From Rhodocyclales bacterium RIFCSPLOWO2_02_FULL_63_24 (GTDB taxonomy: Bacteria > Pseudomonadota > Gammaproteobacteria > Burkholderiales > Rhodocyclaceae): a stretch of DNA of 34,853 nucleotides. Positions 1 to 34,853 of the stretch are shown here, one piece after another. Positions within the stretch are counted from its first letter, which is position 1. Every line of letters begins with the position of its first letter. The notes under the pieces were generated by a model, which ran no database searches, was not told the origin of the DNA, and worked only from the letters and a program-made list of their open reading frames with translations. The translations under genes and the position numbers were made by a program. The stretch is from assembly GCA_001828935.1 (NCBI GenBank), contig MHZX01000058.1, positions 1-34,853 of the forward strand, given 5' to 3'.

Positions 1-98
1 ATATCCAATAACAGGCCCAAAAATCCATAAATCCTTCAGTAATAACAGATGGTTGCCGCTGCCTTTGTAAGTACGGCAGCGCGGAACTTCAGACTAGG

Positions 99-323
99 CT
101 ACCCCTTTGATCGAGGCAAGGGGGAGCCGAACCGAGAGGGGCTCACGGACTCGTCGTCGCGCACATCCATTTCGATCAACTCGACACCGGACAAGGGTTT
201 GGTTTTGGCGACGCTGCGCACGGTGCCGAAGACCCGACATCCCCGCATTGCAAACCGCTCCGCGGTGGTGCGCCCAATGCCGGACGATACGCCGGTAACG
301 ACGACGGCTGAAGATTGCGACAT
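99..323 (-). pseudogene. Truncated short-chain dehydrogenase (N-terminal fragment)
   Basis: The first ~60 residues are a typical SDR Rossmann start: a VVVTGVSSGIG nucleotide-binding motif near residues 7-17, then a FGTVR segment and an acidic EMDVRDD strand end. After DDESVS the homology stops, and about ten unrelated residues lead to a stop, giving ~74 aa against ~250 for the family. The catalytic Ser and YxxxK are therefore missing. The start at 323 has a good AAGGAG ribosome site. The gene follows the efflux permease on the same strand after an 83-base gap, so it was probably the fourth gene of that operon. The break lies near position 140, and sequence to its left is less GC-rich, suggesting a deletion or insertion boundary. 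The family call is clear; loss of function is inferred from the truncation. Confidence 0.75.
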
Positions 324-406
324 GGTTGCTCCTTCTTGTGGTGGGTTAGAGACGTGCGACTTACGCTGGAAAGCACTTGCCAAATCCTTTAGTCGCGGCA
401 GGTTCG

Positions 407-3400
407 TTACGCGGAACGCTCGACCTTGAACCAGGCCGCATAGAGGGCAGGAACGAAGCCGAGCGTCAGGACGGTCGCCACGACAAGGCCACCCATGATC
501 GAAATCGCCATCGGCCCCCAGAAGACGCTGTGCGAAAGCGGGATCATCGCCAGGATGGCGGCCGCGGCCGTCAAGACCACGGGGCGAGTGCGGCGCGCGG
601 TGGCACCGACGATGGCCTGCCACGGCTGAACGCCGGAGCCGATGTCCCGCTCGATCTGGTCGACGAGGATCACCGAGTTGCGCATGATCATGCCGCCCAG
701 GGCAATCACCCCGAGCAAGGCGACAAAGCCGAACGGCGCATTGAAGGTGAGCAACGCCGGCACCACACCGATCAACCCCAGCGGCGCTGTCATGAAGACC
801 ATGAACATCCGGGAGAAGCTTTGCAGCTGCATCATCAGCAACACCAGCATGACCAGGAACATCGCCGGGAAGATGGCGAGCAGGGCTGTGTTCGCCTTGT
901 CGCTTTCCTCGATCGCGCCGCCCTTTTCGATCCGGTATCCCGATGGCAAGTCGTCCAACACCGGCTTTAGCGACGGCCAGATCTGCTCGGTGGCATAGGG
1001 CCCCTGCACGCCGTCGGCCAAGTCGCTGCGCACGGTGATCGCCATGTTCCGATTCCAGCGCCAGAGCACAGGCTCCTCGAAGGCCGGCTCGATCGTGGCG
1101 ATCTGCGACAGCGGCACTACCGCGCCGGTCCGGGAAAACAGATTGATGTCGCGAAGACTGCCCAGCTTCTTGCGCTCGTCGGCGTCGGCGCGTATCACGA
1201 CGTCGATCAATTCCTCGCCGCGTCTGACTTGCGTGACGGGCGCCCCGGAGAGGACGGTTTGCAGCGCGCCGGATACCTCGGCGGAAGAAAGGCCGAGCAG
1301 GCGGGCCTTGTCCTGGTCGACACGAACGCGCAAGGTGCGAGCGCGCTCGTTCCAGTTGAGCTGAGTGTCGCGCACCAGCCCACTCTGCCTCACGATGTCC
1401 CGCACGCGGTAGGCGATTCCCCTGACGGTATCGGCATCCGGGCCGATGACCCGAAACTGGACCGGGAAGCCCACCGGAGGGCCGAATTCAAGCCGCAGCA
1501 CCCGGCCGCGAACGAGCGGCTGCGCCTCGTCGCGAGCGAAGTAGTCGAGCAAGCGGGTGCGCAAAGCCTCGCGCGCCTCGGTGCCGGAGGTCATGATCAC
1601 GAACTGCGCGTAGCCCGGATTGGGAAGTTCCGGTTCCAGCGACAGGTAAAAACGCGGCGCCCCTGCACCCGTATAGACCGTGAAGTGTTTCGCGTCCGGA
1701 TCCTGCGCCAGCAGCTTTTCGAAGATCTGGACTTGTTCCTGCGTCGATTGAAACGACGCGCCCTCCTTCATGCGCAGCTCGACCATCAGCTCCGGGCGGG
1801 AGGCGGTGGGAAAGAACTGCTGCTGGACCAGCAGCATGCCGGCACCGGCAAGGAGGAACAGGGCACCCGTCGCGGAGAGTACCTTCCAGCGGTGCGCGAC
1901 GCATGAATCGACCCAGCGGCGCAGGCGGCGGTACGCCGGTCGATCATAGGGATCGCCATGGCTGCCGTGCGCCATGTTTGCCGGCAGCAGCATCACCCCG
2001 AGATAGGGCGTGAACACCACCGCAACGAACCAGGACGCGATCAAGGCCACGCCGACCACCCAGAAGATGCCTCCCGCATACTCCCCGGCGATCGACTTGG
2101 CGAACCCCACCGGCATGAAGCCGGCCACGGTGATGATGGTGCCCGTCAGCATGGGAAAGGCCGTCGAGGTATAGGCGAAGGTTGCGGCTTTGACGCGGTC
2201 CCATCCCTGCTCCATCTTTACGACCATCATCTCCACCGCGATGATGGCGTCATCGACCAGCAAGCCGAGCGCGATGATGAGCGAGCCGAGCGAGATGCGG
2301 TCGAGGTTCCAGCCGGCCAGATACATGACGATCAGCACGATCCCCAGCACCAGCGGCACCGACGCCGCGACCACGAGGCCCGCGCGCCGTCCCAGCGACA
2401 GGAAAGATACGCCCAGCACGATAGCCAAGGCTTCGAGGAAGGACTTTTCGAATTCCCAAACCGACTCCTCGACCACGCGCGGCTGGTCGGCATACTTTTC
2501 CACGCTGATGCCGCTTGGCAGGCTCTCCTGGATGGCCGCCATCCTTGCGTCGACGGCCTGGCCGACCTTCAGGATGTTGGCATTGGGACTCATGGTCGTG
2601 GCGATCACCAGCGCCGGATGACCGTTGTGCCGAATCGCGTAGCTCGGGGGATCCTCATAGCCGGCGCGTACCGTCGAGATGTCCGAAAGCCGCAGCAGCC
2701 GGCCACCCGCCTCGATGCTGACCTTCGCCACATCCGCGGCGCTGCGGAACGCCCCGTCGACGCGGGCGAAGACACGGTCCGAGCCGGTATCCACCGAGCC
2801 CGAGGGGCTCATCAGGTTTTGCCTGGCCAGCGCGTCCATCACATCCTGGGGCGTCATGCCCAGCGCCGCGAGTCGTTTTGTCGACAATTCGACGAAAACC
2901 TTTTCCGGCTGCTTGCCGAGGATGTCGACCTTGCTCAAGGTCGGCACGGCCTGCAGGTCGACCTTGATCTTCTCGGCGTATTCGAGGAGTTCCGCCATGG
3001 TGAGGCCATCCCCGCGCACGGCGTAAAGCGACATGTAGACGTCGTTGTACTCGTCGTTGTAATACGGGCCGCGTACGCCGTCGGGCAGCTCCTGCCGGAC
3101 GTCGCCGATCTTCTTGCGCGCCTGGTACCAGGCCTCCCTCAGTTCCTCTCGGGACATGCGGCCTTTCATGCGCAGGGAAATGGCGCCGTAGCCTTGACGC
3201 GAGAAAGTCTTCACGAAATCGAAGCCGTCGAGTTCGCGCAAGCGGCGTTCGATCCGGTTCATGACTTCGTCTTGGACCTCCTGCGCCGTGGCCCCCGGCC
3301 AAATGACTACCGCCGTCATCATTGGCGCATTGAAGGTCGGGTCTTCCGAGCGGCCGAGCTTGGTGTAGGAAAATATCCCCGTGACGAGGATCGCGAGGAT

Positions 3401-3460
3401 CATGAACAGCACCATGGAGCGGTGCGTGACTGCCCAGGCCGAGAGGTTGTATCCCTTCAC
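407..3460 (-). CDS. RND multidrug efflux permease (HAE1-like inner membrane subunit)
   Basis: This is an inner-membrane proton-driven efflux transporter of 1017 aa, the usual RND length. It shows an N-terminal transmembrane helix (about residues 15-32), a large periplasmic domain beginning with WPGATAQEVQDEV, and a TM4 proton-relay pair LLVDDAII at D403-D404. A second half repeats the helix-loop-helices pattern and ends in a helix bundle around GLIGVVPALL. I chose the GTG at 3460 rather than upstream ATGs: it lies in a GTGA overlap with the adaptor stop, has GGGGAG upstream, and starts directly before the first helix. The gene is third in the operon outer membrane factor-adaptor-permease. Sequence character is closer to drug pumps (TriC-like) than heavy-metal pumps; the substrate cannot be told from sequence. 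Confidence 0.93.
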   Translation of the reverse strand: MKGYNLSAWAVTHRSMVLFMILAILVTGIFSYTKLGRSEDPTFNAPMMTAVVIWPGATAQEVQDEVMNRIERRLRELDGFDFVKTFSRQGYGAISLRMKGRMSREELREAWYQARKKIGDVRQELPDGVRGPYYNDEYNDVYMSLYAVRGDGLTMAELLEYAEKIKVDLQAVPTLSKVDILGKQPEKVFVELSTKRLAALGMTPQDVMDALARQNLMSPSGSVDTGSDRVFARVDGAFRSAADVAKVSIEAGGRLLRLSDISTVRAGYEDPPSYAIRHNGHPALVIATTMSPNANILKVGQAVDARMAAIQESLPSGISVEKYADQPRVVEESVWEFEKSFLEALAIVLGVSFLSLGRRAGLVVAASVPLVLGIVLIVMYLAGWNLDRISLGSLIIALGLLVDDAIIAVEMMVVKMEQGWDRVKAATFAYTSTAFPMLTGTIITVAGFMPVGFAKSIAGEYAGGIFWVVGVALIASWFVAVVFTPYLGVMLLPANMAHGSHGDPYDRPAYRRLRRWVDSCVAHRWKVLSATGALFLLAGAGMLLVQQQFFPTASRPELMVELRMKEGASFQSTQEQVQIFEKLLAQDPDAKHFTVYTGAGAPRFYLSLEPELPNPGYAQFVIMTSGTEAREALRTRLLDYFARDEAQPLVRGRVLRLEFGPPVGFPVQFRVIGPDADTVRGIAYRVRDIVRQSGLVRDTQLNWNERARTLRVRVDQDKARLLGLSSAEVSGALQTVLSGAPVTQVRRGEELIDVVIRADADERKKLGSLRDINLFSRTGAVVPLSQIATIEPAFEEPVLWRWNRNMAITVRSDLADGVQGPYATEQIWPSLKPVLDDLPSGYRIEKGGAIEESDKANTALLAIFPAMFLVMLVLLMMQLQSFSRMFMVFMTAPLGLIGVVPALLTFNAPFGFVALLGVIALGGMIMRNSVILVDQIERDIGSGVQPWQAIVGATARRTRPVVLTAAAAILAMIPLSHSVFWGPMAISIMGGLVVATVLTLGFVPALYAAWFKVERSA

Positions 3461-4626
3461 GACCGCTCCCCAGGCGCGCCCGCCTTTGCCGATCGAGCCT
3501 CGGATACGCCGAGATTCATGCCGCTCGCGCTGCGTTCGATGGGGGAGACGTTGAGCCCGGCATCGAGCTTCTGTATGCCAGCCGAGACAACCTTCGCGCC
3601 GTCCGGCAGTCCGCGAACCAGGACGGCCTCGTCGGTGTAGCCGATCACCTCCACCGGCTTCGCCACCACGCGCTTTCCCGAGTCGTCCACCTGCCATACG
3701 ATGGCCTTGCCATCGGTCTTGAGAAGCGCCGTCGCGGGCAGCAATGCCGCAGGCGCGTCGCCCTTTCCTGCAAGTAGCAGGTTGGCCGTCGTACCGAGAT
3801 GCAGAGCCTGACGCAGCGCTGGAGACTTGTCGACGACGCTGAAGCGCGCGCGGAACGTGCGCGTCTGGGCCGCGGCCGATGGGGCAAGCTCCCGCAGCTT
3901 GAGCGGAACGACGAGGTCGGGCACATCCCAGAAGCTTGCAGACGCTGCCAGCGAGCGTGCATCCCGAGCCATCTCTTCGGGGAGATCCGCCACCACCTCA
4001 AGCTCGGACGGTCGAGCGATGGTGACGACGGGCTGCCCTTCGGCGACGACTTGACCGATTTCGAAGCGCACGGAGGTCACGACGCCGTCGAACTCCGCGA
4101 AGAGCGTCGCGTACTTCGCCCGGTTGCGCGCCAGATCCGATTGGCGTTGCGCCTGGGCTTGGCGTGCTGCCGCTGCATCGGCTCTGGCCTTTTGCCGTTC
4201 GTGATCGGCCACGGCGACCGAATGGTCGGAAAGCAGGCGCCGGAAGCGCGCCTCGTCGGCCGCCGCCTGCTCGGCGTCGGCGCGAGCCGCCTGCAATTGG
4301 TCCTCGGCCGCGTGTGCCGCCAATTCATAGTCGGCCGCATCGAGACGTGCGAGCGGCTGCCCCGCCTTGACCATCTGTCCGACCTCGACCAGTCGGATCA
4401 CGACTTTCCCAGCGGTTCGGAAGCCCTGGTCCGACTCGTAGCGGGCGCGCACGACGCCCGTGAATGCCCGTTCCTGCCCGCCGGGAAGATTGCGCACCGT
4501 CGTCACCAGAACGGGATGCGGCTTTGCCTGCGGCGTCGGCTTTTCGCCGCAGGCCGCAAGACCGGCGATCACTGCGAAAGCGAATGCGGTCGTTGCCGCG
4601 CCTCTGTATTTCGGTGTTCCAATCAT
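3457..4626 (-). CDS. RND efflux periplasmic adaptor (HlyD/AcrA family lipoprotein)
   Basis: This 389-aa membrane fusion protein links the inner-membrane pump to the outer-membrane channel. The N-terminus is a lipoprotein signal ending in LAAC, with Cys at about residue 26, so the mature protein should be lipid-anchored in the periplasm. A biotinyl-lipoyl-like half (VVIRLVEVGQMVKAGQPLARLD) is followed by an Ala/Gln/Arg-rich alpha-hairpin around residues 100-165 and the returning lipoyl half. Beta-barrel and membrane-proximal domains complete the fold, containing a VVSAGIQKLDAGLNV segment. Its start overlaps the outer membrane factor stop by 4 bases (ATGA), and its own stop overlaps the permease start by 4 bases, indicating translational coupling. 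Confidence 0.92.
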   Translation of the reverse strand: MIGTPKYRGAATTAFAFAVIAGLAACGEKPTPQAKPHPVLVTTVRNLPGGQERAFTGVVRARYESDQGFRTAGKVVIRLVEVGQMVKAGQPLARLDAADYELAAHAAEDQLQAARADAEQAAADEARFRRLLSDHSVAVADHERQKARADAAAARQAQAQRQSDLARNRAKYATLFAEFDGVVTSVRFEIGQVVAEGQPVVTIARPSELEVVADLPEEMARDARSLAASASFWDVPDLVVPLKLRELAPSAAAQTRTFRARFSVVDKSPALRQALHLGTTANLLLAGKGDAPAALLPATALLKTDGKAIVWQVDDSGKRVVAKPVEVIGYTDEAVLVRGLPDGAKVVSAGIQKLDAGLNVSPIERSASGMNLGVSEARSAKAGAPGERS

Positions 4627-6119
4627 TGTTCCGCTCCAGAAGGTGAACTCGTTGCGACTTGCGCGCTGGCCGGAGCAGGCAACGCCTCCCAGCCTCCGCC
4701 CAGCGCCTTGTAGAGGTGCACGTAGCCGATGGCTCGGTCCGCCTTGGCCTCGGCCAGAGCCAGTTCGGTGGCTAGCCTGGCGCGCTGCACGTCGAGCAAC
4801 TGAAGCAGGTCGATCTGTCCCTCCCGGAACAAGGATGTTGCGTGGCCGACCGCCTTGTCCCGCTGCCGTGCTGTCGCGGCCAGCGCGTCCACCCGCCGCC
4901 GTTCTCCGGCCATGACGACGAGGCTGTTCTCGACGTCTTCGACGGCACCGAGAATCGCCTTCTCGTAGAACAACAGGGCTTCGCGCTCCTTGGCGGATTG
5001 CGCCTCGACGCCGGCGCGGACCCGCCCCGCGTTGAACAGCGGTAGCCCGAAGGCCAGGGCCGCGTTGGAGTAGCGCGACGCCGGAAGATCGAGGGTGTCG
5101 TTGAGCATCAAGCTCTGGCGACCGAACAAGATGCTGAGGAATATCTTCGGGAAGAGATTGGATTTCGCCTCGGCCAGGCGCGAGGATTCCGCGGCAAGGC
5201 GCTGCTCGGCGGCAAGGAGGTCCGGCCGCCGCTGCAATAGATCGGCCGGCTGCCCGCTGAGAGGATCCTCAGGAAGCGCCCAACGGAAGCCGTCCGTCGC
5301 GTGAAGCTCGGGAACCGGCAGCGACGGATCCGATCCGGTGAGCACGGCCATGCGACCTTCCGTGACCGCCATCAGCGTACGCAAGGCAGGCAGTGCAGCC
5401 TCCAGGTTCAGCGCCTCGCCGGCAGCCCGCGCCACGTCGAACTCGCTCGCCATGCCCTCCCGGTGGCGGCTGCGGGTCATGCGCTCGGTATCGCGCTGAG
5501 TTCGCAGCAATGACTCGAGGATTTCGAGCCGTTGCCGCGCGCCTTGCCACAGGAAATACTGCCGCGCGACCTCCGCGCTGGCGATCAACTGCGCCCCGGC
5601 GATTCCATGCGCGGCGGCCTCCGCCTCCCTTGCCGCCGCATCCGCCGCCGCGCTCGCGCCACCAAACAGATCGATTTCCCACGCCACGTCGAAACCTGTC
5701 CGGCTGGCCTTGATGTCCGGCATCGATTGCTTCACTTGTGGCGGAAGACCGGTGCTGCTGTCGGCACGGGCCGCGGCGAGATTGACGCTCGGCAAAAGCC
5801 GGGAGTCCGCCGCCACCGTACCGGCCCGCGCTTGTCGCGCCCTTTCCACCGCAATGCGGATGTCGTGATTCGCCCGTGCGGTACGTTCCACCAGATGCAC
5901 CAGTCGTACGTCCTGGAATTGGTGCCACCAGCCGAGGTCCGTCTTCGGAGCGGCGGCGGGCGCATTCCCGCCATGCCGATACGCCGCACTCGGCGAGACC
6001 TGCGGCCTCGGAATGTCAGGATCGGTAGCGCACCCGCCCAAGGCGAGCGCAGCAACCATCGCCAGGGAGAGGGCTCCCTCGCGTGCCACGGCCACTGCGG
6101 CCTTATGTCCGTTTTCCAT
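4623..6119 (-). CDS. Outer membrane efflux factor (OprM/NodT-type lipoprotein)
   Basis: This is the outer membrane channel of the tripartite pump, 498 aa. The N-terminus has a lipoprotein signal with lipobox ALGGC (Cys about residue 30). The body carries the two OEP repeats of the TolC family: long helical stretches with frequent Ala/Arg/Glu, an AWEIDLFGG motif in the first repeat, and an RPDLLAAEQRL motif opening the second. It is the first gene of the efflux operon, next to the divergent TetR regulator. The start ATG at 6119 has a GAGG sequence about six bases upstream and lies just downstream of the predicted promoter at 6159-6186. Confidence 0.92.
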   Translation of the reverse strand: MENGHKAAVAVAREGALSLAMVAALALGGCATDPDIPRPQVSPSAAYRHGGNAPAAAPKTDLGWWHQFQDVRLVHLVERTARANHDIRIAVERARQARAGTVAADSRLLPSVNLAAARADSSTGLPPQVKQSMPDIKASRTGFDVAWEIDLFGGASAAADAAAREAEAAAHGIAGAQLIASAEVARQYFLWQGARQRLEILESLLRTQRDTERMTRSRHREGMASEFDVARAAGEALNLEAALPALRTLMAVTEGRMAVLTGSDPSLPVPELHATDGFRWALPEDPLSGQPADLLQRRPDLLAAEQRLAAESSRLAEAKSNLFPKIFLSILFGRQSLMLNDTLDLPASRYSNAALAFGLPLFNAGRVRAGVEAQSAKEREALLFYEKAILGAVEDVENSLVVMAGERRRVDALAATARQRDKAVGHATSLFREGQIDLLQLLDVQRARLATELALAEAKADRAIGYVHLYKALGGGWEALPAPASAQVATSSPSGAEQ

Positions 6120-6128
6120 GCTCGCCTC

Positions 6129-6156
6129 AATTACTATACTGTGTGGTAAAGTAATT
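6129..6156. promoter_or_regulatory. Inverted repeat in the efflux operon leader
   Basis: AATTACT at 6129-6135 and AGTAATT at 6150-6156 form a perfect 7-base inverted repeat with a 14-base spacer. It lies between the predicted -10 of the efflux promoter and the outer membrane factor start codon. It could be a second regulator site or a leader hairpin; nothing else supports a choice. Confidence 0.35.
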
Positions 6157-6158
6157 GC

Positions 6159-6186
6159 ATTCTACATCTATTTACTGAACGGTCAA
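6159..6186 (-). promoter_or_regulatory. Predicted sigma70 promoter of the efflux operon
   Basis: Read on the minus strand, TTGACC (6186-6181) and TAGAAT (6164-6159) each match the sigma70 consensus at 5 of 6 positions, with a 16-base spacer. The element is 40 bases upstream of the outer membrane factor start. Its -35 lies inside the imperfect palindrome at 6174-6188. Confidence 0.6.
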
Positions 6187-6188
6187 GT
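6174..6188. promoter_or_regulatory. Candidate TetR operator
   Basis: ACTGAACGGTCAAGT is an imperfect palindrome: 10 of 14 non-central positions are symmetric, with arms ACT..AC and GT..AGT. It covers the -35 of the efflux promoter and ends 5 bases before the tetR start codon. This is the expected place for a TetR protein to repress both transcripts. Function is inferred from position. Confidence 0.45.
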
Positions 6189-6193
6189 TAAGT

Positions 6194-6817
6194 ATGAATA
6201 CCGATGTTCCCAGGCGCGGCCGACCGCGCGACCCGGAGCGCCTCAAGCGTGTGCTGGAGGCCGCAGCCCAGCAGTTTCTGGAACACGGCCTGGAGCGGGC
6301 GAGCGTCGAGGCGATCGCCAAGGCGTCCGGCGTGTCGAAGGTGACGATCTACAGCTACTTCCCGACCAAGGAGGCGCTGTTCGAGGCGGCCGTCGCGAGT
6401 TGCACGGAGGAGGTCTTTGCCTCGATCCCTCGCGGAGCGCTCGATCCCCGCGATCCGGAAAATGCCCTCACGCTGATCGGGAAGGCGTTTTTGCAACTGA
6501 AGCGATCAGACAAAGCGGTGGGAACGTTCCGCCTGATGTTCGCCGTTACTAGCCAGCATGCCGAAGCCTGCGAGGCCTTCTATCGGCAGGGCCCCGAAGA
6601 GCTGATTCACCAGGTGGCAGACTATCTGCGCGCGGCCGCGTCGGCCGGCAGCCTGTCCATCCGCAATGCCGACGAAGCCGCGGACCAGTTCTTGTCCCTG
6701 TTCCTCGGATCTGCCGACATCCGGGTCATGCTGGGTCTGGGCAAGCCCAAGGCCAGCGAAGACGCGCGGCTCATCAAAGCCAACGTGGATTTGTTCTTGC
6801 GCGCCTACGCGAAGTAG
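6194..6817 (+). CDS. TetR/AcrR family repressor, divergent from the efflux operon
   Basis: This 207-aa transcription factor has an N-terminal helix-turn-helix spanning about residues 12-60, with the family pattern SVEAIAKASGVSKVTIYSYF followed by TKEALFEAAV. The C-terminal ligand domain resembles the AefR-like type (RLMFAV...FYRQGP...GLGKP). It is transcribed away from the pump genes, with only 74 bases between the start codons, so local control of the pump is likely. No clear ribosome site precedes the ATG; the leader may be very short. The inducer is unknown. Confidence 0.9.
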   Translation: MNTDVPRRGRPRDPERLKRVLEAAAQQFLEHGLERASVEAIAKASGVSKVTIYSYFPTKEALFEAAVASCTEEVFASIPRGALDPRDPENALTLIGKAFLQLKRSDKAVGTFRLMFAVTSQHAEACEAFYRQGPEELIHQVADYLRAAASAGSLSIRNADEAADQFLSLFLGSADIRVMLGLGKPKASEDARLIKANVDLFLRAYAK

Positions 6818-6909
6818 CACAGTGCATGACCCTGACCGAGGGGCCAGGTGAGATGACGGCTTTGGGCAAGGAGTGGACCTTGTAGCCGTGAAGTCGAAGG
6901 ACCGTTCAT

Positions 6910-6981
6910 GGCCGAAAGTGTGAGTTCAGCAAATTCCCACGTTGCGGTCATTCACCCCTCGCGCTGAGTGCGGCGAACGGC
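6910..6981. repeat. Diverged direct repeat, left copy
   Basis: About 72 bases beginning GGCCGAAAGTGTGAGTTC recur in the same orientation at 8939-9012 at roughly 80% identity by eye, with one 2-base gap. The two copies bracket the amidase remnant, broken nucleotidyltransferase and antitoxin gene. They could be members of a dispersed intergenic repeat family or remnants of the ends of an inserted segment. Confidence 0.6.
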
Positions 6982-6984
6982 CAG

Positions 6985-7170
6985 TCACGCGAATTGCCGC
7001 CGCTCATAGCATTGCGTCTTGCCCGCGACCGCCGCATGAAACCGCCCGGCCAGTTGCAGTAGGTTGGCATCTGAAAACGGCAAGCCGAGCAGTTGCAGGC
7101 CGAAGGGCGGGCCGTCGGCGCGCAATCCTGCGGGCACGCTGATGGCGGCCAGGTGCAGCGGATTCCTGTC
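6985..7170 (-). pseudogene. C-terminal remnant of an amidase-signature enzyme
   Basis: Only about the last 62 residues of this gene survive. They read RNPLHLAAISVPAGLRADG, then PPFGLQLLG and a LLQLAGRF helix, the usual C-terminal pattern of amidase-signature hydrolases such as allophanate hydrolase. The frame joins directly to the broken nucleotidyltransferase at about 7165-7174, in a different reading frame. There is no start and no catalytic Ser-Ser-Lys. It is the downstream partner of a deletion or illegitimate recombination junction. Confidence 0.65.
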
Positions 7171-7711
7171 CCCGATCGGCCCATGCGAACAGTTTCAGGA
7201 TTGCAATTCCAGGCAGCGAGGCAACGGCGATTTCGATTCCGGGGCTTACTTGAACACTCACGGCGGCAGCCAAGGCATCGCCAAAGCCCGCAACGTTCAT
7301 CAACACGGCCATGTCCGGCGGCCAGGCTATGGTGTTGGGGCTGGTTTCAATTCCACCGAACGGAATCAGATCGACTTTGTACTGGTGCTCCAAGCCTTCC
7401 GGACGGAAATGCAGGCGGTGGGCCACATGTTTCGATTGCTCGAAATCGGCGTTGGCCAGCAGGGATGCCTTGATCGCTGTGAATTGATCCCAGTTGTCCA
7501 ACGCAAAGGCGAAATCCACATCGGTGGTCGCACGCCCGGCCGTCAGTCCATGCACGTGTTCGAGCAGGATGACGCGCGCCATCGCACCAACCAGAAATAC
7601 CGGAAGGCCCAGTGCTTTTGACGCTTTTTGGATTTCCTGAATCACCAATAGGGCGATCGGCTCGACCGGGCGGTCAGGCTTGGGCTTCAGCGGTCGCGAG
7701 ATAGCGGTCAT
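7004..7711 (-). pseudogene. Truncated AbiEii-like nucleotidyltransferase (toxin partner)
   Basis: The first ~180 residues look like the AbiEii/DUF1814 nucleotidyltransferase fold: FLVGAMARVILL, then TTDVDFAFAL (the DxD-type metal motif) and a later KVDLIPFG acidic strand. After ILKLFAWADR the reading frame enters out-of-frame amidase DNA and stops 55 codons later, so the helical C-terminal half usual for this ~280-300 aa family is replaced by unrelated residues. The start at 7711 overlaps the end of the antitoxin gene by 38 bases, the usual order of a type IV toxin-antitoxin pair. The NTase core is intact, so residual activity cannot be excluded. Confidence 0.65.
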
Positions 7712-8744
7712 GTATCAGCTTTGCGGCTTCCAGGTTGCGGGGGTCCAGCGTCGCTATCAGATCGGCATAGGCCAACAAGGGTGGCACCGTTTCCGGGATC
7801 GGTTTTTCGTCTTCGAAATCCCAGAAGGCGTCGAGGATTTCTATGTCGCCCTGCGGGTCTGCGCGCAGTTTGTGCCCTGCCACCAGTCGGGTCAGATTCT
7901 TCTGAGCTTGCTCCTTGTGCAGGTAGATGGTGAGTGCGTGGGGCCGCAGGTAACCGGTCAATTTCTCTGCAGCGACCTCTGCCCCCCACTGGGCGCCGTA
8001 TTTGGTGATATCGACCTCTTTCCACCAGTCGGCTTTCGGCGCGCGGAATCTTCGTGGATTGAGTTTCGGACGCAGCTTGATCGGGTAGTTCGTTACCCAC
8101 TCTTGCACCAGCTTCTGGCGCTGAAGGAGGACTCTGTCGCCCTTGCCTTTCCCCCCTGTGATGTAGCCTCTGCCATTCAGGTCGAAGAATACCCATCCCA
8201 CCGTGCCGAGCGCGACACCGGCGGCCCGATTGATGTCGCGGTAGGGTGCATTGAGCAGTTGTGGTTTGCAGAGCAGGGCGAAAAAGACGCGCAAGTTGGT
8301 TGCGGTACCTGCGCGTTTGCCCTCTGGCGCTGCCAGGTGCAAGTCTTCTCCTGCAATGGGTCGCTGTCCTTTCACCAGAACAAACAATCCGGGGCCTCGC
8401 AGATAGGCATTGCCCATGGTGTCGATAAATTGCAGATCGAGTTCGCGGCATTTTTCGGCAGCTTCTGCGGTGACGCGGGGTGCTACCAGAAGCAGTTGAT
8501 CGCCATACTGGGCGCACTGACGCTTGATATCCCCCAGGATTGCGAAGCGATCGACGCGTTTGATTTCGGCCAGATAGGGATAGCGCTGTCCGTTTGCTTC
8601 GACTTCGATCCGAGCGTCCGCACGAAAACCCTGGGCCACCATCGGCTCTCGTTCAATCACCTGGCCGGCAATACCTGTTGTCCTGTGCAACGCGTCCAAG
8701 GCTCGCTGCAACATTGCCTGCCATTTATCGTTAGGCGGGTTCAT
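7674..8744 (-). CDS. AbiEi-like antitoxin/transcriptional autoregulator (type IV TA)
   Basis: This ~356-aa protein resembles AbiEi/COG4861-type antitoxins: a central helical region (NAPYRDINRAAGVALGTVGWVFFDL, in part a winged-helix pattern), a GRGYITGGKG turn, and a C-terminal domain that ends in the overlap with the nucleotidyltransferase. The N-terminal part contains AEIKRVDRFAILGDIKRQ, a restriction-enzyme-like segment. The start is uncertain: ATG at 8744 or GTG at 8768, neither with a clear ribosome site. Two palindromes lie upstream, matching the known habit of AbiEi proteins of binding paired inverted repeats to repress their own promoter. The antitoxin survives whole although its partner is broken. 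Confidence 0.7.
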   Translation of the reverse strand: MNPPNDKWQAMLQRALDALHRTTGIAGQVIEREPMVAQGFRADARIEVEANGQRYPYLAEIKRVDRFAILGDIKRQCAQYGDQLLLVAPRVTAEAAEKCRELDLQFIDTMGNAYLRGPGLFVLVKGQRPIAGEDLHLAAPEGKRAGTATNLRVFFALLCKPQLLNAPYRDINRAAGVALGTVGWVFFDLNGRGYITGGKGKGDRVLLQRQKLVQEWVTNYPIKLRPKLNPRRFRAPKADWWKEVDITKYGAQWGAEVAAEKLTGYLRPHALTIYLHKEQAQKNLTRLVAGHKLRADPQGDIEILDAFWDFEDEKPIPETVPPLLAYADLIATLDPRNLEAAKLIHDRYLATAEAQA

Positions 8745-8762
8745 TGTTCGGAATTTATATTT

Positions 8763-8779
8763 GTTCACGTTACGTGAAC
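8763..8779. promoter_or_regulatory. Palindrome 1, candidate AbiEi operator
   Basis: GTTCACGTTACGTGAAC has perfect 7-base arms around a 3-base centre. It overlaps the predicted -10 of the antitoxin promoter. A second copy differing at 2 of 17 positions lies 68 bases upstream. Confidence 0.6.
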
Positions 8780-8807
8780 ATTACAATTAAATGAACATCG
8801 ACGTCAA
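8778..8807 (-). promoter_or_regulatory. Predicted promoter of the abiE-like pair
   Basis: On the minus strand, TTGACG (8807-8802) and TAATGT (8783-8778) are separated by 18 bases. They lie between the two palindromes, with the -10 touching palindrome 1. The -10 is a moderate match, so the call is tentative. Confidence 0.4.
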
Positions 8808-8830
8808 CCAATTGTTCGCAAAGCAGCTTT

Positions 8831-8847
8831 GTTCACGTTCCGCGAAC
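8831..8847. promoter_or_regulatory. Palindrome 2, candidate AbiEi operator
   Basis: GTTCACGTTCCGCGAAC matches palindrome 1 at 15 of 17 positions and keeps 7-base arms with one mismatch. The start-to-start distance of 68 bases is close to 6.5 helical turns. Paired sites of this sort allow cooperative binding. Confidence 0.55.
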
Positions 8848-8938
8848 GATTGAGAATAGCGAACAAACCGTCAAGGCAGGGCGTTATGAAACGAAACATC
8901 CCGCCGGAAAGCTCTGTCCGTCATCACGGTCTTCTGTT

Positions 8939-9012
8939 GGCCGCGAGTGTGAGTTCACCAAATTTCTGCATTGCGGTCCTTCACTCCTGTCGCGCTGATT
9001 CGGGCGAAAGGC
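8939..9012. repeat. Diverged direct repeat, right copy
   Basis: This is the counterpart of 6910-6981, same orientation, sharing GAGTGTGAGTTCA near the start, TTGCGGTC in the middle and CGCGCTGA later. It stands 40 bases beyond the end of the selD gene and marks the right side of the patch holding the toxin-antitoxin remnants. Confidence 0.6.
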
Positions 9013-9052
9013 GGCCGCGGCCGAACAACCGCCGTATCGCCGGCGCCGACTT

Positions 9053-11323
9053 TTATAAGATCAGCCGGATCGGCTCCAGCGCCGTGCCCTGCGGCAGCAC
9101 GCGGCCGATGCGTGCCGCGTGCGGGTAGCCTGCTTCGTGCAGCGCGGCAAGGCAGGCATCGGCCCGTTCGGCCGCTACGCTGGCAAGCAGGCCGCCGGCG
9201 GTTTGCGGGTCGAACAGCAGCGGGTAGTTCGGATGCTTGAGTGCTTCTTCCTGGTTCTTCAGCGCGCGGCGCAGGCGCAGGTTGGCCGGCTGCAGCGAGC
9301 TGAGGATACCGGCCGCGATGCATTCCGCGGCGCCGTCGAGCAGCGGCAGCGCGGCGAGCTCGAGTTCGGCATCGACGCCGGAAGGCCGGGTCATCTCGAC
9401 CAGATGGCCGAGCAGGCCGAAGCCGGTGAGGTCGGTGCAGGCCGTCGCGCCGTGGGCGATGAGAACCGGCATCGCGTTGCGATTCGACACCTGCATGGAT
9501 TCGAGCGCTGCGTCGATCCAGCGCCCGCGCGCTTTCAACCGGGCATGGGCGGCGAATAGCGTGCCAGTGCCGATCGGCTTGGTCAGGACCAGCACGTCGC
9601 CAGGGCGCATGCCACCCTTGGTCAGTATGCCGTTCAGGTTCTCGTCGATCAGGCCGTTGATGGCGAAGCCCAGTGCCAGTTCGCTGCCTTCGCCGGTATG
9701 GCCGCCGACCAGGGCGCAGCCGGCTTCGTTCAACACCGCCACGGCGCCTGCCATCATCTGGAATACGCTGTCTTCGACCTTGGCTTCGAGCCCCGGCGGC
9801 ACCGTGGCGATGGCCGTCGCCGACTGCGCCGCGGCGCCCATGGCGAAGATGTCGCCCAGCGCGTGGTTGGCGGCGATGCGGCCGAAGATCCAGGGGTCGT
9901 CGATGAAGGCGCGGAAGAAATCCACCGTGTGCACCATGGCCTTTCCGGGCGGCACCCGTAGCACGGCGGCATCGTCGGGCGCGTGCAGGCCGATCAGCAC
10001 GTCCTCGCGTTCGATCGGCTGCACGCTCGCCAGGGCACGCGCCAGCACCGACGCGCCGACCTTGGCGCCGCAGCCGCCGCAGCGCATGGCGACGGCCGAG
10101 AGGGCCTGCGCCTGTTCTTCGGGCGCGAGCGGGACTTGGTCGGCGACCGGCGCCGTGGCGGCCATCGGCGCCAACTCGGCGAACTTGCGCATGAAGCGCC
10201 GGTCGATCCAGTCCTTCCAGCGCCAGACCCAGTCGCCGCGTGCGTAGAGCCAGCCGCGCGAGGCCACCGCATGGCGGTCGCCGGTGGAGATCAGGGCCAG
10301 CCAGCGCGACTGCGGGCGATAGGGCAGCAGTTCTTGCCCGGTGATGCCGCGGCGCAGGTTCTCGGCCAGCGGCGGGCCCATGCGCACGGCGAAGACGCCG
10401 GCCTTTTCCAGGTGATGGCCGTTCATCGCGGCGCAGTCACCAACCGCGAAGATCAGCGGGTCGGTCTCGCTTTGCAGGGTCTCATTGACGCGAATGAAGC
10501 CGGCCTCGTCGAGAGCGAGGCCCGTGTCCGATAGCCAGGCCGCACCGCCGGCCTGGGTGACCCAGACGATCTCGTCGGCCGCGAGCGTCGTTCCGTCGCG
10601 CACCTGCAGGCGACCCGCCTCAACCAGACTTACCTCGGCAGTGCGATGCAGCGTCACGCCACGCTGCGCCAGCACCGACTCAAAAGCGCGACGCACGGCG
10701 GCATTGTGCGTCGGCAGAATCTCCGCCTCGGCGGAAAACAAGTGGAAACTCAGTCCGTCGGGGTCGCGGCCGAGCACCGTCAATTCATTGCGCAAGCGGT
10801 ACTGCATGGCCAGCGTCAGTTCGACCCCGGCGGCACCGGCGCCGACCACGGCGATCGTGATCGGTCCTGCATGTACACGCACGCGCTCGAACAGCGCCAG
10901 CCAGCGTTCGTTGAAACGGCGTATCGGCTTGACCGGCACCGCGTGCTCGGCGGCACCGGGAACCTGGCCGAGGCGTGGCGTCGAGCCGATGTTGATCGAC
11001 AGCGCGTCGTAGCTGACCGGCGGGCGCTGGCGGCAGATCACCTGGCGCGCGGCACGGTCGATGCCGATGACTTCGTCGCGGTAGTAGCGGGCGCCGGCGA
11101 ATTCGGCGAGGCGACGCAGGTCGATGTGTACCGCGTCGAAGCTGTAATGCCCCGCGATGTAGCCCGGCAGCATGCCGGAGTAGGGCGTGTCGGTGTCGGT
11201 GCAGATCAGCGTCAGGCGCACGCCGGGCAGCGGCCGCATGGCGAACATGCGCAGCACCACGACGTGGCTGTGGCCGCCGCCGACCAGCACGATGTCGCGC
11301 AGCACCGGGCCGGCGGCATGCAT
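9053..11323 (-). CDS. selD: Flavoprotein (NDH-2-like)-SelD fusion, selenide water dikinase
   Basis: This 756-aa fusion has two parts. Residues 1 to ~385 form a pyridine-nucleotide-disulfide oxidoreductase fold: FAD motif IVLVGGGHSHV at the start, a second GAGAAGVELTLAMQ dinucleotide motif, and FAVGDCAAM near the end. From about residue 410 it is a complete SelD with MRCGGCGAKVGASVL, where Cys418 and Lys421 correspond to the catalytic pair C17/K20 of E. coli. HAPDDAAV, ALGDIFAMGA and DPQTAGGLL follow. SelD makes selenophosphate from selenide and ATP for selenoprotein or selenouridine synthesis; the flavin half may supply reduced selenium. AGGAG lies 8 bases before the ATG. It may end the arsenic operon, after a 118-base gap. 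Confidence 0.93.
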   Translation of the reverse strand: MHAAGPVLRDIVLVGGGHSHVVVLRMFAMRPLPGVRLTLICTDTDTPYSGMLPGYIAGHYSFDAVHIDLRRLAEFAGARYYRDEVIGIDRAARQVICRQRPPVSYDALSINIGSTPRLGQVPGAAEHAVPVKPIRRFNERWLALFERVRVHAGPITIAVVGAGAAGVELTLAMQYRLRNELTVLGRDPDGLSFHLFSAEAEILPTHNAAVRRAFESVLAQRGVTLHRTAEVSLVEAGRLQVRDGTTLAADEIVWVTQAGGAAWLSDTGLALDEAGFIRVNETLQSETDPLIFAVGDCAAMNGHHLEKAGVFAVRMGPPLAENLRRGITGQELLPYRPQSRWLALISTGDRHAVASRGWLYARGDWVWRWKDWIDRRFMRKFAELAPMAATAPVADQVPLAPEEQAQALSAVAMRCGGCGAKVGASVLARALASVQPIEREDVLIGLHAPDDAAVLRVPPGKAMVHTVDFFRAFIDDPWIFGRIAANHALGDIFAMGAAAQSATAIATVPPGLEAKVEDSVFQMMAGAVAVLNEAGCALVGGHTGEGSELALGFAINGLIDENLNGILTKGGMRPGDVLVLTKPIGTGTLFAAHARLKARGRWIDAALESMQVSNRNAMPVLIAHGATACTDLTGFGLLGHLVEMTRPSGVDAELELAALPLLDGAAECIAAGILSSLQPANLRLRRALKNQEEALKHPNYPLLFDPQTAGGLLASVAAERADACLAALHEAGYPHAARIGRVLPQGTALEPIRLIL

Positions 11324-11441
11324 TCAGTAAGCTCCTGCAGGATGATCGAGCAATCGCCGCATTGGGCGATCTCCGCTACCCGCCGCCGCTGCAACCCATG
11401 GTCCGCCTGAAGGGCTGCGACAGGTCCTGGCGAAACATCAT

Positions 11442-12128
11442 TCAGCGCGCAAGCCGGGCCGGCAGCAGCGACAGGTCGGCGATCTCGCCATCCGGCGGGC
11501 TGGGAATGCGCTCGGGCGCCTGGCCGAAGCGGTTGCACCACAGCACCTGAAAGCCAAACGCCTTGGCGGCAAACGCGTCCCAGCCGTTGGACGAGAGAAA
11601 GCAGATTTGCTCGTTCGCCAAGGCCAGCCGCGTCGGCGCCATGCCATACACATCCGGATGCGGCTTGAACACGCCGACTTCCTCGACCGACAGCACGGCG
11701 TCGAAATACTCGGCAATGCCTGAATTATTGATCGCCGCCGCCAGCATGTCCGGCGTGCCGTTGGAGAGTATCGCCAGCTTGATGCCGCGCGCTTGCAACT
11801 CGGCCAGCATGGCCGGTACTTCGGGGTAGGCGGCGATGCGCAGATACAGATCCATCAGCCGCGCACGCAGGCCGTCGTCGCGAATGCCGAGCGTGCTCAT
11901 GGCGAAATCGAGCGCGTCGCCGGTCACCTGCCAGAAATCGGCGTGGTGTCCGCCCAGGCCGCGCAACCAGGTGTATTGCAGTTGCTTGGTGCGCCACAGG
12001 TCGGATAGCGCTTGCCAGCGGTCGCCGAGTGCATCCTGCGCCCCACGGGCGACGCTGCTGACGTCGAACAGGGTGCCGTAGGCGTCGAAGACGCAGGCGC
12101 GGACGCCTTCCAGTGGTTTTGTTTGCAT
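11442..12128 (-). CDS. Haloacid dehalogenase, type II (HAD superfamily)
   Basis: This is a 228-aa cytoplasmic hydrolase of the L-2-haloacid dehalogenase family. Motif I is CVFDAYGTLFD with the nucleophilic Asp, motif II is AILSNGTPDML, and the motif III/IV region is KPHPDVYGMAP followed by CFLSSNGWDAFAAKAFGF, the SSNxWD signature of the type II enzymes. Length and motifs indicate an intact enzyme. The ATG at 12128 has GAGGAA seven bases upstream; the open frame further upstream belongs to the opposite coding of the neighbouring gene. It lies 47 bases after the PiT-like gene in the arsenic operon. A role there is not obvious; dehalogenation of haloacids is the family activity. Confidence 0.88.
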   Translation of the reverse strand: MQTKPLEGVRACVFDAYGTLFDVSSVARGAQDALGDRWQALSDLWRTKQLQYTWLRGLGGHHADFWQVTGDALDFAMSTLGIRDDGLRARLMDLYLRIAAYPEVPAMLAELQARGIKLAILSNGTPDMLAAAINNSGIAEYFDAVLSVEEVGVFKPHPDVYGMAPTRLALANEQICFLSSNGWDAFAAKAFGFQVLWCNRFGQAPERIPSPPDGEIADLSLLPARLAR

Positions 12129-12175
12129 TGTGGTTCCTCGTGTTGTTTTGTGAGTCGGCGCTGGTGGGACGGCGA

Positions 12176-12874
12176 TCATGATGCCCCGACGACCAGCGTC
12201 GTCAGCCACGCCAGCATGGTGGCCAGCGGCAGGGTGGCGATCCAGGACAGCGCGATGCTGCGCATGGTAGCCCAATCGACGGTCCCGGCGCCGGCGCCGA
12301 TGCCGGCGATGGACCCGACCGCGACATGGGTGGTGGATACCGGCAGGCCCAGCTTGCTGGCGAACAGCACCAGCGCTGCGGTAATGAGGTTCGCCGCGAG
12401 GCCCTGGCCGTGGTCCATGCGCGTCAGGCGCCGGCTCATGGTGACGGCCACCCGACGGGTGTGGAGCAGCCCCCCGGCGGCCATGGCCATCGTGATGGCC
12501 AGCGCCGCCGCCGTCGCATTCAGCGCATGCCCGGCCAGCAGCAGCGCGGCCAGCTTCGGCGTGTCGTTGACGCCGCGCGCAAAGCAGATCAGCGCGGCGG
12601 AGGCTACATGCGCGCGGTCGCCGACGCGGGACAAGGAGATGCGCCCCACCACGCCGGGATGCTGTCGGCATTGCCCGTCTGCTGCGATCAGGAGGGTCGG
12701 CACGGCGGCCGTCATGGCCGTGACGCCGGCGCCGCCTGCCGGCACGGCGGACAGCGGCGCGACCACACAGGCGCAGTCGGCGCCGGGCATACGGCGCACC
12801 ACGCGCGCGGCCAGGATGCCGAGCGTGGCGGCGAGCAGCGGACTCGCCAGCAGGGGCAGCAGGAACAGGCGCAT
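12176..12874 (-). CDS. PiT-family phosphate/arsenate permease, half-size
   Basis: This 232-aa membrane protein carries one set of the PiT family motifs: FARGVNDTPKLAALLL in the middle and LGLPVSTTHVAVGSIAGIG near the end, with several hydrophobic helices. Full-length PiT transporters have two such halves and are usually 330-500 aa; only the C-terminal half is present. The protein opens with the LLPLLASPLLAATLG segment that normally sits in the middle of the family. The ATG at 12874 is 11 bases beyond the arsM stop, leaving no room for the missing part. It may work as a dimer of halves or be a truncated remnant. PiT genes are often found beside arsM/arsS. Confidence 0.75.
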   Translation of the reverse strand: MRLFLLPLLASPLLAATLGILAARVVRRMPGADCACVVAPLSAVPAGGAGVTAMTAAVPTLLIAADGQCRQHPGVVGRISLSRVGDRAHVASAALICFARGVNDTPKLAALLLAGHALNATAAALAITMAMAAGGLLHTRRVAVTMSRRLTRMDHGQGLAANLITAALVLFASKLGLPVSTTHVAVGSIAGIGAGAGTVDWATMRSIALSWIATLPLATMLAWLTTLVVGAS

Positions 12875-12885
12875 GAGTCCGCCGC

Positions 12886-13932
12886 TCAACAACAACCCGG
12901 CCTGGCATCCACGGCCGACGCGCCGTCGAACGGCATGACCGTGCCGCAGCCGGCAAAGATGCCGTAGTGGCGCGAGAAGTCGCCATGGAAATCGAAATGT
13001 GGCGCAAAGCGCGATTCCGCCAGCATGCGCCAGGTGTTGCCGCAGACCGGAAACAGCTTGCCCGTCGTCATCTCGTGATGCTTGTCGAGCTTGAAGCGGT
13101 GCGGATGTTCGGCGATGCTGCCGCGATAGGCCACCGCCTGGCCGTAGTCCTCGCAAGCGGGCTCCAGTCCGTCGAGCTTGAACAGCCGCCAGGTGGCGGA
13201 GTGGAAGGCAATGCCGCCGGCGCGGCGCGCCAGCTCGGGGTCGGTGATCTCCAGCGGCCGGTCGGTCACCAGGCGCGCATCGGCAAAACCGCTTTGCCGC
13301 GCCAGGCGCAGGAAGTCGTTCCAGTAGAGCGCGCCGCCCAGGCACTCGCCGTACAGCACCGGGTCGTTGCGCACTGCGTCCGGCACGCGGCGATCGGCAT
13401 AGACGTCGGAGAAGTAGAACTCGCCGCCGGACTTGAGCAGTCGGTGTACGCCGCGCAGCACCGCCTCCTTGTCCGGCGAGAGATTGACGACGCAGTTGGA
13501 GACCACCACGTCGAAGCTGCCCGCGTCGAGGCCGAGTTCGTCCAGGCGTTCGATGTAGCCGAGCTGGAACTCGACGTTCGGCGCGGCGTGGCCGAAGGCG
13601 GCGCTGTGATGGTCGCGATGCTGCGTCGCCACCGCCAGCTGCGCCGCCGTCATATCGACGCCGACGACGCGGCCGGACGGGCCGACGAGCTGCGCCAGCG
13701 CATACACGTCGCGCCCCGAGCCGCAGCCCAGGTCAAGCACGCGGCAGCCGCTCAGCAGTTCCGGGCAGACCAGGCCGCAGCCGTAATAGCGGGCCAGCAC
13801 CTCCGGATGGATGCGCGCCAGCAGCGGCTTGAGCCAGGCCGGCACCGCATCGGCGTCGCAGCAGGCGGAGGTGCGCAGGTCGTCGCTCGACTGCAGCTGA
13901 TTGCCGTAGTAATCCTTGACGAGTTCATGCAT
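12886..13932 (-). CDS. arsM: Arsenite S-adenosylmethionine methyltransferase ArsM
   Basis: This 348-aa SAM-dependent methyltransferase has the class I motif VLDLGCGSGRDVYALAQLVG, motif GRVVGVDMT, and FDVVVSNCVVNLSPDKEAVL, the last containing the conserved arsenic-binding Cys. Further Cys residues lie in TSACCDADAVP and YYGCGLVC, and the chain ends in a Cys pair, all typical of the ArsM type that partners ArsS. It methylates trivalent arsenic; in this setting the product feeds arsenosugar synthesis. AAGGAAG precedes the ATG by eight bases. It follows arsS after 23 bases, in the same operon. Confidence 0.92.
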   Translation of the reverse strand: MHELVKDYYGNQLQSSDDLRTSACCDADAVPAWLKPLLARIHPEVLARYYGCGLVCPELLSGCRVLDLGCGSGRDVYALAQLVGPSGRVVGVDMTAAQLAVATQHRDHHSAAFGHAAPNVEFQLGYIERLDELGLDAGSFDVVVSNCVVNLSPDKEAVLRGVHRLLKSGGEFYFSDVYADRRVPDAVRNDPVLYGECLGGALYWNDFLRLARQSGFADARLVTDRPLEITDPELARRAGGIAFHSATWRLFKLDGLEPACEDYGQAVAYRGSIAEHPHRFKLDKHHEMTTGKLFPVCGNTWRMLAESRFAPHFDFHGDFSRHYGIFAGCGTVMPFDGASAVDARPGCC

Positions 13933-13955
13933 GACGTTTCTTCCTTGACGAAAAT

Positions 13956-14948
13956 TCAGGCAGCGGCTGCTGCGGCGTCTGCCGGCCGCGCGTCGAGCGC
14001 ACCGCCGCAACTGCTGCCCTGCCCGGCGGTGCAGCCATAACAGTGCTCGGCGACGCGGATCGGCAGGCCGTCGAAAGTCCGTTCCAGCAGCGTCGACACA
14101 TGCACCGGCGCGGCGGCATCGCCAAGCGGCAGGCCGAGCATCTGGTTGAAGTCGCAGTCATGGACATGGCCCTGCCAGCTTACGGAGATCAGCGTCTTGC
14201 ACATCACCCCGGCCAGGTTCTCGTCGCGGTGCGCGCCTTTCAGCAGCGCCATGTAGTCGTCAAATTGATTGCGCGAAACGAGCTGACTGCCGAAGCGCTG
14301 GATCGGCATGTTGGCCAAGGCGAACAGGCGATTGAAGACGATGCCGTAGCGGATCGCCAGTTGTTCCTTGTAGGTGGCCTCCAGCGGTTCCTGCGGTGGT
14401 GGCAGGCTCGGTCCGACCGGGTTGTAGACCAGGTTCAGAATCCTGCCGGTGTCCGGCAGGCCATAGCCCAGGGCATTCAGCTTGCGCAGACCGGCCAGGC
14501 TAGCCTCGAAGACGCCGTCGCCGCGCTGGCGGTCGACGTTCTCTTCCAGGTAGCAGGGCAGCGAGGCGACGATCTCGACCGCATTGGCGGCAAGGAAGTC
14601 GGCCAGGTCTTCATGGCCGGGCCCGTTGAGTATCGTCAGGTTGCAGCGATCGATGACGCGCAGCCCCTGGGCGCGGGCGGCCAGCACCAGGCGGCGAAAG
14701 TTCGGGTTCAGTTCGGGCGCGCCGCCGGTCAGGTCCAATGTGGTAGCGCCTTGCCGTTCGGCGAAGCGCAGTAGCGATACCATGGTTTCCCAGGACATCT
14801 CTTCCGTCCGTTTGGGACTGGCGGCGACGTGACAATGGAAACAGGACTGGTTGCAGCGATAGCCAAGATTGGCTTGCAGGGTTTCCAATCGATCACGGCG
14901 CATCGACGGGAAATCCGACTTGAGCAGCAGGGGGGCGGTGTCGCGCAT
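13956..14948 (-). CDS. arsS: Arsenosugar biosynthesis radical SAM protein ArsS
   Basis: This is a 330-aa radical SAM enzyme. The cluster motif is GYRCNQSCFHCHV (CX3CX2C) near residues 31-40, followed by ASPKRTEEMSWE and the TGGAPELNPNF glycine-rich turn. The C-terminal Cys-rich domain has CDFNQMLG, then EHCYGCTAGQGSSCGG. These are the marks of the ArsS/TIGR04167 group, which combines dimethylarsenic with an adenosyl-derived sugar. Some family members are selenoproteins; this one shows Cys codons throughout. The start at 14948 has GGAG seven bases upstream and lies 23 bases after the outward promoter motif. It is the first gene of the arsenic operon. Confidence 0.9.
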   Translation of the reverse strand: MRDTAPLLLKSDFPSMRRDRLETLQANLGYRCNQSCFHCHVAASPKRTEEMSWETMVSLLRFAERQGATTLDLTGGAPELNPNFRRLVLAARAQGLRVIDRCNLTILNGPGHEDLADFLAANAVEIVASLPCYLEENVDRQRGDGVFEASLAGLRKLNALGYGLPDTGRILNLVYNPVGPSLPPPQEPLEATYKEQLAIRYGIVFNRLFALANMPIQRFGSQLVSRNQFDDYMALLKGAHRDENLAGVMCKTLISVSWQGHVHDCDFNQMLGLPLGDAAAPVHVSTLLERTFDGLPIRVAEHCYGCTAGQGSSCGGALDARPADAAAAAA

Positions 14949-14971
14949 GGGGGCTCCGGACGTGTTGCCGA

Positions 14972-15000
14972 TTAGTCGGGCCGCAACGGCATTTCTTACA
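14972..15000 (-). promoter_or_regulatory. Candidate ECF-sigma promoter of the arsS operon
   Basis: Read on the minus strand: TGTAAGAAAT (15000-14991), 11 bases, then CCGACTAA (14979-14972). This gives 16 bases between GTAAGA and GACTAA, a normal ECF -35/-10 distance. The identical two-part motif with identical spacing faces the other way at 15034-15062. Confidence 0.6.
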
Positions 15001-15033
15001 TTTGCCCAAGATCTGGCTGCGCGACGCAAGCCT

Positions 15034-15062
15034 TGTAAGAAATCGGGCGCTGCGCCGACTAA
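15034..15062 (+). promoter_or_regulatory. Candidate ECF-sigma promoter of the thioredoxin-ccdA operon
   Basis: TGTAAGAAAT (15034-15043), 11 bases, then CCGACTAA (15055-15062), 34 bases before the thioredoxin start codon. Both motif blocks match the divergent copy base for base, while the 11-base spacers between them differ. That pattern is expected of two promoters read by one sigma factor. Confidence 0.6.
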
Positions 15063-15096
15063 ACAAGGTTACCCCCATTCCTACGGAGAGCGTCCC

Positions 15097-15477
15097 ATGT
15101 TGAAACTGCTTCGCACCCTGATCCTGATGCCCTTGCTTGGCGCCGGCATTGCCCTGAGCGCAGAATTTCCCTTCGACACGGCAAGATTCGACGCACTGAA
15201 CCAGGAAGGCAAGCCCATCCTGATTGCGGTTCATGCCGACTGGTGCCCCACCTGCAAGGCGCAGCAACCCATCGTCTCGGCACTGATGACGACCCCCGCG
15301 CTCAAGGGGATCACGGCGTTCCGCGTCGATTTCGACGGCCAGAAGGATGTCGTCAAGCGCTTCAAGGCGACGACGCAGAGCACCCTGATTGTGTTCAAGG
15401 GCGGCAAGGAGGTCGGCCGCTCGGTCGGCGATACCAGGAAGGACAGTATTGCGGCCCTGTTGAAGAAGGCAATCTGA
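15097..15477 (+). CDS. Periplasmic thioredoxin-like protein
   Basis: This small protein of 126 aa has a signal peptide (MLKLLRTLILMPLLGAGIALSA) and a thioredoxin domain. The active site is HADWCPTCKAQQP with Cys50 and Cys53, followed by FRVDFDGQ and the STLIVFKGGKEV strand that replaces the usual cis-Pro region (here T-L rather than T-P). The WCPTC form resembles the C-terminal domain of DsbD. It stands 10 bases upstream of a CcdA/DsbD-like membrane gene, so the pair probably forms a split DsbD-like system carrying electrons from cytoplasmic thioredoxin to the periplasm. A GGAGAG ribosome site precedes the ATG. Confidence 0.87.
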   Translation: MLKLLRTLILMPLLGAGIALSAEFPFDTARFDALNQEGKPILIAVHADWCPTCKAQQPIVSALMTTPALKGITAFRVDFDGQKDVVKRFKATTQSTLIVFKGGKEVGRSVGDTRKDSIAALLKKAI

Positions 15478-15487
15478 AGGGACGTCG

Positions 15488-16216
15488 ATGGACTTCGGTC
15501 TGGGTACTTACGGCCTGTCCTTCGCGGCGGGCGGACTATCGACCCTGTCGCCCTGCGTGTTGCCGCTGTTGCCCATCTTGCTGGGTACGGCGGCAATCGC
15601 CCATCGCCTCGGGCCATTGGCCTTGGCCGCAGGATTGATGCTTTCCTTCACCGCGGTCGGTGTGTTCGTCGCCAGCCTGGGCGTGGCGATTGGCCTCGAC
15701 CAGGGCTTGTTTCGAGACGCGGCAGCCGTCATCCTGCTCGGCTTTGGCGTCGTCCTGCTGTCCTCGCGACTACAGGAAAAGTTCGCCATGGCGACGTCGG
15801 GCGTGTCGGGAAGCGGCCAGGCCGTGCTGGCGCGGCTGACGCTCGACGGACTGGGCGGCCAGTTCATTCTCGGCGTGCTGCTTGGCGTCGTCTGGAGTCC
15901 ATGTGTCGGTCCTACGCTCGGTGCGGCGATCACCCTGGCCAGCCAGGGACAGAACCTTGCCCAGGTCGCGGTCGTCATGGCGCTGTTCGGTCTCGGTGCC
16001 GGTTTGCCCCTGATCGTGCTCGGATTCGCCTCGCGGGAAGCCATGTTGCGCCTGCGAGGAAGGCTGATGATCGCCGGAAAACTTGGCAAACAGGCGCTTG
16101 GGAGCGTGATGCTGATTCTTGGCGTGGCGATTCTCAGCGGTGCGGACAAGGTTTTCGAAGCATGGGTGCTGCGCGCGGCGCCTGACTGGCTCGTTCAGCT
16201 GACCACGTCGATTTGA
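15488..16216 (+). CDS. CcdA/DsbD-type transmembrane electron carrier
   Basis: This 242-aa inner membrane protein has about six helices. The two redox cysteines of the family are visible in STLSPCVLPLLP (Cys23) and VVWSPCVGPTLG (Cys139), placed in equivalent positions of the two three-helix repeats. It moves reducing equivalents across the membrane to the periplasmic thioredoxin encoded just upstream. In family members this feeds cytochrome c maturation or disulfide repair, which fits a genome rich in c-type hemes. AAGGGACG precedes the ATG. The pair shares its promoter motif with the arsenic operon. Confidence 0.88.
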   Translation: MDFGLGTYGLSFAAGGLSTLSPCVLPLLPILLGTAAIAHRLGPLALAAGLMLSFTAVGVFVASLGVAIGLDQGLFRDAAAVILLGFGVVLLSSRLQEKFAMATSGVSGSGQAVLARLTLDGLGGQFILGVLLGVVWSPCVGPTLGAAITLASQGQNLAQVAVVMALFGLGAGLPLIVLGFASREAMLRLRGRLMIAGKLGKQALGSVMLILGVAILSGADKVFEAWVLRAAPDWLVQLTTSI

Positions 16217-16431
16217 GCTGTCGCGACCAGCGCGATGGTCGGCGCGTGGCGCCTATGTCTTTCGTTCGGATTGTTTTTTCCGGGGGTGAAGGCTAGGATT
16301 TGCTGCATATACACGCTGCTTCAGAAGTCTCATCAAGCGCTCGATTTGCAGCGACACGATGCGGCGGGCACAACAGCGTAAAGGCCTGCCGGGGCGAAGT
16401 GGTCGAATCGGCTGAGGTGGAGGGGCGTCCC

Positions 16432-16731
16432 ATGCTGCGCACGATACTGCCGCTGTCTGCGATCCTGTCTTTGCTGCTGACTTCGTCGGCCGTCAACGCG
16501 GGCAAGCCGGTTCCCAAAAGCCTGCTGCCCCAGCCTTACGACAACAAGCCGATTGCCGACGGGGCCACCGTTCAGCTGGCCGAGTCGGTGATGTGCGGCA
16601 GCCGCAAGGCCTGCGCCATCCTCTTCGGCGAGAGTCCGGCACAACTGGCGCAGTTGGTGCGGCAGCGCGCAGCAGGCCGCCTCGCGCGCCGATCGGCCAC
16701 GGTATTGGCGTCGAACTCGTCGGTCCATTGA
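16432..16731 (+). CDS. Hypothetical small secreted protein
   Basis: This 99-aa protein is not recognised. It begins with a clear signal peptide (MLRTILPLSAILSLLLTSSAVNA, cleavage likely after NA), and the mature chain has a VQLAESVMCGSRKACAILFG segment with two Cys. An Arg/Ala-rich tail follows. A GGAGGGG ribosome site stands seven bases before the ATG. It precedes the bisphosphatase-like gene by 64 bases on the same strand. A periplasmic location is inferred from the signal peptide alone. Confidence 0.55.
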   Translation: MLRTILPLSAILSLLLTSSAVNAGKPVPKSLLPQPYDNKPIADGATVQLAESVMCGSRKACAILFGESPAQLAQLVRQRAAGRLARRSATVLASNSSVH

Positions 16732-16795
16732 ATTGGAGTCGGGCGGCGTCCGCATGCGACGCCGAGTGTTCGCGAATTGCGGTTCGGGAGATAGC

Positions 16796-17848
16796 ATGAT
16801 CAGGGAACGCATCACACTGACCCAGTTCATCATCGAGGAGCAGCGCCGTGTCAAGGACGCCCGCGGCGACTTCTCGGTGCTGCTCAACGACATCGTCACG
16901 GCCTGCAAGACCATCAGTCATCGCGTCTCGCGCGGCGGGCTGGGCGCCGATGACGTGGATTTGAGGGTTTATCTGGAGCGCGCCGCGTGCGACGCCATCG
17001 TCGAGTCGACCCTGCGCACCGGGCGTCTGGCGGGGATCAGTTCCAAGACCGCCGACGGCGTCACGCCGATCCCGGCCAAATACCCGCGCGGCAACTATCT
17101 GCTGGTCTTCGATCCGCTCAACGGCTCCGGCAATCTCGACATCAACTTCATGTCCGGCACGATTTTTTCGGTGCTGCGCGCGCCCGTGGGCAAAAAGAAA
17201 ATCGCGGCCGGCGATTTTCTCCAGGCGGGGAACCGCATGGTGGCGGCCGGCTTCATGCTCTATGGCGCATCGACGCGGCTGGTGCTGACCACCGGCAATG
17301 GCGTCAATGTCTTCATGCTCGATCGCGAGATCGGCGAGTTCGTCCTCACCCACGCGAAAGTGGCGCTCCCCGACAATGCCGCGACCTTTGCCATCAACGC
17401 GTCCAACGAGCGTTTCTGGGAACCGCCGGTACGCCGCTACGTCAAGGAATGCCTGGCCGGCAAGACCGGTCCGCGCGGCCGCGATTTCGGCATGCGCTGG
17501 GTCGCGTCGCTGATCGCCGAGGCCTATCGCGTCCTGGTCCGGGGCGGCGTCTTCCTCTATCCGGTCGATGCCAGGACCCGCGACACGGGCGGCCGCCTCG
17601 GCCTCTTGCACGAGGCCAATCCGATCGCTTTCATCATGGAACAGGCGGGCGGCGGCGCCACCACCGGGCGCGGCCGCATCCTCGACGTGGCGCCGGCCGA
17701 CCTGCACCAGCGCACCGCCTTCATTTTCGGTTCGAAGGGCGAGGTCGAACTGATCCAGCGCTACCACCAGGACTACGTCGAAGGCCGCGATTCCGACAAC
17801 CACGACTTTCCCCTGTTCGGCAACCGCTCGCTGTTCCTCCACGAATAG
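16796..17848 (+). CDS. Fructose-1,6-bisphosphatase class 1 homologue with altered active site
   Basis: At 350 aa this is the family length, and the fold is clearly class I FBPase: TLTQFIIEEQRR at the start, YPRGNYLLVFDPLNGSGNLD at about residues 96-115, GTIFSVLRAP, and HEANPIAFIMEQAGGGATTG near the C-terminus. Several metal-site positions differ from the norm. The usual DPLDGSSN is DPLNGSGN (Asp to Asn at 109), the usual acidic EE before the YPRG strand is replaced by ISSKTADG (81-88), and the N-terminal GxxQxKLD segment is absent. The Glu of the later EANP motif is kept. The ATG at 16796 was chosen because homology starts there. Classical FBPase activity is doubtful. Confidence 0.85.
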   Translation: MIRERITLTQFIIEEQRRVKDARGDFSVLLNDIVTACKTISHRVSRGGLGADDVDLRVYLERAACDAIVESTLRTGRLAGISSKTADGVTPIPAKYPRGNYLLVFDPLNGSGNLDINFMSGTIFSVLRAPVGKKKIAAGDFLQAGNRMVAAGFMLYGASTRLVLTTGNGVNVFMLDREIGEFVLTHAKVALPDNAATFAINASNERFWEPPVRRYVKECLAGKTGPRGRDFGMRWVASLIAEAYRVLVRGGVFLYPVDARTRDTGGRLGLLHEANPIAFIMEQAGGGATTGRGRILDVAPADLHQRTAFIFGSKGEVELIQRYHQDYVEGRDSDNHDFPLFGNRSLFLHE

Positions 17849-17900
17849 CTCATGCCGCCGTCGGGCGGGCGCCAGGCGGTAAAGGCTCTATCATTGAGCC

Positions 17901-19829
17901 ATGCCCGAGTCGCGACCGCCATGCCCCAGGCCGCTGAAAATTCTCTCCGTCATCCCGCCGATGACGCAGTTGAACACGCCCTATCCCGCGACCGCCTATC
18001 TGACCGGCTTCCTGCGTTCGCGCGGCTTTAGCGCCGTGCAGGAGGACCTCGCCCTGGCGCTGGTGCTACGGTTGTTTTCGCGTGACGGACTGGGCGCCGT
18101 GCGCAAGTGCATCGGCGCCTTGCCGCGACAACAGCGCACGCCGCGCCTGCAAGCCTTCGAGCGGGCCTTCGCGCAGTATCTGGCCGCCATCGAGCCGGTG
18201 GTGGCCTTCCTGCAGGGACGCGATCCCTCGATCGCGCACCGTATCGCCGGCCGCCGTTTCCTGCCCGAAGGATCGCGTTTCGCGCCGCTCGATGCCTATG
18301 TCGATCCCGACGGCGGCGACCCGCTGGCCTGGGCCTTCGGCGTGCTCGGCGTGACGGACCGGGCGCGCCACTTCGCCACGCTGTATCTCGACGACGTCGC
18401 CGACGTGCTGCGCGAGGCGGTCGATGCGCGCTTCGAGTTTGTCCGCTATGCCGAATCGCTGGCGCAGAGCCAGGCCAGCTTCGAACCGCTGGCGCAGGCG
18501 CTGGCCGCGCCGGAAAACCTGATCGACCGTACGCTGCGCGAGCTGACGCTGGATGCAGTGCAGCGCCATGCGCCGCGCGTGGTGCTGGTGTCGGCGCCTT
18601 TTCCCGGCAATGTCTATGGCGCCTTCCGCATCGCCCAGGCGATCAAGGCGCACGACGCCGCCATCGTCACCGTGCTCGGCGGTGGCTTCGTCAATACCGA
18701 ATTGCGCGAGTTGGCCGAGCCGCGGGTGTTCGATTACTTCGACTACGTCACGCTCGACGACGGCGAGCGACCGCTGCTGGCGCTGCTCGATCATCTGGCG
18801 GGCAAGCGGCCGCGCGAACATCTTGTGCGGACGTTCCAGCGGCTCGACAACGACGTGCGCTATGTCGACGCGCGCCGTCCCGCCGACGCCGACATTCCGT
18901 TCGCCGAAGCCGGCACGCCAACCTGGGACGGCCTGCCGCTCGACCGCTACCTCTCGCTGCTGGACATGCTCAATCCGATGCATCGGCTGTGGTCGGATGC
19001 GCGCTGGAACAAGCTGACCGTGGCCCACGGCTGCTACTGGAAGAAATGCAGCTTCTGTGACGTGTCGCTCGACTACATCTCGCGCTACGACGCGGTAGCC
19101 GCCGGCACACTGGTCGACCGCATCGAGGCCGTCATCGCCGAGACCGGGCAGACCGGCTTCCACTTCGTCGACGAGGCCGCGCCGCCCAAGGCCCTCGGCG
19201 CGCTTGCCGAGGAGCTGGCAAGGCGTGGGCGGGCAATCTCCTGGTGGGGCAACATCCGCTTCGAGAAATCCTTCACTCCCGAGCTCTGCGCCCGTCTCGC
19301 CGACAGCGGCTGCATCGCGGTTTCCGGCGGGCTCGAAGTCGCCTCCGACCGCCTGCTGAAACTCATGCAGAAGGGCGTTTCGGTCGAGCAGGTGGCGCGC
19401 GTGACACAGGCCTTCACCGATGCCGGCATCCTGGTCCATGCCTACCTGATGTACGGCTTCCCGACGCAAACCGTGCAGGACACCGTCGACGCGCTCGAAT
19501 ACGTGCGCCAGTTGTTTGCCGCCGGCTGCATCCAGTCCGGCTTCTTCCATCGCTTCGCCTGCACCGTGCATTCTCCGGTGGGACAACACCCCGAACGTTA
19601 TGGCGTGACCCTCAAGCCCCTACCCCAGGTTTCGTTTGCCAGGAACGACGTCGGTTTCATCGATCCGACCGGCGTCGATCACGATGCCTTGGGCGTCGCG
19701 CTGAACAAGGCGCTCTACAACTACATGCACGGCATCGGGCTTGATCAGAACGTGCGCAGCTGGTTCTCCGGCCGAGTGCCGCGCAGCACGGTGCCGAGCC
19801 ACTTCATCGAGCGGGCGCTGCGGCAGTGA
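17901..19829 (+). CDS. B12-binding-type radical SAM protein
   Basis: This 642-aa protein has an N-terminal region with the cobalamin-binding Rossmann pattern (RVVLVSAPFPGNVYGAFRIA, VTVLGGGFVNTEL, DYVTLDDGERPLLALLDHL) but no DxHxxG, so a base-off His ligand is not seen. The radical SAM core follows, with GCYWKKCSFCDV: Cys378, Cys383 and Cys386, a CX4CX2C spacing known from some B12-type radical SAM groups. Later segments WWGNIRFEKSFTPEL and GGLEVASDRLLKLMQKGV are usual for the superfamily. The specific reaction is not recognisable. A short GGCTC/GAGCC hairpin (17884-17900) directly abuts the ATG. The downstream DUF454 gene overlaps by 4 bases. Confidence 0.82.
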   Translation: MPESRPPCPRPLKILSVIPPMTQLNTPYPATAYLTGFLRSRGFSAVQEDLALALVLRLFSRDGLGAVRKCIGALPRQQRTPRLQAFERAFAQYLAAIEPVVAFLQGRDPSIAHRIAGRRFLPEGSRFAPLDAYVDPDGGDPLAWAFGVLGVTDRARHFATLYLDDVADVLREAVDARFEFVRYAESLAQSQASFEPLAQALAAPENLIDRTLRELTLDAVQRHAPRVVLVSAPFPGNVYGAFRIAQAIKAHDAAIVTVLGGGFVNTELRELAEPRVFDYFDYVTLDDGERPLLALLDHLAGKRPREHLVRTFQRLDNDVRYVDARRPADADIPFAEAGTPTWDGLPLDRYLSLLDMLNPMHRLWSDARWNKLTVAHGCYWKKCSFCDVSLDYISRYDAVAAGTLVDRIEAVIAETGQTGFHFVDEAAPPKALGALAEELARRGRAISWWGNIRFEKSFTPELCARLADSGCIAVSGGLEVASDRLLKLMQKGVSVEQVARVTQAFTDAGILVHAYLMYGFPTQTVQDTVDALEYVRQLFAAGCIQSGFFHRFACTVHSPVGQHPERYGVTLKPLPQVSFARNDVGFIDPTGVDHDALGVALNKALYNYMHGIGLDQNVRSWFSGRVPRSTVPSHFIERALRQ

Positions 19830-20281
19830 GCGAGCAGGAGGAAACGTGGGAGATCCCCGAGTCGGAACTCCATCCCTCCCTGGTCGTGCGAGTGGTGTTG
19901 TGGACTATCGGCAGCATCGCCCTGCTGCTGGGCATCATCGGCATCTTCCTGCCCGGCCTGCCGACCACGCCCTTCGTTCTGGTGGCTGCTGCCTGTTATG
20001 CGCGGGCCTCGGAGCGCTTCTACCGCCGGCTGATTGCCAATCCGACCGTCGGCCCGCTGATCATCGAATGGCGTCGGCATCACAGCATCCCGTATCGAAT
20101 CAAGGTGATCGCCATCACGCTGATGAGCCTGACCATCTGCGCCTCGATGTGGACCTTCGCCGCCTTGCCCTGGTTGCAAGCCTTGCTGGCGACGATCGGC
20201 ATCGTCACCGCGGCGGTGCTGTGGCGCATCCCTTCGCGCGACCATGCCGGCGCAGCGGAGCGACGGGACTCAGCGGGGTAG
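19826..20281 (+). CDS. DUF454 (YbaN-like) inner membrane protein
   Basis: This 151-aa protein has the DUF454 signature GIIGIFLPGLPTTPFVLVAAACYARASERFYRRL, then NPTVGPLIIEWRRHHSIP and two more hydrophobic helices. The start is GTG at 19826 inside a GTGA overlap with the radical SAM stop, which argues for translational coupling. The family function is unknown; members are small inner membrane proteins. The Ala/Arg-rich tail after RIPSRDH is variable. Confidence 0.85.
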   Translation: MSEQEETWEIPESELHPSLVVRVVLWTIGSIALLLGIIGIFLPGLPTTPFVLVAAACYARASERFYRRLIANPTVGPLIIEWRRHHSIPYRIKVIAITLMSLTICASMWTFAALPWLQALLATIGIVTAAVLWRIPSRDHAGAAERRDSAG

Positions 20282-20318
20282 AATTTACCGCAATGCAAAA
20301 AACAGGGGAGTCTGCATC

Positions 20319-22370
20319 ATGGCGACATATACCACCGATTCGATTCGTGCCGTTGCCCTCGTCGGCCACGGCGGCGCCGGCAAGACCACGCTGGCCGAAG
20401 CCCTGCTGTTCAAGGCGGGCGCCATCGTGGCGAAAGGCAGCGTGGAGAAGGGCAGCACCGTCTGCGACTTCGATGCGCAGGAAAAGACCGCCGGCCATTC
20501 GCTGAATTCGGCCCTGGTCAATTTCGCCGCCGAAGGCGTGCATGTGCACCTGATCGACACGCCGGGCTATCCCGATTTCGCCGGGCAGGCGGTCGCCGCG
20601 CTGGCCGGCGTGGAGACCGCACTGGTCGTCATCAATGCGCAAACCGGGATCGAGCTCGCCACCGAGCGCATGATGCGCGCGGCGCAGGCGCGCGGCCTGG
20701 CGCGCATGGTCGTGATCAACAAGATCGACGCCGACAATCTCGATCTGCCGGGACTGGTGAACCAGATCCGCGAGCGCTTCGGCAAGGAGTGCCTGCTGCT
20801 CGATCTGCCCGCGCATGGCCGCAAGGAAGTGCTCGACGTGCTGGAGCACGACGCCGGCGACGCGGACTTCGATTCGATCGCCCACGCCCATCGCGAGCTG
20901 ATCGACCAGCTGGTGGAAGAGGACGAGTCGCTGCTGGCCCGCTATCTGGACGACGGCAAGGACCCCGACGCTGCGGAACTGCACGCGCCCTTTGAGAAGG
21001 CGCTGCGCGCCGGCCACCTGGTGCCGATCCTGTTCGTTTCGGCGCGCACCGGCGCCGGCATCGGCGAACTGCTGCATGTGCTGGCTTCGCTGGCGCCGAA
21101 TCCGGCCGAGGGCAACCCGCCGCCGTTCTACAAGGGCGAGCCCGGTCGTGCCGCGGAAGCCTTCGCCGCACAGCCGGATGCGGCCAGGCACGTCCTGGCG
21201 CACGTGTTCAAGATCATCTCCGATCCCTACATGGGCAAGGTCGGCGTGTTCCGCGTCCATCAGGGCACGGTGCGCAAGGACAGCCAGCTCTTCGTCGGCG
21301 ACGGCAAGAAGCCCTTCAAGGTCGGCCACCTCTACCAGATCCAGGGCAAGGACTATGTCGAGGTCGACAGCCTGCTGCCCGGCGACATCGGCGCCATTGC
21401 CAAGGTCGAGGAAATCGATTTCGACGCCGTTCTGCACGACTCGCACGACGAGGACCACATTCACTTGAAGCCGCTGGAGTTTCCGCGGCCGATGCAGGGC
21501 CTGGCGGTCGAGACCAAGCGCAAGGGCGACGAGCAGCGCCTGTTCGACATCCTGCACAAGCTCGAACTCGAAGACCCCTGCTTCGAGGTCGAACGCCATC
21601 CGACCACGCACGAGACCGTGATCCGCGGCCTCGGCGAAATGCATCTGCGCTACAAGCTGGAAAAGATGGCGACGCAGTTCAAGCTCGAACTCGACACCAA
21701 GCCGCCGCTGATCCCCTATCGCGAAACCATCACCGCGAATGCCGAGGGCCACTGCCGGCACAAGAAGCAGTCGGGCGGCGCCGGCCAGTTCGGCGAGGTG
21801 TATCTGAAGATCGAGCCGCTGGAGCGTGGTGCCGGCTTCGAGTTCGTCGATCGCGTCAAGGGCGGCGTGATTCCCGGCGTATTCATGGCCTCGGTCGAGA
21901 AGGGCGTGCGCCAGGCGCTGACCGATGGCGTGATCGCCGGATTTCCGGCGCAGGATATCCGCGTCATCGTCTATGACGGCAAGACGCATGCGGTGGACGG
22001 CAAGGACATTGCCTTCGTCACCGCCGGGCGCAAGGCCACGGTCGAGGCGATCCGCGTCGCCAGTCCGATCGTGCTGGAACCCATCGTCACCATCGAGATC
22101 GTCGCCCCTGAGGCCACGATTGGCGACCTCACCGGCGACCTGTCGAGCCGCCGCGGCCACATCACCGGCACCAGCCCGCGCCCCGGCGGCACGGCATCGG
22201 TCACCGGCGAAGTGCCGCTGGCCGAGATCACCGACTACGCCTCGCGCCTGAAGTCGCTGACCGGCGGCCAGGGCGCCTACAGCATCGAGTTCGCCCGCCA
22301 TGCCCAGGTGCCGCCGCAAATCCAGCAGAAGCTCGCGGCGAACTTCAAGCTCAAGGACGAGGAAGAATAA
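20319..22370 (+). CDS. Elongation factor G-like translational GTPase (EF-G paralogue)
   Basis: The 683-aa product has G1 VGHGGAGKTTLAEALL, G3 LIDTPGYPDF, G4 VVINKIDAD, and an FVSARTGAGIGEL region for G5. EF-G domains II-V follow: PYMGKVGVFRVHQG, GEMHLRYKLEKM, HKKQSGGAGQFGEVYLKI and RRGHITGTSPRPGGTASVTGEVPL. The canonical EF-G G1 reads AHIDAGKTT; the GHGGAGKTT form marks the EF-G-like (FusA2-type) paralogues, whose role is less defined than that of canonical EF-G. The start at 20319 has GGGGAG ten bases upstream. It runs convergent with the copper ATPase gene. Confidence 0.9.
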   Translation: MATYTTDSIRAVALVGHGGAGKTTLAEALLFKAGAIVAKGSVEKGSTVCDFDAQEKTAGHSLNSALVNFAAEGVHVHLIDTPGYPDFAGQAVAALAGVETALVVINAQTGIELATERMMRAAQARGLARMVVINKIDADNLDLPGLVNQIRERFGKECLLLDLPAHGRKEVLDVLEHDAGDADFDSIAHAHRELIDQLVEEDESLLARYLDDGKDPDAAELHAPFEKALRAGHLVPILFVSARTGAGIGELLHVLASLAPNPAEGNPPPFYKGEPGRAAEAFAAQPDAARHVLAHVFKIISDPYMGKVGVFRVHQGTVRKDSQLFVGDGKKPFKVGHLYQIQGKDYVEVDSLLPGDIGAIAKVEEIDFDAVLHDSHDEDHIHLKPLEFPRPMQGLAVETKRKGDEQRLFDILHKLELEDPCFEVERHPTTHETVIRGLGEMHLRYKLEKMATQFKLELDTKPPLIPYRETITANAEGHCRHKKQSGGAGQFGEVYLKIEPLERGAGFEFVDRVKGGVIPGVFMASVEKGVRQALTDGVIAGFPAQDIRVIVYDGKTHAVDGKDIAFVTAGRKATVEAIRVASPIVLEPIVTIEIVAPEATIGDLTGDLSSRRGHITGTSPRPGGTASVTGEVPLAEITDYASRLKSLTGGQGAYSIEFARHAQVPPQIQQKLAANFKLKDEEE

Positions 22371-22413
22371 TCGATCGTCGGCGCCGACGGGACGGCGCCC
22401 GGAACAGGCTTCG

Positions 22414-22438
22414 GGCGGTTCGAGCAGTTCAAACCGCC
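22414..22438. terminator. Possible hairpin between convergent genes
   Basis: GGCGGTT (22414-22420) and AACCGCC (22432-22438) form a 7-base stem with an 11-base loop overlapping the copA stop codon. GC-rich inverted blocks (GGCGCC at 22380 and 22394) lie just to the left. No T-run follows, so termination is only a possibility. Confidence 0.3.
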
Positions 22439-24786
22439 GCCCGGCGCAGCCGCAGGGCGTTCGTAACCACCGACACGGAACTGAAGCTCATCGCCAGCGC
22501 GGCAATCATTGGCGAGAGCAGCAGGCCGAAGAAGGGGTAGAGCACGCCGGCCGCGATCGGCACGCCCAGCGCGTTGTAGAGGAAGGCGAACACCAGGTTC
22601 TGGCGCATGTTGCGCACGGTGGCGAGCGAGAGCCGGCGGGCGGCTACGATGCCGCGCAGGTCGCCCTTGACCAGCGTGACCTGGGCGCTGTTCATCGCCA
22701 CGTCGGTGCCGGTGCCCATGGCGATGCCGACGTCGGCGCGGGCCAGCGCCGGCGCATCGTTGATGCCGTCGCCGACCATGGCGACGATGCGCCCCTGGGC
22801 CTGGAGGCGGGCCACCAGCGCATCCTTGTCCTGCGGCTTGACCTCGCCATGCACCTCGGCGATGCCGAGCCGGCGGCCGACGGCGCGGGCCGTGGTGAGG
22901 CCGTCGCCGGTGGCCATGATCAGCGTCAGGCCGCTGGCGCGCAGCGCATCCAGCGCTTCCGGCGTGGATTGCTTGATCGGGTCGGAAACCGCGACGAGAC
23001 CGGCCGCGGCGCCGTCGATGGCGAGAAACATCACGCTGGCGCCTTCCTGGCGCAGGGCTTCGGCCTGCGCCGCCAGCGCCTGCCAGGCGACGCTGCCTTC
23101 TTCCATCAGCACCGTGTTGCCCAGCGCGACGGCGCGGCCATCGACCCGGCCGCGCACGCCGATGCCGGAGGCGGACTCGAAGCCCTCGGCCGTGCTCAGC
23201 TTCAAGCCGCGCCGGCGTGCCTCGGCGACGATGCTCTGCGCCAGCGGATGCTCGCTGCCCTGGTCGAGACTGGCGGCGATGCGCAGCACGTCTTCTTCGC
23301 TGCCGCCCGCGCCCGCCGCCACGCCGTGAAAGGCGGGCTTGCCTGCGGTCAGCGTGCCGGTCTTGTCCACGATCAGGGTATCGACCTTGCGCAGGTTCTC
23401 GATCGCCGCCGCATCACGGAACAGCACGCCATGGCTCGCGCCCTTGCCGGTGGCGACCATCACCGACATCGGCGTCGCCAGCCCGAGCGCGCAGGGGCAG
23501 GCGATGATCAGCACGGCCACCGCGTTGATCAGGCCGTAGGCCCAACTCGGCTCGGGGCCGAACAGCCCCCAGCCGAGCAGCGTCGCCAGGGCGACGGCGA
23601 CGACGCCGAGCACGAACCAGCCCGCCACCCGGTCGGCCATGCGCTGCATCGGCGCGCGCGAACGCTGCGCCAGAGCCACCATTTGCACGATTTGCGCCAG
23701 CACCGTCTGCGCGCCGACCTTCTCGGCCCGCATCACCAGCGCGCCGCTGGTGTTGAGCGTGGCGCCGATCAGCGTGTCGCCGGGCAGCTTGCCGACCGGC
23801 ATCGGCTCGCCGGTCAGCATCGATTCGTCCACCGCGCTGTCGCCGGCAAGGACCACGCCGTCCACCGGAATCTTCTCGCCCGGCCGCACGCGCAGCCGGT
23901 CGCCGGGATGCACGTGGGCGAGCGGGATATCCTCTTCGCTGTCATCGCCTTTGTCATCGGTGCGGATGCGCCGCGCGGTCTTCGGCGCCAGACCAAGCAG
24001 GGCCTTGATCGCGGCCCCGGTTGCGGCGCGCGCCTTGAGTTCCAGCACCTGGCCGAGCAGGGTCAGCGCAATGATCACCGCCGCGGCCTCGAAATACACC
24101 GCGACGTGGCCGTCCACGCGGAAGGAGGGCGGGAAGAGGCTGGGCACGACCGTCGCCACCACGCTGTAGAGATAGGCCGCGCCGGTGCCCAGCGCGATCA
24201 GGGTCCACATGTTCGGGCTGCGGTTTTGCAGCGATTGCACGCCGCGCACGAAAAACGGCCAGCCCGACCAGAGCACCACGGGCGTGCCCAGCGCCAGCTC
24301 CATCCAGGGCCGCACGGCGCCCAGCGCGCCGTCGAACAGCCCGCCCGACATGGCGATCAGGGTGACCAGAATGGTCGGCGGCAATGCCCAGCGCAAGCGG
24401 CGGCGGAAGTCGGCCAGCTCGGGGTTCTCGCCCGCTTCCAGTTCAGGCAGCAGCGGCTCCAGCGCCATGCCGCACTTCGGACAGGTGCCGGGGCCGGGCT
24501 GCCTGATGTCGGGATGCATCGGGCAGGTGTATTCCGTGGCCGCAGGAACAGCTTCCTGCGGCGCCGGTGGTGCCAGATAGCGCTGCGGATCGGCCTCGAA
24601 CCTGGCCAGGCACTTGGCGCTGCAAAAGCGGATCAGGCGGCCGTCGTGGGTCGTCGCATGCGCGGAATCCGGTTTCACCGTCATGCCGCAGACGGGGTCC
24701 GTGTCGGCCCCGGCCTGCGCTGCGTGAGCGGTGTGCGCGGACGCCGGGTGAGGGTGTTCAGCGTGAGGGTGTGCCGTGTGGTTCAT
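22429..24786 (-). CDS. copA: Copper-translocating P1B-type ATPase (CopA/SilP-like)
   Basis: The 785-aa inner membrane pump begins with a His-rich tail and a YHS domain (DPVCGM at 30-35, FCSAKC at 54-59), then a heavy-metal-binding domain ([22 protein letters not shown] at about 86-107). The ATPase core carries [10 protein letters not shown], the membrane [11 protein letters not shown] motif for monovalent copper/silver, the phosphorylation site [16 protein letters not shown] and [16 protein letters not shown]. It has no classical GMTCxxC domain, which is usual for this subfamily. It exports Cu(I) or Ag(I) from the cytoplasm. Its start overlaps the methyltransferase stop (ATGA). It ends the operon that begins with the DUF2933 gene. 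Confidence 0.95.
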
Positions 24787-25442
24787 GGTGTCTGCCGTTT
24801 GTCATCAGCCGCATGGAAGCGCGGCAGGAAGGCCGGCGTGCGCGCCCGGTAGTCGCGATAGGCGTCGCCGAACTCCGCCAGGGCGTCCTGCTCCTCGCGT
24901 TTGGCGAGGCGCGCATACACGGCGACCAGGACCGGAAACATCGCCACGGTGGGCAGCGTCGGCCATTGCAAGAGGAAACCGAACATGATGAGGATGAAGG
25001 CCGCGTACTGCGGATGGCGAATGCGCGCGTAGGGGCCGCTGGCCGCCAGGCGATGCTCGCGCTGGGCGTGGAACAGCACGTTCCAGGCGGCAGCCAGCAG
25101 CCAGAAGCCGCCGAAGATGAGAGCGTTGCTGAGCAGGTGGAAGGGGCCGAAGTGCGGATGGTCGCGCCAGCCGAACATCACCTCCAGCAGATGGCCGGCA
25201 TCGTGGGCAAGGAAGTCGACGCCAGGAAAGCGCTGCGCCAGCCAGCCCGAGAGCAGGTAGATGGTCAGCGGAAAACCGTACATCTCGGTAAACAGCGCGA
25301 CGATGAAGGCCGCATACATGCCGAAGCTGCGCCAGTCGCGGGAACTCTTCGGCTTGTAGAAGCTGAAGGCGAACACGATGAACACCGCCGAATTGAGCAG
25401 CACCAGGGTCCACAGGCCATAGGCGGAGGCGTCGCCGCTCAT
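24783..25442 (-). CDS. Isoprenylcysteine carboxyl methyltransferase-like membrane protein
   Basis: The 219-aa protein has about five transmembrane helices and the C-terminal ICMT/PEMT pattern [25 protein letters not shown], then [25 protein letters not shown], which forms the SAM-binding site in the family. Such genes are often found beside copper ATPases in proteobacteria, but the substrate is not known. The start overlaps the stop of the DUF2933 gene by 4 bases, and its stop overlaps the copA start by 4 bases. Confidence 0.85.
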
Positions 25443-25681
25443 TTGTCGTCTCCCGGGGGCGGCTGCTTCCCGTCATGGCCATGCCCGTGGCCGTGGCCGC
25501 CATGCATGAACAAATGCATCAGCGGGCAGGCCAGCAGCAGCAGGAAGGGCAGCACGCCCAGCAAGTGGGCGCGATGCCCGGTCCACAGGTAGAAGGCGGC
25601 AATCACGGCGAAGACGATCCAGGCGATCTTCGCCCGTCCGGCCAGCGGTGGATGCTCGTGGCGATGTTCGTCAGTTTTCAT
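25439..25681 (-). CDS. DUF2933 small membrane protein, His-rich tail
   Basis: This 80-aa protein has two hydrophobic helices ([17 protein letters not shown] and [19 protein letters not shown]) followed by [11 protein letters not shown], a metal-binding His run. The [12 protein letters not shown] pattern is typical of the DUF2933 family that accompanies copper resistance genes. It is the first gene of a three-gene unit with the methyltransferase and copA, all joined by 4-base overlaps. Confidence 0.85.
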
Positions 25682-25749
25682 GCAGCCGTCCCGTCGGCGC
25701 CGACTTTTGTTACGAGGCCGGCATCATCTGTTCAGGTGTTGCCGGTACC

Positions 25750-25796
25750 GTGGCGCCCAAGCCTATTCCCCGGATCAAAACCAATCATGGCGCCAC
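25750..25796. repeat. Inverted repeat between the two copper transcription units
   Basis: GTGGCGCC (25750-25757) and GGCGCCAC (25789-25796) are perfectly complementary, with a 31-base loop. They lie in the 129 bases between the Met-rich gene stop and the DUF2933 start. The repeat could attenuate readthrough or bind a regulator; no T-run follows. Confidence 0.3.
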
Positions 25797-25810
25797 TGTC
25801 GTAGATGACT

Positions 25811-26299
25811 TTACTTGGTCGGTGTGGCGGGACTTCCTTGCGGCATGTTCATCCGGCCCTGCATCATCATCTGCATCATGTCCATGCGCTTTTCCATCAT
25901 CTCCATGCGCTTGCCCATCATCTCATCCGAAGCGGCCGCGCCCTGCCCCATCATGCCCATGCCGCCCTTGCCCATCATGCCCATGCCGCCTTGGCCCATC
26001 ATCGGGCAGTCCATCATGCCACCCATCATGCCCTGCGCCATGCCCATGCTTTCGCGCATGGTCTGCATGTGCTCGGCCATCGCCTTCTGCCGTTCCGCAT
26101 CGGTCTTCGCCTTGGCGATACGGTCGAGTTGCGGCTGCATTTTCTTGACGTTGTCCTGCATCTTCTTGACCTGCGGCGCGATCTGGGCGGGTGCGCCTTT
26201 CGCTTCCGCTGCCTTCTCCGGGTGATGCGCGTCATCGGCAAAAACAGGGGCTGAAAACGCGAGCGCGGCCGCAATGGCTGTCATGGCTATCTTTTTCAT
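25811..26299 (-). CDS. Met-rich periplasmic metal-binding protein
   Basis: This 162-aa protein has a signal peptide (MKKIAMTAIAAALAFSAPVFA) and a charged helical middle (QVKKMQDNVKKMQPQLDRIAKAKTDAERQKAM). A low-complexity segment is built from MGMMGQGG/MGMMGKGG units, then a MEMMEKRMDMMQMMMQGRM helix. Clustered methionines of this sort bind Cu(I) or Ag(I) in the oxidising periplasm. GGAGAG precedes the ATG. It follows the DUF411 gene by 52 bases in the copper-box transcription unit. The specific family is not recognised; copper binding is inferred from composition and context. Confidence 0.8.
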   Translation of the reverse strand: MKKIAMTAIAAALAFSAPVFADDAHHPEKAAEAKGAPAQIAPQVKKMQDNVKKMQPQLDRIAKAKTDAERQKAMAEHMQTMRESMGMAQGMMGGMMDCPMMGQGGMGMMGKGGMGMMGQGAAASDEMMGKRMEMMEKRMDMMQMMMQGRMNMPQGSPATPTK

Positions 26300-26351
26300 G
26301 GTGACTCTCCTTCTTTCAGGTTGAACTCAAATAAGCCGGATGGAGGGGGCT

Positions 26352-26789
26352 TCAGTGGCGGGCGTAGGTGGTGGTGCCACCCTCCTTGCCCACCAGCAGA
26401 ATTTCATACGGGATAGTGCGCGGATCGTCCATGCCGGGCGCGCTGGCCGGCATCCCCGGCGAGACCAGGCCGCGGGCGCGCGGCTTTTCGGCCAGCAGGC
26501 GTTTGACATCGGCGGCGGGCACGTGGCCCTCGATCAGGTAACCGCCGACTTCGGCGGTATGGCAGGAACCCATGGCCGCCGGCACGCCGAGACGGGCCTT
26601 GTGCGCGGCGACGTTTTCGGTGTCATGGGTGACGACCGGGAAACCGCTGGTCTTCATGTGCTCGACCCATTTCCCGCAGCAGCCGCAACCCGGACTCTTG
26701 TACACCGTTACCGTCGGCAAGGGCGCCGCGGCCCAAGTCAGCGGCGCCAGCAGCGAGAGGAAAACGGCGGTTCGGACGGAAGATTTCAT
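26352..26789 (-). CDS. DUF411 metal-binding protein
   Basis: The 145-aa protein has a signal peptide ending in TWAAA and the DUF411 pattern: VTVYKSPGCGCCGKWVEHM (a Cys trio in a thioredoxin-like start), then GVPAAMGSCHTAEVGGYLIEGHVPA, PGMPASAPGMD and a GGTTTYARH end. DUF411 proteins are periplasmic and nearly always lie in copper or cadmium resistance clusters. AGGAG precedes the ATG at 26789. It is the first gene after the copper box and predicted promoter. Confidence 0.9.
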   Translation of the reverse strand: MKSSVRTAVFLSLLAPLTWAAAPLPTVTVYKSPGCGCCGKWVEHMKTSGFPVVTHDTENVAAHKARLGVPAAMGSCHTAEVGGYLIEGHVPAADVKRLLAEKPRARGLVSPGMPASAPGMDDPRTIPYEILLVGKEGGTTTYARH

Positions 26790-26814
26790 TTGCGGCTCCT
26801 TGGTGAAGACAAGC

Positions 26815-26843
26815 TCAGTATGCCCCTTCGACCCCGACGCCAA
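26815..26843 (-). promoter_or_regulatory. Predicted promoter of the copper operon
   Basis: On the minus strand, TTGGCG (26843-26838) and TACTGA (26820-26815) are separated by 17 bases and lie 25 bases before the DUF411 start codon. The match is modest, as expected for a promoter that needs an activator bound just upstream. Confidence 0.5.
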
Positions 26844-26854
26844 GCTGACGCGGA

Positions 26855-26872
26855 GATGACATTTTTGTCATC
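26855..26872. promoter_or_regulatory. CusR-like copper box
   Basis: GATGACATTTTTGTCATC is a perfect palindrome in its 7-base arms with TTTT in the centre. The core TGACA-N4-TGTCA equals the E. coli CusR/PcoR copper-box core. It sits 11 bases upstream of the predicted -35, where a two-component response regulator would activate. The regulator itself is not in the window. Confidence 0.6.
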
Positions 26873-26943
26873 CGCGGCAAGCCATAAATCAAACCACGAA
26901 TCGCGATGTATCGGCTGGCGAAGCCGGGGCTGCCGTCATTCAT

Positions 26944-26966
26944 TCCCGCATCGGCGATGCGCGGGA
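26944..26966. terminator. REP-like hairpin after the electron-transfer operon
   Basis: TCCCGCATC pairs with GATGCGCGGGA across a CGG loop, with a 2-base bulge. It lies 17 bases beyond the cytochrome b stop and before the copper promoter. It may end the operon transcript; there is no T-run, and similar hairpins occur as dispersed intergenic repeats. Confidence 0.4.
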
Positions 26967-26983
26967 CAGGAACGAAAAATCGC

Positions 26984-27796
26984 TCAATATGCGAGCAGGA
27001 ACTGGTTCAGATAGACCAGTGCTTCCATCACTTCGGTAACCACAAGGGCGATGCCGAAGATGATCAGCACGGAGCCGAAGAACGGGTGAGTACGGTTCAA
27101 CCACTGCTCGATCGGGCGCAGCGCGGGCCTTATTTGTTCGTCCCGGTACACCGGATAGGCGGCAATCGTACTTGCATCGACCTTGCGCGGCACCCGCTTG
27201 TGCCCGGTGAACATTGCCAGTACATAGTTTTCCCGATGCAGCCGGGCCGCCCAGAGCACCCCCGTGATGTGGATAGCCACGGCGGCGGCGGTGAGGTGGC
27301 CAAGTACCCTATGCGTTACCTTGAGCATGTCCTCCCAGTCTTCCGACACCAGGAAGCCCAATGGCCCCAGCTGCTGCCCGGAGCTGTACAGCATGATCCC
27401 AACACTGCCGTTGATGAGCATCATGAACAGCAGAGCGAACACCATCCACGAGCCCATGGGGTTATGGCTGACATAGTATCCGGCATGTCCCTGTGCGGCA
27501 CTGCGGGCGTAATCCAGCACTTCTTGCGGCGAGAAAATAAATGAACTGAAGCGGGCGGCGCGGCTGCCGACAACGCCCCATACCAGGCGAAATACCACCA
27601 GGACAAGGACGATGTAGCCGGCATAGGCGTGGATCGGGAATTTCTGGTAGCGCAAATAGATGACGGCAAAAAACAGCACCATCGTCCAGTGGCCCAAGCG
27701 TACGGCGATATCCCAAACCAGAATGATGGGTTCGCGCCGTTTTCTGCGTTCCTCAAGTTCGAGTAGCGGCGTGTCGACCGGACCTTGGTTGGGCAT
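26984..27796 (-). CDS. Membrane cytochrome b (b561/Ni-hydrogenase type)
   Basis: This 270-aa inner membrane protein has four or five helices of the cytochrome b/b6 domain family. Candidate heme-ligand histidines are in AVRLGHWTMVL (helix 1), KFPIHAYAGYIVLV (helix 2), and VTHRVLGHLTAAAVAIHITGVLW (helix 4). A further C-terminal helix follows the basic linker GHKRVPRKVDAST. Such subunits exchange electrons between quinone and periplasmic redox partners. It is the last gene of the five-gene conduit operon, 15 bases after the chemoreceptor. No NapC/CymA-type cytochrome is present, so this protein could be the inner-membrane quinone link. Confidence 0.85.
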   Translation of the reverse strand: MPNQGPVDTPLLELEERRKRREPIILVWDIAVRLGHWTMVLFFAVIYLRYQKFPIHAYAGYIVLVLVVFRLVWGVVGSRAARFSSFIFSPQEVLDYARSAAQGHAGYYVSHNPMGSWMVFALLFMMLINGSVGIMLYSSGQQLGPLGFLVSEDWEDMLKVTHRVLGHLTAAAVAIHITGVLWAARLHRENYVLAMFTGHKRVPRKVDASTIAAYPVYRDEQIRPALRPIEQWLNRTHPFFGSVLIIFGIALVVTEVMEALVYLNQFLLAY

Positions 27797-27811
27797 GTCG
27801 GCGATATGTTG

Positions 27812-29440
27812 TTAGACGGTGAAGCGCCCCATGTCGGACTGGAGATCCCGGGCGAGGCTCGCCAGTTCTCGGGTCGCGACGGTCATGTTTTCGATCAACT
27901 GGGCATTGTCCCTGGCCAGGGCGGCAATCGACTCGACCGATTCTGCCAGATGGGCGCCGGTCGTGCTCTGCTCGCTGGTGGCGTTGCGAATTCCGCCCAT
28001 ACCTTCCGCGACCTTGTCCACAGTTGATGAGGCTTCTTTGAGGATGGTGGTCACCGTGACCATCGAGGCGTGCGTGGACTCCAGTACTGCCAGTCCCTTG
28101 CCGATGGCATCGTTGACCCGTCCGGATTCTGCACCCAGGGAGCGGGTGATGCTGTCGATCTCGCTGGCCGACGCAGAGGATTTCTCGGCAAGTTTGCGAA
28201 CCTCGTCGGCAACCACGGCGAAACCGCGGCCATGCTCACCAGCGCGGGCGGCCTCGATGGCGGCGTTCAAGGCCAGCAGATTGGTTTGATCGGCGATGTC
28301 CTTGACTTGCTGGGTCATGGCCGAAATCGTTGCCGTGCGTTGCAGGAAGCTTTCAACGGAGGACGCAATCTCGCCGACCGATTGTTCGACCTGGCGGATG
28401 CGCTGCTGCAACTCATCCATGTTGCGGGTGCCGGATTCCGTGCTCGTCCGGCTTTCGACGGATAGCTTCTCGACCTTCTGGCACGATTCGGCGACGCCCA
28501 GAACGCTCCCGGCCATTTGTTCGATGGAACTCGCTGCACTGGTCGACTTGCTGGTCTGGGCCGACGATCCGGCGGCGATCTGTTCGCTGGTTTCACTCAG
28601 TTGACTGGCCGACAGCGACACTCTTTCCGCGGTGTGATTGACGGAGACAATCAGGGTCTGCAATTTTTCCATCATGCGATTGAACGAGTCGGACGCGGTA
28701 CCGATTTCGTCACCGCCGTGGACCGGAAGGCGCTGGGTAAGATCGCCTTCGCCTTCCGCAATGGCTTGCAACTGCCGGGTCATGGCGCCAAGCGGGCGCG
28801 TTACGGTGCCCCTGACGAAGAGAAAAATGAAAATCAGCAACGGCCAGGTGATCACATTTGCGACAATAAACAGCTTTGCTTCGGCATTTCGCACCGCCGT
28901 ATCGGCGCCTTCAAGAATGATTTTCATGGAAACAGCGCCGAGGATATCGCCTTCCTTGGCCTCCTCGTGGCACTCCATACAGTTCTTGCCGAGGTAGTTT
29001 TTCGATGCAGTGGCCGGAAAAACAGCACGCAGGACATGGCCCATAGCCGGATCCTGAGTCTCCTGGAACACGATCTTGCCCTCGGCCATTACCTGTTTTT
29101 CCAGCACATCCGGGTTCATCGCGATTTCGTCGCCGTCGCCCATTTCATGGGTGACCTTGTCTCCCCGCAACACGCGCAGGTCGCGCACCGCTTCCGACTG
29201 TCGCACCTGGTCGTAGAACAGGCTGCGTTTCTTGATGGTCTTGGTGACCTTCATGAACAGCAGATTGGCCATGGTAATTTGATGCACGCTGGCCGCCAGG
29301 TCGCGGGCCTGGCTCATCGCCGTCCGCCGTGTCTCGATTGCCGACCAGACCACCATCACGGCCCAGCCGACGATCAGCAGGACCCCGATCACGCCGATCA
29401 GGCGGATCCATATGGGCTTATCACGCAGGCGCAGCGACAT
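27812..29440 (-). CDS. Methyl-accepting chemotaxis protein with periplasmic c-type heme motif
   Basis: This 542-aa receptor has TM1 at about 13-33, a periplasmic sensor to about 178, TM2 at 180-200, a HAMP domain ([30 protein letters not shown]) and a full signalling domain. The hairpin tip reads [40 protein letters not shown]. The sensor resembles the DUF3365/Tll0287-like type and includes NCMECHE, with Cys154, Cys157 and His158 forming a CXXCH heme c site, followed by GDILGAVSM. It is probably a redox or ligand sensor for taxis. It lies between the mtrB-like gene (22 bases) and the cytochrome b gene (15 bases). Confidence 0.92.
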
Positions 29441-29462
29441 GGCTGGAGGGTCCGGTCCGGGT

Positions 29463-31523
29463 TCAGCGGAAGCCGTAATTCACGGACAGGCCGATAAACT
29501 GGACTTTCTCATCCGGATTCTGGTACAGCCATGTGCCATCGGTAAAAACATACGGTTTGCCCGCGCCATTCCAGGTCCAGTCGTTGGTCTTGCGGTGGTC
29601 GTAGATATAGTCAAGGCGGATGCTGGTGTCCTTGTCATAGGCATAGGTGCCGAAGAGTTTCAGCGTGGTCTGGCTGCTGTTGATGTCGGGCAGAGGGGTC
29701 GCCGCACCCGACAGTCCATAGGTGTTCAGATCCTCCGCCCAGAGCAGATCGGCGCCGATCCGGAACTTGGCGCCGAGTTTCCCTTTGACGCCGAAGCCGT
29801 AGTTGATCCCGGTATTCTTCAGGGCGGCCTCGTAATAGGTGGCCGTATTTCTGCCGCTCGCCTGATTGACGCGGGTGGTGAACTGCGCGGCGTAGCCGGT
29901 CAGTGTCCAATTGCTGCCGAGGCTGTAGCTGGCGTCGATGGAATAAAGCTGCGCATCGCCAGCGCGGACACCCACTTCCGGACTGCCGCGGCCACCGTCA
30001 TAGCGATCCCTGGAGTCATCCAGCATGAACTGGAGCGAAAGCGGATCGATCGGCGCCCAGTTGGCAAGAATCTTGACTTTGTTGCGGTCGCGATCGGCGA
30101 TGTAGATCGGATTGACCAGGTTCGACGTTGCATTGACCGGGAAATACCCACCGTTCCTGTTAGCCACAAGGTAGGAGACGGAACCGCTGAGGTCATCCGC
30201 GAGCGCCCTGCCCAGTTCGGCGCGATACGTCGTCTCGGCGGTATTCTCGCGATAGCCGACGACGCGGATACCCTCCTTGCTGCGCAGCTTGCGTTCGTAA
30301 TCGACGCCACCCGTGGCGCGGAAACCCGCGGGAAGCAGATAGCTGGCCTCGAATTTCCCCGAGGTGCTACGCAAGGAGCGGCGCTCGTTTCTGCCGTCCG
30401 ACGATGCGCTCGCCGGGATGTACTGGGCAATCGTGGTCTCGTCGTCGCTGTCCTCATGACGCAGGTTGGCGAGCAGGGAAAGCCCTTTGACCGGGCGCGA
30501 GGTCAAGCCAAGCTGGAGCAGGGTGGTTTCGACGCGGCCGCCGAGATCGGAGCGGCCCGAATCGTTGGTATTCGTGGTTCCCACCGGGGCGACTGCCGCC
30601 GTCGGCGGCAGAATGAATTTGTCGTTCTGCGTGTTAACCGCATACGAGGCCTTGAATGTTCCCCGCGTGGTCCTGGTGAAATCGTAGGCGCCGGCAAGCT
30701 TGAGTTGGTGTGCCAGGTTATCCGGCGGCAGGGCGATCGGATTGTTCAGGTTGGTGCCGGCGAACCCCGCCGAACCGCCGCTAATCGTCAGCGCGGAATT
30801 GTGGTTGTTGTAGAACGAGCCGTAATAACCGCCGCTGAGCTGCAAGCGTTCGCCCAGATAATTCAAGTCGAGGTCGAGCTGGCGGGTGGTGCTGTTGATC
30901 GGCTCGGGGAGAAACTCCCAGGCCCCCGCTCCCGCCGACGAGCCGCGACCAAACAGCCGGCTGCCTTTCTTTTCCTCATTCTGGAAATTGACTCGAAATT
31001 CGAGCTGATGGGTGATTGCCTTGACAAACCCCAGCGTGGTCTTGTCGCGCTCGGTCTTTATCTCGCTTTCGCCTGCCGTGGTCTTGACTCCGCCGGCATT
31101 GGGTACCGTAAGGTTTTGCCCGCCGTTGGGCGATACCGCAGTGAACACATCGTAAGGTGCGTAGCGCGGAATCTGGGTGTAGTCGAGAAAATAGCTCCAA
31201 TCGCCCTGCTTCTCGTGTTCGATCCGGAATTCCCGCGTCGGCAGGCCGAAATCGCGGGCGCTGAAACGCAACCAGGTGCCGCTGGTGTCGTCGAACCGAA
31301 CCACGGATGCTTCGCCGATCAGGTGCTCGCCCGCCTTGGCTGTGCCGTTGTACGTGCCATAGCGCTGGTTGTCGGTATTGACGGTACCGATGCCGATCAC
31401 GATGCTGCTGTCCGGTTTGGTCAGGCGCTCCACGTCGTCGTCGGCCGCGGCCGGCACGGGAAAGATGGCGGTAATCGCCAGGCACAGGAGGGTCCGCTGC
31501 GGTGCTGCCGGAAATTTTTTCAT
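29463..31523 (-). CDS. mtrB: MtrB/PioB-family outer membrane beta-barrel
   Basis: The 686-aa protein has a signal peptide ([27 protein letters not shown]) and a long chain of alternating, aromatic-rich strands ([57 protein letters not shown]), and it ends in GLSVNYGFR, an outer-membrane barrel terminus. It corresponds to the decaheme-associated MtrB/PioB/MtoB family, which sheathes an MtrA-type cytochrome through the outer membrane. The N-terminal CXXC of Shewanella MtrB is absent, and I see no Cys in the mature chain, as in PioB-like members. ATG at 31523 has GAGGAG upstream. It follows the decaheme gene by 15 bases. Confidence 0.88.
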
Positions 31524-31538
31524 GGGCACTCTCCTCGG

Positions 31539-32462
31539 TTAGCGGCGGAAGGTCCGCTCATTGCCGGCGTTTGCCGGATTGTTGGTGCCATGGATATTGG
31601 TATGGCAATTCAAGCAGCCGCGTGCCTGGGTAATGTTCAGTCCGCCGGTGGAGGCGCCCGCAGCGAAACTGGGGAAATTGCCGCGATGACTGCTCGGCTC
31701 ATGGCACTGCTGGCACAGCATCGGCGAGCGCACCTTCAGCAGGTTGTCGGTGGCGGCACCGTGCGGGTTGTGGCAGATGGTGCAATCCTCCGCGGGTTCG
31801 TGCTTGCGCACGAAGGGGCCGCGCTTTTCCATGTGGCAGGTGAAGCAGGTATTGGCGATGCTGTCGCGCGTCATCAGCTTCGGTCCGGCTGAGCCATGCG
31901 AAGCGTGGCAGTCCGAGCAAGCCACCTTGCCTTCCGGCACCGGATGGTGCGACGGCTTGTTGAACAGAACCCGCTGTTCCTTGTGGCAGGTGAAGCAGAC
32001 CTCCGCCTGGGTGCGCTTGTCGCGCACCTTGTCCTTGGCGACATGGAGCTGGTGGCAAGAGGTGCAGGGCACGTCGCGCGCGGCATGGATGCTGCCATTC
32101 CAATCCATGAACTTGCCACCCTTGTGGCAATCGGCGCAGACCTGATTGTGGCCGCCGACGTCATCGGCGGTGCGTTTGCCGTAAGGAAATTCGGGCAAGG
32201 GCCTGATCTTCACGCCTTCCGGTTTGTTGGTATGGGTTTCGCTGTTGCCATGGCAACCGGTGCAGGTCGGCAGCCGCCCATCCACCATCACGCCATGACG
32301 CGTCTTGCCCATTGACAGCACCGGGTAAGACTCGGTTTCGTCATGGCACTTGGTGCATTTCGCATCTCCGGGAAGAATGACATCCTTGCTTGCGGCATGG
32401 ACGGAAAAAACCGTCAATGCCAACGCAAGTCCTGCTAGCCACTTCATTCGAAACCTCATCAT
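31539..32462 (-). CDS. mtrA: Decaheme c-type cytochrome, MtrA/MtoA/PioA family
   Basis: The 307-aa protein has a signal peptide (MKWLAGLALALTVFSVHAA after a short leader) and exactly ten CXXCH motifs: CTKCH, CTGCH, CADCH, CTSCH, CFTCH, CSDCH, CFTCH, CTICH, CQQCH and CLNCH. Distal histidines are spread between them. Length, heme count and the neighbouring barrel gene fit the MtrA family, which carries electrons through the outer membrane inside MtrB. Direction (Fe(II) oxidation inward, or metal reduction outward) cannot be told from sequence. The start is ATG 32462 (AAGG eight bases upstream) or the ATG at 32447. It lies 15 bases after the monoheme cytochrome. Confidence 0.95.
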   Translation of the reverse strand: MMRFRMKWLAGLALALTVFSVHAASKDVILPGDAKCTKCHDETESYPVLSMGKTRHGVMVDGRLPTCTGCHGNSETHTNKPEGVKIRPLPEFPYGKRTADDVGGHNQVCADCHKGGKFMDWNGSIHAARDVPCTSCHQLHVAKDKVRDKRTQAEVCFTCHKEQRVLFNKPSHHPVPEGKVACSDCHASHGSAGPKLMTRDSIANTCFTCHMEKRGPFVRKHEPAEDCTICHNPHGAATDNLLKVRSPMLCQQCHEPSSHRGNFPSFAAGASTGGLNITQARGCLNCHTNIHGTNNPANAGNERTFRR

Positions 32463-32477
32463 CCATTCCGCCTTCGC

Positions 32478-32804
32478 TTATTGGGAAAGTATCCAGTCGA
32501 TTACATCCCTGATCTCGGCCGGGTTCTTGGTTTTCAACTGTTCGTGATCTTCTTCTTTGCCTTCGATCTTTACCTTCGGGCTGGTGGTCAAGTGCGTGGT
32601 GAGTTTTTGGATGGCATCCGCCTTGCCCTTGTATTTGGCAGCAGTTTTCTGGAGAGACGGGCCTTCTTTGTCCTTGCTGATGCCATGGCACTTCAAGCAG
32701 CCGCTTTTCCGCGCCAGAGCTTCAGCCGCCGCCGGGTCGCACCAGGCGGGTCCGGACACAAGCGCGGACAGCGCGGCCGCTATTGAAATTGCGAAGATTC
32801 TCAT
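32478..32804 (-). CDS. Monoheme periplasmic cytochrome c, no Met ligand
   Basis: This 108-aa protein has a signal peptide (MRIFAISIAAALSALVSGPAWC) and a class I cytochrome c start: LARKSGCLKCHGISKDKEGPSLQKTAAKYKGK. Relatives of the c551/c552 type continue with a Met ligand in a MPPN-like loop, but here the chain reads TSPKVKIEGKEEDHEQLKTK and the mature protein contains no Met at all. His residues in TTHL and EDHEQ are possible distal ligands. It heads the conduit operon and is probably the periplasmic shuttle, in the position of MtoD-like proteins. AGGAG precedes the ATG. Confidence 0.88.
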   Translation of the reverse strand: MRIFAISIAAALSALVSGPAWCDPAAAEALARKSGCLKCHGISKDKEGPSLQKTAAKYKGKADAIQKLTTHLTTSPKVKIEGKEEDHEQLKTKNPAEIRDVIDWILSQ

Positions 32805-33275
32805 GGTGCTCTCCTGTTGCCTGTTGCTCTGCATTCCCGTCGCACCGCCGTCCAACTGTGGCCGCCTGCATGCTCAGTCTGGACGCTTGGGACGTACGCG
32901 CCAGCAGCCGGGCCGTTTGGTGATATCAAGCTGCACCAGTCCGACAACAGATGACCGCTCCTGCAACCAATGCTGACGATTGGGATGCATCGTCCGGTGC
33001 CTGAACTTGGATCTGATCAATACGCGTTGCGCTGTGGCGAACATCACGCATCTCGTCCAATTTCGTATGCCTAAAGCAATAAGTGTGCCGAATTTATCGC
33101 AGATGATTCGTCGTGCTATTTTTCGAGCGCTGGCAAAGCAGTAATTTGTATGAGGGTAGCGGCTGGATTTGATGGACAGGAATGCGTTGGAAGCCGATAT
33201 GCCTGTGCAGAAGGGGCATGGAAGCGCGCTTTTGTCGCTCAAAAAGCCATTCCCGAATCTGGCCTTAAATTGTCG
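32805..33275. other. Gene-poor upstream region of the conduit operon
   Basis: No gene is supported in this stretch. It is less GC-rich than the rest of the window, especially 33050-33330. One minus-strand open frame (32874-33242, 122 codons) lacks a ribosome site and recognisable motifs. The stretch should hold the operon promoter; the only candidate I see is the sigma54-like element at 33076-33090, which would leave a leader of about 260 bases. Confidence 0.5.
33076..33090 (-). promoter_or_regulatory. Sigma54-like -24/-12 element
   Basis: On the minus strand, CGGCAC (33090-33085), 5 bases, then TTGC (33079-33076) followed by TT. This keeps the invariant GG and GC at the correct spacing, with a C instead of T at the first position. 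It points at the cytochrome operon. A chance match in ~500 bases is possible. Confidence 0.3.
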
Positions 33276-33307
33276 AAATGGGTTTATCAGCCCTTAAAAC
33301 CCTATTT
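33276..33307. terminator. Possible bidirectional terminator hairpin
   Basis: AAATGGGTTT (33276-33285) pairs with AAACCCTATTT (33297-33307) with a single bulge and an 11-base loop. A-rich and T-rich outer arms give a U-tract in either direction. It could end minus-strand transcripts from the heavy-metal pump unit. Confidence 0.4.
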
Positions 33308-33382
33308 CTGAGAATTATCTTTGCAGTACGTTCTCATTGTTGGGAATTGGCGGATAACGATTTCACCTGAAAACTCAGTTGA

Positions 33383-33516
33383 ACCACGGAGGTACAGAGG
33401 ACACAGAGGAAAAACAAAGCGCCGTGCCGTAATCCCGGATCACCCAACGGGTGAGCAGCGCCTGACCTGCAAGGCGTTGATTCATCGTCTTTCTCTGTGC
33501 CTCTGTGTCTCTGTGG
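33383..33516. repeat. Long imperfect inverted repeat (ACCACAGAGGCACAGAG type)
   Basis: The left arm begins ACCACGGAGGTACAGAGG and continues ACACAGAGG (33383-33409). The right arm (33491-33516) read on the other strand begins ACCACAGAGACACAGAGG. About 80 bases separate them. Such paired arms are a widespread intergenic repeat in many bacterial phyla and often create spurious open frames rich in LCLCVSVV residues. It may be a miniature mobile element; no target duplication is evident. Confidence 0.6.
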
Positions 33517-33581
33517 TGAGGTTTTTAGGATGAATGGAGACGAGCGATTTGGCGTTGTCGATGTCGCCGCAACCGCCTGTA

Positions 33582-34049
33582 TCAGTGCTTGTGGTCCGTA
33601 TGCGCATCCGCTGCGGCGGCGACCGTCTTTGTCACAGCCAGCGGGGTGAAACGCGCCTGTTCGGCGGGCTTGCCCGACATCGTTACCGTGACCACGGCTT
33701 TCAGGTCGGGGGTCGACGCGTACTTGCCGACGCCCTTCAGGCGGTTGTCACCGTCCGGTGCCAGTTTCACGGATGCTTTGGCCTTGCCGCCGAGCAGGGT
33801 TACCGTGCCGCCAGCGCCGACTGTCGAAACTTTCGTTCCGGCATGGTCGGTGACATACACGACGACCGGGTTGTCCTTGGCCTCCTTGCTGTCCCTGGCG
33901 ACGACCAGCTCGAAGTGATAGACGCCGGCCATGCGCAACTGGCCGCCGTTGGGAGTCTTCTGCGTATCCAGGTACTCGTCGCTATGCGCGAGTGCGCCGG
34001 TGCCGGTGAGTATGGCGACAGCGAAGATCAGGGCGTTGAGGGATTTCAT
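33582..34049 (-). CDS. Periplasmic protein with His-rich tail, next to heavy-metal RND pump
   Basis: The 155-aa protein has a signal peptide (MKSLNALIFAVAILTGTGALA) and a mature chain starting HSDEYLDTQKTPNGGQLRMAG. A beta-rich middle (YHFELVVARDSKEAKDNPVVVYVTDHAGTKV, GTVTLLGGKAKASVKLAPDG) follows, with a tail DAHTDHKH. The family is not one I can name, though small His-tailed periplasmic proteins with this HSDEYL...HGGQL-type opening accompany Czc/Cus pumps. GGAGAC precedes the ATG. It lies 29 bases after the pump gene on the same strand. Metal binding is inferred from the histidines and context. Confidence 0.75.
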   Translation of the reverse strand: MKSLNALIFAVAILTGTGALAHSDEYLDTQKTPNGGQLRMAGVYHFELVVARDSKEAKDNPVVVYVTDHAGTKVSTVGAGGTVTLLGGKAKASVKLAPDGDNRLKGVGKYASTPDLKAVVTVTMSGKPAEQARFTPLAVTKTVAAAADAHTDHKH

Positions 34050-34078
34050 TGGATGTCTCCTTGTTTGTTGGATGAAAT

Positions 34079-34853
34079 TCAGAAACTTTCCTTCGACTGG
34101 TCGGCCAGCAGCCGTTCCAGCGAGGGTTTGCCCCACAGCCAGAACATCAGCGGCGTGAGCAGGGTATCGAGCAGGGTGGAACTCACCAGGCCGCCGAAGA
34201 TCACCACGGCCACCGGGTGCAGCACTTCCTTGCCCGGTGCGTCGGCCGAAAGCAGCAACGGCAGCAGGGCGAAGGCGGCCACCAGCGCGGTCATCAGCAC
34301 CGGCGTCAGGCGCTCCAGCGAGCCGCGCACGATCATGTGCTGGCCGAAGCTTTCATTCTCGAAGGCGCACAGGTTGATGTAGTGGCTGATCTTGAGGATG
34401 CCGTTGCGCGTCGCGATGCCGGTCAGCGTGATGAAGCCGACCAGGGCGGCGACGGATAGCGGTTGCCCCGAAATCCACAGCGCGATCACACTGCCGACCA
34501 GCGCCAGCGGGATGTTGCCCATGATGATCAAGGTCAGCGCCATGGAACGATAGCGGCTGTAGAGCACCATGAAAATCATGGTCAGCGACACGGCGGCGAG
34601 CAGCGCGATCAGCTTTGATGCCTGTTCCTGCGCCTGGAACTGGCCTTCCAGAGCCGTGAAATAGCCCTCCGGCAAGGGCTTGGCCGCGAGTTCGGCACGG
34701 ATCTCGGCGATCACCTGCGACATGTCGCGGCCGTCGGTGTTGGCCGAGAGCACGATGCGGCGGCGCGAATTCTCGCGGCTGACCTGGTTGGGGCCGTCGC
34801 TCTCCTCCACCGTCGCTATTTTCGACAAGGGCACGGCGCCGCCCGGCGTCTCG
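34079..34853 (-). CDS. Heavy-metal RND efflux permease, C-terminal part (CzcA/CusA family)
   Basis: About 258 C-terminal residues are present; the rest lies beyond the window. Visible marks are GGAVPLSKIATVEESDGPNQVSRENSRRR, typical of CzcA/CusA pumps, then transmembrane segments (LIALLAAVSLTMIFMVLYSRYRS, NIPLALVGSVIALWISG, LVGFITLTGIATRNGILKISHY) and the final MTALVAAFALLPLLL and LVSSTLLDTLLTPLMFWLWG helices. These pumps export divalent (Czc) or monovalent (Cus) metals across both membranes. The metal-site residues are outside the window, so the metal is undetermined. No start is present because the frame runs to the edge. Confidence 0.93.
   Translation of the reverse strand, partial: ETPGGAVPLSKIATVEESDGPNQVSRENSRRRIVLSANTDGRDMSQVIAEIRAELAAKPLPEGYFTALEGQFQAQEQASKLIALLAAVSLTMIFMVLYSRYRSMALTLIIMGNIPLALVGSVIALWISGQPLSVAALVGFITLTGIATRNGILKISHYINLCAFENESFGQHMIVRGSLERLTPVLMTALVAAFALLPLLLSADAPGKEVLHPVAVVIFGGLVSSTLLDTLLTPLMFWLWGKPSLERLLADQSKESF

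What the first reader, a model, noticed from the sequence alone, without database searches (positions are those of the whole stretch)
26984..32804. Five-gene extracellular electron conduit operon with built-in chemoreceptor and cytochrome b
Genes for a monoheme cytochrome c, decaheme MtrA-type cytochrome, MtrB/PioB barrel, heme-bearing chemoreceptor and membrane cytochrome b follow each other with gaps of 15, 15, 22 and 15 bases. Known Mtr/Mto/Pio clusters pair MtrA and MtrB with an outer surface cytochrome or HiPIP and often a CymA-type quinol dehydrogenase. Here no CymA or surface decaheme is visible; a cytochrome b and a taxis receptor occupy the operon instead. I infer a module joining outer-membrane electron exchange, quinone contact and taxis toward the redox partner.
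Basis: partly seen in the sequence, partly recalled or inferred. Interest (0 to 1): 0.75.

Follow-up and report, generated by a model that had tools for sequence, protein, structure and literature searches.

The report
Electron conduit operon with heme chemoreceptor
A bacterial gene set for passing electrons through the outer membrane carries its own heme-bearing chemotaxis receptor and a membrane cytochrome b, and several relatives keep this company, which suggests (but does not prove) that cells steer by the same wire they respire with.

Summary
In detail: five minus-strand genes, gaps 15/15/22/15, encode an MtoD-like monoheme cytochrome c, a 10-heme MtrA, an MtrB barrel, a chemoreceptor with a periplasmic CXXCH, and a cytochrome b561/FdnI-type protein. 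The full order recurs in five other genomes (MtrB 43-51%, receptor sensor 58-63% identical). In a 395-genome sample of the family the receptor's subfamily stands apart by score (16 genomes, >=318 bits; next 220); 15 of 16 start within 3.2 kb of an mtrA, against 1 of 134 other printed relatives within 10 kb. On a 56-row tree 19 of 20 members of one starred clade adjoin mtrAB, in three gene orders; the 32 unlinked sensor proteins outside it show no mtr hit in the stretches fetched (six cut close to an end). Cytochrome b and a CymA/NapC-type gene never co-occur at 80 MtrA loci (9 and 26), so cytochrome b probably fills the CymA slot. Best reading: a porin-cytochrome conduit with its own quinone module and a dedicated redox chemoreceptor; my searches found no report of this partnership. 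Co-transcription, direction, substrate and stimulus are untested. Against: one orphan receptor in a genome with no MtrA found, Aromatoleum-type clusters with no quinone module beside them, and MtoD not binding MtoA in Sideroxydans.

The parts
32478..32804 (-). periplasmic monoheme cytochrome c, MtoD-like (108 aa, one CXXCH)
   Evidence: PF00034; best PDB match 4xxl_A, E 1.1e-24, residues 6-107; His of EEDHE kept in all 14 aligned sequences, window included
31539..32462 (-). MtrA/MtoA/DmsE-type decaheme cytochrome (307 aa, 10 CXXCH)
   Evidence: TIGR03508 249.5 bits over cut-off; 6r2q_A E 2e-61; 10 motifs counted
29463..31523 (-). MtrB/PioB outer-membrane barrel (686 aa)
   Evidence: PF11854 458.6 bits, TIGR03509 336.1 bits, over cut-offs; 6r2q_B E 4.4e-18
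27812..29440 (-). chemoreceptor: membrane helix, periplasmic sensor with CXXCH, membrane helix, HAMP, MCP signalling domain (542 aa)
   Evidence: PF00672 and PF00015; sensor alignment with invariant C-x-E-C-H; clade of mtr-linked receptors; helices from the sensor model
28967..28981 (-). CMECH heme c attachment motif of the receptor (residues 154-158)
   Evidence: translation and alignment A2; CXXCH found in every sensor row checked for the trees
26984..27796 (-). integral-membrane cytochrome b561/FdnI type (270 aa) with a C-terminal helix beyond the Pfam domain; invariant His 36, 56, 111, 162, 176, 187, of which 36, 56, 162, 176 are my candidate heme ligands
   Evidence: PF01292 residues 27-198; alignment A1 of 8 sequences; model mean pLDDT 76, top fold match 1kqf_C, weak by E-value
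26981..26997 (-). terminator-like hairpin at the 3' end of cyt b
   Evidence: pattern scan; 10 such sites in 26300-33600, both strands, against 7.3 +/- 2.8 in shuffles, so weak

Best explanation
The operon encodes a porin-cytochrome electron conduit with its own inner-membrane quinone module and its own redox chemoreceptor. MtrA inside MtrB carries electrons across the outer membrane; the monoheme cytochrome c shuttles them in the periplasm; the FdnI-like cytochrome b exchanges them with the quinone pool, in the place that CymA or MtoC takes elsewhere. The c-heme in the receptor's periplasmic domain is reduced or oxidised by the same periplasmic cytochromes (or by the potential or ligand they face), and the change passes through HAMP to CheA, so that swimming is tied to whether the conduit has a usable partner outside. 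Shown here: gene content, order, conservation, the receptor lineage's close attachment to mtrAB, retention of the heme motif, CheW-domain and flagellin genes in the genome. Inferred: co-transcription, heme loading, quinone activity, electron contact between conduit and receptor, and the tactic output.
For: Five-gene order in 6 genomes incl. the window. Receptor subfamily: 16 of 395 sampled family genomes at 318 bits or more, next 220; 15 of 16 near an MtrA versus 1 of 134 other printed matches, 44 of those 134 in genomes with a printed MtrA (Fisher 1.6e-18, not corrected for shared ancestry). Tree: clade 100/99 of 20 rows, 19 beside mtrAB, in three gene orders. MtrA of window and L180-L184 forms one clade, 100/99. 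Cyt b and CymA/NapC exclusive: 9 and 26 of 80 loci, overlap 0, hypergeometric 0.023 uncorrected; again no overlap in 16 further stretches, some of them the same loci refetched. 1kqf_C (FdnI) is the top fold match of the cyt b model. 12 CheW-domain and 3 flagellin matches in the own genome. Print: Geobacter c-heme receptors GSU0582/GSU0935 (PMC8396549, passages); Shewanella needs mtrBC/omcA, cymA and an MCP to gather at minerals (PMC5789149, passages).
Against: No transcript, redox or taxis data. One subfamily member (G753:C76, L314) has no mtr hit in the stretch fetched, and G753 is not among the 108 genomes with an MtrA match. In the 40 regions fetched around MtrA matches of relatives the receptor-cyt b pair is not beside mtrAB, and no congener has a close copy of the cyt b (best 112 bits against 602 for self), so the pair is dispensable to such conduits. 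L302-L308, L310, L325 have the receptor but no cyt b or CymA-type hit. In Sideroxydans MtoD does not bind MtoA or ImoA; PmcA does (PMC13390432, abstract and passages), so MtoD likeness does not prove a shuttle role. The FdnI fold match has E 0.063. The profile was built from linked receptors, so part of the score gap is by construction. No promoter-like site was found (0, 2.6 expected).
Confidence: 0.58

Rival explanations
1. The receptor is co-regulated with the conduit but senses a dissolved signal (O2, NO, sulfide or bulk potential) through its heme, not the conduit's electrons; linkage reflects shared conditions of use.
For: Characterised c-heme receptors respond to redox potential, oxygen or bind CO/NO (DcrA, GSU0582/GSU0935, PMC8396549 passages); most relatives of this sensor have no MtrA nearby (133 of 134 other printed matches have no printed MtrA within 10 kb).
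Against: The mtr-linked receptors form their own clade and the link persists through three gene orders; the own genome's paralogue on C133 is not linked.
Confidence: 0.27
2. The receptor does not steer swimming; it feeds a Che-like or c-di-GMP route for attachment or pili at the mineral surface.
For: In L180, L182 and L184 a GGDEF-EAL protein with a related c-heme sensor lies about 3-4 kb upstream of the operon on the other strand (Pfam; L183 has the same sensor, its output domains not scanned); a CHASE histidine kinase lies between in L180 and L182. The own genome has CheW-domain matches on five contigs.
Against: The signalling domain is of ordinary MCP type (PF00015); flagellin genes are present; no GGDEF-EAL gene was identified among the window genes that I scanned (not every ORF was scanned).
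Confidence: 0.1
3. Passenger linkage: receptor and cyt b ride with mtrAB on a moving segment and serve other pathways.
For: Flanks of the window (copper and RND efflux genes) differ from those of L180-L184; regions fetched from congeners lack the pair beside mtrAB.
Against: Persistence at 43-63% protein identity, clade-wide linkage, cyt b-CymA exclusion; the sensor has no match in the plasmid collection.
Confidence: 0.05

Closest known systems
Mto cluster of Sideroxydans lithotrophicus ES-1 (mtoA, mtoB, mtoD, cymA/imoA)
   Same: MtrA-type decaheme, MtrB-type barrel and MtoD-like monoheme cytochrome (cluster as described in PMC4412085, passages)
   Different: CymA/ImoA place taken by a cytochrome b; receptor inside the operon; the word chemotaxis does not occur in PMC13390432 (find)
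mtoABCD of Dechloromonas aromatica; CbcL/MtoC/MtrH family (PMC6295460 and PMC5566968, passages)
   Same: betaproteobacterial conduit with a quinone protein other than CymA
   Different: that family is described as multiheme c cytochromes; here the protein has no CXXCH. That CbcL also holds a b-type domain is recalled, not tested
Gallionellaceae sp. KS mto with Cytbc, a b561 domain fused to a diheme c (PMC5566968 passage)
   Same: b561-type membrane protein proposed as the quinone-active part near mto
   Different: fused and in a separate downstream operon; no receptor mentioned (chemotaxis 0 occurrences)
Geobacter GSU0582/GSU0935 and Desulfovibrio DcrA c-heme chemoreceptors (PMC8396549, passages)
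   Same: periplasmic domain with c heme, membrane helices, HAMP and MCP domain
   Different: no PDB chain matched significantly by the sensor profile, and 3b42/3b47 not among the 50 best fold matches printed; no link to mtrAB in the passages seen
Shewanella congregation / EET-dependent energy taxis (PMC5789149, passages; also PMC2886065, title and abstract start only)
   Same: conduit and a chemoreceptor needed together for gathering at minerals
   Different: in the passages seen the receptor SO_2240 is a Cache-domain MCP, not described as heme-bearing or as part of the mtr cluster

Membership tests
MtrAB/MtoAB porin-cytochrome conduit | decaheme MtrA-type cytochrome over curated cut-off with 10 CXXCH | tested here: met
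   TIGR03508 249.5 vs 192.2 bits; 10 motifs; 6r2q_A
MtrAB/MtoAB porin-cytochrome conduit | MtrB/PioB barrel encoded next to it | tested here: met
   PF11854 and TIGR03509 over cut-offs, 15-base gap
MtrCAB (metal reduction type) | outer-surface OmcA/MtrC-family decaheme | tested here: not met
   no second multiheme ORF in the window; TIGR03507 finds none in the 90.8%-complete draft
Mto pathway (mtoABD-cymA) | MtoD-type monoheme cytochrome | tested here: met
   4xxl_A E 1.1e-24; PmcA, a second Sideroxydans monoheme, was not compared
Mto pathway (mtoABD-cymA) | CymA/NapC-type tetraheme in the cluster | tested here: not met
   no match in the window; three PF03264 matches elsewhere in the genome
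Mto pathway (mtoABD-cymA) | Fe(II)-dependent electron uptake | not testable with these tools
   needs physiology
c-heme chemoreceptors (general) | CXXCH in the periplasmic sensor, HAMP, MCP signalling domain | tested here: met
c-heme chemoreceptors (general) | heme actually bound | not testable with these tools
   needs protein
GSU0582/GSU0935 sensor family | sequence or fold match to the solved heme PAS-like domains | tested here: not met
   no significant PDB match of the sensor profile; printed top 50 fold matches hold WalK, CitA and other Cache/PAS sensors; the solved domains are swapped dimers (PMC8396549 passage), so a monomer search may miss them
b561/FdnI cytochrome b (PF01292) | family score over gathering cut-off | tested here: met
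   64.2 vs 30.1 bits
b561/FdnI cytochrome b (PF01292) | four His heme ligands | tested here: inconclusive
   His 36, 56, 162, 176 among six invariant His in 8 sequences; equivalence to FdnI ligands is recalled, not computed
CbcL/MtoC/MtrH | multiheme c cytochrome | tested here: not met
   no CXXCH in the 270-aa protein

The most novel reading that the evidence does not exclude
A dedicated chemoreceptor lineage has become a working part of the Mtr/Mto conduit: its periplasmic c heme is wired to the conduit's cytochromes, so the cell measures electron flow to or from the outside solid directly and navigates by it. This would be a built-in electrotaxis unit, and the gathering of these receptors in one mtrAB-bound clade would be its evolutionary mark.
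Probability: 0.42. Interest if true: 0.82.

Novelty: new variant of a known kind. Interest (0 to 1): 0.63.

Why it matters
How electroactive bacteria find a solid or electrode is open: in Shewanella conduit and receptor are both needed (PMC5789149, passages), but I saw no sign there that the genes are tied. Here the tie is in the genome and has lasted, so 'does a receptor read the conduit?' becomes a two-gene experiment in named Aromatoleum/Azoarcus strains. The receptor subfamily is also a marker for finding taxis-coupled conduits, and the cytochrome b adds a plausible alternative to CymA/MtoC as quinone module.

Tried and rejected
Close relatives as proof of synteny: rejected. 40 regions around MtrA matches in relatives of the window (genus, family, order; several on short contigs) show the cytc-MtrA-MtrB core often, but no receptor sensor hit; only L053 (another family) has a cyt b hit beside MtrA, with an MCP signal-domain hit about 3.4 kb beyond it; L031-L033 have short weak hits to the first 63 residues of the signalling part.

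Cyt b as a marker by itself: relatives of it occur in 237 of 399 order genomes; none of the 12 fetched regions L151-L162 nor the own paralogue region L170 shows an MtrA or MtrB hit.

Own-genome heme receptor paralogue (C133, L163): no mtr hit in its 12.3-kb contig, outside the mtr-linked clade.

DMSO/iodate (DmsEF) reading: the decaheme model is named DmsE family, but the five genes hold no molybdopterin subunit; not pursued.

Sensor fold: model pLDDT 77; one match below E 0.001 (9a5d_A, a WalK model), no heme sensor recognised by name in the printed 50. VIA-align library not on hand.

Plasmid origin: sensor has no match in the plasmid collection.

Wider spread: of 284 genomes of the class (own included) none but the own reached the subfamily's score range; next are the own paralogue at 206 and G867 at 198 bits. 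The order scan (399 genomes) used one sequence and held 13 genomes of the family, own included.

Limits of counts: L181's truncated receptor is in no tree; tree rows needed a sensor hit over 450 bases; 5 of the 32 unlinked tree rows (L142, L146, L164, L166, L316) show no MCP signalling hit and six (L145, L163, L316-L319) are cut less than 3.3 kb from an end; the 1-of-134 count uses only rows printed, both capped; the 80 MtrA loci are the best 80 of 232 and some are cut by contig ends; cyt b at those loci was sought only by likeness to the window's (E 1e-5). L183's upstream sensor protein was not domain-scanned.
Full report
WHAT IS THERE. Five minus-strand genes fill 26984-32804 with gaps of 15, 15, 22 and 15 bases: a 108-aa monoheme cytochrome c, a 307-aa decaheme cytochrome, a 686-aa MtrB/PioB barrel, a 542-aa chemoreceptor and a 270-aa cytochrome b. 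Family scores: TIGR03508 249.5 bits (cut-off 192.2), PF11854 458.6 and TIGR03509 336.1 bits (cut-offs 23 and 240.05), HAMP 58.8 and MCPsignal 121.4 bits, PF01292 64.2 bits. MtrA has 10 CXXCH. PDB sequence matches: MtoD 4xxl_A (E 1.1e-24), 6r2q_A (2e-61) for MtrA and 6r2q_B (4.4e-18) for MtrB; the cytochrome b has none up to E 1, and the sensor only integrin membrane helices at E 0.16 and above. A terminator-like hairpin lies at the end of cytochrome b, but such sites are near chance frequency and no sigma-70-like promoter was seen.

ORGANISM. The window lies in a 4.3-Mb, 147-contig, 90.8%-complete draft. One congener (G027) has a contig of the same length and an identical MtrA to a record labelled Sulfuritalea sp., so the genus probably contains Sulfuritalea-labelled bins; this is inference. 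The genome has one MtrA match, no OmcA/MtrC-family match, three NapC/CymA-type matches on other contigs, 12 CheW-domain matches and 3 flagellin matches.

SYNTENY. Of 61 genomes (own and relatives) 26 have MtrA; in 40 regions fetched from relatives the cytc-MtrA-MtrB core is common, but receptor plus cytochrome b is not beside it. A scan of the named species genomes with MtrA confirmed 232 relatives, of which the best 80 were kept. The full order cytc-mtrA-mtrB-receptor-cytb is in L180, L182, L183 (uncultured Dechloromonas) and L184; L181 has it with inner parts missing; in L191 the receptor is divergent upstream and cyt b downstream; in L205, L206, L207, L214, L216 the receptor is upstream; L190, L219, L224 have cyt b downstream but no receptor hit. 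The family scan added a further full copy, L315/G545, on a 4.2-Mb contig. From mtrA on, gaps in the copies are short too, as far as starts can be guessed.

THE RECEPTOR SUBFAMILY. A profile of eight mtr-linked sensors (A2) was run on 395 sampled genomes of the family: 254 have a match, but 16 genomes stand apart at 318-374 bits, the next match at 220. Since the profile was built from linked receptors, some separation is by construction; adjacency is not. Using the rows printed, 15 of 16 subfamily members and 1 of 134 others are within 10 kb of an MtrA; 44 of the 134 are in genomes with a printed MtrA. The exception G753 is not among the 108 of 395 genomes with an MtrA match. The one linked outsider, G474, falls inside the linked clade on a tree of 56 sensors: clade 100/99 with 20 rows (12 receptor-upstream, 6 five-gene, G474, orphan G753); outside lie 32 unlinked sensor proteins (27 with an MCP signalling hit) and 4 upstream sensors of the five-gene loci (first tree of 42 rows). 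G474 is a long branch, so its place is less sure. CXXCH was found in every row checked. In the MtrA tree of 115 rows the window and L180-L184 form a clade 100/99, and with L191 and four Aromatoleum/Azoarcus a clade 100/95; L214's MtrA lies elsewhere (bootstrap not fully settled). So receptor and conduit have largely descended together, with at least one likely change of partner.

CYTOCHROME B. Tblastn of the own genome's NapC/CymA genes finds such a gene at 26 of the 80 MtrA loci; cytochrome b is at 9; none has both (hypergeometric 0.023, no correction for ancestry). In the 16 later stretches (seven judged from contig length to be loci already counted) cyt b is in 5, NapC in 1, both in none. 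Six His are invariant among eight sequences; I take 36, 56, 162 and 176 as heme ligands by recalled likeness to FdnI. The model (pLDDT 76) has 1kqf_C, FdnI, as top fold match (probability 1.00, TM 0.47/0.57, E 0.063). I read it as the quinone-facing part, in CymA's place.

NEIGHBOURS. In the window the operon sits between copper and RND efflux genes. In L180, L182 and L184, whose neighbours were scanned in part, there are upstream a GGDEF-EAL protein on the other strand with a related c-heme sensor (all three), a c7-type triheme cytochrome (scanned in L182, L184) and a CHASE histidine kinase (scanned in L180, L182), and downstream a hemerythrin (all three). L183 has the same sensor and shares several BLAST clusters. 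So the five genes keep together while the window's flanks differ from these relatives'.

MECHANISM AND LIMITS. See Best explanation. Steps shown: genes, order, conservation, lineage linkage, heme motif. Steps inferred: one transcript, heme insertion, quinone chemistry, electron contact of receptor and conduit, taxis. Direction and substrate cannot be told. A caution from print: in Sideroxydans, MtoD (+155 mV) binds neither MtoA nor ImoA, PmcA (about -143 mV) binds both (PMC13390432, abstract and passages); I did not compare PmcA, so the window's monoheme may be either in function.

LITERATURE. Seen as abstracts and passages only: PMC8396549, PMC6295460, PMC8805035, PMC5566968, PMC5789149, PMC7399161, PMC10654088, PMC4412085, PMC10734462, PMC13390432. 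'Chemotaxis' has no occurrence in PMC6295460, PMC8805035, PMC5566968, PMC7399161, PMC10654088 and PMC13390432; PMC10734462 counts c-heme MCP clusters but the passages shown do not place them beside mto. Searches showed no title or abstract start describing mtrAB with a chemoreceptor gene; lists were capped (for example 20 of 82, 12 of 77, 10 of 56) and the library is open-access only, so this is not proof of absence.

VERDICT. Observation confirmed, interpretation partly supported and strengthened. New variant of a known kind; interest 0.63.

Noticed in passing
window 22429-26786 and 33582-34834: Copper P-type ATPase, a Met/His-rich protein and a DUF411 protein on one side and the end of a CusA/CzcA-type RND pump on the other flank the operon.
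   Followed up: partly
window 9053-15029: Oxidoreductase/SelD fusion (TIGR03169 522 bits) and an ArsS arsenosugar radical SAM protein (TIGR04167 435 bits) hint at selenium/arsenic genes.
   Followed up: no
L180:2789-5254, L182:2751-5270, L184:3722-6295; L183 from 2790: GGDEF-EAL proteins (Pfam in three; L183 not scanned) with a related c-heme periplasmic sensor upstream of the same conduit operon, other strand: a possible c-di-GMP arm of the same signalling.
   Followed up: partly
L181 6091-9524: Azonexaceae bin with the operon order but inner parts of MtrB, receptor and cyt b missing: decay or misassembly.
   Followed up: no
L315 10123-15712: Several more c-type cytochrome ORFs (3, 3, 1, 4, 4 CXXCH) directly after the five-gene operon in G545.
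   Followed up: no
L138 6351-9451: An unlinked heme receptor of G424 has a cyt b561-type hit (33%) about 1 kb upstream with no mtr hit in the stretch: receptor and cyt b may also pair without a conduit.
   Followed up: no
L185: A metagenome bin titled Bordetella parapertussis carries an mtr cluster with a CymA-type gene, its MtrA among betaproteobacterial ones; the title looks like a misassignment.
   Followed up: no
L220 10001-13520: Nitrosomonas sp. Nm33 shows a second partial MtrA/MtrB piece inside the cluster, a possible duplication remnant.
   Followed up: no
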